Shown here: positions 1 to 58,158 of the stretch, one piece after another
Layout: each line of letters starts with the position of its first letter
How positions within the stretch are numbered: position 1 is the first letter of the stretch
NCBI GenBank assembly: GCA_944324075.1
Contig: CALUUZ010000018.1
Location: forward strand, 1-58,158
From: Candidatus Mailhella excrementigallinarum
GTDB taxonomy: Bacteria > Desulfobacterota > Desulfovibrionia > Desulfovibrionales > Desulfovibrionaceae
Direction of reading: 5' to 3'
DNA length: 58,158 nt
Made by a program: the position numbers and the translations under genes
The notes under the pieces: generated by a model
Databases searched by the model: none
What the model was told of the DNA's origin: nothing
Seen by the model: only the letters and a program-made list of their open reading frames with translations

Positions 1-105
1 CCCGGTTCCGCTCCCTCTCCGCCTCGAAAACCGGTTCGGGAAAGGAAGGGGAGGAAGCCAAGTCCCCAATCCGTGTCTGCTCCCGCCTTGCAGGCGGGCA
101 ACATG
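1..105. other. Left-edge intergenic DNA without a recognisable gene
   Basis: No open reading frame here looks like a protein. The first 25 bases read like the 3' end of a serine-type tRNA (a CCCTCTCCGCC acceptor-like run), but the T-loop lacks the expected A58 and the rest lies outside the window, so no tRNA is called. A rho-independent terminator follows at 106-137, so something transcribed rightwards may end here. Confidence 0.3.
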
Positions 106-137
106 AAAGGCGCCGTTCTTCTGAGCGGCGCCTTTTT
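106..137 (+). terminator. Rho-independent terminator
   Basis: A 10-bp stem (AAAGGCGCCG at 106-115 with its complement at 126-135) has a 10-nt loop and runs straight into six T residues. It would end a transcript entering from the left. The A residues on the left arm could let it work weakly in the other direction too. Confidence 0.75.
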
Positions 138-138
138 T

Positions 139-183
139 AGTTAAACGAAAACCCCCAGCCTAGCTGGGGGTTTTCGTTTAACT
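139..183. repeat. Perfect 21-bp palindrome, CTA centre
   Basis: Arms 139-159 and 163-183 are exact complements around CTA. The C5/G5 block lies inside an A/T-rich outer stem, so the hairpin could act as a bidirectional terminator. It shares its 3-nt centre with the next palindrome (191-211), which suggests it belongs to the IS200-type end rather than to the chromosome. Confidence 0.8.
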
Positions 184-302
184 AATCAGAACCACCCGCC
201 TAGCGGGTGGTTTGTTCCAGCCCTATAAGGGCTTGTTACCGGCCGGCGTCTAAAGGCGCTGGTTTTCACTTCGCTCAAGCCCAGTGCCGTTGCCGCTTTG
301 GC

Positions 303-758
303 CTACCCCTTGAAGAGGGCTTGATATTCCCTTGTCGTCAGTTTGCCTTGCATGATATTGTGTTGCTCCTGTTGTCGAATATATTTACGGATTGTTGCTT
401 CGTTCAGTCCCACTGTGCTGACGTAATATCCTTCGGTCCAAAACTTTCGGTTGCCGAACTTATACTTCAAAGTTGCATGGTTATCGAAGATCATCAGCGA
501 ACTTTTTCCTTTCGGATATCCCATAAAACTTGATACACTGATCTTGGGTGGGATGCTGACAAGCATATGAACATGATCGGGCATGAGATGCCCTTCCAGA
601 ATTTCCACACCTTTGTATTTGCACAGATTCTTAAGAATATCCCTAATGCTTTCGAGCTGTTGTGCAAAAATTATTTTCCTTCGATAGTTTGGTGTAAATA
701 CGATATGGTGTTTACACCGCCGACGGGTATGAGCCAGACTTTGAGTCCTGGCTCCCAT
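303..758 (-). CDS. tnpA: IS200/IS605-family transposase TnpA (Y1 HUH type)
   Basis: Single-strand transposase of the IS200/IS605 family, which cuts and rejoins DNA at hairpins near the element ends. The 151-aa product has the expected length. It shows the HUH metal-binding motif (His62-Val-His64 in MPDHVHML) and the catalytic tyrosine (Tyr126 in ATIRKYIRQQ). The ATG at 758 is preferred over an upstream GTG because an AAAGG lies eight bases before it. The gene appears intact. Its base composition is lower in GC than the neighbouring leuC, in keeping with a mobile gene. The adjoining palindromes are its likely substrates. Family assignment is secure. Activity is not proven. Confidence 0.9.
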   Translation of the reverse strand: MGARTQSLAHTRRRCKHHIVFTPNYRRKIIFAQQLESIRDILKNLCKYKGVEILEGHLMPDHVHMLVSIPPKISVSSFMGYPKGKSSLMIFDNHATLKYKFGNRKFWTEGYYVSTVGLNEATIRKYIRQQEQHNIMQGKLTTREYQALFKG

Positions 759-871
759 ATTAAGCACCTTTTCTGAGTGTTACGATGGGCTTGAACACCT
801 CTATCGTAACGGAAAGGTACTTTTTTTGTAAAACTTTCTGTCGCGCACCCGCATAGCGGATGGTTTATTGT

Positions 872-892
872 CGCAGGCGCACAGCGCCTGCG
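872..892. repeat. 9-bp hairpin near IS right end
   Basis: Arms CGCAGGCGC (872-880) and GCGCCTGCG (884-892) flank ACA. It lies just outside an imperfect hairpin (about 846-863) whose sequence echoes the left-end palindrome at 191-215. The pair may represent the right end of the insertion sequence. Confidence 0.5.
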
Positions 893-907
893 ACTGCTAA
901 AGTCAAA

Positions 908-941
908 ATGAAAAAGAGCGGGAGAGCCCGCTCTTTTTCAT
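908..941. terminator. Bidirectional terminator after leuC
   Basis: A perfect 15-bp stem (908-922 with 927-941) around AGAG has a GAGCGGG core, with A5 on one side and T5 on the other. It sits 22 bases beyond the leuC stop codon and should end the leuA-leuC transcript before the insertion sequence. Confidence 0.8.
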
Positions 942-963
942 GGCATGGCTTGAAAGAAGTTTT

Positions 964-2223
964 TTAAAGTTGAGCCGGCCCGGCAATGACGCCTGCCACT
1001 GCGGACGCAGCGGCAACCCAGGCATTGGAGAGATAAACTTCCGCCTTCAGACTGCCCATCCGCCCTTTGAAGTTGCGGTTAGTGGTGGCGATGGCGCGTT
1101 CGCCGTCACCGAGGATGCCCATGTGTCCCCCCAGGCAGGGGCCACAGGTGGGCGGGCCGACGATGCACCCCGCATCGGTGAAGACCTCGAACAGCCCTTC
1201 TTTCATGGCCTGCTTCCAAATGGACGGCGTTGCGGGCAGGATGATGCAGCGCACGTTTTTGGCTACTTTGCGTCCCTTGAGGATTTCGGCTGCGGCGCGC
1301 ATGTCGGAAATACGACCATTGGTGCAGGAGCCGATCACCACCTGGTTTACGGGCAGGTCTTTCAGACGGCTGACCGGCTTTGTATTGGAAGGCAGGTGGG
1401 GGCAGGCAACAACTGGCTCCATGTCGGAAACATCGAAGCGCAGCTCCCGTTCATAGACCGCGCCGGGATCGGCTGCAATTTTTTCTGCATCGGGGCGTTT
1501 ATGCGCGGTGCAATACTCCACGGTTTTGTCATCGGAAGCAAAGAGTCCGGCTTTGCCGCCCGCTTCAATGGCCATGTTGGCAATGGTCAGGCGTCCTTCC
1601 ACGTCAAGCGCCTCAATGGTTGCTCCGTCAAATTCGATGGCTTTGTACAGTGCACCGTCTACTCCGATTTCCCCGATAAGCCGGAGCATGAGATCCTTGC
1701 CTCCCACCCAGCGGGGGAGTGTGCCTGTATAGGTGACCCGGATGGTGGGGGGGACTTTAAGCCATGTTTCACCCAGAGCCATGGCACCGGCGATGTCGGT
1801 ACTGCCCATTCCGGTGGCAAATGCTCCCACGCCGCCATAGGTACAGGTGTGACTGTCCGCGCCGACCACGATATCACCGGGACCGACGAGTCCCTGCTCT
1901 GGCAGCAGCGCATGCTCGACGCCGCAGTCGCCTCCTTCGTAGTAATGGGTGATGCCCATTTCCTGCGCGAACTGACGGGTTACCATAACCTGATTGGCGG
2001 AATCGATATCCTTCTGCGGGGTGAAATGATCCATGACAAGATACACCTTGTCCTTGTCAAAAACCTTGCTCGCGCCCATACCTCTGAAGGATTTGATTGC
2101 GAGAGGGGCGGTGATATCGTTGGCGAGTACCGCTGAAACCTTGCACTGGACGATCTGGCCCGCTTCGCGGATCTCTTCGTTCGTGTGCCGTTGCAGGATT
2201 TTTTGTGCCAGTGTCTGTGCCAT
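964..2223 (-). CDS. leuC: 3-isopropylmalate dehydratase large subunit
   Basis: Large, iron-sulfur subunit of isopropylmalate isomerase, which converts 2- to 3-isopropylmalate in leucine synthesis with the small subunit LeuD. The 419-aa length fits the short type found in archaea and many anaerobes. The three cluster cysteines are visible: Cys300 in VIGSCTNGR and Cys360 and Cys363 in GPPTCGPC. The frame is open for 51 codons further upstream, but the ATG at 2223 has an AAGGAAGG ribosome site and the longer version would overlap leuA. LeuA precedes it by 146 bases on the same strand. No leuD follows within the window. A terminator and an insertion sequence come next. Confidence 0.95.
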   Translation of the reverse strand: MAQTLAQKILQRHTNEEIREAGQIVQCKVSAVLANDITAPLAIKSFRGMGASKVFDKDKVYLVMDHFTPQKDIDSANQVMVTRQFAQEMGITHYYEGGDCGVEHALLPEQGLVGPGDIVVGADSHTCTYGGVGAFATGMGSTDIAGAMALGETWLKVPPTIRVTYTGTLPRWVGGKDLMLRLIGEIGVDGALYKAIEFDGATIEALDVEGRLTIANMAIEAGGKAGLFASDDKTVEYCTAHKRPDAEKIAADPGAVYERELRFDVSDMEPVVACPHLPSNTKPVSRLKDLPVNQVVIGSCTNGRISDMRAAAEILKGRKVAKNVRCIILPATPSIWKQAMKEGLFEVFTDAGCIVGPPTCGPCLGGHMGILGDGERAIATTNRNFKGRMGSLKAEVYLSNAWVAAASAVAGVIAGPAQL

Positions 2224-2329
2224 GTGTCCTTCCTTTGCAGCTCTTGTACCTTTGTTGTTATGTGCGCGGAAGTCCGGAGAGACCCCGCGCGGAGGGGCAG
2301 GAAAAGTCCTTCCGGCAAAGTTTCCGGAG

Positions 2330-2365
2330 AGACGGAAAACAGGGCCGTCCGAGAGGACAGCCCTG
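2330..2365 (-). terminator. Hairpin between leuA and leuC, possible partial terminator
   Basis: Read on the minus strand just after the leuA stop codon, CAGGGC/GCCCTG and GTCC/GGAC stems (2340-2365) enclose TCTC, followed by TTTT. The T run is short, so it may only partly reduce transcription into leuC or stabilise the leuA end. Confidence 0.45.
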
Positions 2366-2369
2366 CACG

Positions 2370-3902
2370 TCAGCATTGCCGTTCGTCGTTCAGTTTGGCG
2401 TCAAGGCGGTTGAGGGCGTCTACATAGGCACGGGCGCTGGCCATGATGACATCCGGGTCGGAGCCGCGTCCGGAGGAGGACACCGCGCCGTCCGTGATGC
2501 GCACGGTAACTTCACCCTGAGCATCAGTGCCTCCGGTGATGGCGTTGACCACATAGCGTTCAAGATGCGGTTCAACGCCAAGAGCTGACGCAATGACATT
2601 GAAAGCGGCATCCACGGGGCCGACGCCGAAACCTGCCTGACGCACCACCTTCTCGCCGTCCAGCAGAACAACGGCAGCCGTGGCCGGCATGGAAGGTGTG
2701 GAACTCTGCACGCTGATGGTGAGCAGCCTGTAACGATCGGGCTGGCGGTATACTTCGCCCATAATCAGGGCTTCGATATCTTCGTCGTGGATGACCTTCT
2801 TCTTGTCCGCCAGAGCCTTGATGGCGTTGAACACGGTTTCAAACTGTTCTTCCTCGAGGCTGGCGTAGCCAAGGGCTTCGAGCTTGTTGCGCACGGCATT
2901 GCGGCCGGAATGCTTGCCGATGACCAGATCGGTACTGGTACGGCCTATGGACTGCGGAGTCATGATTTCGTAAGTTTCGCGGTTCTTCAGCATGCCGTCC
3001 TGATGGATGCCGGACTCATGAGCAAAGGCGTTACCTCCCACAATTGCCTTGTTCGCGGGGATGGGCTGGCCGATGATCATGGAAAGCATGCGACACGAGG
3101 GGAACAACTGCTCCGTGCGAATTCCGGTGTCCACGCCGAACACGTCGCGGCGAACCTTGAGAGCCATGACGACTTCTTCAAGAGAAGTATTGCCCGCACG
3201 TTCGCCGATACCACACAGCGTCACTTCCACCTGGCGCGCTCCGGCTTCAACGGCGGCGAGGCTGTTGGCCACACTGAGTCCCAGATCGTCATGGCAGTGC
3301 ACGCTGAATATGGCCTTGCCGGCATTGGGCGTATGTTCAATGACGTAGCGGATAAGTCGGGAATATTCACTGGGAATGGCATATCCTACAGTATCCGGCA
3401 GGTTGATGGTGGTCGCTCCTGCCTTGATTACTTCCGTCACCACGCGCACCAGAAAGTCCGGATGGGAACGGGAGGCATCCTCAGCGGAAAATTCGACATT
3501 CGGCGTATATCCGGCGGCACGTTTCACGCCCGCTACCGCCATTTCCACCACCTGATCAGGGCTTTTGCGCAGCTTGTATTCCATGTGGATGGGAGATGTG
3601 GCGAGGAAGGTGTGAATACGCGGTTGCGCTGCATGGCGAATGGCTTCCCATGCGCGATCGATATCTCCCGGCGTACAACGGGCCAGTCCGGCGACTTCAG
3701 CATCTTTCACCAATCCCGCGATGGCCTGCACGGACTCGAAATCCCCCTGGCTGGAAGCGGGAAAGCCCGCTTCCAGACAGTCCACACCCAGTACTTCCAA
3801 CTGATGCGCAAGACGGAGTTTTTCCTGAAGATTCATGGTCGCGCCGGGGCTTTGTTCCCCGTCGCGCAGTGTGGTGTCGAAAATGCGGACGCGATCGCTC
3901 AT
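2370..3902 (-). CDS. leuA: 2-isopropylmalate synthase
   Basis: First committed enzyme of leucine synthesis, joining acetyl-CoA and 2-oxoisovalerate. At 510 aa it has the bacterial LeuA type 1 length. The N-terminal DRE-TIM barrel begins with TTLRDGEQSPGATM (residues 10-23), carries the metal-binding HCHDDLGL motif near residue 200, and has the NAFAHESGIHQDG segment near residue 310. The C-terminal LeuA dimer domain, which binds the leucine inhibitor, spans about 390-510. The gene follows pssA by 100 bases, with a strong hairpin terminator in between, so it probably has its own promoter or is attenuated. LeuC follows on the same strand. Confidence 0.96.
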   Translation of the reverse strand: MSDRVRIFDTTLRDGEQSPGATMNLQEKLRLAHQLEVLGVDCLEAGFPASSQGDFESVQAIAGLVKDAEVAGLARCTPGDIDRAWEAIRHAAQPRIHTFLATSPIHMEYKLRKSPDQVVEMAVAGVKRAAGYTPNVEFSAEDASRSHPDFLVRVVTEVIKAGATTINLPDTVGYAIPSEYSRLIRYVIEHTPNAGKAIFSVHCHDDLGLSVANSLAAVEAGARQVEVTLCGIGERAGNTSLEEVVMALKVRRDVFGVDTGIRTEQLFPSCRMLSMIIGQPIPANKAIVGGNAFAHESGIHQDGMLKNRETYEIMTPQSIGRTSTDLVIGKHSGRNAVRNKLEALGYASLEEEQFETVFNAIKALADKKKVIHDEDIEALIMGEVYRQPDRYRLLTISVQSSTPSMPATAAVVLLDGEKVVRQAGFGVGPVDAAFNVIASALGVEPHLERYVVNAITGGTDAQGEVTVRITDGAVSSSGRGSDPDVIMASARAYVDALNRLDAKLNDERQC

Positions 3903-3932
3903 GGTTGTGACCTCAAAATGGTATGTCAGTGT

Positions 3933-3970
3933 AAAAAAATCGGAACGGACCCTCGGGAGGAACCGTTCCG
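3933..3970 (-). terminator. Rho-independent terminator or attenuator between pssA and leuA
   Basis: On the minus strand, CGGAACGG (3970-3963) pairs with CCGTTCCG (3948-3941) across a 14-nt loop, followed by A and seven T residues. It ends the psd-pssA transcript. It lies only 31 bases before the leuA start, so it could also act as a leucine attenuator, but I see no leader peptide or T-box sequence to support that. Confidence 0.8.
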
Positions 3971-4001
3971 ACCTTGGTAACGTATGTTATGCCGGTGGTC
4001 C

Positions 4002-4763
4002 TCAGCTATTCTGTTGCGTCAGGTGATGCAGTATCTGCTTGTTGCGGCGGGGCAGCAGCAGAAAGGTATAAATCAGGCCGGACAGGATATAGCCGAGACA
4101 GGCCAGAAACGCCCACAGACGGGGCATGGAAAAGAGCAGTACGAAGATCAGCAGCGCGGACACAAGAGTGCTGAAAGGATGCGCCTTGACGAAGCCGTAT
4201 TCCTTGAAGGAAAAGTAGCGCACGCGGCTGACCATGAGCAGCGGCGCAAGGAAGGACAGCCCGAGCGCCATGTGCGGCACTGCGCCGAGCATGAACTCGG
4301 GCAGATGCGGGAGAAACAGTACAAAGGTGGCAAAGGTGCATCCCCCCGCGGGAATGGGCAGGCCGATAAAGAAGCGTTTGGAGGTCGTCGCCACGCTTAC
4401 ATTGAAGCGGGCCAGGCGCAGCGCGCCGCATGCGGCAAAGAGGAAGGCGGCCGCAAGGCCGAGTCTGCCGAAATGGTGGAGCTGCCAGGCCCAGGCGAGT
4501 ACACCCGGCGCCACGCCGAAGGCGATGGCATCGGCAAGAGAGTCGTATTCCACGCCGAACTGGCTGGCCGATCCTGTCAGACGGGCCACCTTGCCGTCCA
4601 GACCGTCCATGAGTGCGCTGAACAGAATAGCCCATGCCGCGTCGTCGAAGTTTCCCGCGAACGCCATGGTGATGCTCAGAAAACCTGCAAAGAGACTGGC
4701 CGTGGTAAACAGATTGGGCAGAATATATACCCCGCGCGGAACGGGTTTGCTGGGATCGCGCAT
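4002..4763 (-). CDS. pssA: CDP-diacylglycerol-serine O-phosphatidyltransferase
   Basis: Integral membrane enzyme making phosphatidylserine from CDP-diacylglycerol and serine, the first step towards phosphatidylethanolamine. The 253-aa protein contains the complete CDP-alcohol phosphotransferase signature: DG, AR, G, D and D at the family spacing, within MDGLDGKVARLTGSASQF and the following VEYDSLAD. Several hydrophobic segments follow. It starts 3 bases after the stop of psd, which encodes the next enzyme of the pathway, so the two are surely co-transcribed. A terminator follows. Confidence 0.95.
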   Translation of the reverse strand: MRDPSKPVPRGVYILPNLFTTASLFAGFLSITMAFAGNFDDAAWAILFSALMDGLDGKVARLTGSASQFGVEYDSLADAIAFGVAPGVLAWAWQLHHFGRLGLAAAFLFAACGALRLARFNVSVATTSKRFFIGLPIPAGGCTFATFVLFLPHLPEFMLGAVPHMALGLSFLAPLLMVSRVRYFSFKEYGFVKAHPFSTLVSALLIFVLLFSMPRLWAFLACLGYILSGLIYTFLLLPRRNKQILHHLTQQNS

Positions 4764-4766
4764 AAA

Positions 4767-5447
4767 TCACTCCCTGCCGTCGGCGGTGCTTCCGGCAGTC
4801 TGCGGTTCGACCCTGCGCGCCAGGACGCTCTGTCCGGCGAGTACGGTCTGACCGATATGAACGGCACTATCATAGCCTTCGGGCAGATAGAGGTCAACGC
4901 GGGAACCGAAACGTATCATGCCGAATCTCTGCCCCCGGACGAGGACATCCCCCTGTTCAGCATGAGGAACGATGCGGCGGGCTACCAGCCCTGCGATCTG
5001 GACAAAGGTCCAGGGCTTCCCTTCTTCGTCCGTCATCCGCCAGGCGCAGCGTTCATTGTGTTCCGAGGCTTTGTCGAAGGAAGCATTGATGAACTTGCCG
5101 GGGTGGTAGCGTACATCCGTGACTGTACCCCCCACGGGGCAGCGGTTCACATGCACGTTGAACACGTTCATGAATACGGAGATACAGGTGCGCATTTCGC
5201 CGTCAAGAGGATCCGGGCGTTTTTCGATCCTGATGATTCTGCCGTCGGCGGGACTGACCGCAAGACCTTTTCCGTGCGGAACCACCCGTTCGGGATCACG
5301 GAAGAAGTGCAGAGTGAAAAAGAAGAAGACAAGGACGATAACGGTGGCGGCTTCCCAGTCCAGCGCGGCGAAACACAGGGCGCAGAGCGCGAGCAGAGCA
5401 AGCAGGGGAAAACCTTCGGGGGCGATGGAAGCGGATGCGGGACGCAT
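4767..5447 (-). CDS. psd: Phosphatidylserine decarboxylase proenzyme
   Basis: Decarboxylates phosphatidylserine to phosphatidylethanolamine using a pyruvoyl group formed by self-cleavage. The 226-aa length fits the short PSD-A type. The cleavage site is visible as FGSR, with Gly181-Ser182 the scissile pair, in [15 protein letters not shown]. An N-terminal hydrophobic hairpin (about residues 13-48) gives membrane attachment. The ATG at 5447 has CTGGAG seven bases upstream. It is the first gene of the psd-pssA pair. Confidence 0.95.
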
Positions 5448-5575
5448 GGATATCTCCAGGGAAAAAGTGATCAGGCTTGTTTATACCGGAAAAGACGTGG
5501 ATTCGGACAGAAGATGCCGCTCCGCGCCGTCTCTGCAGGTACGGCCGAAAGGACGGTGGACATGTGTTTCAGACA

Positions 5576-6430
5576 CTACAGGGGAACATGGCGGGCAATG
5601 GCTTCGTCCATGGCGCGGAAAGCCGCATCCGGCAGAGGAAAGCCGGTCCAGAGGGTAAATTGTGCGCCGCCCTGGTTGGCGAACATGTCGCGCCCGTTAA
5701 GCGTCTTCCAGCCGGCCGCTTCCGCCGCATCCAGAAACGGAGTGCGGAAATAGACAAGATCGTAGGCCAGCCCCGTGCCGGAACGGGGAAATCCGGTCAG
5801 GGGCGAAGTTCCCTCCAGCCCGGCAGGGGTGGTGTTGACGATCAGATCGGCTCCGGCCTCGTGCCGGATATCCCACGGCAGCACATGGACTTCAGGCAAT
5901 GGGGCGGTGCGCGGCCTGTGTTCGTCTTCCAGCGGGCGCACACGGGCGGCAAGCTCGCGAGCCTGTTCCTCACGGCGGGCACAGAGCAGAATTTCACGGA
6001 CGCCGGGAAGCTGATACAGGCCGCCGAGTACGGCGCGTGCCGCTCCGCCTGCGCCGAGTATCAGGACACGGGGCATGACCGGCCTCTGCCAGAGCGGGAA
6101 AAGAAAGCCTTCCACATCAGTGTTGTGTCCCACCAGTTCCGGCCCGTCCCAGTACAGGGTATTGACCGCTCCCACGGATTCCGCCAGAGGCGTGATGCGA
6201 TCGAGCAGAGGAATGATCGCGCTCTTGTGCGGAATGGTCACACAGCAGCCTGCGATGGGCAGCGTACGCACGGCCCGCACAAAGTCGCCCAGGTGATCGG
6301 GGGCGATATGCCAGGGCATAAGTACAGACGGAATACCCCAGGCCTGAAAAGCGGCGTTATGGAGCGTGGGACTGAGGCTGTGGGCGATGGGATCGCCGAT
6401 CACGCCATACAGTTTGTGGGGAAGAAACAT
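5576..6430 (-). CDS. aroE: Shikimate dehydrogenase
   Basis: NADP-dependent reduction of 3-dehydroshikimate to shikimate in aromatic amino acid synthesis. The 284-aa product shows the substrate motif SLSPTLHNAAF near the N-terminus, NTLYWDG, GHNTDVEGF with the catalytic-region Asp, the nucleotide-binding GAGGAARAV loop and NTTPAGL. Two adjacent ATGs lie at 6433 and 6430. The second is chosen because GAGG is five bases before it, though the first is possible. The open frame extends 69 bases further upstream without a ribosome site. It lies 81 bases downstream of the DapA-like gene on the same strand. Confidence 0.93.
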   Translation of the reverse strand: MFLPHKLYGVIGDPIAHSLSPTLHNAAFQAWGIPSVLMPWHIAPDHLGDFVRAVRTLPIAGCCVTIPHKSAIIPLLDRITPLAESVGAVNTLYWDGPELVGHNTDVEGFLFPLWQRPVMPRVLILGAGGAARAVLGGLYQLPGVREILLCARREEQARELAARVRPLEDEHRPRTAPLPEVHVLPWDIRHEAGADLIVNTTPAGLEGTSPLTGFPRSGTGLAYDLVYFRTPFLDAAEAAGWKTLNGRDMFANQGGAQFTLWTGFPLPDAAFRAMDEAIARHVPL

Positions 6431-6511
6431 CATGGCCTCACGAACTTGAAGTTGCCGGGGCATATTAAACAAAAATATGCAGAGCCGCAATCGCGACAAG
6501 AAAGAGACCGT

Positions 6512-7396
6512 TTACAGCTCATCCAGCTCTTCCAGCACGGCGCGCAGTTCACGCCTGCCCTCTCCGGAGAGCGGGGCCTGCGGAGGAACGGGATCTCCCA
6601 CGGCGTAGCCGCGCATGATCAGTCCGCCCTTGATGCAGGCGGCGAGGTTATGTGCGGCAAAGATCCGGTTCAGTTTCCAGAGCTTCTGCTGGAGGCACAT
6701 GGCTTCATTCCAGCGTCCGGACGCCGCCAGTTCATACAGCTCGACGCTGCGGCGCGGGGCAATGCAGGCGGGACCGGCCATCCATCCCCTGCCGCCGATG
6801 AGCATGACAGCTGTCGGAATATGGGCCGACGCGGCGAAGACGCCCAGTCTGTCCCCGCAGCGGTTGATGATGGACAACAGTCTGCCGGTATTGGACGAGG
6901 CGTCCTTGATGTACTTGATATTGTCGATGTCGGCCAGACGGGTGATGAGCGGCAGACTGAGATCGGTACGCTGGAAACTGGGATTGGTGTACAGCACCAC
7001 GGGCAGGGAAACCGCATCCGCCACAGCCTTGAAGTAGGCGTACACGCCATCGTCACCAACGGGAAAATAGGACTCGAATACGGCAAGAATGCCGTCGCAG
7101 CCCAGCCTTTCCCATTCTCTGGCCTGGCGTACGGCTTCAGCCGTGGCTGTTGCAGCTACGCCGGCAATGACGGGAATGCGTCCCCGTGCTGCCCGGACCA
7201 CGGTTTCCACTACCGCGCTTTTTTGATCCGGCGTGAGATAGGCAAATTCCCCTGTGGAACCGAGGGGGGTCAGGCCGTGTACGCCGGCCTCGATCAGATC
7301 CTCGCACAAACGGGCAAGTTCTCCGTCGATGACCCTGCCCGAGGCATCGACAGGTGAAACAAGATAAGGAATGACACCGTGGAAGTCCTCGTGCAT
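6512..7396 (-). CDS. DapA/N-acetylneuraminate lyase family aldolase
   Basis: Class I aldolase of the dihydrodipicolinate synthase family. The 294-aa barrel has the GSTGEF loop near residue 46, Tyr136 in LYTNPS and the Schiff-base Lys164 in KYIKDAS. The family spans lysine synthesis, sialic acid cleavage and sugar-acid catabolism, and the substrate cannot be read from these motifs. It is divergent from ribokinase and two nucleoside hydrolases, and no lysine genes are near, so a catabolic role is at least as likely as DapA. The ATG at 7396 has AGGAG five bases before it. The frame is open for 25 more codons upstream. Confidence 0.85.
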
Positions 7397-7450
7397 GACG
7401 GCTCCTGCATGTTGCGTGAACGGGTGGGATAAGAGGGGATCGAACTTATA

Positions 7451-7480
7451 TTGACAGGAAGAGGACGGCAAGACTAACTA
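7451..7480 (+). promoter_or_regulatory. Candidate promoter for the ribokinase operon
   Basis: A perfect -35 TTGACA (7451-7456) is followed about 17-18 bases later by a weak -10 (CTAACTA, 7474-7480). It lies in the 150-base space between the divergent DapA-like and ribokinase genes. The weak -10 suggests it needs an activator. Confidence 0.45.
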
Positions 7481-7550
7481 CAGGGACTTCGCACCGGTTC
7501 TGGTCGGATTCCTCCTGAAAAGGCAATGTTTTCACCTGGTGAAGGTAGGT

Positions 7551-8462
7551 ATGATCATCGTTTTGGGTTCGATTAATATCGATCTTGTCTTTTCCGTATC
7601 CCGCCTTCCTCTGGAAGGGGAAACAGTAATCGGCCCGGGCTATGCCATGTTCCATGGAGGCAAGGGGGCCAATCAGGCTGTGGCCGCCGCCCGTTATGGC
7701 GCACGGGTGGAGATGGTCGGCGCTGTGGGCCGTGACGATTTCGGATGTGCGGCACTGGAGGCTCTGCGCGGCGACGGGGTAGGCGTCGGAGCCGTGCGCC
7801 GCCTGGATGCGCCCACCGGCTGTGCGGCCATAGGACTGGATACGGAAGGGCGCAATCAGATCATGGTCGCATCCGGCGCCAATGCACTGGTGTCCGCCGA
7901 TATGGTCCCCGACGAACTGCTTGACCGGGCTGGTGTGGTGCTGGCCCAGATGGAAATCCCCTCCGAGGCGGACTGGGAGTTTTTGCGCCGGGCGCGGAAT
8001 TCCGGGGCAGTAACGGTATTCAACGCCGCGCCTGCCGGGGTTTTGCCGGAAGAGGCGCTGCCTTTCATAGATGTGCTGATAGTCAATGAGCCGGAGTGCA
8101 TTGCGGCTGCGGCTGCGGCGGGCGTCGACGGAAGGGACGCTCATGCCTGCGCGTCGGGGCTGGCGGCCTGTTGCGGTATCGACGTGATCACTACGCTCGG
8201 CGCGCGGGGAGCGGCGTTGTGCCGCCCTGACGGCAAGCGCCTGCATGTGGAAGGCGCGGCGATTTCTCCGGTAGACAGCACGGGCGCGGGCGATACGTTC
8301 TGCGGAGTGCTGGCGGCGTGTCTGGACGGCGGTCTGGCTCTGGCCGAGGCCATACGCCGGGCCAATGCGGCCGGCGCTCTTTCCTGCCTGCAGCGGGGAG
8401 CGCGCGGCGGCATGCCTTCCGCCCTTGAAGTGGAAAGAATGCTGGCAGGTGACGTTCACTGA
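7551..8462 (+). CDS. rbsK: Ribokinase-family sugar kinase
   Basis: PfkB-family kinase, most likely phosphorylating ribose to ribose 5-phosphate in the cytoplasm. The 303-aa protein carries GSINIDLVF at the N-terminus, the substrate motif GGKGANQ (36-42), GAVGRDDFG, VNEPE, and the catalytic anion-hole motif STGAGD ending at Asp248. An upstream GTG (7539) is possible, but the ATG at 7551 is preceded by a GAAGG. Two nucleoside hydrolase genes follow on the same strand. They would release ribose from nucleosides, the expected substrate. Other pentoses cannot be excluded. Confidence 0.9.
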   Translation: MIIVLGSINIDLVFSVSRLPLEGETVIGPGYAMFHGGKGANQAVAAARYGARVEMVGAVGRDDFGCAALEALRGDGVGVGAVRRLDAPTGCAAIGLDTEGRNQIMVASGANALVSADMVPDELLDRAGVVLAQMEIPSEADWEFLRRARNSGAVTVFNAAPAGVLPEEALPFIDVLIVNEPECIAAAAAAGVDGRDAHACASGLAACCGIDVITTLGARGAALCRPDGKRLHVEGAAISPVDSTGAGDTFCGVLAACLDGGLALAEAIRRANAAGALSCLQRGARGGMPSALEVERMLAGDVH

Positions 8463-8535
8463 CAGACCGGACACATATCTGAAGAGCATGGGCATGCGGA
8501 CTGTGCGGCTGCACGCCGGAAAAGGAGATATTTTC

Positions 8536-9501
8536 GTGAAACGCATTCCTGTTATCATCGACACGGATCCGGGCATAGACGACGCTGTGGCATTGCTGCT
8601 GGCTCTGGCGTCCCCGGAACTGGACGTGCTTGCCATTACCGCTGTTTCCGGCAATGTGCCGCTGGAGCGCACCCTGGCCAATGCGCTGATTGTGCGCGAG
8701 CGTTCCGGATTTACCGGGGTGCCCGTGTACGCCGGATGTTCCCGCCCCCTGCTGCGCGCTCCCGAATACGCCGCGTGTCATGGCGCTGACGGCCTGGGAG
8801 GTATGGGCGGAGATGGCGCCGCCCCGCTTTCGCGCGGAGCGGAGGAGGAACATGCCGTGCGCTTCCTGATCCGGGTTCTGCATGAGGCTGCGCGGGGCGA
8901 GCGCCCCAGGGTGACGCTCTGTCCGCTCGCGCCGCTGACCAATATTGCGCTGGCACTGATCCAGGCACCGGATATCGTGAACGGCATTGAGCGCATCGTG
9001 CTCATGGGCGGGGCCTTTGCCGAACAGGGCAACGCCTCGCCCTGTGCCGAGTTCAATATCCTTTCCGACCCCCATGCCGCGCAGGTGGTTTTTTCCTGTG
9101 GAGCGCCCCTTGTGATCGCGCCTCTGGATCTTACCCGCAAGGCTCTGGCGACGTCCGAGAGGCTGGCCGGCATCCGGGCTGCGGGCAACCCGGTGGCGGA
9201 ATTCGCGGCGGATCTGCTGACCGCAGGCAGGGATATCGGTTCCCTCCCCGGCGGAGGGGGCGTTCCCCTGCATGATCCCGCCGTATTCGGCTGGCTGCTG
9301 CACCCTGAATATTTTTCCGGCAGAGAGGGGTATGTGGCGGTGGAATGCGCCAGCGAGCGATGCATGGGATATACCATGGTCGACTGGTTCGGGCAGACCG
9401 GGCAGCCCTCCAATGCCCTGGTGCTGACGGATCTTGATGCAGATGCCTTTTTCGCCGATCTGACGGAACGCCTGCGCGCGTATGGGAGGAATGACGCATG
9501 A
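8536..9501 (+). CDS. Inosine/uridine-preferring nucleoside hydrolase (first copy)
   Basis: Hydrolyses the N-glycosidic bond of ribonucleosides to free base and ribose. The 321-aa product shows the calcium-binding DTDPGIDD (9-16), the central GGAF..GN..AEFN..DPHAA block, and the active-site histidine in PLHDPAV. The start is a GTG at 8536 with AAAGGAGA eight bases before it. Longer frames upstream overlap ribokinase. It lies 73 bases after ribokinase and overlaps the second copy by 4 bases (ATGA), so the three genes form one unit for nucleoside salvage. Confidence 0.92.
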   Translation: MKRIPVIIDTDPGIDDAVALLLALASPELDVLAITAVSGNVPLERTLANALIVRERSGFTGVPVYAGCSRPLLRAPEYAACHGADGLGGMGGDGAAPLSRGAEEEHAVRFLIRVLHEAARGERPRVTLCPLAPLTNIALALIQAPDIVNGIERIVLMGGAFAEQGNASPCAEFNILSDPHAAQVVFSCGAPLVIAPLDLTRKALATSERLAGIRAAGNPVAEFAADLLTAGRDIGSLPGGGGVPLHDPAVFGWLLHPEYFSGREGYVAVECASERCMGYTMVDWFGQTGQPSNALVLTDLDADAFFADLTERLRAYGRNDA

Positions 9502-10445
9502 AACGCCGCCCGCTGATTATTGATACCGATCCCGGCGTGGATGACGCCATTGCCATCCTGCTGGCGCTGGCGTCTCCGGAACTTGATCTGCTGGGCATAT
9601 GCGCTGTGGCGGGCAACGTGCCGCTGGCCGCCACGCAGGACAACGCCCGGCGCATCTGTGAACTGGCGGGGCGTCCGGATATTCCGGTGTATGCCGGCTG
9701 TCCGCGTCCCATGCTGCGCGAGCAGATTTTCGGCAAGTACAGCGGGGTGTCCGGGCTGGGAGGAACGCTTCTGCCTCCGCCCTCCATGCCGCTCATGCAC
9801 GGGCACGCGGTGGATTTCCTGCTGGACACGCTGGATGAGGCGGCGCAGGGGCGAAGGGAAAAGGTGACGATTTGCGCCATCGGCCCGCTGACCGACCTGG
9901 GAGTGGTTTTCTCCATGAGGCCTTCCGTCGTGCGGGGGATCGAACGCCTGGTCATCATGGGTGGGGCTTTTTCCGCACTGGGCAATCGTACGCCCAGTGC
10001 GGAATACAATATCCTTGCCGATCCGCACGCGGCGCGCATCGTCTTTTCCAGCGGCGCGCCCATCACGCTCGCACCGCTGGACATGACGTTCAGGGCACTG
10101 GCCAAGCCGGAGTGGGTGGCGTCGCTCAAGGCGCTGAAACGGCGTGTAGCCTCCGTGGCTGCGGAACTGATCACTTTTTATGACCGCAACGATCCGGAGC
10201 GTTACGGAGAAGTGGGCGGGCCGCTGCATGATCCCACCACTGTGGCCTGGCTGCTGCGCCCCGAGTTTTTTACCGGACGCGATGTTTTTGTAGATGTGGA
10301 CTGCGAGGGGCATCTGACCCTGGGGCACACGCAGGCCGACTGGCGGGGAAAAACGGGGTGTCCGGCCAACGCCCATGTGCTGACCGGCATCGACGCTCCG
10401 GCCTTTTTCGCTTTTCTGAAGGAACGGCTGGCAGCGTACGAATAG
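9498..10445 (+). CDS. Inosine/uridine-preferring nucleoside hydrolase (second copy)
   Basis: Paralogue of the preceding gene, translationally coupled to it by an ATGA overlap. The 315-aa protein has DTDPGVDD (9-16), GGAF...AEYNILADPHAA and PLHDPTT in the same positions. The two copies differ throughout, most clearly in the middle third, so they probably have different base preferences (for example purine against pyrimidine nucleosides) and are not a recent duplication. A GGGAGGA ribosome site lies inside the end of the first copy. Confidence 0.92.
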   Translation: MKRRPLIIDTDPGVDDAIAILLALASPELDLLGICAVAGNVPLAATQDNARRICELAGRPDIPVYAGCPRPMLREQIFGKYSGVSGLGGTLLPPPSMPLMHGHAVDFLLDTLDEAAQGRREKVTICAIGPLTDLGVVFSMRPSVVRGIERLVIMGGAFSALGNRTPSAEYNILADPHAARIVFSSGAPITLAPLDMTFRALAKPEWVASLKALKRRVASVAAELITFYDRNDPERYGEVGGPLHDPTTVAWLLRPEFFTGRDVFVDVDCEGHLTLGHTQADWRGKTGCPANAHVLTGIDAPAFFAFLKERLAAYE

Positions 10446-10484
10446 GGGCAGTTCTGTCTGAGGGCAAAATTGCACGAAAGCAGG

Positions 10485-10525
10485 GCAGAAAAGAGATGCG
10501 CCCGGCCGGCCTGACCGGGCGCATC
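10485..10525 (-). terminator. Terminator between convergent genes
   Basis: An 11-bp stem, GATGCGCCCGG (10495-10505) with its complement at 10515-10525, encloses a 9-nt loop. On the minus strand it is followed by TCTTTT, so it ends the binding-protein transcript. It may also serve the nucleoside hydrolase operon coming from the left. Confidence 0.6.
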
Positions 10526-10560
10526 CATGACGGTATGCGGATTTTCAAAACAGAACGGTG

Positions 10561-12123
10561 TTATTTTTGTGAAACGTAGAAGGCGAGAGTATAGCCGTCG
10601 GCGCGGGGGGCGATGGAGAGATCCTTGCGCATGGCCCAGTTGTTGGTGAAGAAGAATACGGGGATGACGCCCACATCTTCCATTGCCAGGCGGGTGGCGT
10701 CCTGAAGCAGTTTTTCGCGCTTGGCGTCGTCCACGTTGACCAGAGCCTCGCCGTACAGACGGTCAAACTCGGGATTGGAATAGCGGCCCCGATTGCCCTG
10801 TCCCTGTCCTTTTTCCTTATCGAACGTGGCGAGCAGGGGGCCGAGCACGCTGGCGGCCTCACCGGTTTCCGCCGCTGCGCCGCCCATGACGATGCTGAAC
10901 TCGCGCGCGGAGGCACGGGAGAAGTACACGTTGCCGGGCAGTGTGACCACAGATACCTTAATGCCGATTTTGCTGAACATCTGGCCGATGGCCTGGGCCA
11001 CCTTTTCATCATTGGGATAACGGTCGTTGGTGGCATGGTAGGTCAGCGTGAATCCGTCAGGATAACCTGCCTCGGCAAGCAGTTTTTTCGCGGCGGACAT
11101 ATCGGCCTTGGGCGCCTCAAGACCGGGTACCCAGCCGAAGAAGCCCTGAGGCACAAGCTGTCCGGCCGGAACGCCCTGGCCGTCCATGATGCGCGCGATC
11201 AGCGCGTCGCGGGCGATGGCCATGGACATGGCCTGGCGTACCTTTCTGTCGCGCAGAGGATTCTTGCCGTCGGGACCCGCGGCGAAAGGGGAAACCTCAC
11301 GGTCGTGATCCAGAGCCAGATACAGCACGCGGTTGCCGCTGGCTGATTCCAGCCGGAAGTTCTGGTTCTTGCGCAGCACGTTCAGGGAACTGGAGGGGAC
11401 GTTTTCAATAAGATCCACATCCCCGGCCAGCAGCGCGGCCACACGGGAACTGTCGGTAGGGATAAAACGGTAGACGACTTTGTCCCATGCGGGTTTGCCG
11501 CCCCAGTAATCGGGATTGGCTTCCAGCACAATCTGGCTGTCCGGCTGCCAGGATACAAAGCGGTAGGGGCCGGTGCCGATAACGCCGTTTCCCTTGTCCA
11601 GATCCTGCGTGCGCGCCTTTTCCATGGCGGCGGGCATGATGCTGATGCGGCTCAGATAGTTGGGCAGCAGCGGAACAGGGGTTTCCGTGTGCAGCCGGAC
11701 AGTCAGAGGATCGACGACTTCAATCTTCTTGATATCTTTTACAAAGCGCATGAACGAGCTGGGACTGTTTTCCGCCGCCATGGGGACGCGGCGGATGGTG
11801 GCGGCCACGTCTTCGGCGGTCAGGGGCGTGCCGTCATGGAATCTGACGCCGCTGCGCAGCCTGAATTCCCATGTGGTATCGCCGACCGGCGTCCATGAAA
11901 GAGCGAGAGCAGGGCGGATCTGCTGCTTTTCATCCTGATTGACCAGAGCGTCGTACATGTTGCGGGACATGGCGCTGTTCGGGCCGCCTACATAAAACAC
12001 GGGGTCGAGCGAGGTGACCGGAGCGGCAAGGCCGATCCTGAGTTCGGCCGCAAGTGCCGGGCCGCTTCCGAAGGCGGCAAGAAGCGCTCCGAGGATAACA
12101 GCGCGCAGAGTTCCTTTCAGCAT
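10561..12123 (-). CDS. ABC transporter substrate-binding protein, family 5
   Basis: Periplasmic solute receptor of the dipeptide/oligopeptide/nickel class (SBP_bac_5). A signal peptide covers about residues 1-25, ending in ALA before AELRIG. Mature-domain family features include the NPDYWGG segment and a short LYLALDHDR strand, and the length (520 aa) is usual. There is no lipobox cysteine. It is divergent from the matching permease and ATPase genes across a 240-base shared control region. Substrate is unknown. Peptides are the default for the family, but the adjacent nucleoside genes leave room for other solutes. Confidence 0.9.
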   Translation of the reverse strand: MLKGTLRAVILGALLAAFGSGPALAAELRIGLAAPVTSLDPVFYVGGPNSAMSRNMYDALVNQDEKQQIRPALALSWTPVGDTTWEFRLRSGVRFHDGTPLTAEDVAATIRRVPMAAENSPSSFMRFVKDIKKIEVVDPLTVRLHTETPVPLLPNYLSRISIMPAAMEKARTQDLDKGNGVIGTGPYRFVSWQPDSQIVLEANPDYWGGKPAWDKVVYRFIPTDSSRVAALLAGDVDLIENVPSSSLNVLRKNQNFRLESASGNRVLYLALDHDREVSPFAAGPDGKNPLRDRKVRQAMSMAIARDALIARIMDGQGVPAGQLVPQGFFGWVPGLEAPKADMSAAKKLLAEAGYPDGFTLTYHATNDRYPNDEKVAQAIGQMFSKIGIKVSVVTLPGNVYFSRASAREFSIVMGGAAAETGEAASVLGPLLATFDKEKGQGQGNRGRYSNPEFDRLYGEALVNVDDAKREKLLQDATRLAMEDVGVIPVFFFTNNWAMRKDLSIAPRADGYTLAFYVSQK

Positions 12124-12200
12124 GAAAACCTCCGAATGTGGAAAGGCCGCGCGGCCCGGCGAGTGCCGGAATTCCGCTTGGAAAGTGATGATATTCGTGT

Positions 12201-12229
12201 TAGGTACGGAGATCGCATACCCGTGTCAA
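12201..12229 (-). promoter_or_regulatory. Candidate promoter for the binding-protein gene
   Basis: On the minus strand TTGACA (12229-12224) and TACCTA (12206-12201) are separated by 17 bases, about 80 bases before the start codon. The -35 is perfect and the -10 is weak. No operator-like palindrome was recognised in this divergent region. Confidence 0.4.
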
Positions 12230-12364
12230 GGTGATTTCCCGATTCCGGGAAGCCTTCCTGCGGAAGTTCCGGGGATGTGTGGTGACGCCGGGAGCCGGGC
12301 GGGTGCTGCGGGCAGCGTGTCGGCCGATGCCCGGCTGTGGTCTGAAACATGAGAGAGTGTGTGT

Positions 12365-13342
12365 ATGCTTGCCTATTTCATCCGGCGTCTGATGCAGGCC
12401 GTGGTCGTGCTGTTCGTCATGTCGCTGCTTGTATTCATGGGAGTGTTCGCGGTGGGCAACCCTGCCGACATTCTCATCAGCCCCCTGGCCACGCCTGAGG
12501 AATATGAGGCTGCCGTGCGCGCCTTGGGGCTGGATCGCCCCATGTGGGATCAGTACCGGACCTTTCTCGTCAACGCGCTGCACGGCGATCTGGGCAATTC
12601 CTTCGTGTTCAACCGGCCTGCGCTGGGCTTGATTCTCGAGCGCATGCCCGCCACGCTGGAGCTGGCGCTGGCCGCCGTGATCATCGCCGTGGCGGCGGGC
12701 ATTCCCCTCGGGCTTGTCGCGGGGCTGAGGCCGGACTCGAAAGCGGCAAAGTCGAGCATGACATTTTCCATTCTGGGGTTCAGCCTGCCCACCTTCTGGA
12801 TCGGCCTGATGATGGTCATGCTGTTCAGCGTGTATCTTGGGTGGCTGCCCGCCACGGGGCGTGGAGAAACACGGCTTTTGTTCGGCGTGCCGGTGAGCTT
12901 TCTCACGCTCGACGGCCTGAAGCACATGCTGCTGCCTGCCGTCAATCTGGCCCTGTTCAAGATATCTCTGGTCATACGCCTGACGCGCGCGGGCGTAAGA
13001 GAGAACCTGCTGATGGATTACGTCCGCTTTGCCAGAGCCAAGGGTGTTTCCGAAGCGCGTGTTATCGGCGTGCATGTGCTCAAGAACGCGCTTATTCCGA
13101 TTATCACTGTGGTGGGGCTGGAACTTGGCAATGTCATCGCCTTTGCTGTAGTGACGGAAACCATTTTTGCCTGGCCGGGCATGGGAAAGCTGATTATCGA
13201 TTCCATCGGCGTGCTTGACCGTCCGGTTATCGTGGCCTACCTGCTGGTGACAGTGACCATGTTCATCGTCATCAATCTTCTTGTCGATTTTCTCTATTCC
13301 GCCGCAGACCCCCGCGTGCGTCTGGAGGATATGAATCAATGA
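12365..13342 (+). CDS. ABC transporter permease, DppB/OppB type
   Basis: Inner-membrane permease of the peptide/nickel importer family, about six transmembrane segments beginning with YFIRRLMQAVVVLFVMSLLV. The permease coupling loop that contacts the ATPase is present near residues 215-240 (MDYVRFARAKGVSEARVI). Length is 325 aa. The frame starts with a GTG six bases earlier, but the ATG at 12365 is the usual family N-terminus. It overlaps the next permease by 4 bases and heads a four-gene operon. Confidence 0.92.
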   Translation: MLAYFIRRLMQAVVVLFVMSLLVFMGVFAVGNPADILISPLATPEEYEAAVRALGLDRPMWDQYRTFLVNALHGDLGNSFVFNRPALGLILERMPATLELALAAVIIAVAAGIPLGLVAGLRPDSKAAKSSMTFSILGFSLPTFWIGLMMVMLFSVYLGWLPATGRGETRLLFGVPVSFLTLDGLKHMLLPAVNLALFKISLVIRLTRAGVRENLLMDYVRFARAKGVSEARVIGVHVLKNALIPIITVVGLELGNVIAFAVVTETIFAWPGMGKLIIDSIGVLDRPVIVAYLLVTVTMFIVINLLVDFLYSAADPRVRLEDMNQ

Positions 13343-14250
13343 ATGCTCTTGCATCGGCGCGCTCATCCGAAGCCGTGGTCACGCCGTTTCGGCGTTTTGT
13401 CCGCAGCTTCATGGCCAGCAGACTGGCGGTGTCCGGTCTCGTTCTGGTGCTGGCGCTTGTGCTTCTGGCTCTGTTCGCACCCTTTATCGCGCCGCAGAAT
13501 CCGTATGATCTCCAGCAGCTTGATTTCATGGACGGCAAACTGGCTCCCGGCAGTCAGAACATGGACGGAACGCTCACCTACTGGTTCGGCACCGATGATC
13601 AGGGGAGGGATTTGCTCAGCGGCATCCTGTATGGTTTACGGACCAGCCTGCTGGTGGGCGTAAGCAGCGCCTTCATCGCCCTGCTCGTCGGCGCGGCGGC
13701 CGGGCTGTTCGCCGCCTACAGGGGGGGATGGGCGGATACCCTGATCATGCGTGTAGTGGATATTCAACTGAGTTTTCCGGCTATACTCATCGCCCTGATC
13801 CTGCTGGCCATTCTCGGGCAGGGGGTGGACAAGATCATCATCGCCCTGGTTGTGACGCAGTGGGCCTATTACGCGCGCACGGTACGCGGCTCGGCTCTGG
13901 TGGAGAGACGCAAGGAATATGTGGAGGCCGCACGCTGCCTGGCACTCAGCCCTGCGCGCATCATCTTCCGGCATCTCCTGCCCAACTGTCTGCCCCCGCT
14001 TATTGTCGTGGTGACCATGCGCGTGGCCTACGCCGTGTCACTTGAAGCCACACTTTCCTTTCTGGGATTGGGGCTGCCCGTCACCGAGCCGTCTCTTGGT
14101 CTGCTTATTGCCAACGGATTCGACTATCTGCTGAGCGGCGTGTACTGGATCAGCTTTTACCCCGGCATGGCCCTGCTGCTGCTCATTGTGGGCATTAATC
14201 TTGTGGGTGACCACCTGCGCGATATTCTGAATCCGAGGCTCCAGCAATGA
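13339..14250 (+). CDS. ABC transporter permease, DppC/OppC type
   Basis: Second permease of the importer, 303 aa. An N-terminal cytoplasmic stretch precedes the first membrane segment (GLVLVLALVLLALFAPFIA). Then come the family motif LGTDDQGRD-like GTDDQGRDLLSG and the coupling loop RRKEYVEAARCLALSPARII. It overlaps both neighbours by ATGA, so the operon is tightly coupled in translation. It works with the divergent binding protein at 10561-12123. Confidence 0.92.
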   Translation: MNALASARSSEAVVTPFRRFVRSFMASRLAVSGLVLVLALVLLALFAPFIAPQNPYDLQQLDFMDGKLAPGSQNMDGTLTYWFGTDDQGRDLLSGILYGLRTSLLVGVSSAFIALLVGAAAGLFAAYRGGWADTLIMRVVDIQLSFPAILIALILLAILGQGVDKIIIALVVTQWAYYARTVRGSALVERRKEYVEAARCLALSPARIIFRHLLPNCLPPLIVVVTMRVAYAVSLEATLSFLGLGLPVTEPSLGLLIANGFDYLLSGVYWISFYPGMALLLLIVGINLVGDHLRDILNPRLQQ

Positions 14251-15299
14251 CCGTATCCGAAATCCATGTGACGGAAGGCGGCGGGCAGGGCGAGGCTCTG
14301 CTTGACGTCCGTGATCTGAAGACTCATTTTCTCACCCGGGCGGGCGTCGCCAGGGCCGTGGACGGAGTTAGTTTTTCCGTGACCAGGGGCAAGGTCATGG
14401 GGCTTGTGGGCGAGTCCGGGTCCGGCAAGTCCGTGACCGGTTTTTCCATTCTCGGGCTGGTGGACCCGCCGGGCCGCATCATGAGCGGCAGCATACGCTT
14501 TCTCGGCGAGGAACTGGTGGGGGCAAATCCTCGCCGCCTGCGCGAGCTGCGCGGTTCCCGCATCGCCATGATTTTTCAGGACCCGCTGATGACCCTGAAT
14601 CCGGTATTGCGCATTGATACGCAAATGCTGGAAGCCATTACCAGCCATGATCCTTCGGTCTCCCGGAAAGAGGCACTGAATCGCTGCCGGGATGCGCTGG
14701 GACAGGTGGGCATTCCCGCTCCGGAGGCGCGCCTCAAATGTTATCCGCATGAATTTTCAGGAGGGATGCGCCAGCGTGTGGCCATTGCCATCGCACTGCT
14801 GAACAGGCCCGATCTGATTATTGCGGATGAGCCGACTACGGCGCTGGATGTGACCATTCAGGCACAGATACTCCATGAGGCGCAAAAACTCTGTCGTGAA
14901 ACGGGAACTGGAATGATCTGGATTTCTCACGATCTGGCTGTCATCGCCGGGCTGGCCGACGAGGTCAGCGTTATGTACGCCGGGCGCATTGTGGAACAGG
15001 GGGCGGTGGACGCCGTGCTGGACAATCCCCGCCACCCGTATACACAGGGGCTTATCGGCAGCATTCCGAGCCGCAACCGGCGCGGCGTCCCTCTGCAGCA
15101 GATCCCGGGCATGACACCTTCTCTGCTGCATCTGCCGGAAGGATGCGCGTTCCGGGAGCGTTGCGATCGGGCCACGGAAACCTGCCTTGCCCAGCCGGAG
15201 ATGCATGAGGACGCAGGGCGCATGGTGCGCTGTTTCTTTCCGGGGGGGATTCCCTCAGTCTCTCTTTCCTGTTCCGCCGCAGAAGGAGCTTCCGCATGA
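14247..15299 (+). CDS. ABC transporter ATP-binding protein, DppD/OppD type
   Basis: First ATPase of the importer, 350 aa. Walker A GESGSGKS (55-62), ABC signature [12 protein letters not shown], Walker [13 protein letters not shown] and the switch histidine in WISHDLAV are all present. The C-terminal oligopeptide-transporter extension has clustered cysteines ([14 protein letters not shown]), a feature of peptide-importer ATPases that can bind an iron-sulfur cluster in some members. ATGA overlaps with both neighbours. Confidence 0.93.
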
Positions 15300-16309
15300 A
15301 CAGATTCGCCGCATCCTCCGGGAAGGCACCGCTTCTTGATCTGCGGAGCGTCTCCCGGCGTTTTTCCAGACCGCTGGATCTCGCCGCGAAGATTGCTCGG
15401 GCACTCGGTTCCCGCCAGAAGGAACAGGTCGTGCATGCCGTGGACGATGTTTCCCTGTCCGTGCATGAAGGCGAGGTGCTGGGACTGGTGGGAGAATCCG
15501 GCTGCGGCAAATCCACGCTTGGCCGCATGATGGCGGGGATTCTGTCTCCTTCCGAGGGGAAAATTCTGTATCGGGGAATGGACGTGAACACGCTTTCACC
15601 CGAGCAGCGGCGCGAGGCTGATCTGAAAATCCAGATGATATTTCAGGACCCTTTTGCCTCGCTCAACCCTCGCTACCGTGTGCGTGACATCATCGGAGAA
15701 GCTCCGCGCGTACATCGTGTGGTTCCGGCAAAGGAGATGGACGCCTTTCTTGACGGCATCATGCTCAAGGTTGGCCTTGATCCCGAATATGGCCAGCGCT
15801 ATCCGCACCAGTTTTCCGGGGGGCAGCGGCAGCGCATAGGCATTGCCCGCGCGCTGGCCGTACGGCCCGAGTGCATTGTGTGCGATGAATCAGTAGCGGC
15901 GCTGGATGTTTCCATTCAGGCGCAGATCATCAATCTTTTTATCCGACTGCGTGAAGAGCTGAATCTTACCTATGTGTTCATCAGCCATGATATTTCCGTG
16001 GTTGAACACATTTCCGATCGCGTGGTGGTGATGTACCTGGGGCGTGTGGTGGAGAGCGCGGATACGGAAGAGCTTTTTGCCCGTCCGGCGCATCCCTATA
16101 CGCATGCGCTGCTGCGCGAGGTGCCGCGGCTGGATAGCCGGCATCAGAGCTTTCGCCCTGTATCCGGAGAAATTCCTTCGCCTCTAAATCCCCCGAGAGG
16201 ATGCCATTTTCATCCGCGCTGCGAAAGGGCCATGCCGATATGCCGGGAGCAGGCGCCTGTTCTGCGGGAAATCGTCCCCGGCCACCAGGCGGCATGTCAT
16301 TTGCTCTGA
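15296..16309 (+). CDS. ABC transporter ATP-binding protein, DppF/OppF type
   Basis: Second ATPase of the importer, 337 aa, last gene of the operon. Walker A is GESGCGKS (66-73), signature FSGGQRQRIGIARAL, Walker B CIVCDESVAALD, with a C-terminal cysteine group (GCHFHPRCERAMPIC). The RPLDLAAKIARALG stretch near residues 25-38 is the usual insertion of OppF-type proteins. A strong bidirectional terminator follows at 16492. Confidence 0.93.
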   Translation: MNRFAASSGKAPLLDLRSVSRRFSRPLDLAAKIARALGSRQKEQVVHAVDDVSLSVHEGEVLGLVGESGCGKSTLGRMMAGILSPSEGKILYRGMDVNTLSPEQRREADLKIQMIFQDPFASLNPRYRVRDIIGEAPRVHRVVPAKEMDAFLDGIMLKVGLDPEYGQRYPHQFSGGQRQRIGIARALAVRPECIVCDESVAALDVSIQAQIINLFIRLREELNLTYVFISHDISVVEHISDRVVVMYLGRVVESADTEELFARPAHPYTHALLREVPRLDSRHQSFRPVSGEIPSPLNPPRGCHFHPRCERAMPICREQAPVLREIVPGHQAACHLL

Positions 16310-16491
16310 TCAGCAGGGGATACGCCGCAAATGAACTGCTGTGCGGCATCGGACAGAGGGGGGGAGCTGTATCTCTGCCGTGAGTTCGAAGTTCGTTGCG
16401 GACAGTGAGAATCGGGATAAGTCCCGCTGAGCCTCACTCCGAAAGCATTTATTCCTGAAGCAGATACCGAGCCGAACAGAGCGACATTGCG

Positions 16492-16541
16492 CCTGAAAGC
16501 AGGGGGCTTGCCGATATATCGGCAAGCCCCCTGCTTTCAGG
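16492..16541. terminator. Bidirectional terminator, perfect 24-bp palindrome
   Basis: Arms 16492-16515 and 16518-16541 are exact complements around a 2-base AT centre. The arms contain GGGGGC and end in A- and T-rich steps. It lies between the convergent ABC-importer operon and the jag gene and should stop both. Confidence 0.8.
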
Positions 16542-16554
16542 TTGCGCAGAGGAA

Positions 16555-17652
16555 TCAGTCTTCCTGGTATTCCCTGTCCCTGCGGCGCAGGATGACCACA
16601 CGCTTCATGGCTCCTTCGCCGGAGCTTCGTGTCTGCACATCAGGGTCGTCCTGAAGACAAAGATGGATCAGACGGCGCTGGTAGGCGCTGAGCGGCCGGG
16701 TAGACTGTGAACGCCCCGTGAGCTTGACTTTCTCCGCAAGGGAGATGGCCAGTTCCTGCAGGCGGGAATCCTGGCGGGAATGGTAGTCTCCCGCATCCAG
16801 CTGCAGACGGATCTGGGCGTCCATGGCGCGGGCGATCATGCGTGTAGCCAGATACTGCACTGCTGCAAGATTCTGGCCGTCACGCCCGATAAGCAGGCCG
16901 GTATCGGCACAATCCACCCGTACCTGAAGCCGATCCTCACTTACGTTAACTTCCAGGGCGGCGTCATCGGCAATGGATTCCACCAGCGCGTGAACAATAT
17001 CCGTTGTCACCTGGACAAGCTTCTCCTGATCGAGTTCGGTAAGGGCCACGCGCGGGGGCAGATCATATCCGTCCTGTTCTGCGCTGTTTTCAGTTTCAGC
17101 CGCTTCACGGGAGATGTCGGCTTCCCCCCCCCGCCCTCTGCGCCCCTTGCGCCCGCGCTGTGCTTCCGAATCGGGGCCTGCCTGCGCCGCCTCGTTTTCT
17201 TGCGCCTCGTTTCCGTTATCCGCCTCGCCAGCGGACACACATGCGGACTGTCCGTTTTCACCGCCTTCCCGTTCGTTCCTGCCATTTCCCCTGCGTCCGC
17301 GCTTTTTCGGCCGCTCTTCCTGACCTTTTTGCAGCGGAGCCCGTTCCTGCCGTTCGGCATTGTCTTCCGCGGAATTCTCCTCAGCTGCGGAAGGTATTTC
17401 GGAATGGGGAGCATCGGTGGAAAGAGGGGTGTTTCTTTCTTTTCGATCACGGGCCGTGCGTCCAAGATCGGGCAGTTGGGCGCGCCGGGCATGGATACGG
17501 GCCTTGCGGGCGCCGACGATGCCGAAAATGCCGCTTTTGGCGTCTTCAATAATCTCGATTTCCAGTTTTTCGCGCGGGGCGTCATAGTAGGCGCAGGCGT
17601 CAGCTATGGCCGCATCCAGCGTTTTTCCCTGAAACTCCTTGAAATCGCTCAT
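16555..17652 (-). CDS. jag: RNA-binding protein Jag/KhpB
   Basis: Single-stranded RNA-binding protein encoded beside yidC in many bacteria and linked to cell division and envelope control. The 365-aa protein has an N-terminal Jag_N domain (about 1-55, EFQGKTLDAAIADACAYY), a long charged, low-complexity linker rich in E, R, G and N (about 70-200), a KH domain with GLLIGRDGQNLAAVQYL, and a C-terminal R3H domain. The linker is longer than in Bacillus Jag. It is the last gene of the rpmH-rnpA-yidD-yidC run and starts 34 bases after yidC. Confidence 0.92.
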   Translation of the reverse strand: MSDFKEFQGKTLDAAIADACAYYDAPREKLEIEIIEDAKSGIFGIVGARKARIHARRAQLPDLGRTARDRKERNTPLSTDAPHSEIPSAAEENSAEDNAERQERAPLQKGQEERPKKRGRRGNGRNEREGGENGQSACVSAGEADNGNEAQENEAAQAGPDSEAQRGRKGRRGRGGEADISREAAETENSAEQDGYDLPPRVALTELDQEKLVQVTTDIVHALVESIADDAALEVNVSEDRLQVRVDCADTGLLIGRDGQNLAAVQYLATRMIARAMDAQIRLQLDAGDYHSRQDSRLQELAISLAEKVKLTGRSQSTRPLSAYQRRLIHLCLQDDPDVQTRSSGEGAMKRVVILRRRDREYQED

Positions 17653-17685
17653 GGAGCTTTCCTCTTTAGTATGTCAGCCTGTGGA

Positions 17686-19284
17686 TTATGCCTTGCGCAG
17701 GGTCCACCACTGCTGAGCAATGGACAGAATATTGTTGCTGAGCCAGTAGATCACAAGCCCGGCGGGGAAGTTGAGGAACATGACCGTGAAGATGACCGGC
17801 ATCAGCATCATCATCTTGCGCTGGGTAGGGTCGCCCATGGCGGGTGAAAGCCATTGCTGCAGCAGCATGGTGGCGCCCATGACCAGCGGAGTGATATAAT
17901 AGGGGTCACGCGCGGACAGGTCGGCCAGCCACAGCATGTCGGTACCGGGCAGATAGGTGATGAAGGAGGCGTGCCTCAGCGCGATGGAATTCAGCAGCGC
18001 CTGATACAGGGCAACAAACACCGGCAGTTGGATCAGAATGGGCAGACAGCCGCCCATGGGATTGACGCCGTAGGTTTTATACAACTGCATCATTTCGCGG
18101 CTCAGCGCTTCCTTGTCCTTGCCGTGCTTTTCCTGGAGCTGCTTCATCATGGGCTGGATTTTCTTCATCTTTTCCATGGAAGTGTAGCTTTTGCGGGTCA
18201 AGGGCCAGAATACGATCTTGATGATGATCGTCAGCAGGATAATGGCTACGCCCCAGTTGCCCACAAGACCGTGCAGCCAGGTGAGAAGTTTGAGCAGGGG
18301 GACGGCGATTATGGTGAATATTCCCATGTCGATGGATTTGGACATGTCATTGGGCGCGGCCTGCAGCAGATCGCGATCCTTGGGGCCGAACCACCAGCCC
18401 GCATTCATGCTCACCGTCTGCCCGCCTGCCAGGTTGACGGCGGGCATCTCCACGGCGGCGCGCCAGACGCCTCCGGGCAGAATCCTGCCCTTGAATATGG
18501 CGTTTTCGGTCTTGTCCGGCGCGACGGCGGCCAGGAAATAGTTGCTCATGGTACCGGCCCAGTAGATGTCGCCGGTTTTCAGAATGCCTTCTTTTTCCAG
18601 ATCCGCCGCGTCTGTCTCGCGCGAGAAGGAGCCTCCCATGTCCCAGGCCATGGACATGAGGTCATAATTGTTGCCTCCGCTCAGGTTGCCTGTGGCCAGA
18701 GTCCAGCTTACGCGGGCGGAGCTGCCGGACGCTCCGAGGGAGAGCTTTTCATTCATCAGATAGTTGTCGGCATTGAAACCGATCTCGCGGCGAATGCGGA
18801 TACCGTCAAGCAGCCCCTCAAAGATCAGAGTTCCGCTTTTGCCTTCCTCAAGGAGGAGATCTCCGCCGCTGAAGGTCCATTGTCCCTTGTTCCATGACGG
18901 CTGGCCGTTAATCAGCACCCCCATGGGTGACATGGCGGAAGCCGCCGGGCCGACCATCTCAAAGTCGGGAGAGTCCGGCTCCACGGTGGTGCGGTATTTT
19001 TTCAGGACGAAGGATTTGAGAATGCCGCCGCCGCTGTGGAATTCCGCACGGTACAGAGGCGTTTCCACAGTCACGACACGGCCTTCGGCGGGGGCGAAGG
19101 CGGGCAGGGGCGTTTCCACAGCGGGTGCTTGCGGCGCGCCCTGTTCGGCGGCCGGCATTTCCGCCGCAGGCTGAGGTGCCGGTTCCCTTTTGGGGAGCCA
19201 GCCCATAAATTCGGCAAGATACTGCCAGCCCACCAGCACGGCGAAACAAATGGCGGTGGCGAGCAAAAGACGTTTGTTATCCAT
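17686..19284 (-). CDS. yidC: Membrane protein insertase YidC
   Basis: Inserts proteins into the inner membrane, alone or with SecYEG. The 532-aa gram-negative type has a first transmembrane segment near residues 5-22, a large periplasmic domain (about 50-330) and the conserved C-terminal insertase domain with [31 protein letters not shown] and [20 protein letters not shown]. The start overlaps the end of yidD by 8 bases. The linker after the first segment is Pro/Ala-rich. Confidence 0.96.
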
Positions 19285-19552
19285 GATGTTCCCGGTGCTC
19301 CGCGAGGGGGCGCTTGGCTGGGGTGATGATTGGGGGCGGTACGGGATCGAACCCTCCCGCCGATCCGGGGTGACAGCGCAGGATGCGCTTGACGGCTAGC
19401 CACAGCCCCTTCAGGGGGCCGTGCAGGGTAATGGCCTGAATGGCATAGCTGGAACAGGAAGGATAGAAGCGGCAGGAAGGGGGCAGCAGCGGCGAAATGC
19501 AGAGCTTGTAGACGCGGATGGGCAGAATGAGCACCCACTGTGCGAGATTCAT
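19277..19552 (-). CDS. yidD: Membrane protein insertion efficiency factor YidD
   Basis: Small membrane-associated protein that helps YidC-dependent insertion. The 91-aa product contains the family core [17 protein letters not shown] and [11 protein letters not shown] near the end. The longer upstream frame is shadow sequence over rnpA. The ATG at 19552 overlaps the rnpA stop by 4 bases and the 3' end overlaps yidC by 8 bases. Confidence 0.93.
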
Positions 19553-19971
19553 GCATCGCCTCCGCAGCCGGAGGAAGAACCCGTCCGGGGACGGGAAAGC
19601 CCGGAGTCTTCTTCCGGCACGGATCGGCCAATCCGTGCAAGCAGAGGGGCAAGCTCCCGTTCCACAAGAGCGAGATTCAGCTTGTCCGCCCGCAAATGGC
19701 GCTTTGGCGTGACGACAATGTCCATGGCGGGCATTTCGTGTTGCCTCAAACGGAAGAAATCCCTGAGGACGCGCTTGATGCGGTTGCGCGCAACGGCGTT
19801 CCCGCATTTTTTCGATACCGCGAGGCCAAGGCGGCCTGCGGCAGTCGAGGCCGCACCGGCATGGACAAAAAGCACAAAATAACGCGTATGGTGGCGAACT
19901 CCACCATTATAACAGGCCGTATATTCCGACCTGCGGGTCAGTCTGCGCGTGCGGGGCCAGGTAAGCGACAT
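19549..19971 (-). CDS. rnpA: Ribonuclease P protein component
   Basis: Basic protein subunit of RNase P, which assists the catalytic RNA in tRNA 5'-end processing. The 140-aa product shows the RNR signature [20 protein letters not shown] (about 54-73). Its C-terminal tail ([18 protein letters not shown]) is longer than usual. It lies 130 bases downstream of rpmH and overlaps yidD by 4 bases. Confidence 0.95.
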
Positions 19972-20007
19972 GGCGCGACCCGGGTTCCAGGCATGAAAAG
20001 CCGCTTT

Positions 20008-20052
20008 TTAACAAAACAAGAGGGCCACGGAATCTCGGTCGCATGTGGCCCT
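20008..20052 (-). terminator. Hairpin between rpmH and rnpA
   Basis: On the minus strand AGGGCCAC and GTGGCCCT (20052-20045 with 20028-20021) flank a 16-nt loop, followed by CTTGTTTTGTT. It looks like a leaky terminator that would lower rnpA expression relative to the ribosomal protein. Confidence 0.5.
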
Positions 20053-20101
20053 GCTTGCTTTGCTGACAGGCTCCCTTCCGGGCTATGCCTGAAAAGCCAG
20101 A

Positions 20102-20236
20102 CTAGGCGGACAGGCTCTTGCGGCCTTTGGCACGTCTGCGGTTGATCAGGGCGCGACCGTTGGGAGTGCTCATGCGGGCACGGAAACCGTGGGTACGCTT
20201 TCTGCTGATTTTGCTGGGCTGATAGGTTCTTTTCAT
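20102..20236 (-). CDS. rpmH: 50S ribosomal protein L34
   Basis: The 44-aa basic ribosomal protein, too short for most gene tracks. It starts [18 protein letters not shown] and contains [15 protein letters not shown], a near-perfect match to the family. The ribosome site is GAAGGAGA, ten bases upstream. It heads the rpmH-rnpA-yidD-yidC-jag run and has a strong promoter at 20272-20300. Confidence 0.97.
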
Positions 20237-20271
20237 GACGCACAATCTCCTTCAGAGTATCGGAACTGAGA

Positions 20272-20300
20272 GTTATATCCCCGGCATAGAGGCCCGTCAA
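20272..20300 (-). promoter_or_regulatory. Sigma-70-type promoter of rpmH
   Basis: On the minus strand TTGACG (20300-20295) and TATAAC (20277-20272) are separated by exactly 17 bases, with transcription expected to start about 30 bases before the rpmH ATG. Both boxes are five of six matches to consensus. Confidence 0.75.
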
Positions 20301-20383
20301 GCTGAAATCCCCTCCATGCGGAAACGCGCATTGCATCCGGAACATGCGGGAAAACCGGATGTCTTGTCTGTTAACGCGGCCCT

Positions 20384-21310
20384 CTATCTGCCGAGGCTGC
20401 GTGTCGCGGGCACGGAAGGGGCGGGCATCGGCGGCGCGGCACTGTTGGCGGCAGGCGCGAGGACAGATGGCGAACGGGAAGCCGTGACCGGAGGAACCGG
20501 CTGGTCTGATGTCAGAGGAGAGGGCGTGGCGGAAGCGCCCTGCGGAGCCGTGCCCTCTCCTCCCTGTGCAGAGGTGGGTATATTCCGGGGAGCGGGGGCT
20601 GCCTGGGATTGCGCCGGGACCTTGTGTGTGACGATTCTGCCGGATGACGCGGGGGACGAAGCCCGAACATGGGTCCGGGAAAATTCCGGAACCCGTCTGC
20701 GTGCGGCCGGGTCGGGAGAAGGCCCCCATAACGGTCCCTCGCCCCGGGGAAGATAGGCTTGTTTCCTGCGGGCATAGTATTTCCAGATGGTCTGAATCTC
20801 ACGCTCCATCTGACCCGGCACAATGCGTTTTTCCTGTATGCTCTGACCGGGGGCGGCCGGAACCGGGGAAAGGGCAGGCGATGCGGGAAAAAGGGCCGGT
20901 GCGGGGGCAGAGCCTGTGCTTGTCACGGGAGAAGGCGGCGCGGCCGGGACGCTTTTTGCAGGAGGTGCAGATACGGGCACAGGGGAAGCAGCCGGAGTGC
21001 CGGTTCCTGTCCTGATACCCAGGCGTCCCTCCTTCGCGGCGGGGATGGCAGGGTCTTCCGGGCGGCACAACATGGGGGTCAGCGATTTATCCATGGAGTC
21101 AAAGACGTAAATGCGCTGCATGCCGGGAGGAACCGGAGCGCGGGCCGCTCCCTGCGTCGGGGGTGTCGAAGGGGCCGGAGAGAGGGCGTCAGCCGTACGG
21201 CTTGCCGCTCCGGCGCCGGAGACAGGCCAGAACTCCAGGCAGATCAGAAGAAAAGCCGGCAGGGCAAGCCGCATTCCGCGGCGGAAAAGAGGGGGAAAGA
21301 CGGAATCCAT
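20384..21310 (-). CDS. Exported Pro/Ala-rich protein, function unknown
   Basis: I recognise no family. The ATG at 21310 has GAGG five bases upstream and gives 308 aa with a signal sequence (charged FRRGMRL, then hydrophobic ALPAFLLICLEFWPV, then GAGA). Most of the mature protein is low-complexity Pro, Ala and Ser. One ordered-looking island, GQMEREIQTIWKYYARRKQAY (centred near residue 190), is rich in aromatic and charged residues. A second is MQRIYVFDSMDKSLTPMLC near residue 65. The Pro/Ala stretches could span the periplasm, as in TonB-like or peptidoglycan-associated linkers. It sits alone between rpmH and the kinase gene. Confidence 0.7.
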   Translation of the reverse strand: MDSVFPPLFRRGMRLALPAFLLICLEFWPVSGAGAASRTADALSPAPSTPPTQGAARAPVPPGMQRIYVFDSMDKSLTPMLCRPEDPAIPAAKEGRLGIRTGTGTPAASPVPVSAPPAKSVPAAPPSPVTSTGSAPAPALFPASPALSPVPAAPGQSIQEKRIVPGQMEREIQTIWKYYARRKQAYLPRGEGPLWGPSPDPAARRRVPEFSRTHVRASSPASSGRIVTHKVPAQSQAAPAPRNIPTSAQGGEGTAPQGASATPSPLTSDQPVPPVTASRSPSVLAPAANSAAPPMPAPSVPATRSLGR

Positions 21311-21437
21311 GACAACCTCGATGGCTTCACGCAGGGAATGACGCATTGTCCGCTGCATGGTTGGTATATCGTCCCTTTTCAGTTTTTCTTTATTGCCGCC
21401 TGCGGCCCGCTCCGGAGGGAGGCCGTGGAGCACTCGT

Positions 21438-22310
21438 TCAGAAGGCCGAATAGCCGCCTATGTCACAGCGGTCACGCAGGGCGGGAAGGGTGCGTTCCAG
21501 CAGTACGCCGTCGCTGTGCCTGGTATCGTAGCCGAAAGTGACCCGGATGCCCAGAGTGACGAACCGTACGGCGCGTTCCAAAGCGACGGGCAGGCTGTCG
21601 CCCTGAAGAAACGCGCCTGCCAGAACGCTGGAAAAGGTGTCTCCCGTGCCGGGGTAGAAAGCGGGAATCCAGGGGCTTTCCACTTTCCAGAACCTGTTCT
21701 GTTCCCGGTCGTAGGCCACGGCCGCGCAAAATCCTTTTCGTTCGGAAGGGGCGCTGGTGATGATGACCCGGTCCGGCCCCATGTCGGCAAGGCGGACAAG
21801 CTGAGCTTTGAGATCCTGCCGGGAAAGTCCGGGGCAGAAAGGTTCGTTCAGCAGAAAGGCCGCCTCGGTGAGGTTCGGTGAGATGACATGGGCATGCCGG
21901 ACAAGCCGGCGCATGGCTTCCACCATTTCCGGAGTTTGCGTGGGATCAAGAACGCCGTTGTCGCCAAGAACCGGATCCACCAGGGCAAAACCGCCCGGTC
22001 TGAGAAAATCGCGGATACAGCGTGCAGCGATCTCAAGCTGGCGCGGATTGCCGAGAAAGCCGGAATATACGGCGTCGAACTTCAGTCCCATGCTCTCCCA
22101 GTGATCGAGCATGGGGCCCATTTCACTGGTAAGATCATGAAAGGTGAAGCCTTCCACGCCGGAAGTCTGGGAAGAAAGCACTGCCGTGGGCAGCGGGCAG
22201 ACCTGAACGCCCATGCTGGCGAGAATGGGGATGACAACGGTGAGGGAAGCCCGCCCGAATCCGGACAGATCGTGAATGGCGGCAACGCGTTGGAGAGGAA
22301 CATCAAGCAT
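21438..22310 (-). CDS. pdxY: Pyridoxal/pyridoxamine kinase
   Basis: Ribokinase-superfamily kinase that phosphorylates B6 vitamers for the salvage pathway. The 290-aa product starts AAIHDLSGFGRASL-like, has TAVLSSQTSG and VDPVLGDNG, and ends with the catalytic GTGDTFSSVLAG motif. These are family features of PdxY/PdxK. The ATG at 22310 has AAGGA five bases before it. The longer frame is shadow over the upstream permease gene, which ends 16 bases earlier, so the two are probably co-transcribed. A hydroxymethylpyrimidine kinase role is possible but less likely. Confidence 0.85.
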   Translation of the reverse strand: MLDVPLQRVAAIHDLSGFGRASLTVVIPILASMGVQVCPLPTAVLSSQTSGVEGFTFHDLTSEMGPMLDHWESMGLKFDAVYSGFLGNPRQLEIAARCIRDFLRPGGFALVDPVLGDNGVLDPTQTPEMVEAMRRLVRHAHVISPNLTEAAFLLNEPFCPGLSRQDLKAQLVRLADMGPDRVIITSAPSERKGFCAAVAYDREQNRFWKVESPWIPAFYPGTGDTFSSVLAGAFLQGDSLPVALERAVRFVTLGIRVTFGYDTRHSDGVLLERTLPALRDRCDIGGYSAF

Positions 22311-22326
22311 GGCATGTCCTTGAAAG

Positions 22327-23199
22327 TCAGAGGAGGGGTAAAAGCCAGCCGAGAGCCGTGCCCAGGACAATGACCGCAAGCAGCAGCCGGACGGGACGTT
22401 CCGGCAGATGCTTCTGGCAGCGCGCGCCGGCATACATGCCCGCAAGGCCGCCCAGACCGAAAAGCACCCCCAGCGTCCAGTCGGGGCCGACGGAAAGGCC
22501 GGGGTACAGGGGGGCAATCAGCTCATAGATCAGCACGCCGCCGGTGGAGGTGACAAGCGTGCATAACAGGGTAGGACCCGCTGTGACATGTACCGGAAGC
22601 CGGAAGCCGGAAACCAGAAAAGGCGCGAGGATGGAGCCTCCTCCGATACCGTAGATGCCTCCCGTCAGGCCGATGAGCAGCGTCAGCAAAAACACGGCGC
22701 GCAAATCGCAGGCGTATTCTCTGCCCTGAAAGAAAAAACGGAGGCGGTGGAGACGCTGTTCCAGAATGACGGGACGGCTCCGGCCGGGAGCGTTCAGTGC
22801 GGCTCTTTCCCCGCGCAGTCCGATCACCAGGCGGGCTGCCAGAAACAGCAGCACCATGGCGGCGAATATTTTGAAGCGGGACGTGTCAGCCAGCCATTCC
22901 AGCCGGATAAGGGCTCCGATGAACACGCCCGGCAGACTGCCCAGCACGGCGCATGTCGCCAGAGGCGTCAGCAGGCGCCCTTCGCGGTAGTAGCGCCATA
23001 CGCCGCCGGGGGCGGCAATGACGTTGAAAAGATGATTGGTGGCGCTGACCGAGGGGTTTGTGTAGCCGAGCGAAATTTGCAGAGGAAGCAGAAGAAAGGC
23101 CCCGGAAACTCCGCCCATGCTCGTGAGAAAGGAAACAGCAAAGGCCGCCAAGGGCGGAAGAAGAGGAAAAAGGCTGATTTCGGCCGTGGGAAAGTGCAT
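22327..23199 (-). CDS. TauE/SafE-family sulfite/anion permease
   Basis: Inner-membrane protein of the TauE/SafE family, many of which export sulfite or organosulfonates. The 290-aa product has about eight hydrophobic segments in two halves. The repeated glycine-rich motifs are MGGVSGAFLLLP in the first half and TGGIYGIGGGSILAPFL in the second, with SATNHLFN between. In a sulfite- or taurine-using anaerobe it may move sulfur compounds, but the substrate is not shown by sequence. It is followed after 16 bases by the pyridoxal kinase gene. Confidence 0.87.
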   Translation of the reverse strand: MHFPTAEISLFPLLPPLAAFAVSFLTSMGGVSGAFLLLPLQISLGYTNPSVSATNHLFNVIAAPGGVWRYYREGRLLTPLATCAVLGSLPGVFIGALIRLEWLADTSRFKIFAAMVLLFLAARLVIGLRGERAALNAPGRSRPVILEQRLHRLRFFFQGREYACDLRAVFLLTLLIGLTGGIYGIGGGSILAPFLVSGFRLPVHVTAGPTLLCTLVTSTGGVLIYELIAPLYPGLSVGPDWTLGVLFGLGGLAGMYAGARCQKHLPERPVRLLLAVIVLGTALGWLLPLL

Positions 23200-23468
23200 G
23201 GCGACAACATACGCAAGGGGGACGGCTCGGGCAAGCGGAGGATTTGAAGCAGTTCATGCGGGGATGTTCCCGGAGTCGAACCGTGCAGGACTCATCACTG
23301 CTCTCCACATCATAACGTGCTTTGCTTTTACGGCCGGGGGGGCAGAGCCGTCCCCCCCGGCGTCTCCACATGCAGCTCCGGCTTCGGGAGCGGAATCTGC
23401 AGGAAAAAAGAAGGGCGGATATAAACATTCTATTTGAATGTGGGGTCAAGACGAATCTTGACCATATC

Positions 23469-23509
23469 CGGTAAAAGCGGCATCGCGTTTTTCGATGCCG
23501 CTTTTACAT
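23469..23509 (-). terminator. Rho-independent terminator of the MATE gene
   Basis: A perfect 15-bp stem (GTAAAAGCGGCATCG at 23471-23485 with 23493-23507) has a 7-nt loop and begins four bases after the MATE stop codon. AAAAG/CTTTT ends give a T-rich tail in both directions. Confidence 0.75.
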
Positions 23510-23510
23510 G

Positions 23511-24884
23511 CTATTTCGCAAGCTTGGCTTTCAGCTCTTCCGGCGTCAGATGTTCCAGCCGCGCCAGCCGGAACAGGTACAGCGCGGCTGAACAGCATAA
23601 GCCCACAATGAATCCGATCCAGAAACCTTTGACCCCCATGGCGGCCATACCGGGCAGCCCATGGAAACAAAGCATATATCCGACAGGAAGGCTGACCCCC
23701 CAGTAGGAAAGAAAGGCCACAATAAAAATGGCGCGTGTATCGTTATAGCCGCGCAGTGCGCCTAGTGTGACCATCTGGATGCTGTCCGGAATCTGATACA
23801 GCGCGTTGTAGAACATGAGCATTCCAGCCAGTGCGATAACCTCTGGCGTATTGTTGTATACCCGTGCAATGGGAAAACGGAACAAATAGAGAAGCAGCGC
23901 CGTGCCGCAGGCAATGAACACTGCCATCCACAGGGATGTCATGCGTGCGGTGTGGGCTTCCTCAATATTTCCCTGGCCGAGGCGCAGTCCTACCCTGATA
24001 GTGGTGGCTGTGCCCAGCGAAAGCGGCAGCATGAATACCAGCCCGCTGACATTCAGGGCGATCTGGTGCCCTGCCACGGCGATGGTGCCGAGGGGGGCAA
24101 TGAGCAGAGCGATGATGGCGAAACTGGAAGTTTCCACCAGCATGGCAAAGGCTCCGGGCAGTCCGATCCTGCCGATCCGTTTCATGATTTGCGGCGCCGG
24201 GGCTTCAAGGCGGATTGCGCGGGGATTGAGGCGGCGTACGGAAAAGCTCAGTATGAAACACATCAGCCAGCAGACCACGGCTGTGGCCACGCCGCAGCCC
24301 ACGCCGCCCAGGCGGGGCATGCCGAACTCGCCAAAGGCGAAGATCCAGTTCAGCGGTGCGTTGACGCACAGACCGATGATTCCGGCGACCATTGCCGGGC
24401 GGGTACGGCCATGGCCCTCGAGATAGGCGCGCTGCGCACCGTACAGCATGAAGCCGGGTACTCCCCAGACGACCGCGTGCAGATAACGCGCCGTAATGTG
24501 GGAAAGCGCGGGGTCAATGCCTTTCATTTCGGTAATGTATCTGGATACGCCATAAAAAAAGAGCATCTGCAGAGCGGACAGGGCCATGGCCAGCCATGCC
24601 CCCTGACGCAGAAAACGTCCCAGACCCTCCTTCTGTCCTGCGCCGATGGACTGCGCCACCAGAGGTGTGATGGCCATGAGCAGACCAAGCCCGAACAGTG
24701 TGCCGGGTATCCAGAAGGAGCTGGCGACAGCCACGGCGGCCATATCGGTATGGCTGACCCGGCCGGCGACCACGGTATCCACGAAGCCCATGGACGTCTG
24801 GGCGAGTTGGGCCAGGAAGACGGGAACGGCCAGTACGACGAGGGTACGCGCTTCGCGCGGATTGAAGTGCTGCTGCATAACCAT
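23511..24884 (-). CDS. MATE-family multidrug/metabolite exporter
   Basis: Cation-coupled efflux protein of the NorM/DinF superfamily. The 457-aa length and about twelve hydrophobic segments in two homologous halves fit the family. Recognisable pieces include PVFLAQLAQTSMGFVDTVVAG in the first helix, ITPLVAQSIGAGQ, and LGTATTIRVGLRLGQGN in the second half. An upstream TTG is in frame, but the ATG at 24884 has AGGAA five bases before it. A promoter is visible at 24917-24945. Substrate unknown. Confidence 0.9.
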   Translation of the reverse strand: MVMQQHFNPREARTLVVLAVPVFLAQLAQTSMGFVDTVVAGRVSHTDMAAVAVASSFWIPGTLFGLGLLMAITPLVAQSIGAGQKEGLGRFLRQGAWLAMALSALQMLFFYGVSRYITEMKGIDPALSHITARYLHAVVWGVPGFMLYGAQRAYLEGHGRTRPAMVAGIIGLCVNAPLNWIFAFGEFGMPRLGGVGCGVATAVVCWLMCFILSFSVRRLNPRAIRLEAPAPQIMKRIGRIGLPGAFAMLVETSSFAIIALLIAPLGTIAVAGHQIALNVSGLVFMLPLSLGTATTIRVGLRLGQGNIEEAHTARMTSLWMAVFIACGTALLLYLFRFPIARVYNNTPEVIALAGMLMFYNALYQIPDSIQMVTLGALRGYNDTRAIFIVAFLSYWGVSLPVGYMLCFHGLPGMAAMGVKGFWIGFIVGLCCSAALYLFRLARLEHLTPEELKAKLAK

Positions 24885-24916
24885 CAAAGTTCCTGAAAGT
24901 TTGTGATGAACTTTTC

Positions 24917-24945
24917 AGTCTATAAAAATTTTTTTTTATAGTCAA
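24917..24945 (-). promoter_or_regulatory. Promoter of the MATE gene, inside a palindrome
   Basis: On the minus strand TTGACT (24945-24940) and TAGACT (24922-24917) are 17 bases apart. The spacer is a run of A then T forming a 9-bp palindrome (24920-24941, CTATAAAAA and its complement). The inverted repeat overlaps both promoter boxes, so it may be an operator, though its A/T content alone could explain it. Confidence 0.55.
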
Positions 24946-25673
24946 TGACGCCTTTCATCACTCTGCTGCAGAACAGAGCTGAGAATTTTCCCGATTTCCG
25001 GCGGAGCGGGCGCAGCGAGCTTCGGGTGCCCTTCCCTGCAGGCAGGAAGCCGGCATCCTGGGGGGGAGAACGGAAGAAATGTCACGCGGGGCGGAGCCTT
25101 TGGGCGGCGGAGCCGCGCGAAGGCGCAGGCGATCCGGCTGTGGATGCATGATGCCTTTCCCCGTGCGGAACACGGGCTGTCCTTGCGGCAATGAATATTG
25201 TCATCTATGCGGAACAAATCATATACCCCCCGCAACGCCGTCAATGCGGCTGCATGACAAAACCATAAACAAAAATAAGATATAATATTGATATAATATG
25301 CGGATAGTATATTGACATGTTGGTTTTTTTGTTATGATGCAATATCATTTTTTTATTTTTTGTAATATATTAAGAGAATATATTGCATGGTTTCGAAAAT
25401 GAGAAAAACGCCACTCGGATGCCTTTTGATCTTTCATTCAAAAAATATATTTATATTATTATCCCTGTCCCGAGGGTAAAAATCGGAGCATTATCCTGCT
25501 AAAATCGAATAGCCGAACCTGACCCGTAATGGACGCCATATGCAGGATAGCCGTAATGGGCGGCAATCAGGATACGTGTACCATGTATAGGGTATGCATA
25601 TATCATACTGTGAACGATTTGATTTCCTTGTGTGCAAAAATGGATATCTGCCGTACAGGCTGTGTATTTTTTC
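24946..25673. other. Long intergenic region: repeat remnant then AT-rich DNA
   Basis: No convincing gene. The first 250 bases are GC-rich and contain one copy of a degenerate repeat (25119-25190) also found at 39885-39957. From about 25,240 to 25,670 the sequence is strongly AT-rich, unlike the surrounding chromosome. It has TTGACA followed 15 bases later by TATGAT (25312-25338), which could start a small RNA. A local echo also occurs: CCGTAATGG near 25,530 and again near 25,551. Nothing here translates into a protein-like sequence. Confidence 0.5.
25119..25190 (+). repeat. Second dispersed repeat, copy 1
   Basis: Partner of 39885-39957. Shared blocks are GAAGGCGCA, GTGGAT and CACGGGCTGTCC with TGCGGCA. 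It has no coding capacity. It is perhaps a decayed mobile or REP-like sequence. Confidence 0.5.
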
Positions 25674-25703
25674 TTGACATCAAGACCATGCCGGAGGAAT
25701 AAA
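25674..25703 (+). promoter_or_regulatory. Candidate promoter of the chemoreceptor gene
   Basis: TTGACA (25674-25679) is followed after 18 bases by AATAAA (25698-25703), about 45 bases before the GTG start. The -35 is perfect and the -10 matches four of six. Confidence 0.45.
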
Positions 25704-25746
25704 CACGCATAAAGTATTGTATATTCTCCGCTGGAAGGAGGGGGTT

Positions 25747-27318
25747 GTGAATAGACACTATATCAATATCCTGTCCATCTTCTTTGTCTCTCAGATCATA
25801 AACTGCATTGTGCAGTGGTTTCTGATGAAAGATTCCAGCGGATGGATGCCGGGTTTCGGTCTCGCCGTTCTGGTGACGATTGTCGCTGCCGTTTTGATAA
25901 GGCTGGAGTTCAGAAAGCGGGATCGGACGCTTCTGCGGCTGATCAGAGCATCTGCTGAAGATGGGGAACTGGACAGGAGCATGATCCGGCCGGGTGATCC
26001 CGTGGATGAAGCCGTATGCCGGACCCATACGGCCTCTCTTGAACGGTGCCACTGGTATGAGAGTATTCTGAACACGATTCCTTTCGGCATTTCCGTCACG
26101 GACATGGAAATGCGCTGGACTTTCTGCAATGATGCCGCGCTCGCATCCATGAACAAAAAGGCTGGCGAATGTCTGGGACGTCATTGTTCCGAAAAAGGCG
26201 GCAACCTGTGCAATACGCCGGACTGCGGTATTGAACAGCTGCGCAGAGGCGTCACGCGTCTGACCAATACGTTGCCTTCCGGTCGTACCATGCTGCTGGA
26301 TCTGCATTATCTGCTTGATCGAGCGGGAAACCGTATCGGACATGTGGAAGTCTCCAAGGATATCACGGAGGAAACGGCTCTTCGACGTGAAGCGCGCGAA
26401 GCCTCCCGCCGCGGGCGCCAGGAAATCGTGCAGCGGCTTTCCGCCGCGGGAGAAAAGCTGCGGGATGCGGCCTCCACGCTTATGGGTGAAATAGGGCAGG
26501 TGAAGGAACAGACCGTGCAGGCTTCCAGCCGTCTCGTTGAAACCGCCACGGCCATGGAGGAAATGAATTCCACGGTGCTGGAGGTCGCCAAAAATGCCGA
26601 AGACGCGGCGCATGCTTCCTTGACTGTCCACAATGAGGCCGAAACCGGAGCCCGCGCCATGGAAAGAACCGTTTCAGGCATGCAGAGCGTGCAGGCGCGC
26701 TCTCTGGGGCTGAAGGAGGATATGCTCTCGCTGGATGTTCAGGCCCGGGGGATAGGAGAAATTTTGACCATCATCAGGGATATCGCGGATCAGACCAATC
26801 TGCTGGCGCTGAATGCGGCCATTGAGGCTGCCCGGGCCGGTGATGCCGGCCGCGGTTTCGCTGTAGTCGCCGATGAGGTGCGCAAGCTGGCCGAGAAGAC
26901 AATGTCCGCCACCCACAAGGTAGACGAGGCAGTCGGCGCTATCCAGACCGGGACGGACAGCAGCGCCCAGACTGTGCAGGACGCGGTTGAGGCCATTGAT
27001 GAGGTAACCGGGCAGGCGCAGCAGTCCGGTGAGGCTCTTGTCCATATTGCAGGGCTGGCCAATGATTCCAGCAGTCAGGTGCAGGCCATAGCTGCCGCGG
27101 CGACGGAACAGTCCGCCGCTTCGGAGGAAATCAACCGCAACGTGGCCGATATAAGCAAACTGAGCCACAATATAACGCAGTCCATGGAAGTCGCCGCCGA
27201 AGAGGTGACGGAGATACTCCGGCAGGCTCAGAGCATATATGATGTGCTTGAAAGCATACGCGGAGAGCTTGAACGTGACAATGCCGATGCCCAGGCGGGA
27301 ACGGACATGGCGAACTGA
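25747..27318 (+). CDS. Methyl-accepting chemotaxis protein with PAS domain
   Basis: Signals to the CheA-CheW array. The GTG at 25747 has a strong GGAAGGAGGG ribosome site, giving 523 aa. Two membrane segments come close together (about 5-27 and 36-52) with no periplasmic sensor domain. A PAS domain follows (about 100-220), then the coiled-coil signalling domain with the hairpin tip [20 protein letters not shown] near residue 350. The PAS domain has four closely spaced cysteines (142, 147, 155, 160: CLGRHC then CNTPDC). Sensing is therefore cytoplasmic, probably of redox state, a metal or a bound cofactor. There are no che genes nearby. Confidence 0.93.
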
Positions 27319-27515
27319 GCCGGAAACACGTTGTTTTCCCTGCCATTGCGATGGATATGCCGCCGTTTTGAGCTGGCCGGGGATGTTCCGTTTTTTTCGG
27401 TGAAAGAGAGGGGGCCGGGCAATCTTCCCCGGGCGGCACTCGTGGAAGCCGTGAGAGGCTGCATCCGGGACAGCCCCGGTTTGCCGGGGGCGTTCCGGAT
27501 GTTGACAGCCTTGAT

Positions 27516-28049
27516 TCATATCGGTGGGAATACATCTCCGCCATGTGCGTCGTATATGACGATGGCAGGAAACTTGTCCACTGTCAGGCGGCGTATCGCT
27601 TCCGGTCCGAGTTCCGGGTAGGCGATGACTTCCGCCGCCGTGATATGGCGCGCCAGCAGCGCGGCTGCTCCGCCCGTGGCGCCGAGATATACGCCGCCGT
27701 ATTTCTGCAGCGCGGCGCGCAGCTCTGCGCTTCGTTTTCCTTTGCCCATGCTGGCGGCAAGACCAAGGGCATAGAGCCGGGGTGCATAGGCATCCATGCG
27801 ATAGGAAGTGGTCGGACCGGCGGAACCGATGGGCAGACCGGGCGGCGGGGGCGTGGGGCCGACGTAGTAGATGACAGCCCCGTCCAGTTCAAAGGGCAGG
27901 GGAGCCCCCCGGTCCAGTGCTTCGATCATGCGGCGATGGGCCACGTCGCGGGCGGCAAAGATGATGCCGGACAGCGTGACCCGATCCCCGGCCTTCAGCT
28001 TCTGCAAGTCTTCATAATGCAGGGGCGTAGTCAGATGAATGGCGCTCAT
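27516..28049 (-). CDS. Class I fumarate hydratase, beta subunit
   Basis: C-terminal part of an iron-sulfur fumarase (or close tartrate/mesaconate-type hydratase), encoded separately as in many anaerobes. The 177-aa protein has LKAGDRVTLSGIIFAARDVAH at the start, the substrate loop VGPTPPPPGLPIGSAGPTTS and a glycine-rich YLGATGGAAALLA. The ATG at 28049 overlaps the alpha-subunit stop by 4 bases. Fumarate-malate interconversion is the most likely reaction. L-tartrate dehydratase subunits look similar and cannot be excluded. Confidence 0.88.
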   Translation of the reverse strand: MSAIHLTTPLHYEDLQKLKAGDRVTLSGIIFAARDVAHRRMIEALDRGAPLPFELDGAVIYYVGPTPPPPGLPIGSAGPTTSYRMDAYAPRLYALGLAASMGKGKRSAELRAALQKYGGVYLGATGGAAALLARHITAAEVIAYPELGPEAIRRLTVDKFPAIVIYDAHGGDVFPPI

Positions 28050-28885
28050 AGACAGATTTCTCCTCGCCGGGCGGCATTGCACTGGATGTTGACCGCCACG
28101 GGCAGACTGGCGATGTGACAGGGACGGAGCAGCAGGCGCACTCCGAGGCAGGTCCGGGTTCCGCCCAGCCCCCCCGGGCCGATGGGCATCCGGTTGATGG
28201 CATCAAGCAGCTCCGCTTCCAGCGCCGCCGCATCGGGGTCGGGATTGGGCATGTCCAGAGGCATGAGCAGAGCCTTCTTGGCAATGGTCGGAGCGAGATC
28301 GAAGGTTCCCCCCACCCCCACCCCCACAATGATGGGCGGGCAGGGATTCGGCCCGGCCTGCCTGACCGTGTCCAGCACAAAATCCCTGATTCCGCTGATT
28401 CCTCTGGATGGCGCGAACATGGCGCAGCGCGACATGTTTTCCGCTCCGCCGCCCTTGGGCAGGAAACGGATGCGCAATCCATCGCCGGCCACCAGATCAA
28501 GGTGCAGAGATATAGGCGTATTGTCGCCGGTATTGGCCCGCGTCAGGGGATGGCACATGGAATTGCGCAGGTATCCGCTGGCATAGGCGTTTCGTGTGGC
28601 GGTCTCCAGCGTGGCCTGGAGTCCCGCGCCGTCAATTCTGGCGTCTTCTCCCATTTCCACGAAAAAGACCGCCGTGCCGGTATCCTGACAGAGGGGAAGG
28701 CCCGTTGCTTCCGCATAGTCGGCATTGGCCAGCAGTTGCCGCAGGATTTCCCGCCCTTGCACGGAGCTTTCTTCTGCGAGGGCGCTTTGCAGCGCGGCCC
28801 GGACATCGGAGGGCAGAGAGCGGGAAACGGAAAGAATCAGAGCTTCGACGGCCTGACGCAAACGTTCGGCGGATATTATGCGCAT
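28046..28885 (-). CDS. Class I fumarate hydratase, alpha subunit
   Basis: N-terminal, [4Fe-4S]-binding part of the two-subunit fumarase. The 279-aa product contains PLCQDTGT, NTGDNTP, LPKGGGAENMSRCAM and GVGVGGT, with a late cysteine in VNIQCN. The three cysteines probably hold the cluster. The ATG at 28885 is the family start. A GAAG lies nine bases before it. The longer upstream frame has no homology. It is coupled to the beta subunit by an ATGA overlap. Confidence 0.9.
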   Translation of the reverse strand: MRIISAERLRQAVEALILSVSRSLPSDVRAALQSALAEESSVQGREILRQLLANADYAEATGLPLCQDTGTAVFFVEMGEDARIDGAGLQATLETATRNAYASGYLRNSMCHPLTRANTGDNTPISLHLDLVAGDGLRIRFLPKGGGAENMSRCAMFAPSRGISGIRDFVLDTVRQAGPNPCPPIIVGVGVGGTFDLAPTIAKKALLMPLDMPNPDPDAAALEAELLDAINRMPIGPGGLGGTRTCLGVRLLLRPCHIASLPVAVNIQCNAARRGEICL

Positions 28886-29212
28886 GGTGAAATCTTCATA
28901 TGATAAGGAGTTGGCGGATTCTTTTTTTATGCCGGGAGAGTCGCTGTGGCTGACCGCCGGCATCAGGGAAGAAAGACCTGCGTCGATCCACGGTGTTCCG
29001 GCCGACAGATGCGCCCGGTCGAAAAATGTCTGAGGGCATGCCCGCGTGAGCCAGCGACACAGAAACATCATGGGATTGCATCAGAAATTCCTTTATGGAG
29101 CGCCCCTTCTCCTGGTTGCTGACAACACGGCCAAGCCGACAACGTTTTTCCGCATCCCTTCCTTTCGGGGGGATGCCAGCGGATTGAAGCATGCCGTGAC
29201 ATGACAGATTGG

Positions 29213-29247
29213 AAAAAAGGGAATTCCGGCTTGCCGGAATTCCCTTT
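29213..29247 (-). terminator. Rho-independent terminator
   Basis: A 15-bp perfect stem (29216-29230 with 29233-29247) has a 2-base centre, and the minus-strand copy ends in six T residues. It points away from the HU gene 300 bases upstream and probably ends its transcript, or that of a small RNA in between. Confidence 0.7.
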
Positions 29248-29373
29248 GAATACAGTACGGATCCGAAAGAAGAATCCGCAGCGCCCACAAGGTTATGTTG
29301 AACGGAATCGCACGGGAGATTTTTGTATGAATGGCGCGCACAGAGGTTGCGGCATTACATGCTGGAACAGTTT

Positions 29374-29457
29374 GCAATTGAAAATATCTGCCGGTCAGTT
29401 CCTCTCCGCGGCATTTACTCCTGAAGCCGGATCCGAACGCCACAACTCAAGTGATAT
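29374..29457 (-). repeat. Dispersed intergenic repeat, copy in minus orientation
   Basis: Read on the minus strand it matches the 40,517 copy at CACTTG, GGCGTT and TCCG, and ends in ACTGACCGGCAGATATTTTC, close to CTGGCCGGCAGGTATTTTC there. It is the most diverged of the clear copies. Confidence 0.5.
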
Positions 29458-29546
29458 CTCCGGATATCGGGGCTTCATGGCAGAGTCTCGCTGTGCCTGA
29501 TTCCGCCCCGCATTGCGCTTTCTCCTCACTGCGGGCGCGGAAAAAC

Positions 29547-29822
29547 CTACTTTACGGCTTCCTTGAGGGTCTTGCCGGGAGTGAACTTCACCACAGTGCA
29601 AGGAGCGATTTCAATTTCCTTGCCGGTACGGGGGTTACGACCCTTGCGGGCGGCACGCTTGGTGACCTTGAAGCTGCCGAATCCGGTAAGCGTGATGGAG
29701 TCTCCGGCAGTAAGGCATTCGGTAATGGCTTCGATAGTGGCATCCAGCGCGGCCTCGGACTTGGCTTTGGTGGGCAGACCGGATTTCGCGTAGATTTTGT
29801 CGACGAGCTCGGCTTTGGTCAT
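29547..29822 (-). CDS. DNA-binding protein HU
   Basis: Small histone-like dimer that bends DNA and compacts the nucleoid. The 91-aa protein begins MTKAELVDKIYAKSGLPTKA and has the DNA-clasping arm RKGRNPRTGKEIEI with its proline near residue 64. The TGFGSF motif is intact. A good promoter lies upstream (29872-29900) and GGAG precedes the ATG by eight bases. It is a stand-alone gene. Integration host factor is a relative, but the arm sequence favours HU. Confidence 0.96.
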   Translation of the reverse strand: MTKAELVDKIYAKSGLPTKAKSEAALDATIEAITECLTAGDSITLTGFGSFKVTKRAARKGRNPRTGKEIEIAPCTVVKFTPGKTLKEAVK

Positions 29823-29871
29823 CTTACTTTCTCCGTTAGGCTAGAAATTGTGCGCGTTTCAGCGCCTTTTC

Positions 29872-29900
29872 TTTCTAGGGGGCGTGCAGGGCAATGTCAA
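29872..29900 (-). promoter_or_regulatory. Sigma-70-type promoter of the HU gene
   Basis: On the minus strand a perfect TTGACA (29900-29895) and TAGAAA (29877-29872) are separated by 17 bases, about 50 bases before the HU start codon. Confidence 0.75.
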
Positions 29901-29924
29901 GCGATCCTCCTGAATTTTGCCTAA

Positions 29925-30875
29925 TTAACAGGAAGTTGGATTAAAAAACCAGGTAAGCTCATGCCGGTTGCATGAGAGATGCAGAAGACGTGAGCCGGGG
30001 AAGGCCGCGAAGGCCCGAGCGGATGCATGATCCGTTTCTCCCTGGAATTTCAGGGTACACAGAAAACGCCGTGCCGCCCCATGTTCGTGCCACAGGCGGA
30101 CCAGATCAAGCAGGCGGCCGGGATAGCAGGCCATGTCGGAAAAGAGCCAGTCCACCGTCCCGGTCATATCGGGGGAGAGGGAAAAGCTGCTGCCCCTGCA
30201 CCAGTCCACTCCGCGCATGTTCATGACCCCCGGGGCAAGGGGCGCTTTGTCCACCGCGAACACATGCGCGCCAAGCGTGCCGAGCACCCAGCTCCAGCCT
30301 CCGGGAGAGGCTCCGAGATCAAGACACAGTTCGCCGGGGGCCGGGCGTTCGCCCAGCAGCGTGAACGCCTCCCACAGCTTGAGGTAGGCGCGGCTGGGCG
30401 GGTTGAACCTGTCTTCCTCAAAGCGGACTTCTCCGTCCGGAAAGGGGGATGAGCAGCGGGCGGAGAGCAGGAGCAGGTCACGCTCCCACAGCGTCCATGC
30501 GCCCAGTGGGGAAACGGGGACATTTTCCCCGAAGACCAGCGGGCGGGCCTTGACCGGAGGCAGATGTTCCGCAATGAGCGCCGTGCGGCGGTACAGATCC
30601 ACAGGGTGACAATGCCAGTTGCGCTGAATGCCCCTGAGCTGGCGGGCGGCGTCTCCTACCGAGGCGATGGGCAGAAAGAACGGTTCCAGCCAGATATTCT
30701 GGGCCCAGGCGGCTGGGATGGGCGGCGCGGAAGAGACAAACAGACGCTCACGCCGCTCCGTGACGCAGCCGGGCTGACGCATTTCCAGCTCGTCGGCGAG
30801 TTCTCGCTCAAAGCCCCGGGCGGCAAGATAAACGGCGGCGGGGCGTTTTCCCGGGGGAGGCGTATCCCTGGTCAT
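29925..30875 (-). CDS. rlmM: RlmM-like 23S rRNA 2'-O-methyltransferase
   Basis: SAM-dependent ribose methyltransferase resembling RlmM, which modifies C2498 of 23S rRNA. The 316-aa protein has an N-terminal THUMP-like region, then a Rossmann fold with the SAM loop LDLGASPGGWSWVL. The K-D-K-E catalytic tetrad of FtsJ/RrmJ folds appears as Lys in YLKLWEA, Asp in FSDMAC, Lys in CTLKFQG and Glu in RHELTW. It overlaps the acyl-CoA synthetase stop by 4 bases (ATGA) although the functions are unrelated. Confidence 0.85.
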   Translation of the reverse strand: MTRDTPPPGKRPAAVYLAARGFERELADELEMRQPGCVTERRERLFVSSAPPIPAAWAQNIWLEPFFLPIASVGDAARQLRGIQRNWHCHPVDLYRRTALIAEHLPPVKARPLVFGENVPVSPLGAWTLWERDLLLLSARCSSPFPDGEVRFEEDRFNPPSRAYLKLWEAFTLLGERPAPGELCLDLGASPGGWSWVLGTLGAHVFAVDKAPLAPGVMNMRGVDWCRGSSFSLSPDMTGTVDWLFSDMACYPGRLLDLVRLWHEHGAARRFLCTLKFQGETDHASARAFAAFPGSRLLHLSCNRHELTWFFNPTSC

Positions 30876-32554
30876 GGAAGCTCCCTGCGGCTTTTGCGTC
30901 CGCCCTGTGCGGCTTCGGGAAAGAGCTGGGCGGCAAGCTCACGCAGCTTGTATTTCTGAACCTTGCCGTTGGCGGTCTGGGGAAATTCCTCCAGCATGGC
31001 GATATAACGGGGGATCTTGTGCCAGCCGATATGCCCACGGCAGAAATCCCGCACATCCTCGGGACGCACGGTGCAGCCCGGACGGGGAATGATGAAGGCG
31101 CCCACCTCTTCCCCGTAACGGCGGGAAGGCACGCCCACCACCTGCACGTCGCGCACTTCGGGCATCCCCATGAGGAATTCCTCCACTTCACGGGGATACA
31201 CGTTTTCTCCTCCGCGCAGGATCATGTCCTTGAGGCGTCCGGTAATCCGCAGATAGCCCGACTCGTCCATGACGCCGAGGTCGCCGGAGTGCAGCCAGCC
31301 CTCCTGGTCAATGGCCTGAAGCGTGGCCTCGGGCATACGGTAGTATCCCTTCATGACATTATAGCCCCGGCAGCAGATTTCTCCGCTGACGCCGGCCGGA
31401 AGTTCCTCATTTGTGTCGGGATCGCGGATGGTTACCTCAATGCCCGGCATGGCGCGCCCCACGGTGGCGCAGCGGTGTTCGATTGTTTCATCGGTCGTGG
31501 TCATGGTCATGACCGGCGAGCCTTCGGTCAGACCGTAGGGGATGGTTATTTCCCGCATGTTCATTTCGTCCACCACGCGTCTCATGAGCGGTTCCGGGCA
31601 TACCGCGCCGCTCATGATGCCCGTGCGCAGCGACGAGTAGTTGAAGCGCCGGAAAAGCTTGTGTTCGACAATGGATACATACATGGTCGGCACGCCGTAC
31701 AGGGCTGTGCATTTTTCCTGCTCCACCGCCTGCATGGCATGTACCGGCGAGAATGTTTCCAGTATGATCATGGCCGCGCCGTGGTTTACGCAGGCCATGA
31801 CACCGAGTACGCAGCCGAAGCAGTGGAAGAGCGGAACGGTGATGCAGACCCGGTCGTCTCCTCCGAGCTTCTGGTTGCGGCCAATCCAGTAGCCGTTATA
31901 GCCTATGCCGGTGTGGGTCAGCATGACTCCCTTGGGAAAGCCCGTAGTCCCCGAAGTATACTGCATGTTTACCACGTCGTCGGGCTTTACTCCGGCCTTG
32001 CGTTCCGCGTAATCCTTCTTGTCCACCGCGGCGCTCAGTTCCACGATTTCCGGAATGCTGTACATGCCGCGATGACGTTCCTCTCCGAGAAACATCACCC
32101 GTTTCAGGGAGGGAAGCTGCCCGCTGTGCAGTTCGCCGCGCGGCTGCGTACGCAGTTCGGGCACCAGCTTGTACAGAGTGGCTACGAAATCGTGATCGCG
32201 AACGCCGTCGATAATGAAAATATTTTCGCATTCCGACTGCCGGAGCAGGTAAAGCAGTTCACTGTCCCGATAACTGGTATTGACCGTGAGCAGCACCGCG
32301 CCGATGCGCGCAGCGGCGAACATCAGCTCCACCCAGTAAGGCACGTTGGTCGCCCATACGGCGACCTTCTCGCCGGGAGCGACGCCCAGGGCCATCAGGC
32401 CGCAGGCGAGTTCGTCCACGGAACGGGCGAAGTCACGCCAGGAGCGGCGTACTCCCTGATTGAAGTAGACAAGAGCGTCCCGCTCGGGATAGCGGGCCAC
32501 GGTTTCGTCAAGTATCTGCCCCAAGGTGCGGGCCGGGGAAGGAGAGTCGTTCAT
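30872..32554 (-). CDS. Long/medium-chain acyl-CoA synthetase (AMP-forming)
   Basis: Activates a carboxylic acid, probably a fatty acid, to its CoA ester through an acyl-adenylate. The 560-aa protein has the P-loop YTSGTTGFPKGVMLTH, the adenine-site region ITIPYGLTEGSPVM, the hinge GRLKDMILRGGENVYP and the catalytic lysine in TANGKVQKYKLRE. The ATG at 32554 lies eight bases after AAGGGAA, inside a leader also found upstream of the seven-haem cytochrome gene. FadD-type function is the best guess. Chain length cannot be read. Confidence 0.9.
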   Translation of the reverse strand: MNDSPSPARTLGQILDETVARYPERDALVYFNQGVRRSWRDFARSVDELACGLMALGVAPGEKVAVWATNVPYWVELMFAAARIGAVLLTVNTSYRDSELLYLLRQSECENIFIIDGVRDHDFVATLYKLVPELRTQPRGELHSGQLPSLKRVMFLGEERHRGMYSIPEIVELSAAVDKKDYAERKAGVKPDDVVNMQYTSGTTGFPKGVMLTHTGIGYNGYWIGRNQKLGGDDRVCITVPLFHCFGCVLGVMACVNHGAAMIILETFSPVHAMQAVEQEKCTALYGVPTMYVSIVEHKLFRRFNYSSLRTGIMSGAVCPEPLMRRVVDEMNMREITIPYGLTEGSPVMTMTTTDETIEHRCATVGRAMPGIEVTIRDPDTNEELPAGVSGEICCRGYNVMKGYYRMPEATLQAIDQEGWLHSGDLGVMDESGYLRITGRLKDMILRGGENVYPREVEEFLMGMPEVRDVQVVGVPSRRYGEEVGAFIIPRPGCTVRPEDVRDFCRGHIGWHKIPRYIAMLEEFPQTANGKVQKYKLRELAAQLFPEAAQGGRKSRRELP

Positions 32555-32968
32555 CAGAAATTCCCTTATGGTTTGAAACCTCCCCCCTTCAGGGGAAAAA
32601 GATCTGTTGGCAAAACGGCGGGGCCGCTGAAATCCTTTTTTGCAACTCCTCCCGTCAGGGAGGGACAATCCGCATGCCCCCCGTCTGTCGGCTGCGGAGT
32701 CAGTCGGCGGATGGGGGGTGACCGCGGATAAAAGATGCATGCGCTGTCCGTCCTTATCCGCGGGAGGCCGCCCGATTCGGCTGGATCGGCTCAGAAAGCG
32801 CGTTCGGAAACAGAAACGTCACGGGACAGAAGAACGAATAAAATATTTTAGCAGGCATGACAGTGGCCCGGCAAGGGGAAAATATGCGCTTCCACCCGGG
32901 GGGGGCGGGCTTTCCGCCGTCCTGTCCGGGCCTCTTGCGCCGGACGTGAGACGTGGTAGAGTCATGCC
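32555..32968. other. Divergent control region between the acyl-CoA synthetase and hypF genes
   Basis: No gene. It contains a series of stem-loops: CCTCCC/GGGAGG (32648-32663), a C6/G6 pairing (32677-32682 with 32713-32718), and a 10-bp hairpin CCGCGGATAA with its complement (32722-32731 and 32754-32763). The first part lies in the leader of the synthetase. The hairpins could be an RNA regulatory element but match no riboswitch I know. Confidence 0.4.
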
Positions 32969-35485
32969 ATGGAAAAGGACACGGCGGCAGCAGAGAGCAG
33001 AAGTATTTTCATTGTGACGGGGCGGGTGCAGGGTGTGGGGTTCCGGCCCCATGTGTACCGGGTTGCCTTGAGCTGCTGCCTGTGCGGTTCGGTACGCAAT
33101 ACCGATCGCGGTGTGCGTATTGAAGTGCAGGGAGCGGCTTCCTCCATTGAGAGGTTTGCCCTGCGCCTTCGCGCCGATCTTCCTCCCCTGGCGCGGATAT
33201 CCTCGCTGGAGCGGGAAGACGTTCCTTTCGACCCGTCCCTGCCGGAAAGCTTTGTCATTGAGGAAAGCGCGCCCGAGGGAGGGGCGAAGGGGATTCTGGT
33301 CAGCCCGGATATGGCCATGTGCGGCAGATGCCTTGCAGACATGCTCGACCCTGCCGATCGGCGGTTCGGCTATGCCTTCACCAACTGCACGGACTGCGGC
33401 CCGCGTTACAGCATTACCCGTTCGCTGCCGTATGATCGCCCCTTCACCAGCATGGCCTGTTTTCCCCTGTGCGCGGATTGTCGCGCCGAATACGGGAATC
33501 CGCTGGATCGCCGCTTTCACGCCCAGCCTGATGCCTGCCCCGTGTGCGGGCCGGAACTGTGGCTGGACTGGGGAAGGATTCCTCCGGAAGAGCGCGGCGC
33601 ATGGGGCGGGACCCCTCGCGGAAATTTCGCCGTCAGCGCGTTGCTGCTGGCTCTGGGAAGGGGACGCGTGGCGGCGGTGAAGGGGATAGGCGGTTTTCAT
33701 CTGGTATGCGACGCGTTCAGCGCGGACGCAGTGGCGCTTCTGCGCGAACGCAAGAACAGACCCCGCAAGGCGCTGGCGATCATGGCGGCCTCCCTCGAGG
33801 AGGCGGAAAGGCTGGCGTTCATCGACGGCCCGGCCCGGGAGGCACTGCTGTCCGCGGCCCGCCCTGTTGTCGTCTGCCCCCGCCGCCCCGGCGGAGTGCC
33901 GGACATGCTGGCTCCGGACGGCAGCACCATCGGGATCATGCTGCCGTATGCCCCGCTTCATCATCTGCTGTTTCATCCGGAGATACTGCCGGGAAATCCG
34001 CCGCTGTTCCGCGCCCTGGTCATGACATCGGGCAATGCCGGAGGCGAGCCGATTTGTCTGGGCAACCGGGAAGCCCTTTCCAGGCTCGGGGACATTGCGG
34101 ATCTGTTTCTGTTCCATAACCGCGACATCCTGGTGCGGGTGGACGATTCCGTCATGCTGTCCGATCCTCCGCGCGCCGCCGGGCGCAGGGAAGCTCCTCC
34201 CCGCATGCTGCGCCGGGCGCGCGGCTTTGTGCCGCTGCCGCTGCCGCTGAAGGGGGATGTCCGCCTGCCTTCCGTGTTCGCTGCGGGGGCGGACCTCAAG
34301 CATACGTTCTGCATCACGCGCGGCGCGGATGCCTTCGTCAGCCAGCACGGGGGAGATCTGCACCGCGCCGGGGCGGCGCAGTTTTTCGAGGAAAATCTGG
34401 GGCATCTGGAAAGACTGCTGGAAAGCGGGCCTGTTGCCGTGGTCCGGGACGCTCACCCCGATTATGTGTCTTCCCGTGCGGCCGAAGCGTATGCCGACGC
34501 GCGGAATATACCCCTGTACACGCTGCAGCACCATGCCGCGCATATCTTCGCCGTGCTGGCGGAGAACGGGCACGTCGCCCCTGCGCTCGGGATCGCCCTG
34601 GATGGTGCGGGGTACGGGCCGGAAGCCGAAGGGCGTTCGAGCGTATGGGGAGGGGAACTGATGCTTGTGCGGCCCTCCGCCGGAGTGTGGCGAAGGATGG
34701 GAAGGCTGCGGCCTTTCCTTCTGCCCGGCGGCGATGCCGCATCCCGCGAGCCGTGGCGTTCCGCCGCTTCCCTGCTGCGTCACGCGGGGCATGATACGTT
34801 GTTTTCCGGGCTTCCCTGGCTGCGGAATCCGGAACTGGCCGCGCTGCATCCCCGGCTCATGGAGATGTGGACGCGGCGTGTGAACTGCCCGGCCACGTCC
34901 AGTTGCGGCCGGCTGTTCGATGCCGTTGCCGCTCTGTGCGGCCTGTGCGAACGCATGACCTATGAGGGACAGGCCGCTCTGCGGCTGGAGGCCGTACAGG
35001 ATTTCTCCGAGGACAGGGCGTTTTCCCTGCCCCTGCGTGAAGCGAAAGGATGGGACGGCGAGGCGGAAAGGACTCTGCTGGAGCCGGACGTATGGGCCAT
35101 GTTTGCGGAGCTGGCGTGGGCGCTGCGCGGGGGACTGGGGGCGGGAAGGGCAAGCCGTCGCTTTCATCGGGGGCTGGCTGTCGGACTGGCCGCGTGGGCG
35201 CGCGCGGCGGCGGACGAAAGCGGTGTTGAAACCGTGGCGCTGGGGGGCGGGGTGATGAACAATGCCACGCTGGCGCGCGAACTGCCTGAAGAACTTGCGG
35301 CTCTTGGACTGAAGCCTCTGCTGCCCCGCGCCTTTCCGGCCGGGGACGGGGCGGTTTCTCTGGGGCAGGCGGCATGGCTGGTCTGGCGCGGACAGGGGAG
35401 GAACGGTGCCGCCGCTGCCCCGGCAGGGAGTGCAGAGCTGAAGCCGGCTCCGCCCGATTCCGCCGCGACGCCCGAGCTGCCGTGA
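32969..35485 (+). CDS. hypF: Carbamoyltransferase HypF, [NiFe]-hydrogenase maturation
   Basis: Makes thiocarboxamide on HypE from carbamoyl phosphate, the source of the cyanide ligands of [NiFe] hydrogenases. All domains are present in 838 aa. These are the acylphosphatase domain with GRVQGVGFRPHVYR (18-31), paired zinc fingers (CGRCLADM, CTDCGPRYS, CADCRAEYG, CPVCGP), a YrdC-like domain, and a Kae1-like domain with HHAAHIFAVLAE, LDGAGYGPE and LGGGVMNN. The ribosome site is weak. No other hyp or hydrogenase genes are in the window, so it works in trans. A repeat copy begins right after the stop codon. Confidence 0.96.
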   Translation: MEKDTAAAESRSIFIVTGRVQGVGFRPHVYRVALSCCLCGSVRNTDRGVRIEVQGAASSIERFALRLRADLPPLARISSLEREDVPFDPSLPESFVIEESAPEGGAKGILVSPDMAMCGRCLADMLDPADRRFGYAFTNCTDCGPRYSITRSLPYDRPFTSMACFPLCADCRAEYGNPLDRRFHAQPDACPVCGPELWLDWGRIPPEERGAWGGTPRGNFAVSALLLALGRGRVAAVKGIGGFHLVCDAFSADAVALLRERKNRPRKALAIMAASLEEAERLAFIDGPAREALLSAARPVVVCPRRPGGVPDMLAPDGSTIGIMLPYAPLHHLLFHPEILPGNPPLFRALVMTSGNAGGEPICLGNREALSRLGDIADLFLFHNRDILVRVDDSVMLSDPPRAAGRREAPPRMLRRARGFVPLPLPLKGDVRLPSVFAAGADLKHTFCITRGADAFVSQHGGDLHRAGAAQFFEENLGHLERLLESGPVAVVRDAHPDYVSSRAAEAYADARNIPLYTLQHHAAHIFAVLAENGHVAPALGIALDGAGYGPEAEGRSSVWGGELMLVRPSAGVWRRMGRLRPFLLPGGDAASREPWRSAASLLRHAGHDTLFSGLPWLRNPELAALHPRLMEMWTRRVNCPATSSCGRLFDAVAALCGLCERMTYEGQAALRLEAVQDFSEDRAFSLPLREAKGWDGEAERTLLEPDVWAMFAELAWALRGGLGAGRASRRFHRGLAVGLAAWARAAADESGVETVALGGGVMNNATLARELPEELAALGLKPLLPRAFPAGDGAVSLGQAAWLVWRGQGRNGAAAAPAGSAELKPAPPDSAATPELP

Positions 35486-35562
35486 GTCACCTGCGGCATA
35501 CCTTCCGGGTTCAGGTGTGAAGCCTGCGGGACGGAATACAGGGACAGGCGGATATTTTCAAT
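35486..35562 (+). repeat. Dispersed intergenic repeat copy
   Basis: It shares GTGAAGCCTGCGGG and GGCGGATATTTTCAA with the 40,517 copy (GTGAAACCTGCGGG and GGCAGGTATTTTCAA) at nearly the same spacing. It fills the gap between the hypF stop and the convergent cytochrome gene. Confidence 0.55.
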
Positions 35563-35573
35563 TGAGGAATGCT

Positions 35574-37073
35574 TCAGTTTGCCGTTCCGTCTTCCACCAG
35601 CGGATGGTGGGCCGAATATTCCATGGCCCGGCCGTGGCACACGGCGCAGTTTTTCCTGCTCCCGAAGGGCGCGGCCAGGTGCTGGTACTGTATGGGCGGG
35701 ATATTGTCGAGGTTTTCCGTCAGCGGATTCCGGGCCGGATACACGGCATGGGGCGCGCCGTGGCATGTGGTGCAGCGCACCATGAGCATGTCATCCCTTC
35801 GTTCGGCGTACAGCCCTCCGACGCCTTCGGCGGCGGGTGTCCACCTGTTGAAGGCGGATGCCGTGCGGAGGTCGGGGCGTGCCATGAAATCGTGGCAGCT
35901 CGTGCAGTCGGGTTCCTGAATCCAGGGCAGGCGTCCGTCCATGTCAGCCACGGGCATGAAGCGCGGTTTAATGGCGGCCATGGCTGCTGCGGCCGGCATC
36001 TGTCCGGCTTCCCTCTCGGCCTTGAGCAGAGCCAGGGCATGATCTTCCATGACTCCGTGGCAGCGTGTGCAGTCAATGCCGCGTTCCGTATGGAAATCGC
36101 GGGCAAACAGAGGCCGGGGCTGCTCATCCGGAGCCTTTTCCGCGCGTCCCAGCGCGATATGGCAGGTCATGCAGGCGTTCGCGCCCATATCGGTCAGATA
36201 GGGGGCATGCCAGCCGTGGAGCGCGGCGGAAACGCTCATGCCCCGCCCCGCCTTTTCCCCTTTGTCCGTGGAGGTCAGGCCGTCATGGCAGGATCGGCAG
36301 GCGACGATTTCTCCTCCGGCATACCGCTCCAGAAAACGTGTGCCCTGATGCCGATCGTGCGCTTCCAGAATGGCCGCTCCCGCATTGTCATGGCAGTGGG
36401 CACAGCCGAAGCCCGGAGCCGTGGCCAGTACGGCGGCGCTTTCCGCAAGCGGTGTTCCGTCCTTGTCCATAGCCCGCAGGATAACCACCTGATAGGGATC
36501 AGACATCTCTCGCCTGCCGGGAAGCGGAATGGAGGCTTGAAACCAGGAATCCTCCACGGAGAGCATGCGGCCTCGCGGCGCCGGGGAGTGTCCCCGTTCT
36601 TTTGCAGATGCAAGCTCCCATGTGACGGTGACATTTTCGGTCACGAGCCGGGGGAAGGGCGGGCCGCGCCGGATGAGCTGCGCGATGATTTGCGGTTCGG
36701 CATAATCCAGCGTCCACACGTCATCCGGCGCTGAACTCTGGTAAAAGCCCTGCAATCCTGCGGCGGACAGCACATATTCGGATTCCGCAGCATCTTTGTG
36801 GACGGAGGAAGAGGCAGATGAGGAGGACGGGGACAGCACGGGAACGGGTGCCGCGTCCTGTGCTCTCAGATTGCCCAGCACTGCGCCGGGGTCATTCTGT
36901 CCAAGAGAAGCTGTGCCGTCCTGTCCGTTCATGCCGGAAATAAAGTCCGCATTTCCGGCGCGCATGCCGGATGACACGAGCCAGACCAGACTTGCCAGAA
37001 ACAGGAGCAGTGCGGTCACCCAGGCCGCCAGAGCCGGAACACCGCGCAAATGTGAAGAGTCGGGACTGTTCAT
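35574..37073 (-). CDS. Membrane-anchored heptahaem cytochrome c
   Basis: Periplasmic electron carrier held by one N-terminal membrane helix (about 13-35, ALAAWVTALLLFLASLVWL). Seven CXXCH motifs are visible in 499 aa: CAHCH, CRSCH, CMTCH, CTRCH, CTSCH, CTTCH and CAVCH. The first 220 residues have no haem motif, starting with a Ser-rich linker and continuing into a beta-rich-looking region. It follows two genes for bd-oxidase-like membrane subunits, 28 bases after the second, and is the likely partner carrying electrons from or to the quinone pool. It shares its start-site leader with the acyl-CoA synthetase gene. Confidence 0.88.
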   Translation of the reverse strand: MNSPDSSHLRGVPALAAWVTALLLFLASLVWLVSSGMRAGNADFISGMNGQDGTASLGQNDPGAVLGNLRAQDAAPVPVLSPSSSSASSSVHKDAAESEYVLSAAGLQGFYQSSAPDDVWTLDYAEPQIIAQLIRRGPPFPRLVTENVTVTWELASAKERGHSPAPRGRMLSVEDSWFQASIPLPGRREMSDPYQVVILRAMDKDGTPLAESAAVLATAPGFGCAHCHDNAGAAILEAHDRHQGTRFLERYAGGEIVACRSCHDGLTSTDKGEKAGRGMSVSAALHGWHAPYLTDMGANACMTCHIALGRAEKAPDEQPRPLFARDFHTERGIDCTRCHGVMEDHALALLKAEREAGQMPAAAAMAAIKPRFMPVADMDGRLPWIQEPDCTSCHDFMARPDLRTASAFNRWTPAAEGVGGLYAERRDDMLMVRCTTCHGAPHAVYPARNPLTENLDNIPPIQYQHLAAPFGSRKNCAVCHGRAMEYSAHHPLVEDGTAN

Positions 37074-37101
37074 CGGAAAATTCCTTTATGGTTTGCTCTT
37101 T

Positions 37102-38505
37102 TCAGTCTGCAGAAGGCGAAGTGCGGGGTTTGAAATACTCCGCTCCCGGAATCGGCCCGGGCCGGTGGGAAGCTTCCGCCTGTTTCAGATAGACGACCAG
37201 CGCGTCGCGGTCAGCCTGGCTGCCCGCAAAGGGCGGCATGTATTCCAGGCGTTTCCCCTGCCCCTGGAGCTGGGCGGCGAGGCCCTCCGGCGTCAGGCGC
37301 GCGGTGAGGGGAAGAATGTCGATGCGCGGGCCGCCCAGTCCATGGCAGGTATTGCACTGCTGAGCGAACAGCAGCGCTCCCCGCGTCAGGCTGCCATTCA
37401 GGCGAATGACCTGCGCCGGGGGCGCTGTATCCGAGCCGGCCCCGGTCATGTCGTCGAACGCCCTGAGCCAGCCGGACACGGACGCGGCACCTTCCGATCC
37501 GGCGCGCTCCGCCTGCGCGACGGAAACGCCATTGGAATAGATCACTCCTTCGACAATCCAGGGGCGGCGTCCTGTTTCGCGTATCCATTCGAAACTGCCC
37601 GTCAGCATCAGCCCCGCGCACAGAATCAGCACCGTCAGGGGCCTGCGCAGATGGTCGGATTTGACAAATGCCAGCACCCCGCCCAGAAAGACCGCAGGCA
37701 GAATCCACCCGTATGTTTTCACAAAAGGATGAATATCGGAGGTGCGCCTGAGTATGGCATCCTGGCGATCGGGAGGCAGTGCGGCGAAATACCATGCGGA
37801 ACCGGCCAGAAGCAGGAAAAAGGGGAAGATGATCCATTGCGCTCCGGAACGGATCGCCAGCCGTCTGACTGCTTCGTCGCGGATGCGGGAGGCGGTGAAC
37901 AGAGCGAACATGCCGGCCAGCATCAGACTCAGAGCCAGACGGAAAACCAGACTGGGCAGGAATGTGGGATTGAAGAAGGCGTCCCATACATCTCCGGAGG
38001 AGGGCCCCTGCCCCGGAGTAAGCATGAAGGTGATGATTCCGTTGATCAGCACAAGGGATATGACCCCCGCGGCGGCGTAGATAAGGCCGATGCGCCTGTG
38101 GGTTTCGGGCGGCATGGAGCCTTCGCGGGTCAGACGGCAGGTGGAGCAGTAGGCCAGAAGAGATACCACTTCAAGGAGAAAGAAAAGCCATTCGGCAGCC
38201 CAGAAAAAGACGAAATTATGGATGAGGAACGACGTGGCCCCGGGATTCACTGCACTGATGGAGAACCAGATGCCCACACCGCTGAGTGCTCCGAAGACCA
38301 TGGTCACGAGCAGGAAAAAGCGGGTATGGCGTTCCAGCCAGAGCAGCAGCTCCGGCATATGTTGCCGGCGGGCGCGATACTCCGTCCAGACCAGATGGAT
38401 GCCGCCGCCCACAGCGAACTGGGCGATGAACACATGCAGCACCGACACAACGGCGATGAGCAGCCCCGAGCTGATGCCTGTGAAATGCCAGACGGGATAT
38501 TCCAT
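37102..38505 (-). CDS. bd-oxidase-like subunit with C-terminal cytochrome c domain
   Basis: Integral membrane protein of the cytochrome bd superfamily, 467 aa. Features matching CydA by eye: an early helix with His24 (VLHVFIAQFAVGGG), a helix with Glu105 and Glu112 (AAEWLFFLLEVV), and GRRPW near residue 312, like the GRQPW motif of CydA. At the position of the haem b558 histidine of CydA (FVHTV...GAMF) I read LVFRL...AGMF, with no histidine. After the last helix is a cytochrome c domain with CNTCH (384-388) and a methionine in MPPF. It probably oxidises quinol or passes electrons to the heptahaem protein rather than acting as a standard oxidase. Confidence 0.8.
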   Translation of the reverse strand: MEYPVWHFTGISSGLLIAVVSVLHVFIAQFAVGGGIHLVWTEYRARRQHMPELLLWLERHTRFFLLVTMVFGALSGVGIWFSISAVNPGATSFLIHNFVFFWAAEWLFFLLEVVSLLAYCSTCRLTREGSMPPETHRRIGLIYAAAGVISLVLINGIITFMLTPGQGPSSGDVWDAFFNPTFLPSLVFRLALSLMLAGMFALFTASRIRDEAVRRLAIRSGAQWIIFPFFLLLAGSAWYFAALPPDRQDAILRRTSDIHPFVKTYGWILPAVFLGGVLAFVKSDHLRRPLTVLILCAGLMLTGSFEWIRETGRRPWIVEGVIYSNGVSVAQAERAGSEGAASVSGWLRAFDDMTGAGSDTAPPAQVIRLNGSLTRGALLFAQQCNTCHGLGGPRIDILPLTARLTPEGLAAQLQGQGKRLEYMPPFAGSQADRDALVVYLKQAEASHRPGPIPGAEYFKPRTSPSAD

Positions 38506-38506
38506 G

Positions 38507-39640
38507 TCAGTTCTCCTCCTTTCCGAGGGGCGAGATCGTTCCGGGGCTGTTCCGGAAGGCGCGCAGTACAACCCTTGCCAGCCAGAGCAGCACGGGAACG
38601 ATCAATACCGCGCAGATCAGGAACATGGTCAGAGCGGCTGTTTGTCCGTGCGGCATGGCCAGAGCCGTGGAAGGTGATGCGGCAGGAGATGCATGATACG
38701 GTCGCAGCAGGGCTTCGCGGAGCATTGCGCGGATACAGACCATGACCAGAATGATTCCTGCTGTCACGAGGCTGGCAGGGCCGAGGCGTTCCCGACGAGC
38801 CAGAAATAATGCTGCCGCCAGCCCCGCCAGAGCCAGAAGCAGGGCTGCCGTGAACAGCAAGTCTCCCCCGGTGAGCATGCTCCGGGCTTCCCCGGGCAGG
38901 GTGAACAGAAAAAGCAGCCCTGCCGCAATCTGAGCCAGCGAAACATGAAAAAACCACGTCAGCCCCCGCCGGCGGCGATGGAGAACCTTTTCCCTGTCCA
39001 CACCGGGGCAGCGCAGGCTCCATTCCGCACGCCAGGCCATGGTCAGCCCTCCCACAGCCAGAGATGCCAGAATAATATGCAGATAGCGGGGCAGCAGAGT
39101 GGCGTCGCCCGTATTCAGAATGAGTCCATACGGTTCCTGGAACCAGCGCCACCACTGGTCCGGACGCTCCATCAGCGTGCTTGCGCTGGTCAGCAGAAAG
39201 GCGGTGCCCATGAGCAGGAGAGCCACGGGGATAAGCACGGCAGAGCGCCGGGAGGTGCGGATCGCTCCGTCGCTTATGTACAGTCCATAGTAAGCCAGCA
39301 TCACGGCCATGACGATGGACATCCACCATACGGCCATGAGCAGGATGCCCGGGTACAGGTAGTTTCCGTACAGAACCTGCAGGAACAGAAAGGGCGCGAT
39401 ACCGAAATTGACGGCCAGAGCCAGAATTTTGGGCATGAAAGCCACGCCGTTTTTTTCTTCTGTCGCGGCAGAGCGGCGGTCAAGGACTGCCAGCAGAACC
39501 GAACCGAGGAGAATGTTCACGAGCAGAAGGTGGGCGAAGAAGGTGAGAACCTGAAGCGGAATCAGGAGGGAGGAGGGTGCGGGCAGTGTCATGGGAGGCG
39601 GTACCAGAATGGCGGCATCGGTCATGGCGGAGGATATCAT
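38507..39640 (-). CDS. bd-oxidase-like membrane subunit
   Basis: Polytopic membrane protein, 377 aa, about nine helices. It does not look like CydB. Its own N-terminus (VLTFFAHLLLVNILLG, His37) resembles the first CydA helix. RYLHIILASLAVGGL (His188) resembles the CydA helix that carries the b558 histidine, the residue missing from the neighbouring subunit. The two genes may therefore be two CydA-like halves sharing haem ligands. The stop codon is 1 base from the next start, which has a GGAGGA site. The ATG at 39640 has AAGGAGC. It heads the three-gene redox operon. Confidence 0.75.
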   Translation of the reverse strand: MISSAMTDAAILVPPPMTLPAPSSLLIPLQVLTFFAHLLLVNILLGSVLLAVLDRRSAATEEKNGVAFMPKILALAVNFGIAPFLFLQVLYGNYLYPGILLMAVWWMSIVMAVMLAYYGLYISDGAIRTSRRSAVLIPVALLLMGTAFLLTSASTLMERPDQWWRWFQEPYGLILNTGDATLLPRYLHIILASLAVGGLTMAWRAEWSLRCPGVDREKVLHRRRRGLTWFFHVSLAQIAAGLLFLFTLPGEARSMLTGGDLLFTAALLLALAGLAAALFLARRERLGPASLVTAGIILVMVCIRAMLREALLRPYHASPAASPSTALAMPHGQTAALTMFLICAVLIVPVLLWLARVVLRAFRNSPGTISPLGKEEN

Positions 39641-39884
39641 GTTTTGCTCCTTGGCTGTTTCAGGGGCGCGAAATGCAGCCGTTCCTTATAGGAAAACGGC
39701 GTCATGAGGAGAACACGCTCTTTTTCACTGGCTCTGTCGTATAATTTGCCGAGAATGACCCTGATCGGCGGAGATATGTGCGCGAACGCATACGGAGTAC
39801 GCTCTTCCATGGCAATGCGGCGGGGAGGAGCGAGGAGCGGAAGCAGCGCCGCGCCGACCGGAGCCGAATGAAACGCAGCTTCAT

Positions 39885-39957
39885 GAAGGCGCAAGCGTGT
39901 CAGCCGTGGATACTTGCGGTCTTTCGCCCGGGTGGGGCACGGGCTGTCCCTGCGGCA
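39885..39957 (+). repeat. Second dispersed repeat, copy 2
   Basis: It matches 25119-25190 over GAAGGCGCA, then GCC(or GGC)TGTGGAT-like sequence, and best over CACGGGCTGTCC and TGCGGCA. Both copies lie in long intergenic gaps in the same orientation. Confidence 0.5.
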
Positions 39958-40226
39958 GGGATGTTGCCGTCCGTGCCGGATCAAAAGCGCGCGTTCCACA
40001 CAGATTCGTCAATACAATTTTACAACAGGGCATTTTCATCCGATGTATGGGTTTATCCACGTTTTTCGTTATAGGTGAATGATAATATGAATGAATTCTG
40101 ACAGGGAGGTTATAATTCTTCCGGTGTCATATTATCATGGCCCTGAGACAGGCGGAGTGTCTAGAATGGGATGAGGAAAAAGATGGAATGCAAACGTGTC
40201 TTATCTTTTCGCATGATTGATGCTTG

Positions 40227-40408
40227 ACTGTTCCGGAGCAATTTCGCTTTGAAATTGTCCCGGAAGTCAAGCTGAGCGCAACTTCGCCGCGAGGTCCCCA
40301 TATCCGTGCCGCCGTTCGCCAGCGGCGTCAGGCTCCGAAGAAAGTGCGAAACCTGCGGGCCTGAATATAGGGTCCGGCCGGCAGGTATTTTCAACAGCAA
40401 AACGCCCT
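40227..40408 (+). repeat. Tandem intergenic repeat, unit A
   Basis: Unit of roughly 170-180 bases made of an A/T hairpin (GCAATTTC and complement near 40,240), a GC-rich middle with a CCGC...GCGG hairpin, and a highly conserved 61-base end (40348-40408). The last 61 bases match unit B with a single difference. Confidence 0.85.
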
Positions 40409-40577
40409 GGAGCATTTCGTTTATGAAATGCTCTGCGGAGTCGAGCAGGGCGAGACTCCGCCGCGACATCGGAGCAGCCGCAATTCACTTGCGGCGTTAA
40501 GCTCCGATGGAGGCGTGAAACCTGCGGGCCTGAATATAGGGTCTGGCCGGCAGGTATTTTCAACAGCAAAACGCCCT
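40409..40577 (+). repeat. Tandem intergenic repeat, unit B
   Basis: Second unit. It begins with hairpin AGCATTTC...GAAATGCT (about 40,412-40,433), continues through a GC-rich middle with CCGCAATTCACTTGCGG, and ends in the conserved 61 bases (40517-40577). It stops 19 bases before the cytochrome c-553 start codon, so it forms most of that gene's leader. Confidence 0.85.
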
Positions 40578-40596
40578 AAAGAGAGTGAGGCTTGTC

Positions 40597-40908
40597 ATGA
40601 GGAAGATCCTGATCGCTGGTACGGCAGTACTTTCCCTTTGTGCTGTCGGTGCCGTATTTGCCGGTGAAGATGCGGCGGAACTGTTCAAAACCCATTGTCA
40701 AAGCTGTCATGGGGCGGACGGCGGACGCGCGCCCGGCAGCGGCATTGCTCCTATCAGGGGGCAGAATTCCGCGGATCTGCTGAACATGCTGGAAGGCTAC
40801 AGAGACGGCACTTTCGGCGGTCAGCGCAAGCAGGTCATGGTGGGCGTCGTCAAGCGCCTGTCGGACGAACAGATGAAAAGTCTGGCCGAGTATGCCGCCG
40901 CCTTGTAG
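40597..40908 (+). CDS. Cytochrome c-553, class I monohaem
   Basis: Small periplasmic electron carrier. The 103-aa precursor has a signal peptide (1-22, ending VFA), haem site CQSCHG (34-39) and a C-terminal RKQVMVGVVKRLSDEQMKSLAEY segment with the methionine ligand. Length and sequence order closely follow Desulfovibrio c-553. A GTG four codons upstream is in frame, but the ATG at 40597 gives the proper signal peptide and has GTGAGG before it. Two hairpins follow the gene. It may serve the adjacent dehydrogenase or the bd-like module. Confidence 0.92.
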   Translation: MRKILIAGTAVLSLCAVGAVFAGEDAAELFKTHCQSCHGADGGRAPGSGIAPIRGQNSADLLNMLEGYRDGTFGGQRKQVMVGVVKRLSDEQMKSLAEYAAAL

Positions 40909-40927
40909 GGGGCAGCATCGAGAAGAA

Positions 40928-40973
40928 GGAGCGGAATTTTCCGCTCCTGAGGCTGCTGACTTTGTCAGCAGCC
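40928..40973 (+). terminator. Two consecutive hairpins after cytochrome c-553
   Basis: Stem 1 is GGAGCGGAA (40928-40936) with 40939-40947. Stem 2 is GGCTGCTGAC (40951-40960) with 40964-40973. Neither is followed by a long T run, so they are more likely RNA-stabilising or partial terminators. A related hairpin with the same GCGGAATTTTCCGC core is at 41080-41099. Confidence 0.5.
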
Positions 40974-41079
40974 CCGAAAGTCGGGAGCAGGTCGCGGCTT
41001 TGCCACGCCGTAAGCGACTGATTTTCATGAAAGCGGCTTAGACGGCGCAAACTCCGCGGAACGGGGGGCATCAGTCCGG

Positions 41080-41099
41080 GGGGCGGAATTTTCCGCCCC
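41080..41099. repeat. Hairpin GGGGCGGAA / TTCCGCCCC
   Basis: A 9-bp stem with a 2-base centre lies in the space between the convergent cytochrome c-553 and GMC genes. It shares its core with the hairpin at 40928-40947 and may act as the meeting-point terminator. Confidence 0.5.
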
Positions 41100-41195
41100 T
41101 TCTTCGCAAGGGAAGTTCCTTGGGCAGAGTGCCGCGGCGGAAAGACGGCCGGAGGCCCTGCCTGCCCCCGAGCGCATGTTCAGGGTGAGAATGCT

Positions 41196-42905
41196 CTATA
41201 CCAGAATGCCGCCCTTTCTCGCGTATTTCAGAATGCCTTCGGCACAGCGGAAACCCAGGGCGCCCGCCGTGCCCGTGGGATTGCATCCTCCATTGTGAGG
41301 AAAGTTGCCCGCTCCCACCACAAAGAGATTCTCCGCATCCCAGTGCTGCAGATACGAGTTTACCACGCTGTCTTCCGGGCTTTTGCCGGTGAGTGTGCCT
41401 CCCGTGTTGTGCGTGGTCTGATAGGGCACGATGTTATAGTCTTCGGGGGAAGGCTTTTCGGCCATTGCTCTGGGATTCATGGCTCTGGCCAGTTCCCGGA
41501 TTTTTCCGGAGATGAAACGGAACAGAGCGCGATCCTGGCCGGTGAAGTTGTAGGTCATGCGCAGCAGAGGCAGGCCGTAGGCGTCCCGGTATGTATCGTC
41601 AAGGGAGAGATAGTTGTACCTGTAGGGCATGGAGGCTCCCTGGGCGCCTATGCCCAGAGAGCGGTTGAAATTGTATGCGGAAGCCTTTTTGAATGCCGAA
41701 CCCCAGGAAGGTGTCCCCGGAGGCGTGGAGTTGCTTTCAATGGGGCGTTTGCCGGTTTGCGTCAGGGAAATGACCGCGCCGTGGATAAAATCCAGCCTTT
41801 CATGGTCAAAGTTGTCGGCATTGAAGTCGTCGCAGCATATTCCGAGCGCGCCTGCTCCGGCAAAAAGATTCATGGGCTCGTCAAAGAATACGGTTGCGCC
41901 GGGGGTGATCTGATAACACAACCCCTTGCCCAGCGTTCCGCGCCCTGTTCGGGGATCATATAACCGGCCGATCTTTGAAACCATGAGCAGTTTGGCGTTG
42001 TTCATCACATAGCCGGACAACACCACCACATCAGCGGGCTGGATGAATTCCTCCTTTGTCAGCGTATCCACATAGCGTACTCCGGCGACCATGCCGTCTT
42101 TTCTGAGAATTTCCACCACGTTGGAGTTGCAGCGGATTTCACAGTTGCCTGTTTTCTCGGCGGCGGGAATGAACGTATTGCTCGGCTGTGCCTTGGCATC
42201 GTATTCGCAGGCAAAGCGTTCGCAAAAACCGCAGTACATGCAGGGATTGTGTTCGATGCCGTCCGGTGTGGTAAAGGGGCCGGACGCAATGGCCGCCGGA
42301 ATCATATAGGGGTGGCAGCCCATTTTCCGGGCTGCCTGCTCAAACATGGAGAGAGCCGGAGTTTTCACCAGAGGAGGCATGGGATAGGGTTTGGAGCGTT
42401 TTCCGTCAAAATGGCCCGGTTCTCCGGCGACACCGACGGCTTCTTCAAAGGCTGTATAATACGGCTCCATTTCATCATAGGTCAGGGGATAATCCTGCAA
42501 CTGGTAATCAGGTCCCAGTTTGTTCCTGCCATAGCGTTGTTCCGTCATGGTCTTGAGCTGAAAGTCGTAGGGGGAAAAGCGGAACGTCATGCCGTTCCAG
42601 TGTGTCCCCGCGCCGCCCAGCCCGTCGCCCAGCAGGAAGGAACCCAGCCTGCGCATGGGCAGGGCTTTCATGGCTTCAGTGTTGCGGAATGTAACGGTTT
42701 CCCTGGAAAGATCCTGCATAAGAGCATAGTTGACTGCATAGCGCCACTCGTCATGCAGCTCCTGAAAGTCTTCCGGCCCGCGGCGTTCTCCGCGTTCCAG
42801 CCCCAGAGCGGAAAGGCCCGCCTTGGCGCACTCGGCAAGCACCAGACTGCCGAGGAAGCCCACACCCACCGTTGCCACGTTCACCTTTTTCATTGTTTTT
42901 GCCAT
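41196..42905 (-). CDS. GMC-family FAD dehydrogenase, gluconate 2-dehydrogenase large-subunit type
   Basis: Flavoprotein oxidising a sugar, sugar acid or alcohol. The 569-aa protein has the FAD motif GVGFLG near residue 15, a cysteine cluster CMYCGFCERFACEYDAK (about 222-238) of the type that holds an iron-sulfur cluster in these dehydrogenases, and the C-terminal THNTGG and GCNPTGTAGALGFR segments. It has no signal peptide. In this family it is exported with the Tat-signal small subunit. That gene lies just upstream but has lost its 5' half, so export and expression are doubtful. The start has AAGGAAG. Substrate unknown. Confidence 0.88.
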   Translation of the reverse strand: MAKTMKKVNVATVGVGFLGSLVLAECAKAGLSALGLERGERRGPEDFQELHDEWRYAVNYALMQDLSRETVTFRNTEAMKALPMRRLGSFLLGDGLGGAGTHWNGMTFRFSPYDFQLKTMTEQRYGRNKLGPDYQLQDYPLTYDEMEPYYTAFEEAVGVAGEPGHFDGKRSKPYPMPPLVKTPALSMFEQAARKMGCHPYMIPAAIASGPFTTPDGIEHNPCMYCGFCERFACEYDAKAQPSNTFIPAAEKTGNCEIRCNSNVVEILRKDGMVAGVRYVDTLTKEEFIQPADVVVLSGYVMNNAKLLMVSKIGRLYDPRTGRGTLGKGLCYQITPGATVFFDEPMNLFAGAGALGICCDDFNADNFDHERLDFIHGAVISLTQTGKRPIESNSTPPGTPSWGSAFKKASAYNFNRSLGIGAQGASMPYRYNYLSLDDTYRDAYGLPLLRMTYNFTGQDRALFRFISGKIRELARAMNPRAMAEKPSPEDYNIVPYQTTHNTGGTLTGKSPEDSVVNSYLQHWDAENLFVVGAGNFPHNGGCNPTGTAGALGFRCAEGILKYARKGGILV

Positions 42906-42920
42906 GTGCGCTTCCTTGAA

Positions 42921-43211
42921 TTATTGCATGCTGGAAAGGGAAACAGGCTCCAGAGTCTCGAACTTGTCGCTGGCCATGAGATAACTGTAGGCCATTTGCG
43001 CCCCCGGATATTTCTTCATGCGCCATCCATCCATATTGTTGTTGCCGTTGTAGAGAGGATCGGCATACGCGCCCGCCAGCACCAGATCTCGCAGAAGCGA
43101 GAAGAAATAGTCGGAAGTGAATCCCCTGACGGGAAGTTTGCCCGCTTCGCAGTCGCTGAGGATACGATCCTGCTCCGTACCGTCCAGCTGCGGAAAATCT
43201 TTTTGAAAAGT
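42921..43211 (-). pseudogene. Gluconate 2-dehydrogenase subunit 3, 5'-truncated
   Basis: A frame without a start codon reads from about 43,205 to TAA at 42921. It contains FTSDYFFSLLRDLVLAGAYA and then a DPLYNGNNNMDGWRMKKYPGAQ-type stretch, the C-terminal signature of the small subunit of gluconate 2-dehydrogenase. About 95 codons remain. The family is usually around 180-250 aa with a Tat signal at the N-terminus. An in-frame stop (43214-43212) and a sudden change to AT-rich sequence mark the break. The large-subunit gene follows 16 bases later. The rest of this gene would be expected at the far end of the integrated element. Confidence 0.8.
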
Positions 43212-43348
43212 TTAACTAATCGAAGCTAAAACTTTAAAAAAGTAAATTGAAACGAGATGTTATGCCAGTCAGCAGGCATAGCATCTCGTTTGTATTTTAA
43301 TCTTTTGCTATCCCTTTGCTAATATTGATAAGCAAAAGAGGATAAAGA
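43212..43348. promoter_or_regulatory. Left-end region of the element: hairpins
   Basis: AT-rich, with a strong stem-loop AAACGAGATG..ATGCC (43250-43266) pairing with 43275-43291 and followed by TGTATTTT, a likely terminator shielding the element from chromosomal transcription. An 8-bp inverted repeat CTTTTGCT/AGCAAAAG (43302-43309 and 43331-43338) upstream of the first small frame is a possible operator. Confidence 0.55.
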
Positions 43349-43426
43349 ATGCAGGAAAAAGAAAGTTACCCACTCAACATGATGAAATCATTAGATATAT
43401 TGATTTCACGCGACGAGGCGGAATAA
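43349..43426 (+). CDS. Possible 25-aa leader or relic peptide
   Basis: It starts ATG after AAAAGAGGATAAAG, a fair ribosome site, and reads MQEKESYPLNMMKSLDILIS then RDEAE. It ends 30 bases before the next gene. It may be the remains of a longer gene cut by rearrangement at the element end, or a leader peptide. No family recognised. Confidence 0.3.
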   Translation: MQEKESYPLNMMKSLDILISRDEAE

Positions 43427-43456
43427 GTTCAGAGTCTCAGGCGAAGGAAAGAAAGC

Positions 43457-43894
43457 ATGTATGCCTACTACAATGAAAACAGCAAGGAATTTTTGGACAG
43501 ATTCACCGCTGATCCTCGCCTCCAATTGCAGGTTCTGGAGGGCTTCCTGCGCTACTCGCGAGAAAGCCGTGGAATTTTCAAGACCGTGGACGAAAACCGC
43601 GAACTGCTCATGTGCCTCCAGAAACGGGCACCAGACCTTCTGGAGAAATGCCCCTGGATTGATGGCTGGATTGCCGGAACCGACATTTTTCTGGTCGACT
43701 TGATGATTCTTTTTGGACTTGAACGAGAACAGCCCGGTGGCCCTTGCTTCCCACGCCCCTGGCCTGGAAAATTTCCTGCTGCGGATTTGTATGGTTACGA
43801 CATAGCGGCAAGTATACGAAATTTATCTACACGGTTAGCGCAGGACGAGACAGATAAAAAACACGGTCATCCCGTGGACAGGACGAAATTATGA
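43457..43894 (+). CDS. Hypothetical protein, first gene of coupled block
   Basis: 145 aa, no family recognised. It is mostly helical-looking and acidic at the N-terminus (YYNENSKEFLDRFTADPRL), with no signal or membrane segment. GAAGGAAAG lies before the ATG, a good ribosome site. The stop overlaps the next start by 4 bases, so it is produced together with the DUF1937-like protein and the two following small proteins. Confidence 0.75.
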   Translation: MYAYYNENSKEFLDRFTADPRLQLQVLEGFLRYSRESRGIFKTVDENRELLMCLQKRAPDLLEKCPWIDGWIAGTDIFLVDLMILFGLEREQPGGPCFPRPWPGKFPAADLYGYDIAASIRNLSTRLAQDETDKKHGHPVDRTKL

Positions 43895-45114
43895 ACAGTA
43901 TCTGTTGTTCCAGAACCGCTGATTTTCTGAGCAGGCTTGAAGACAGACTATCCCTGGCGGAAGAGCCGGTGCGGGCGGAATACTCCGCCGCCATGAAAGC
44001 CGGGGTTGCTCTGGCTGTACGCCGTACAGTGCTGGAAATGGCCGGACGCCATGCGGATGCGCTGGCCCTGGATGCGGACGAGCGGGAAGAACTGTGTTGT
44101 CTTCTGAGGTCGCCGCGCCTGCGCCTGTATCTTTCCACCAGCTACCGGACGGAAATTGCCCCTGATGCGGAGACTTTGGAAAGGTACGCGCATGAAGCCA
44201 ATCACGCAGCCGCAATACTGACGGGGACGTTGACTCTCTGGGGATACAGCGTCTTTTCCCCTGTTTCCGTGCGTCACGCTCTGGCAAGTCCCTGTGATTC
44301 CCCGGAGCTGCTTGACCATAATGTCTGGCGTCAAAACTGCCTTCCTCTGCTGAGAAACTGGGCGGATCGCCTTCTGCTGCTCACCACACCCGAATGGCTG
44401 GACGATCAGGAAATCAGACAGGAAATTTTTGAGGCCAGGGCTGCCGGGATTCCCGTTCAGGTGCTTTCCGCAGACACGCTTTGTTCAACAACCGGGCAGA
44501 TTCCCTCCGTCCTGGGGACAGCACCGATCTTCCATCTCCATGAAGGCGGGCAGGATATCCAGTTCATCCTGCATGTATACGCGGAACATCTCGGCGTCCC
44601 GCTTCCCCGGTTGGAAGCGCTGGTGGACTGCCTCGGCCTGAAGGCCACGCTCGATCTGCTGGAAGAATGGGGAAACGAGACGCTGAAAAGGGAACTGGAA
44701 CTGTTTGCTCTTCTGTGCGTCCGCAATCTGGAAGCGTATGTCGACTTCTCCCGTGATTTCCCCCGTACCCTGAACGCTCTCAATTTCCGGGCGGATTACC
44801 TGGAGGGCCGTCTCCCCGATGACGATATCGAGGACGCGCCGGACATGCTGGGAGGCATGACGGATGATGCGGAGCTGGAGTACGGGCCGGAAAAATCCCG
44901 TCCGGAGACGCAGGCGGCATATGCCGCGCTTCTCGCCGCACGAGGGGAAGGGGCGGGCGAGGTATTCGAGAGCTGCCTCGGCGTGTTCACGCTCCTGAAA
45001 GATACCGCAGCAAGGGAATCATTCATGGAAGCAGCGAAAAAGGACTTTTTCTCGCGCTTTCCATCCCATAATCGCCCGGAACAGGGCGGCAAGCATGATG
45101 GAGGTCTGTCATGA
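43891..45114 (+). CDS. Protein with DUF1937/nucleoside deoxyribosyltransferase-like domain
   Basis: 407 aa. Residues about 78-193 match the layout of DUF1937 and related deoxyribosyltransferase-like folds: LRLYLSTSY, a long helix, GYSVFSPVSVRHALASP, then NWADRLLLLTTPEWL and a final EIRQEIFEARAAGIPVQVL. These domains bind nucleotides or nucleosides. Flanking regions (1-75 and 200-407) are unlike anything I recognise. The C-terminal part is acidic. ATGA overlaps on both sides tie it to its neighbours. A role in modifying nucleotides during transfer or in defence is possible but unproven. Confidence 0.7.
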   Translation: MNSICCSRTADFLSRLEDRLSLAEEPVRAEYSAAMKAGVALAVRRTVLEMAGRHADALALDADEREELCCLLRSPRLRLYLSTSYRTEIAPDAETLERYAHEANHAAAILTGTLTLWGYSVFSPVSVRHALASPCDSPELLDHNVWRQNCLPLLRNWADRLLLLTTPEWLDDQEIRQEIFEARAAGIPVQVLSADTLCSTTGQIPSVLGTAPIFHLHEGGQDIQFILHVYAEHLGVPLPRLEALVDCLGLKATLDLLEEWGNETLKRELELFALLCVRNLEAYVDFSRDFPRTLNALNFRADYLEGRLPDDDIEDAPDMLGGMTDDAELEYGPEKSRPETQAAYAALLAARGEGAGEVFESCLGVFTLLKDTAARESFMEAAKKDFFSRFPSHNRPEQGGKHDGGLS

Positions 45115-45374
45115 AACACCCCGCGAAGTCCGGGCGGAACAATCCGGCCCGGCATCTGAATCTGGAACGAATCTACAAGTCCAACAATCCCGCCGTAACG
45201 CGGTTCATGGTCAGGTGCATGATGGAAGAGCTGGCGAACGCAAAGCCCGGCTCCGTCAGGGATGCTCTGGCGGCAAGCGACCGGATCGCGCTGCGCACGG
45301 CGAGAGAATTTCCGCATCTGCTGCCGGCTCATCAGCGCGCCCTGCTGGATGAGCAGCAGGCTGCGGCGGTGTAG
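45111..45374 (+). CDS. Hypothetical protein, 87 aa
   Basis: Small basic protein (MKHPAKSGRNNPARHLNLER...), helical-looking, no family recognised. It overlaps the previous stop by 4 bases and is followed after 13 bases by another small gene with a GGGAGGGG ribosome site. Composition matches the GC-rich part of the element. Confidence 0.7.
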   Translation: MKHPAKSGRNNPARHLNLERIYKSNNPAVTRFMVRCMMEELANAKPGSVRDALAASDRIALRTAREFPHLLPAHQRALLDEQQAAAV

Positions 45375-45387
45375 GGAGGGGCCGGAG

Positions 45388-45651
45388 ATGGAGAACCTGA
45401 CCTTTCCTTGGCCCACGCCGGAAGGCGAACGCAACTCCAGCAGGCAGCGCCATGAAAAGCTCCTTGAAGCCTTCTATGGGCCGCTGCCCCAGGCGGTGGA
45501 GGAAGTGCGGAGCGTTTTCGGCAAGTTCGGTCTGACCCAGCGGCAGGCAGCCTGTGTGACGGCCTGCGCCCTGAATCAGATGGCAAGTGTCGATGGAGAC
45601 ATGCCGAACATCGCCACGGTTTCCCTGACTTCGGCCTTGAACTTCCGGTAA
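45388..45651 (+). CDS. Hypothetical protein, 87 aa
   Basis: It starts MENLTFPWPTPEGERN after a GGAGGGGCCGGAG site. The longer frame upstream overlaps the preceding gene and is not used. The middle is helical (EKLLEAFYGPLPQAVEEVRSV), and QRQAACVTACALNQM resembles the helix of a small DNA-binding fold. No family is recognised. It is the last gene of the coupled block. Confidence 0.65.
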   Translation: MENLTFPWPTPEGERNSSRQRHEKLLEAFYGPLPQAVEEVRSVFGKFGLTQRQAACVTACALNQMASVDGDMPNIATVSLTSALNFR

Positions 45652-45892
45652 GTGATCCCGGCTTTCGCCATGAGGATTGAGGATAACACCATGAGTTAAA
45701 CGGAAAAAAGCAAAAACCGGACATCGAAGTACCAATTCAATGCCCGGTTCAGCCTCTGGAGGGGAGACAGAAAACTGCTCTCTCCCAAGGTGGAGTATAC
45801 CTAATGACTTCACCTTACACCCCTTCGATCCCGGCGTCAAGCTTGGGGGGCTGCACTTTTGCCTTTTTTCCAAACCGCAAGGTTGGAAAATT
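45652..45892 (+). promoter_or_regulatory. Control region before the winged-helix gene
   Basis: 241 bases without a gene. It holds weak stems, ACCGG...CCGGT (about 45,717-45,746) and CCAAACC GCAA GGTTGG (45,870-45,886). The second one abuts the ribosome site of the next gene and could hide it. Confidence 0.4.
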
Positions 45893-47029
45893 ATGAAGAC
45901 GATAATTCCGAGCAATTTCCTGCGTGTGAAGCACAAGATTTTCGCGGTGTACGCCGGGCTGGACAAGGAACTGAAGACCGGCCCCACCCTGCTGTATCTG
46001 TGGCTGTATTTCTTCTGTCACGACAAGGATTACTGCTGGCCTTCCCAGAAGCTGCTTTCCGTTCTGTGCAAGACGACAGTCCGGAGCGTTCAGAATCACC
46101 TCGCGGCGCTGGTCAGGCTGGAATATATCGCCGTGGAGCAGCAGGGAACCCGGAACATTTATCGTTTGCTCGAATCGGATCGCGTGCGTCGGCAGATTGT
46201 CGAAGCCGGAATGGAACTGATGGATGACGAAAATTTTTCGCCTTTGAAGCTGAAACTGGCGGAGAGCAAAGGCGAAAAATCTTCGCGTTCCTTATTAAAG
46301 GAATTAAAGAAGAAAGAAGAAGAAATTAATACCCCCCTTTCCCCCCTTGCGCAGACACGACCTTCCGGCTCACGGCATGAACGGGGTGTGTGTCCTTCTC
46401 GTTCTCCTCTTGCGGGAAGCGGAAGGGGGGATTCCTCCGGCTCCGGTCTTCGCCGGAAACTTCAGGACGAGTTCCCCAGACTGTGGGAACTCTGGCCCCG
46501 GAAACAGGATCGTTTCGGGGCGTATCAGGAATATGTGCGCCTGGCGAAGTCCGGTTATCTGCCTCCGCTGGATGAGCTGGTGCGCGTGGTGAAGCGCCTG
46601 ATGGGTGAAGATCGGAGCTGGAAAAAAGGCTATGTCCCGAATCTGAGGTTCTGGCTGCGGGATCGCCGCTGGCTTGATCTGCCCTTCGGCGGGCGGGAGT
46701 CCGCGCCGATGGGTGATGCCGCGTCCGTCAGTCCGCACCTGAGTCCGGAAGAAATGCAGGCAAGGGAACATGCCGTTCTGCGGCGTGTGATTGAACCGGA
46801 CAGGCGATCATGCGCCGGGCCGGAGACCCGGCTCAGGGAAGAGGCGGAAGCGCGGCTCTGCGCCATGTGGCCGCAGGTTCCGCGCGGGATGATCGCGGCG
46901 GGCTTGTGTCTTGCGCGGGGCAGTCTCCATTCCATCGCGGCCCGTCTGACACTCGGCAAGGCGCTTGTGCCGCCGCCCGTGCCGGACGCGCGCTCAATCG
47001 CCAGTCTGCTGCGTGAGGTGGCCGCATGA
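45893..47029 (+). CDS. Winged-helix-type DNA-binding protein, replication or regulation
   Basis: 378 aa. The N-terminal 110 residues have the layout of a winged-helix domain of the kind in plasmid and phage replication proteins: GPTLLYLWLYFFCHDKDYCWPSQKLLS, then a recognition helix CKTTVRSVQNHLAALV and a wing with IYRLLE. A Lys/Glu-rich linker follows, then a C-terminal region starting LQDEFPRLWELWPRKQDRFGAY with Trp-rich motifs. The ATG at 45893 fits the domain start. An open frame of 51 codons upstream has no ribosome site. The stop overlaps trbB by 4 bases. It may initiate element replication or control the trb operon. Confidence 0.65.
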   Translation: MKTIIPSNFLRVKHKIFAVYAGLDKELKTGPTLLYLWLYFFCHDKDYCWPSQKLLSVLCKTTVRSVQNHLAALVRLEYIAVEQQGTRNIYRLLESDRVRRQIVEAGMELMDDENFSPLKLKLAESKGEKSSRSLLKELKKKEEEINTPLSPLAQTRPSGSRHERGVCPSRSPLAGSGRGDSSGSGLRRKLQDEFPRLWELWPRKQDRFGAYQEYVRLAKSGYLPPLDELVRVVKRLMGEDRSWKKGYVPNLRFWLRDRRWLDLPFGGRESAPMGDAASVSPHLSPEEMQAREHAVLRRVIEPDRRSCAGPETRLREEAEARLCAMWPQVPRGMIAAGLCLARGSLHSIAARLTLGKALVPPPVPDARSIASLLREVAA

Positions 47030-48018
47030 GTGATGCCCTCGCGTTCCAGACTTCCTGCCAGACTTCCGGTCAAACATCATGGCAGCGCAATCTTGACGCG
47101 CTGCGGCGTCATGCCGGGCCGCTCCTGCTGGATGCCCTGGCGGATCCGCTGGCCATTGAGGTTGCCCTGAATCCCGACGGTTCTCTCTGGCGTGAACGCA
47201 TGGGGGAAGACATGAGCCGCATCGGGAGCCTGGAAGCATACAAGGCGGAAGCGCTGCTCCGCACTCTGGCCGGGATGCTGAACAAGGTCATCACAGCGGA
47301 TAACCCGCAGTTGGACGGGGAATGGCCGCTGGATGGCTCGCGCTTCTCCGGAGCGCTGCCGCCCGTGGCGGCAAGACCCATGTTTTCCATCCGCAAGCGC
47401 GCCAGCCGGGTGTTCTCGCTGGATGAGTATGTCCAGTCGGGCGTCATGACGGAACGCCAGAAGGAAAAGCTGTGCGAAGCCGTGCGGGATCACCGGAATA
47501 TGCTGGTCATCGGAGGCACGTCTTCGGGCAAGACCACGCTCACAAATGCAATAATCGCGGAAGTTGCCCGGCAGTATCCGCAGGAGCGGCTGATCATCAT
47601 CGAAGACACCGGGGAAATTCAGTGCGCGTCCCCGAATGTCGTTTTCCTTCACACTACTGTGAACGTGAGCATGACGCTCCTGCTCAAGCAGAGCCTGCGG
47701 TTGCGTCCGGACAGGATCCTGGTGGGAGAAGTGCGGGATCATGCCGCGCTTGATCTGCTGGATGCCTGGAACACCGGGCACGAAGGCGGGATCGCCACGC
47801 TCCACGCGAACAGCGCGCGGGAGGGGCTGACACGTCTGCGCGGCCTTGTGACGCGGAACCAGTACGCTCCCGGAGACATTGAGGAGGTCATCGGTCAGGC
47901 CGTGCATTGTCTGGTGTTTTTGCAACGCACCGATCAGGGGCGGCGTGTGCGGGAAATCCTTGAAGTCAGAGGATGGTCACGTCAGGCGCATGATTATGAA
48001 ACCGTGGCTGTGGGGTGA
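47026..48018 (+). CDS. trbB: Conjugal transfer ATPase TrbB (VirB11 family)
   Basis: Hexameric cytoplasmic ATPase that powers pilus assembly and DNA transfer in P-type conjugation. The 330-aa protein has Walker A GGTSSGKT (163-170), the Asp box IIIEDTGEIQC, Walker B-region RPDRILVGEVRD and the His box TGHEGGIATLHANS. It is coupled to the preceding gene by an ATGA overlap. In RP4 trbB is followed by trbC, D and E. Here an AT-rich insert follows. Confidence 0.95.
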   Translation: MSDALAFQTSCQTSGQTSWQRNLDALRRHAGPLLLDALADPLAIEVALNPDGSLWRERMGEDMSRIGSLEAYKAEALLRTLAGMLNKVITADNPQLDGEWPLDGSRFSGALPPVAARPMFSIRKRASRVFSLDEYVQSGVMTERQKEKLCEAVRDHRNMLVIGGTSSGKTTLTNAIIAEVARQYPQERLIIIEDTGEIQCASPNVVFLHTTVNVSMTLLLKQSLRLRPDRILVGEVRDHAALDLLDAWNTGHEGGIATLHANSAREGLTRLRGLVTRNQYAPGDIEEVIGQAVHCLVFLQRTDQGRRVREILEVRGWSRQAHDYETVAVG

Positions 48019-48023
48019 ATGGC

Positions 48024-48533
48024 ATGAAGTATTACTCCAGAAACGGGAAAAGGCTGAATGGCTGGCAGGATGCGGTGAAAAGGCTAAACATCGCCATTAT
48101 GAAACGCTCTTATCCTCATGGAAGATATCAAAATACCATATTGGTTCCTTCCGGAGTTAAAAACAATGAATCAGTAAACTTTCATTGGCTCACCTCATCT
48201 GAACGAAAAGATGTTCCTATTATAATTATATGTGATTGCATAGATGAGAAAGACAAGGAGATGTCAATCCTGTTATATATAAAAATTGGCACAATTACAG
48301 ACTTTACAAATATTTTATCATCAGAAAATGGTGAAACAATATTACTATACAATATGACAATATCATTGAGTCAGTTTGGAATGTTTCTTGGAGGTATGGT
48401 TTCAGACTCTGTTTTTACTTCGACTTCCCTTATAACCAAGGATTGGTATGAGTTAGGTTCAATGACTACCCAAGTTTTTTCTCCATCTTTTGTGATGGAT
48501 AAGCTTTTTAAACTATGTCGTCCCATAACATAA
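48024..48533 (+). CDS. Hypothetical chimeric-looking protein after trbB
   Basis: 169 aa from the ATG at 48024. The first 35 codons (YYSRNGKRLNGWQDAVKRLN) have the GC-rich codon use of the trb operon. From about 48,110 the sequence becomes strongly AT-rich. The 3' 163 bases overlap, on the opposite strand, the better-supported gene 48371-49360. The likely history is an original gene whose 3' part was replaced by foreign DNA. The product may not be functional. No family recognised. Confidence 0.4.
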   Translation: MKYYSRNGKRLNGWQDAVKRLNIAIMKRSYPHGRYQNTILVPSGVKNNESVNFHWLTSSERKDVPIIIICDCIDEKDKEMSILLYIKIGTITDFTNILSSENGETILLYNMTISLSQFGMFLGGMVSDSVFTSTSLITKDWYELGSMTTQVFSPSFVMDKLFKLCRPIT

Positions 48534-49360
48534 AATTCATATCTAGAGTTTTTATTTTTTATGGCAGTATCAATATCGTTTCTTAAATGTCGACAATTTT
48601 TTATTTCATCATAATTAATTAGAATTACAGTTCCAAGTGGGTGATTATTTTCTATGTATTCCTTAGTTTTTACTCCAAATATTATAATTAGATTGTCTCT
48701 ATTCTGTATAAACGATGGAGAATGGTAAATGTATGGATATGTGAACCATGATTTAATATAACCAATATATTTAAATGCCTGCTTATATGTCCATGCATGT
48801 CCTTCTACGGTTAAAGGAGTTTCCAATTGATTTATTTCTTTCAGTTGCAAATAACATCTAACCAGATTCCTCAAGGAATGTGTTACACTTCTACCTCTCA
48901 AAACTTCTTGGATAGGATCTTTTTTTATATTTATTATTTTATTTCTAAAGTCATTATTATTAATTATGGACAAATCTTTAAATTTAAAGTCATCATACAC
49001 GCTTGCAGAGTCGATTGTTTTAAAATCCTTAACAAGATTTCTACTGGTAAATTTAGAATAGTAATTTTTATTGGCAATCACTTTTTCTATAGCATCAGAG
49101 TATGCACATATACTGCATTCTGGAATATGATCTTCTCTTCTATAAGATCTAAAATATGGAGCAATTTTACCAAACTTGTTATGATTTGGTGCCAAAATTT
49201 CGGGATGATTCTTATCTCTGCAATTATCATCTGCGCATTCAAATGTAAATTTATCCAATCCTATATTCATGTTAAAAAATGTTGGCCTAACATCATCTAT
49301 ATAAATACATTCTTTAAGTTCATTGCAGTAGGCATACAAAATACGATTGCTTTCCTTCAT
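48371..49360 (-). CDS. Hypothetical cargo protein with zinc-ribbon-like N-terminus
   Basis: 329 aa, AT-rich and on the strand opposite to all trb genes, so probably acquired cargo. The ATG at 49360 has GGAGAG eight bases upstream. A GTG 17 codons earlier has no site. Residues 38-85 have paired cysteines and histidines (FECADDNCRDKNH, then APYFRSYRREDHIPECSIC). This arrangement is reminiscent of the metal-binding, CoiA-like N-termini of some nuclease or defence proteins. The rest is not recognised, including a central NLVRCYLQLKEIN helix and the late strand LIIIFGVKTK. Function unknown. Confidence 0.6.
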   Translation of the reverse strand: MKESNRILYAYCNELKECIYIDDVRPTFFNMNIGLDKFTFECADDNCRDKNHPEILAPNHNKFGKIAPYFRSYRREDHIPECSICAYSDAIEKVIANKNYYSKFTSRNLVKDFKTIDSASVYDDFKFKDLSIINNNDFRNKIINIKKDPIQEVLRGRSVTHSLRNLVRCYLQLKEINQLETPLTVEGHAWTYKQAFKYIGYIKSWFTYPYIYHSPSFIQNRDNLIIIFGVKTKEYIENNHPLGTVILINYDEIKNCRHLRNDIDTAIKNKNSRYEFYVMGRHSLKSLSITKDGEKTWVVIEPNSYQSLVIREVEVKTESETIPPRNIPN

Positions 49361-49547
49361 TACTTTTTCTCTCCAATAAGACGAAAGTTTATTGAAAAAA
49401 TTGGCTGTCACTTAACATCGAAATTAAGTCTGTTATGCAACCCCCTTTGTTTCTTGGCAATAGAAAATTAAAGTTTCAAATTTCTCTTTTTAATAAGGGT
49501 AAAATTTTCATTATCACACTGAATTAAAAGAAAAAAAGGATTAACTG

Positions 49548-50321
49548 ATGAAAAAAGAATTATTTTCCGCTTTTCTTCTTGGCGTCACCCTTCTTCCCGT
49601 TCCTGCCCACAGCGCCGGGATACCCGTCATAGATGCAACCAACCTTGCCCAGACGACGATCTCCGCAATGGAGGCCGTCAATCAGACATTGAAGCAGATT
49701 GAAGAGTATGCGCTGCAACTCAGGCAGTATGAGGATCAGATCAAGAATACGCTGGCCCCGTCCGCCTACATCTGGTCGCAGGCGCAAAAGACCATGAACA
49801 ACGTCCTCGCCCTCCAGGATCAGCTTGCCTACTACCGCAGGATTGCCGGGAATCTGGACGGGTATCTGGAGAAGTTCGGGAATCCCAATTTTTATCGGAG
49901 TTCCCAGTATTTCTCGGCTCCGTCAGGGGATCCGGCCACGCTGGAAAAACAGCGGCAGGAAGTCATGCAGGCGGAAGAGTGGGGGCTGGAAGCGCAGAAA
50001 AAGACCAATGACAACGTGGCCCGGACGCTGGAACAGCAGCAGGAGGCGCTTGCTCTGGATGCGTCCAGGCTGGAAGAGCTTCAATCCGCAGCACAGACGG
50101 CACAGGGCAGGCTGGAAGCGATCCAGTACACCAATCAGCTTCTTGCCCAGCAATCGAACCAGATGCTCCAACTGCGCGGCGCTCTCATGGCAAAGATGGC
50201 GGCTGATAATGCGAGAGAACAAACAAACGCCGCCCGTGAAGCAAGGGCACGGGCGGCGAATGAAATAACCTTTCAAAATCTGTATGAGAAAAGTCCAGCA
50301 GTAAACTTTAAACTATTTTAA
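49548..50321 (+). CDS. trbJ: Conjugal transfer protein TrbJ (VirB5-like)
   Basis: Periplasmic/surface component of the P-type mating apparatus. The 257-aa protein has a signal peptide (1-22, ending AHS-A), an N-terminal GIPVIDATNLAQTTISAME motif characteristic of TrbJ, and long coiled coils (about 130-230). The last 20 or so residues (from NEITFQN) are encoded by DNA that suddenly becomes AT-rich, as if the 3' end was exchanged. The opposite-strand lipoprotein gene ends within 4 bases of this stop. Confidence 0.88.
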   Translation: MKKELFSAFLLGVTLLPVPAHSAGIPVIDATNLAQTTISAMEAVNQTLKQIEEYALQLRQYEDQIKNTLAPSAYIWSQAQKTMNNVLALQDQLAYYRRIAGNLDGYLEKFGNPNFYRSSQYFSAPSGDPATLEKQRQEVMQAEEWGLEAQKKTNDNVARTLEQQQEALALDASRLEELQSAAQTAQGRLEAIQYTNQLLAQQSNQMLQLRGALMAKMAADNAREQTNAAREARARAANEITFQNLYEKSPAVNFKLF

Positions 50322-50755
50322 AACAGTTCAAAAGCCTTTTCTTCTATTTTTCTTATGGGTGATTTTATGATTGCTTCTACTTCATCGGGAGTTGAACGAA
50401 TAAATTCTTCTCCATTTCCACCTATTGTTCTGAATGAATTTTTCCACCAAATGGCAATCCTGTCATCATTTATAATTTTTATTATATATTCAGGCTGCTC
50501 TTGACCTGAATTGTTTGTATAACCTGCAATATGGTCATTTTCATATTTCCATACAACCTGATCATTTTTAGATTCATCAAATGAAAAAGAGTTTTTTGTT
50601 ATTGTACATGTCTGATATTTATATCCTGTTATATACCATACTTCATTTGTACTCTTCCATGAACCAATAATTTGTTCTGTTTTGTCCGAACATCCAGTAA
50701 TAAAAATGTAAGAGGATAAGAATATGCCAAAAAAAATTTTAGTAACGATTTTCAT
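50318..50755 (-). CDS. Putative lipoprotein between trbJ and trbL, exclusion candidate
   Basis: 145 aa with a lipoprotein signal (MKIVTKIFFGIFLSSYIFITGC, lipobox ITGC, Cys at about residue 22). AAAGGTG precedes the ATG at 50755. The mature part is beta-rich-looking (IGSWKSTNEVWYITGYKYQ; KNDQVVWKYENDHIAGY), like small lipocalin-type proteins. It is AT-rich and opposed to trb transcription. Its start overlaps the trbL start by 32 bases and its stop overlaps trbJ by 4 bases. RP4 encodes its entry-exclusion lipoprotein TrbK between trbJ and trbL. This protein has the same address but no sequence likeness I can see. Confidence 0.7.
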   Translation of the reverse strand: MKIVTKIFFGIFLSSYIFITGCSDKTEQIIGSWKSTNEVWYITGYKYQTCTITKNSFSFDESKNDQVVWKYENDHIAGYTNNSGQEQPEYIIKIINDDRIAIWWKNSFRTIGGNGEEFIRSTPDEVEAIIKSPIRKIEEKAFELF

Positions 50756-51950
50756 AGTTACACCTTTGTTTGTTTTGCTTGTGACACTCAATGCTGATAC
50801 TGCTTTTGCACAACTGTCCAATAGTGGCGTTATGAATACAGTACTTGAGAAGTATAAAACTGCTGCAAGCACTTGGGCAGGAACTATGCAGACTGCCGCT
50901 TCACGTCTTTATATAGCCTTGGCCGCGATCAGTCTAGTGTGGACAATGGGGCAGCTTCCGTTTCACCGTTCCTCCTTTGCTGAATTTTTTGGGGAATTGC
51001 TCCGTTATATAATCTTCACAGGATTCTTTTATTGGTTACTAATAAATGCACCTCAGTTTGCTGAAGCAATAATTGACTCTTTAAGATTGCTCGGTAGTCG
51101 CGCATCAGGGATACCTGAAACACTTCCGTCAGATATAGTTGATATTGGTTTCAAACTTTTTGGACGCGTATGTGAAGAGGCTAAGAATATAAATTTAGAT
51201 AATTTTGGAAGGATATTTTCTGCACTAATATTTTCTACTATGATTCTAGTAATATTAGCCCTTGTAGCTATAAATCTATTATTACAATTTTGTGCAGCAT
51301 GGATTCTAGCATATGCAGGAATATTCTTTCTTGGCTTTGGCGCAACAAGATGGACATCAGATATTGCTATTAATTATTTCAAAACTGTTCTTGGATTAGG
51401 GGCGTCACTAATGACGATGGCGCTTTTAGTTGGTATCGGTATAGATATTATAGATGAAAATATGAAGGCAATGAGTACGGGGCCAGTAAGTATGTTTGAA
51501 CTTGGAGTTGTTCTCGTCTCTGTCATTACCCTCTTCCTCCTTGTCGACAAACTTCCCGCAATGGTGGCGGGCATCATCAACGGTTCGAGCATCGGCGCAT
51601 CAACAAGCATCGGCGCGTTCGGGGCCGGAGCCGCCGTAGGCGCTGCCGGTGTCGCCGCTGGCGCGGCCAAGTTCGGCGGTAAGCTCATTGGCGGTTCCGC
51701 CAGTGCGGCCGCTACCGCCGCAGGCTCTCTCACAAAGGCCGGGGACAGCGCCCTGAACGCCATGCAGCAGGGAACCGGAGCCTTTGCCGGTATGGATCGA
51801 CGGCCCGGCCAGGGAGCGGGCCTGAGCCGTTCCATGGGCATCACTACCGCCTTTGCAACGGAGGTAGGGAAATCTCTCGGCAAACAGGCGGGAGGCGCTG
51901 CGGTGAATATCGCGAAGAGCGCCGCTCAAAAGATCATCGGGGGGAAGTGA
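50724..51950 (+). CDS. trbL: Conjugal transfer protein TrbL (VirB6-like)
   Basis: Polytopic inner-membrane channel component, 408 aa. A signal-like N-terminus (about 1-28, ending TAFA) and about six hydrophobic helices lead into a Gly/Ala-rich tail (from residue 285, GAGAAVGAAGVAAGAAKFGG) typical of TrbL. Codons 1 to about 265 are AT-rich. The rest is GC-rich like trbE, a clear internal switch near 51,520. AGAGGA precedes the ATG. The stop overlaps the next start (TGATG). Mosaic structure suggests recombination that replaced the 5' two-thirds together with the lipoprotein gene. Confidence 0.88.
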   Translation: MPKKILVTIFIVTPLFVLLVTLNADTAFAQLSNSGVMNTVLEKYKTAASTWAGTMQTAASRLYIALAAISLVWTMGQLPFHRSSFAEFFGELLRYIIFTGFFYWLLINAPQFAEAIIDSLRLLGSRASGIPETLPSDIVDIGFKLFGRVCEEAKNINLDNFGRIFSALIFSTMILVILALVAINLLLQFCAAWILAYAGIFFLGFGATRWTSDIAINYFKTVLGLGASLMTMALLVGIGIDIIDENMKAMSTGPVSMFELGVVLVSVITLFLLVDKLPAMVAGIINGSSIGASTSIGAFGAGAAVGAAGVAAGAAKFGGKLIGGSASAAATAAGSLTKAGDSALNAMQQGTGAFAGMDRRPGQGAGLSRSMGITTAFATEVGKSLGKQAGGAAVNIAKSAAQKIIGGK

Positions 51951-52597
51951 TGAACGCCAGAAGACAGGAAGCCGGCGGACTGGCCCGTTATTCCATTTTG
52001 GCGTGTTTACCGGGGGCTGGCCTGTGCGTTGTGTGTACTTCCCTGTTCCTTGTCGGAAATCCGCATCCATGTTCTGCGGGATACCTCACAGGCATGATGA
52101 TGGGCAGCATGGGCGGCATGGACAGCAATGCCAACAGAATTGACGATAATGCTTCTTCGCCGGTCTATTATGTAACAGACGGAAAAACAGGTTCATGGAA
52201 CATATCATATTCCGGCAAACTTGTTATCCCTTCATCTGACGGCATTCTTGAACTCATCTTGTCCCCGGTTGAACGGGCTACATTCAAAAATGGAAAACTC
52301 ATGAGCTATTCATTTTTCAACAATAGAAATGAGAATCTGAGACAAAGAGCATTCATTGAAAATGCGAAAAACATTTATCTGAATCGCCATAATGGAAAAC
52401 TGAGAGGATATCTGTACCATTTTCATAAAGATATGAAAAATGCCGAATTGATAATGATAGAGCGTAAAAAAATTGAAATATCATATTTCCCAGACATGAA
52501 GGAATACCATGTATTTTTCGGAAACATGAGAAATATTGGAATAACTGACTTGCGACATGTTTTGAAAGACTCAGAAAAAACTGGAGAGAACAAATGA
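51950..52597 (+). CDS. Hypothetical membrane-anchored protein, variable patch
   Basis: 215 aa. A GC-rich beginning (MNARRQEAGGLARYS, then one membrane segment CLPGAGLCVVCTSLFLVG and a Met/Gly run GMMMGSMGGMDS) changes after about residue 65 to an AT-rich, charged extracytoplasmic-looking domain (SYFPDMKEYHVFFGNMRN near the end). It is coupled to trbL by TGATG and to the next gene by ATGA. No family recognised. Its place between trbL and trbC and the composition switch mark it as part of an exchangeable patch. Confidence 0.6.
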   Translation: MNARRQEAGGLARYSILACLPGAGLCVVCTSLFLVGNPHPCSAGYLTGMMMGSMGGMDSNANRIDDNASSPVYYVTDGKTGSWNISYSGKLVIPSSDGILELILSPVERATFKNGKLMSYSFFNNRNENLRQRAFIENAKNIYLNRHNGKLRGYLYHFHKDMKNAELIMIERKKIEISYFPDMKEYHVFFGNMRNIGITDLRHVLKDSEKTGENK

Positions 52598-52986
52598 CAA
52601 ACGCCAGAGAAAAGCAGCGTCATGGACGCCATGCGGCAGGATACGGCAAGGCAAGTGATCCAGGAGATGCTGAAAGCGGACTGCTGAGGAATTTGGAAAG
52701 AATGTTCTCACTGGACTACTGGGAGTCTCCGGACAGATTGGGACGCTATCTCCTTTTGGTGTGGGCACTCTGTTTATTATACTTTCTCACTACAGCAGTT
52801 GTCTTTTATGAAGATTGGCGTCTTCTGTTCTCCTTTTTTATTTTAATATTGCCAATAATATTCTTTATGATTTTCATGTTTTTTCGTTTCATGGCATTTT
52901 GCATCGGGCCTGAAATTCTATTACTGGTCAACTTTTTCAAACGAAATATATTATCTGGAAATAAAAAAGAAAGTACGGACTCATAG
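52594..52986 (+). CDS. Hypothetical membrane protein, 130 aa
   Basis: It begins with a GC-rich, hydrophilic stretch (MTNAREKQRHGRHAAGYGKA) that resembles the start of the preceding gene (both have NAR near the N-terminus), then two or three AT-rich membrane segments (YLLLVWALCLLYFLTTAVV; LFSFFILILPIIFFMIFMFF). ATGA overlap with the preceding gene. No family recognised. Confidence 0.6.
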   Translation: MTNAREKQRHGRHAAGYGKASDPGDAESGLLRNLERMFSLDYWESPDRLGRYLLLVWALCLLYFLTTAVVFYEDWRLLFSFFILILPIIFFMIFMFFRFMAFCIGPEILLLVNFFKRNILSGNKKESTDS

Positions 52987-53057
52987 AGTCATATATTCAT
53001 TCCATGAAGTACAGAGACTCTTCAAAACCGTATAAAGATAATACCAAAGGATTCAAT

Positions 53058-53450
53058 ATGTGCATCAGACCCATCCGATACATCACATATAGCGTTTTCC
53101 TCATTCTTGGCGTTCTGTTCGTCCTGTTCATGGCGGCGATCACCTCGAACAATCCGCCTCCCGAACTTGCCGAACTCGCCGGCCACAGGGAACTTGCAAC
53201 CATCATCCGCATTCTTTTCTTTGTTTCGTGCCTGTACGGACTCCTGCAACTTTTCTGGACGGCGCTCGAAAGGGAATCCCAAAAACTTCAAGTACAGCTT
53301 GAAACAAACCTGAAAGACACTCTTTCCGGCTCTGAAAGGCGGAAAAGGAAGGAACGTCAGAGGAAAACATTTGTCCGGCACAAGCGATACAAATGCTCAA
53401 GCCGGAGACACATACACTTCAAACCCATTTCCGGAGTCAGACATGAATAG
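53058..53450 (+). CDS. Hypothetical membrane protein, 130 aa
   Basis: The ATG at 53058 has AAAGGA six bases before it. An earlier ATG (53004) lacks a site. Two membrane helices (YITYSVFLILGVLFVLFMAA; TIIRILFFVSCLYGLLQLFW) are followed by a very basic tail (RRKRKERQRKTFVRHKRYK). The stop overlaps the trbC start by 8 bases. The tail could bind nucleic acid or membrane lipids. No family recognised. Confidence 0.6.
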   Translation: MCIRPIRYITYSVFLILGVLFVLFMAAITSNNPPPELAELAGHRELATIIRILFFVSCLYGLLQLFWTALERESQKLQVQLETNLKDTLSGSERRKRKERQRKTFVRHKRYKCSSRRHIHFKPISGVRHE

Positions 53451-53775
53451 GACGCTGCTTTTCCTTGGAGTTGTTGCCCTGGCGCTGTTCCTGCTGCCGA
53501 TTGACGTTTTTGCCAGCGAGGGAACGGGCGGAGATCTGCCTTATGAGAGCTTTCTGCAGGGGCTGCGGAACAGCATGACGGGGCCGGTGGCCTATACCAT
53601 CTCCCTGGTTGCCATAGTCGTGTCGGGCGCGACACTGGCATTCGGCGGAGATATCCAGGGCTTTGCCCGTACCCTTCTGATGCTTGTACTGCTCATCGGG
53701 ATCATCATCGGCGCAAACGCCATGATGTCGGGATTCTTCGGCAAGGGCGCACTCATCACGGCGGGAGTGATGTAA
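53443..53775 (+). CDS. trbC: Conjugal transfer pilin TrbC (VirB2-like)
   Basis: Pilin subunit precursor, 110 aa, with a signal sequence (about 1-24, ending VFA) and two hydrophobic helices (VAYTISLVAIVVSGATLAFGG; LMLVLLIGIIIGANAMMSG), the expected VirB2/TrbC layout. TrbC pilins are cyclised in RP4. The ATG at 53443 has GGAG six bases upstream. The stop overlaps the trbD start (TAATG). Confidence 0.85.
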   Translation: MNRTLLFLGVVALALFLLPIDVFASEGTGGDLPYESFLQGLRNSMTGPVAYTISLVAIVVSGATLAFGGDIQGFARTLLMLVLLIGIIIGANAMMSGFFGKGALITAGVM

Positions 53776-54074
53776 TGGCGCTGCACTCCACGCCGATCCA
53801 CCGCTCGCTCGTCCGTCCCCTGCTGCTTCTGGGCGGGGATCGGGAGCTTGTACTGCTGTCCGGCCTTCTGTCCGGGGCGCTGATCTTCACGTCCATGACA
53901 TGGTTTTCCGCCGTATACGGCCTGCTACTGTGGTTCGGCGGGCTGGCCATACTGCGGAGCATGGCAAAGGCCGATCCGCTGATGCGTAAAGTGTACCTGC
54001 GGCACCGCCTGTACCGGAAATACTACCCGCCGCGCTCAACGCCCTGGCGTGTGAACAGAAGGCCGTACCTATGA
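53775..54074 (+). CDS. trbD: Conjugal transfer protein TrbD (VirB3-like)
   Basis: Small inner-membrane protein, 99 aa, which works with the TrbE ATPase. It has a short N-terminal HSTPIHRSLVRPLLLLGGDRE motif typical of the family, two membrane segments and a basic tail (YLRHRLYRKYYPPRS). Overlaps both neighbours (TAATG, ATGA). Confidence 0.88.
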   Translation: MALHSTPIHRSLVRPLLLLGGDRELVLLSGLLSGALIFTSMTWFSAVYGLLLWFGGLAILRSMAKADPLMRKVYLRHRLYRKYYPPRSTPWRVNRRPYL

Positions 54075-56632
54075 TCATCACGCTGCTGTCCATCGGGATC
54101 GCCGTACTCGGCCTTGTCCTGTTCGCCGTGCTGACAGGGCGCATCCGCGAAGCAGGGGACATGGTGAAACTCAAAAGACACCGCTCGGCAACAGCCGGAG
54201 CTGCGGATCTGCTGAACCCCGCCGCCGTGGTGGAGGACGGGATCATTGCCTGCAAGTCCGGGGCGCTGATGGCCGCATGGATATATGAAGGAGACGATCT
54301 TGCTGCCAGCACGGACACGGATCGCAACCACGTTGCCGCCGTCATCAATGCGGCGCTGGGCGGTCTGGGCGACGGATGGATGATCCATGTGGACGCCGTG
54401 CGGCGGGAATCTCCGGCCTATATCGCGCCCGGCGTCTCGCACTTTCCCGATCCTGTGTCCGCAGCCATAGATGAAGAGCGCCGCCGCTTTTTCGAGAATC
54501 AGGGAACCATGTATGAAGGATACTTTGTCCTCACGGCCACATGGTATCCGCCGCTGCTTGCCCAGACAAAATTCACCGAACTCATGTTCGATGACGATAC
54601 GGAACGCCCCACACTGGAAGCGCACTATTCCCGGCTGCTGGAACAGTTCAAAAAATCTCTGCAAACGCTTGAATCCCGCCTGTCCTCCGTGTTCCGCATG
54701 GAGCGTCTGGGAGCGCAGCGCTGCATCTGCGAAGATGGAACGGAAGCGACGTTTGATTACTTCCTTTCCCATCTCCAGTTCTGCGTTACCGGCATCCGCC
54801 AGCCGATCCGGCTGCCTTCGACTCCGGTGCATCTGGATGCGCTGCTCGGCGGGCAGGAGCTGTACGGCGGGGTTATCCCGAAAATCGGGAGACATTTCAT
54901 CCAGGTGGTGAGCATCGAGGGATTTCCCCAGGACAGCTGCCCCGGAATGCTGTCGGTTCTCACGGATCTTGACATGGAATACCGCTGGTCAACCCGTTGC
55001 ATTTTTCTGGATCGCCATACCGCCAATGCCCACATAAAAACTTATGAAAAAAAATGGAGTCAGAAACAGCATGGACTCGTTGATGTGGTCTTCCGCAGAC
55101 AGAAGGAACCGAATGAAGATGCCCTGAATATGACAAAAGATTCCGAAGCAGCAACGAGCGAAATCGAGAGCGGAGTTGTTGGCGGGGGATACTACACAAG
55201 TGCTGTCATCCTGATGAATGAGGATCGGTCTCGGCTTGAAGCCGCCGCACTGAAACTCCAGAAGACGATATTCAACCTCGGCTTTGCCGCGCGCATCGAG
55301 ACGCTGAACACGCTGGACGCATGGATGGGAAGTATCCCCGGCCACGGCGTGGAAAATGTCCGCCGCCCGATCCTGAACACGCTCAACCTGGCGCACCTGC
55401 TGCCCGTCTCCAGCATCTGGACGGGGGAAAACGCCGCGCCCTGCCCGTACTATCCGGCAAACGCTCCGGCGCTCATGTACACAGTGACAACCGGGCACAG
55501 CCCGTTCCGGCTGAATCTGCATGTCCGTGATCTGGGGCACACGATCATGTTCGGCCCCACGGGGGCGGGCAAGTCAACCGCGCTTGCCACTCTGATTGTC
55601 CAGTTCCTGCGCTATGAGGGCATGACCGTTTACGCCTTTGACAAGGGCATGTCGCTCTATGTGCTGACACGGGCCTGCGGGGGGCGGCACTACATGATTT
55701 CCGGGGACAGGGATCCTCTCAGGTTCGCGCCGCTGCAATATCTGCAATCTTCCGGGGATCGCACATGGGCGGCGGAATGGCTGGAAAGCGTTCTGGAACT
55801 GAACGGCGTGACGGCCACTCCCGCGCAGCACAATGAAATTGTGAGAACATTGATCAACATGGCCGGAAGCGGAGGGAAAAGCCTGACGGAGTTTGTGGCT
55901 CTGGTGCAGGATGCGGAAATCCGCGAAGCCCTCAAGGGTTATACCGTGGACGGCGGCATGGATTTGCTGGACGCGGAAGAGGACGGGCTGAGTCTGGAGC
56001 AGTCCCTGCACCTTGTCACATTCGAGTTTTCCGAACTCATGGAGCGCGGCCAGAAATGGGCATTGCCGGTGATGCTCTACCTGTTCCGGCGGATTGAAAA
56101 ATCCCTGAAGGGGCAGCCCGCCATGATCGTGCTGGATGAAGCATGGAGCATGCTCGAACATCCCGTGTTCTCGGCAAGGCTGCGGATGTGGCTGAAGGAA
56201 ATGCGCAAGCTGAACTGCCTTGTCCTCATGGCTACGCAGGCGCTTGAGGATTTGGCGAATACCACGGCGGCTCTGACCGAAACCATAGTACAGTCCACGG
56301 CCACAAAAATCTGTCTGGCCAACAGGAACGCCCGCACGGCTCCGGCGCTGTACCAGCGCCTGGGCTTCAACGAACAGCAGATTGCAATCATCTCGTCCTG
56401 CACGCCCAAGAGCGACTATTACCTGATGTCCGACAAGGGCAGCCGCCTTTTTTCCCTGGCGTTGCAGCCTCTGGCTCTGTCCCTGGTCGCGGCAGGCGAC
56501 CGAGACACCGTACTGCATGTTCAGGAGCTTGAAAAAGTGTGGGGCGAGTTGTGGCTTGAAAAGTACCTCGCGGAAAAGGGACTCGACCTGAAAGACTTTC
56601 AGACCCCGGAAACACGGGAAGGAGCCATATGA
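54071..56632 (+). CDS. trbE: Conjugal transfer ATPase TrbE (VirB4 family)
   Basis: Largest ATPase of the mating apparatus, 853 aa. It has an N-terminal membrane segment (2-22), the CagE/TrbE/VirB N-domain (about 170-450), then Walker A GPTGAGKS (495-502) and Walker B AMIVLDEAWSML near residue 684. ATQALEDLANT and the FGPTGAGK context match the family. A short segment near codons 310-375 is lower in GC than the rest. ATGA overlaps on both sides. Confidence 0.95.
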   Translation: MIITLLSIGIAVLGLVLFAVLTGRIREAGDMVKLKRHRSATAGAADLLNPAAVVEDGIIACKSGALMAAWIYEGDDLAASTDTDRNHVAAVINAALGGLGDGWMIHVDAVRRESPAYIAPGVSHFPDPVSAAIDEERRRFFENQGTMYEGYFVLTATWYPPLLAQTKFTELMFDDDTERPTLEAHYSRLLEQFKKSLQTLESRLSSVFRMERLGAQRCICEDGTEATFDYFLSHLQFCVTGIRQPIRLPSTPVHLDALLGGQELYGGVIPKIGRHFIQVVSIEGFPQDSCPGMLSVLTDLDMEYRWSTRCIFLDRHTANAHIKTYEKKWSQKQHGLVDVVFRRQKEPNEDALNMTKDSEAATSEIESGVVGGGYYTSAVILMNEDRSRLEAAALKLQKTIFNLGFAARIETLNTLDAWMGSIPGHGVENVRRPILNTLNLAHLLPVSSIWTGENAAPCPYYPANAPALMYTVTTGHSPFRLNLHVRDLGHTIMFGPTGAGKSTALATLIVQFLRYEGMTVYAFDKGMSLYVLTRACGGRHYMISGDRDPLRFAPLQYLQSSGDRTWAAEWLESVLELNGVTATPAQHNEIVRTLINMAGSGGKSLTEFVALVQDAEIREALKGYTVDGGMDLLDAEEDGLSLEQSLHLVTFEFSELMERGQKWALPVMLYLFRRIEKSLKGQPAMIVLDEAWSMLEHPVFSARLRMWLKEMRKLNCLVLMATQALEDLANTTAALTETIVQSTATKICLANRNARTAPALYQRLGFNEQQIAIISSCTPKSDYYLMSDKGSRLFSLALQPLALSLVAAGDRDTVLHVQELEKVWGELWLEKYLAEKGLDLKDFQTPETREGAI

Positions 56633-57324
56633 AACTGTTCGACAAGGCAAAGGAACCCGCGCGGGATAATCCCTATCTGAACGCGCGCCGGGTGTGGAAT
56701 GCCCATGAAGGGGAAATCCTGTCCTCACGGCGGACATGGCAGATCATCGGGATTCTGAGCCTGCTGATCGCCCTGAGCGCGGTCGGCGGCATCGTTTACA
56801 TCGGGCAGCAGTCAAAATTCATCCCGTATGTGGTGGCCGTGGACAAGCTGGGAAACGCGGCGGCGATATCCCGCGCGGATCGCGCGGCTCCGGTAGACAG
56901 CAGGGTCATGCAGGCGACGCTTGCCGCGTTTATCAACGATGCGCGGCTGGTCACGCCGGATGTCGCCGTACAACGGGCGGCAATATTCCGCCTGTACGCG
57001 CATCTGGCCCCCAGGGAGCCCGCCACGCTCAAGATGACGGAGTTCCTGAACGGCTCGGAAGACGCGAATCCGTTCAACCGGGCGGCAACCGAAACCGTGC
57101 ATATCGAAATCACATCGGCGCTGCCTCAGTCCGCCGAGACATGGCAGATCGACTGGATCGAGGAAACCCGGAACCGGGAGGGAGCCTTGAAACAGTCCGT
57201 GCGGATGCGGGCGCTGGTGACGGCGTATGTGGCTCCTCCGGACAACAGGACGGGAGAAGAGCAGATCCGCCGCAATCCTCTGGGAATATTCGTCCGGGAT
57301 TTCTCCTGGGCCAAGCAGTTGTGA
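56629..57324 (+). CDS. trbF: Conjugal transfer protein TrbF (VirB8-like)
   Basis: Inner-membrane scaffold protein, 231 aa: short cytoplasmic N-terminus (KEPARDNPYLNARRVWNAHEG), one membrane helix (about 36-58) and a periplasmic VirB8-like domain with FIPYVVAVDKLGNA at its start. It overlaps trbE by 4 bases. The next gene begins 7 bases after it. Confidence 0.92.
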   Translation: MKLFDKAKEPARDNPYLNARRVWNAHEGEILSSRRTWQIIGILSLLIALSAVGGIVYIGQQSKFIPYVVAVDKLGNAAAISRADRAAPVDSRVMQATLAAFINDARLVTPDVAVQRAAIFRLYAHLAPREPATLKMTEFLNGSEDANPFNRAATETVHIEITSALPQSAETWQIDWIEETRNREGALKQSVRMRALVTAYVAPPDNRTGEEQIRRNPLGIFVRDFSWAKQL

Positions 57325-57331
57325 GGAAGGA

Positions 57332-58158
57332 ATGAAAGCCGCTTACCTGCTGATGACCGCCGTTCTTGCATCCGGCTGTGCGCTGCATGGCGCATCGACG
57401 GGCACATCCACGGACGGCTTCGGAAACCAGTATCAGGGCGATGTCCGCTATCTTGCCGATGCCGCCGCCGAAGCGCTGGAACAGCGCTACCCTCCGGCAC
57501 ATACCAGTGTGCTGCTGCTCCGTGTCCCCGGCCAGTTCGGGGAATATCTGGAATCCTCCCTGCGCCGCAGGGGCTATGCCGTGACGCAGAATCCGGAGTC
57601 ACGGGCCACCGCGCGTATCAGATACACTGCGGATATCCTTCCGGATGAGTGGCAGCAGCCTGCCGGATACGCCAGCATCCAGACGGATGACGGCCAGCAT
57701 TTCAGCTTTGTGCGCCGCCTGCATGATGAAGAACTGCCGCCCGCCACATATGCCGATGTTTCCCCGGCTCTGGCCGAACCGTTGTCGCCCCTGCCGGGGC
57801 GTGAAGAAAAGGTGACGCCGGAAAAGGAAAGTCCGGCGCCTTCCCCGGTTCCACCGGGGCCGAAGGTCATGCTGCGTGAAGGCGTCCTTGCCAGCCTGCC
57901 GCGCGGCTGGAAGTACACCATTCCCAATGCCGACAAGCGGACAGTGAGCGTTCCGGCGGCTTCGTCCGGGGACTGGCGGGAACGGATTTCCGTCATGGCG
58001 GAAGCGGCGAACTGCCGGGCCTCGTTTGATGAGACGGCCCGCCGCGTTTCGCTGCTGGATGCCCCCGTACCTGCTCCGGAACCAGTCCGGACAGCGGCAA
58101 AAACCGGGTCGGAGAACACCGCCGTTTCCACCGCGCTGCATGAAATCCATCCCGAACC
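57332..58158 (+). CDS. trbH: TrbH-like conjugal transfer lipoprotein, incomplete at window edge
   Basis: An open frame of at least 275 codons runs off the right edge. It starts ATG after GAGGAAGG and has a lipoprotein signal (MKAAYLLMTAVLASGCALHG, Cys at residue 16). Position after trbF and the LASGCAL lipobox suit a TrbH-type protein. It is longer than RP4 TrbH, with a Pro-rich linker (about 165-195) and a C-terminal part (DWRERISVMAEAANCRASFD) that looks like the small domains of TcpQ/secretin-associated proteins. It may combine TrbH with an outer-membrane assembly domain. trbG and trbI are expected to follow. Confidence 0.65.
   Translation, partial: MKAAYLLMTAVLASGCALHGASTGTSTDGFGNQYQGDVRYLADAAAEALEQRYPPAHTSVLLLRVPGQFGEYLESSLRRRGYAVTQNPESRATARIRYTADILPDEWQQPAGYASIQTDDGQHFSFVRRLHDEELPPATYADVSPALAEPLSPLPGREEKVTPEKESPAPSPVPPGPKVMLREGVLASLPRGWKYTIPNADKRTVSVPAASSGDWRERISVMAEAANCRASFDETARRVSLLDAPVPAPEPVRTAAKTGSENTAVSTALHEIHPE

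Follow-up and report, generated by a model that had tools for sequence, protein, structure and literature searches.

An antisense lipoprotein gene between trbJ and trbL in a Desulfovibrionaceae element, and exclusion proteins as possible decoys of the VirB5 tail

Recipient cells that carry either trbJ or trbK of plasmid RP4, each gene alone, are reported to be protected from killing by the RP4 machine, and its TrbK reportedly resides in the cytoplasmic membrane (PMC11045733). The C terminus of TrbK from pKPC_UVA01 is described as essential for exclusion (PMC8923210). VirB5 is described as the tip of the pilus, sitting on VirB6 (PMC12624023; PMC9259494). Here we analyze a lipoprotein gene that occupies the place of trbK, between homologs of virB5 (trbJ) and virB6 (trbL), on the opposite strand of a trb operon in "Candidatus Mailhella excrementigallinarum." The DNA analyzed, here called the window, is a stretch of 58,158 nucleotides of contig CALUUZ010000018.1 (C18). 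A second element with the same layout, and with a lipoprotein at the same antisense place, lies on contig C39 of the same genome. We consider it fairly probable that the product of the window gene is an entry-exclusion lipoprotein, functionally of the TrbK/Eex kind, and that members of its class are membrane-anchored decoys of the tail of their own VirB5 (TrbJ). The features of the locus are as follows.

49548-50321, plus strand: trbJ, VirB5 homolog of 257 aa, above the cut-off of NCBIfam TIGR02780
50258-50318, plus strand: variable C-terminal tail of TrbJ, ending SPAVNFKLF; DNA identity to C39 is lost at 50257, the body being conserved and the tail not
50318-50755, minus strand: antisense lipoprotein of 145 aa with a GxWKS body, the proposed exclusion protein, with homologs at the same antisense site
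50321-50356, minus strand: C-terminal end of the lipoprotein, RKIEEKAFELF, where relatives have the TrbJ-tail copy; its own match is weak
50724-51950, plus strand: trbL, VirB6 homolog of 408 aa (Pfam PF04610, E 1.4e-29; NCBIfam TIGR02783 above cut-off)
50832-51016, plus strand: conserved island within the AT-rich tract, 78-88% identical to C39
50982-51143, plus strand: TrbL residues 87-140, co-varying with the TrbJ tail among the loci of a partial Mantel scan
51243-51512, plus strand: TrbL residues 174-263, a differently derived tract as judged by third-position identity at conserved residues and by GC3

The coordinates bear out the preliminary description of this DNA in its assignments of TrbJ and TrbL, in an overlap of 32 bases between the lipoprotein gene and the start of trbL, and in an AT-rich patch running from the last codons of trbJ (about 20 of them) to about two-thirds of the way into trbL, which we place at 50258-51510. 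This tract has a GC content of 0.349 and is flanked by the trbJ body at 0.576 (49600-50257) and by the 3' part of trbL at 0.643 (51511-51950); 777 of the 56,905 overlapping 1253-bp windows of the contig have GC as low. The trb operon contains three AT-rich accessory slots with different genes in each, namely, the lipoprotein tract, ~47.9-49.8 kb, and 52.0-53.3 kb. The lipoprotein has a predicted signal peptide and an ITG^C lipobox, recognized by sequence pattern, its ATG is preceded at 7 nt by AAAGG, and its gene overlaps trbJ by 4 bases with convergent stops. It had been suggested that the opposite orientation would allow expression independent of the trb promoter; a promoter of its own gained no support, since a scan of 50200-51200 returned one sigma-70-like site, within the lipoprotein gene, against 3.7 expected from shuffled sequences.

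In its location between the virB5 and virB6 homologs, and in its architecture of a predicted lipid anchor and a periplasmic body, the protein matches TrbK/Eex proteins. It departs from the TrbK sequence family in being antisense to trbJ and trbL, and no NCBIfam family, TrbK and EexN included, matched it at E values up to 1. The sole Pfam match was DUF3892 (E 0.13, below that family's cut-off), a tblastn search of plasmids gave no match at E values up to 1, and PADLOC matched none of six proteins. AF2 models were poor for the lipoprotein alone (mean pLDDT 45.7, with strands followed by two helices at the C terminus) and for TrbJ with one relative (55.9), in which the last ten residues fell below 50 and were unstructured.

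Comparable loci were collected by searching the family (288 genomes) and the order (348 genomes) with TrbJ profiles, the two sets overlapping. After removal of duplicates, hits with E above 1e-10, sequences shorter than 170 aa, and those lacking a stop, 77 distinct TrbJ open reading frames were kept of 108 hits, some partial or broken frames being retained. Antisense lipoproteins were called from a lipobox, hydrophobicity, and a stop codon placed −10 to +40 bases relative to that of trbJ, ignoring the tail. They were found at 34 of the 77 loci; a first, narrower lipobox rule had found 25 and was widened once LQGC boxes had been seen in antisense genes. Among 23 representatives (below 75% TrbJ identity), the mean local alignment score of the last 25 residues of lipoprotein and TrbJ was 45.4 for cognate pairs versus 17.2 for non-cognate pairs, a mean reached by none of 50,000 permutations (maximum, 30.3). 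The TrbJ of the same element was the top scorer for 14 of these, and 13 of the 23, or 18 of all 34 antisense loci, lay above the 99th percentile of non-cognate scores. The 18 representatives of the narrower set gave the same picture (48.1 versus 16.5; 0/20,000 permutations), and in them control segments of TrbJ at −75 to −50, −50 to −25, and −150 to −125 were without signal. In the same 18, a small signal came from the N-terminal 25 residues of the mature lipoprotein (22.7 versus 16.0; 2/20,000); we attribute it to the shortness of mature proteins in which this segment runs into the C-terminal one.

The resemblance is apparent in individual pairs, in which the lipoprotein end is given before the TrbJ end: ESRYEGSTGRGWTAF and ESRYEGSSGRGWTAF in L034, LLERASKMEQRKTF and LLERASQMEQRKTF in L049, and GVSAETAKKMPDNSF and GVSAETAKPMPDNSF in L105. 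In L060 both proteins end in SDYPVTSNNF, and the mature lipoprotein of L049, at 23 aa, is barely more than the tail. At L114 the lipoprotein gene is instead in sense orientation upstream of trbJ, its product ending in GFEDFKNLKPTPHKGY versus GLEDFKNLQPTQHKGF for TrbJ; this was the sole exception in position, and no other tail-matching lipoprotein was found in 20 regions of 8-20 kb around trbJ. Several TrbJ groups (KPDPF, GPEPLGF) had no matching lipoprotein within 8-20 kb, the remaining 16 of the 34 antisense loci fell short of the 99th percentile, and the tails of L097, L103, L117, L123, L136, and L138 were indistinguishable from background. In 23 pairs scoring at least 29, identical tail residues (Met and Trp excluded) were encoded by identical codons at 82 of 235 positions, against 89.0 expected from codon usage. 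Synonymous codons are thus random in the tail copies, and it is the peptide rather than the DNA that is conserved; the likeness is also kept at L036, L047, and L059, where the genes do not overlap. At the level of sequence, these comparisons establish that the C terminus of the antisense lipoprotein on average resembles the TrbJ tail of its own element, that the resemblance is, on average, element specific, and that it is maintained in the protein.

The sense-strand TrbK and EexN proteins of classical plasmids were compared in the same way. Of 27 regions fetched, we dropped L163 and L168 as near-duplicates of L159 and L167, L166 because its proteins equal those of L162, and L169, L171, and L172 because no gene was annotated in the trbK place, so that 21 records and 22 trbJ/trbK rows were used. 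Among these rows are rhizobial and IncP plasmids that are related to one another, and pLBC62 supplies two rows, the tail being absent from its first trbK. Cognate tails scored 44.5 versus 19.9 for non-cognate tails (22 rows, 21 plasmids; 0/20,000 permutations), three control segments were null, and when the TrbK tail was matched to full-length TrbJ, its best hit ended within 5 residues of the C terminus in 21 of 22 rows. TKPTPIGTYQN is found in TrbJ and TrbK of Sphingobium and TSGGEKMKVEW in those of S. meliloti, with MEPRW (TrbJ) and M(R/K)PRW (TrbK) in related plasmids. TrwJ of R388 ends in GMPTIQ and its EexN in GMPKIR, a likeness equaled by none of 90 non-cognate tails, and the RP4-type pair SYRASPSKTW and GFKPSEKKEW scored 28. 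By end-anchored matching R46 was marginal (8/90) and Nitrosomonas null (73/90). The plasmid's own TrbJ was the top scorer in only 6 of the first 14 rows, because relatives share tail types; among IncP relatives a sister tail often scored higher.

A partner for the tail is suggested by co-variation. In a partial Mantel scan of 53 dereplicated TrbJ/TrbL pairs (of 72), allowing for TrbJ-body and whole-TrbL distance, TrbJ-tail distance correlated with TrbL segments within residues 87-140, with a peak at 105-128 (rho 0.318; family-wise p 0.0005). A weaker correlation was obtained with TrbL 27-56 (best rho 0.195; p 0.0085), and segments starting at residue 123 or later showed no significant co-variation (p at least 0.08). 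The region around TrbL 87-140 would most likely be the docking surface of the TrbJ tail, as judged from a purely statistical association from which the permutation removes phylogeny incompletely. We hypothesize that a class member would consist of a membrane anchor and a spacer or small domain, often ending in a copy of the TrbJ C-terminal tail. This tail would be displayed in the recipient envelope and would occupy the docking site needed by the TrbJ tail of an incoming donor, most likely on TrbL (VirB6) around residues 87-140. With the site blocked, the cognate machine could not switch to DNA delivery, and joint changes of the tail, the lipoprotein end, and the TrbL stretch would produce new exclusion groups. 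D stands at position +2 in 2 of 34 mature antisense lipoproteins, and by the E. coli Lol rule most of them would thus go to the outer membrane, in contrast to the cytoplasmic-membrane location reported for RP4 TrbK (PMC11045733). Recipient protection by RP4 trbJ or trbK singly and the essential C terminus of pKPC_UVA01 TrbK agree with such a mechanism. The pKPC_UVA01 exclusion protein is, however, reported to inhibit plasmids of the IncP and IncN groups as well and to be required on the donor side (PMC8923210), which a strictly cognate decoy does not predict and which counts against it.

The tail might instead recognize a host receptor of the recipient cell, with the lipoprotein masking that receptor and so hiding the cell from incoming tips. 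VirB5 is described as being at the pilus tip and is thought to meet the recipient (PMC12624023), and a mimic could mask a receptor; yet tails differ between the two elements of one host genome and co-vary with the TrbL of their own element, and we regard a host receptor as unlikely. Just as unlikely, in our judgment, is that the site of action is the donor or resident cell, where the copy would compete with or chaperone the cell's own TrbJ on TrbL and thereby regulate assembly or avert self-attack, with exclusion as a by-product. Such a tail would be best suited to the TrbL of its own element, either trbJ or trbK protects recipients (PMC11045733), and TrbK of pKPC_UVA01 is reported as needed in donor and recipient; trbK is nevertheless reported as dispensable for transfer of pKPC_UVA01 (PMC8923210) and, in RP4, for killing (PMC11045733).

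The preliminary description had proposed that an exclusion lipoprotein and the matching parts of TrbJ and TrbL moved together as an allele cassette, and had anticipated conserved trb flanks around a variable center. Such a pattern is found against C39. Aligned DNA blocks extend over 44039-48069 (82% identity), 49571-50257 (88%), 50832-51946 (73%), and 53074-58156 (85%), with flanking trb genes at 82-88% identity, and the left edge of the AT-rich tract coincides with the end of a block at 50257. The lipoproteins have 30% of residues in common, and TrbJ has a conserved body and a divergent end of about 20 residues. In TrbL, 30-residue windows are 90-97% identical in residues 56-100, 21-60% in ~101-188, 77-93% in 174-233, 53% at 234-263, and 63-100% onward to residue ~382, so that residues ~101-188 and ~234-263 differ; most of residues 87-140 falls in a stretch that differs between C18 and C39. 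Across five windows of TrbL 174-263, third codon positions of conserved residues agree at 11-38%, versus 77% in trbB and trbE, and GC3 is 0.10-0.33 in the window versus 0.57-0.63 in C39. These values carry the signature of a recombinant tract and point to differently derived DNA ending near 51510. Windows of 120 columns starting at 50836-50956 are, in turn, 78-88% identical to C39, and this conserved island makes the patch a mosaic rather than one uniformly foreign block.

This comparison, which is of one close pair, supports allele exchange and does not favor one intact cassette. What stands of the cassette proposal is therefore the exchange of alleles, together with the co-variation of the TrbJ tail and TrbL 87-140; the single block does not. 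That lipoprotein, TrbJ end, and part of TrbL moved as a block, tail mimicry not being the mechanism, is likewise rather unlikely: the sharp left breakpoint and the low third-position identity in TrbL 174-263 would fit it, whereas the island inside the patch and tail mimicry across the class speak against it. Closer relatives of the window element were not found in viral contigs (TrbJ and TrbL queries) or phages (tblastn with TrbJ). A distant blastn search of plasmids gave 47 records, those among the matches listed covering 5% of the query, in trbJ. A scan of genome contigs gave one locus, L017, in which trbJ and trbL overlap and have no insert between them, and a search of the phylum gave 4 of 395 genomes at E 1e-12, the genome itself included, none of them closer.

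The window gene falls in the antisense class by its body, site, and orientation. A profile of the window and C39 lipoproteins, the GxWKS-body family, matched those of L124 (E 9.5e-16), L045 (1.6e-8), and L130 (0.001) at the same antisense site. These relatives end as their own TrbJ does: PLNEYPSLF versus VLNEYPDLF in L130 (score 51), NDDGF in both proteins of L124 (equaled by none of 90 non-cognate tails), and LTSKADPF versus LNSKADPF in L045. A GxWKS body was also seen behind an apparently ordinary signal peptide. Whether the window lipoprotein has a tail copy of its own is uncertain. Gapped tail scores for the window and C39 pairs (17 and 16) were no better than the non-cognate mean of 17.2, with ends anchored, the window pair was marginal, 3 of 89 non-cognate tails doing equally well, and the C39 pair, at 23 of 88, was null, and the likeness in the window is limited to FKLF in TrbJ and FELF in the lipoprotein. 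Within the decoy explanation, the decoy of this element would be a short or degenerate one.

The window lipoprotein might also be unrelated cargo in an insertion slot, with no exclusion function and a FELF ending that arose by chance. Its tail match at background, the missing TrbK profile match, and the unlike genes in the two other accessory slots of the operon would suit this, but the same body family recurs, identically placed and oriented, in C39, L124, L130, and L045, three of these four resemble their own TrbJ tail, and we hold cargo to be distinctly unlikely. A DNA effect, in which the matching ends would stem from a palindrome where the two genes converge (e.g., a two-way terminator), is scarcely credible: in most antisense genes a 4-base overlap with the trbJ stop does go some way toward dictating a final F, but this source is ruled out by codon identity that shows no excess and by matches that persist in the non-overlapping genes of L036, L047, and L059, in the sense, upstream gene of L114, and in sense trbK.

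For VirB5-bearing systems in general, we lean slightly toward the view that exclusion proteins (TrbK of IncP and rhizobial plasmids, EexN of IncW and perhaps of IncN, and the antisense lipoproteins of Desulfovibrionaceae) are decoys of the VirB5 tail, evolving with that tail and with its docking surface on VirB6, and that exclusion recognizes a cognate donor by this means. Entry exclusion itself is already known; what would be new is the antisense arrangement and the principle of a tail decoy. A full-text literature search, which took in few subscription papers, found no prior statement that exclusion proteins copy the VirB5 tail in the titles, abstract openings, and passages it covered, and an earlier mention is possible. 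A copied VirB5 tail would name a ligand for an exclusion barrier whose target is described as unknown, in the form of a short, testable peptide. It would account for the essential TrbK C terminus and for the protection of recipients by TrbJ itself, and it suggests a route by which exclusion groups diversify. A tail peptide found to block cognate transfer would be a lead for conjugation inhibitors.

The window gene is most like trbK of IncP (RP4/RK2 and R751 types) and rhizobial plasmids, which also lies between trbJ and trbL and encodes a small membrane-anchored protein; the C-terminal tail of TrbK resembles that of its own TrbJ, as in the antisense class. It differs in that trbK is on the strand of trbJ and trbL whereas the window gene is antisense and overlaps both neighbors, and in its body of about 120 residues without a TrbK profile match. 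EexN of IncN (R46) and IncW (R388) is likewise a lipoprotein encoded between virB5 and virB6 homologs but, unlike the window gene, on the sense strand. In the Gram-positive ICEBs1, which is not known to have a VirB5, the exclusion factor YddJ has a VirB6-like target, ConG. The TraS/TraG system of F, Eex/TraG of SXT/R391, and EexC/TraG of IncC are described as having a recipient factor, specificity groups, and a VirB6-like target encoded adjacently, and the exclusion determinants of F and SXT/R391 are reported to be cytoplasmic (PMC11493245), unlike the predicted window lipoprotein; the F system is described as being without VirB5 (PMC12857230).

Two additional accessory slots, both AT-rich, are present in the trb operon of the window:

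48069-49560, first slot: one antisense gene, encoding 330 aa
52030-53070, last slot: two genes, encoding 216 aa and 130 aa

Searches of the 330-aa and 216-aa proteins against Pfam and NCBIfam gave no match above the cut-off, and PADLOC returned no match. In the sister element on contig C39 of the same genome, the first slot is occupied by a different protein of 134 aa, and the last slot is empty.

Among relatives, the trbJ loci L045, L107, L108, and L113 have an antisense gene beside trbJ that encodes a GxWKS body at the same antisense site; these proteins appear to carry an ordinary signal peptide instead of a lipobox. At another locus (L033, genome G159, 9678-12784), two trbL genes (365 and 669 aa) lie in tandem immediately after trbJ.

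The copy of the TrbJ C-terminal tail was also found at a different gene place: at L114 (genome G152, contig C65), it is borne by a sense-strand lipoprotein encoded upstream of trbJ, and the resemblance to the TrbJ tail is retained there. Plasmid pLBC62 (L181, 1565-1950) has two adjacent trbK genes, the second with a TrbJ-like tail (score, 62) and the first without one. In Sinorhizobium meliloti plasmid pB (L186), TSGGEKMKVEW closes both TrbJ and TrbK; in related plasmids, the corresponding endings are MEPRW for TrbJ and M(R/K)PRW for TrbK.
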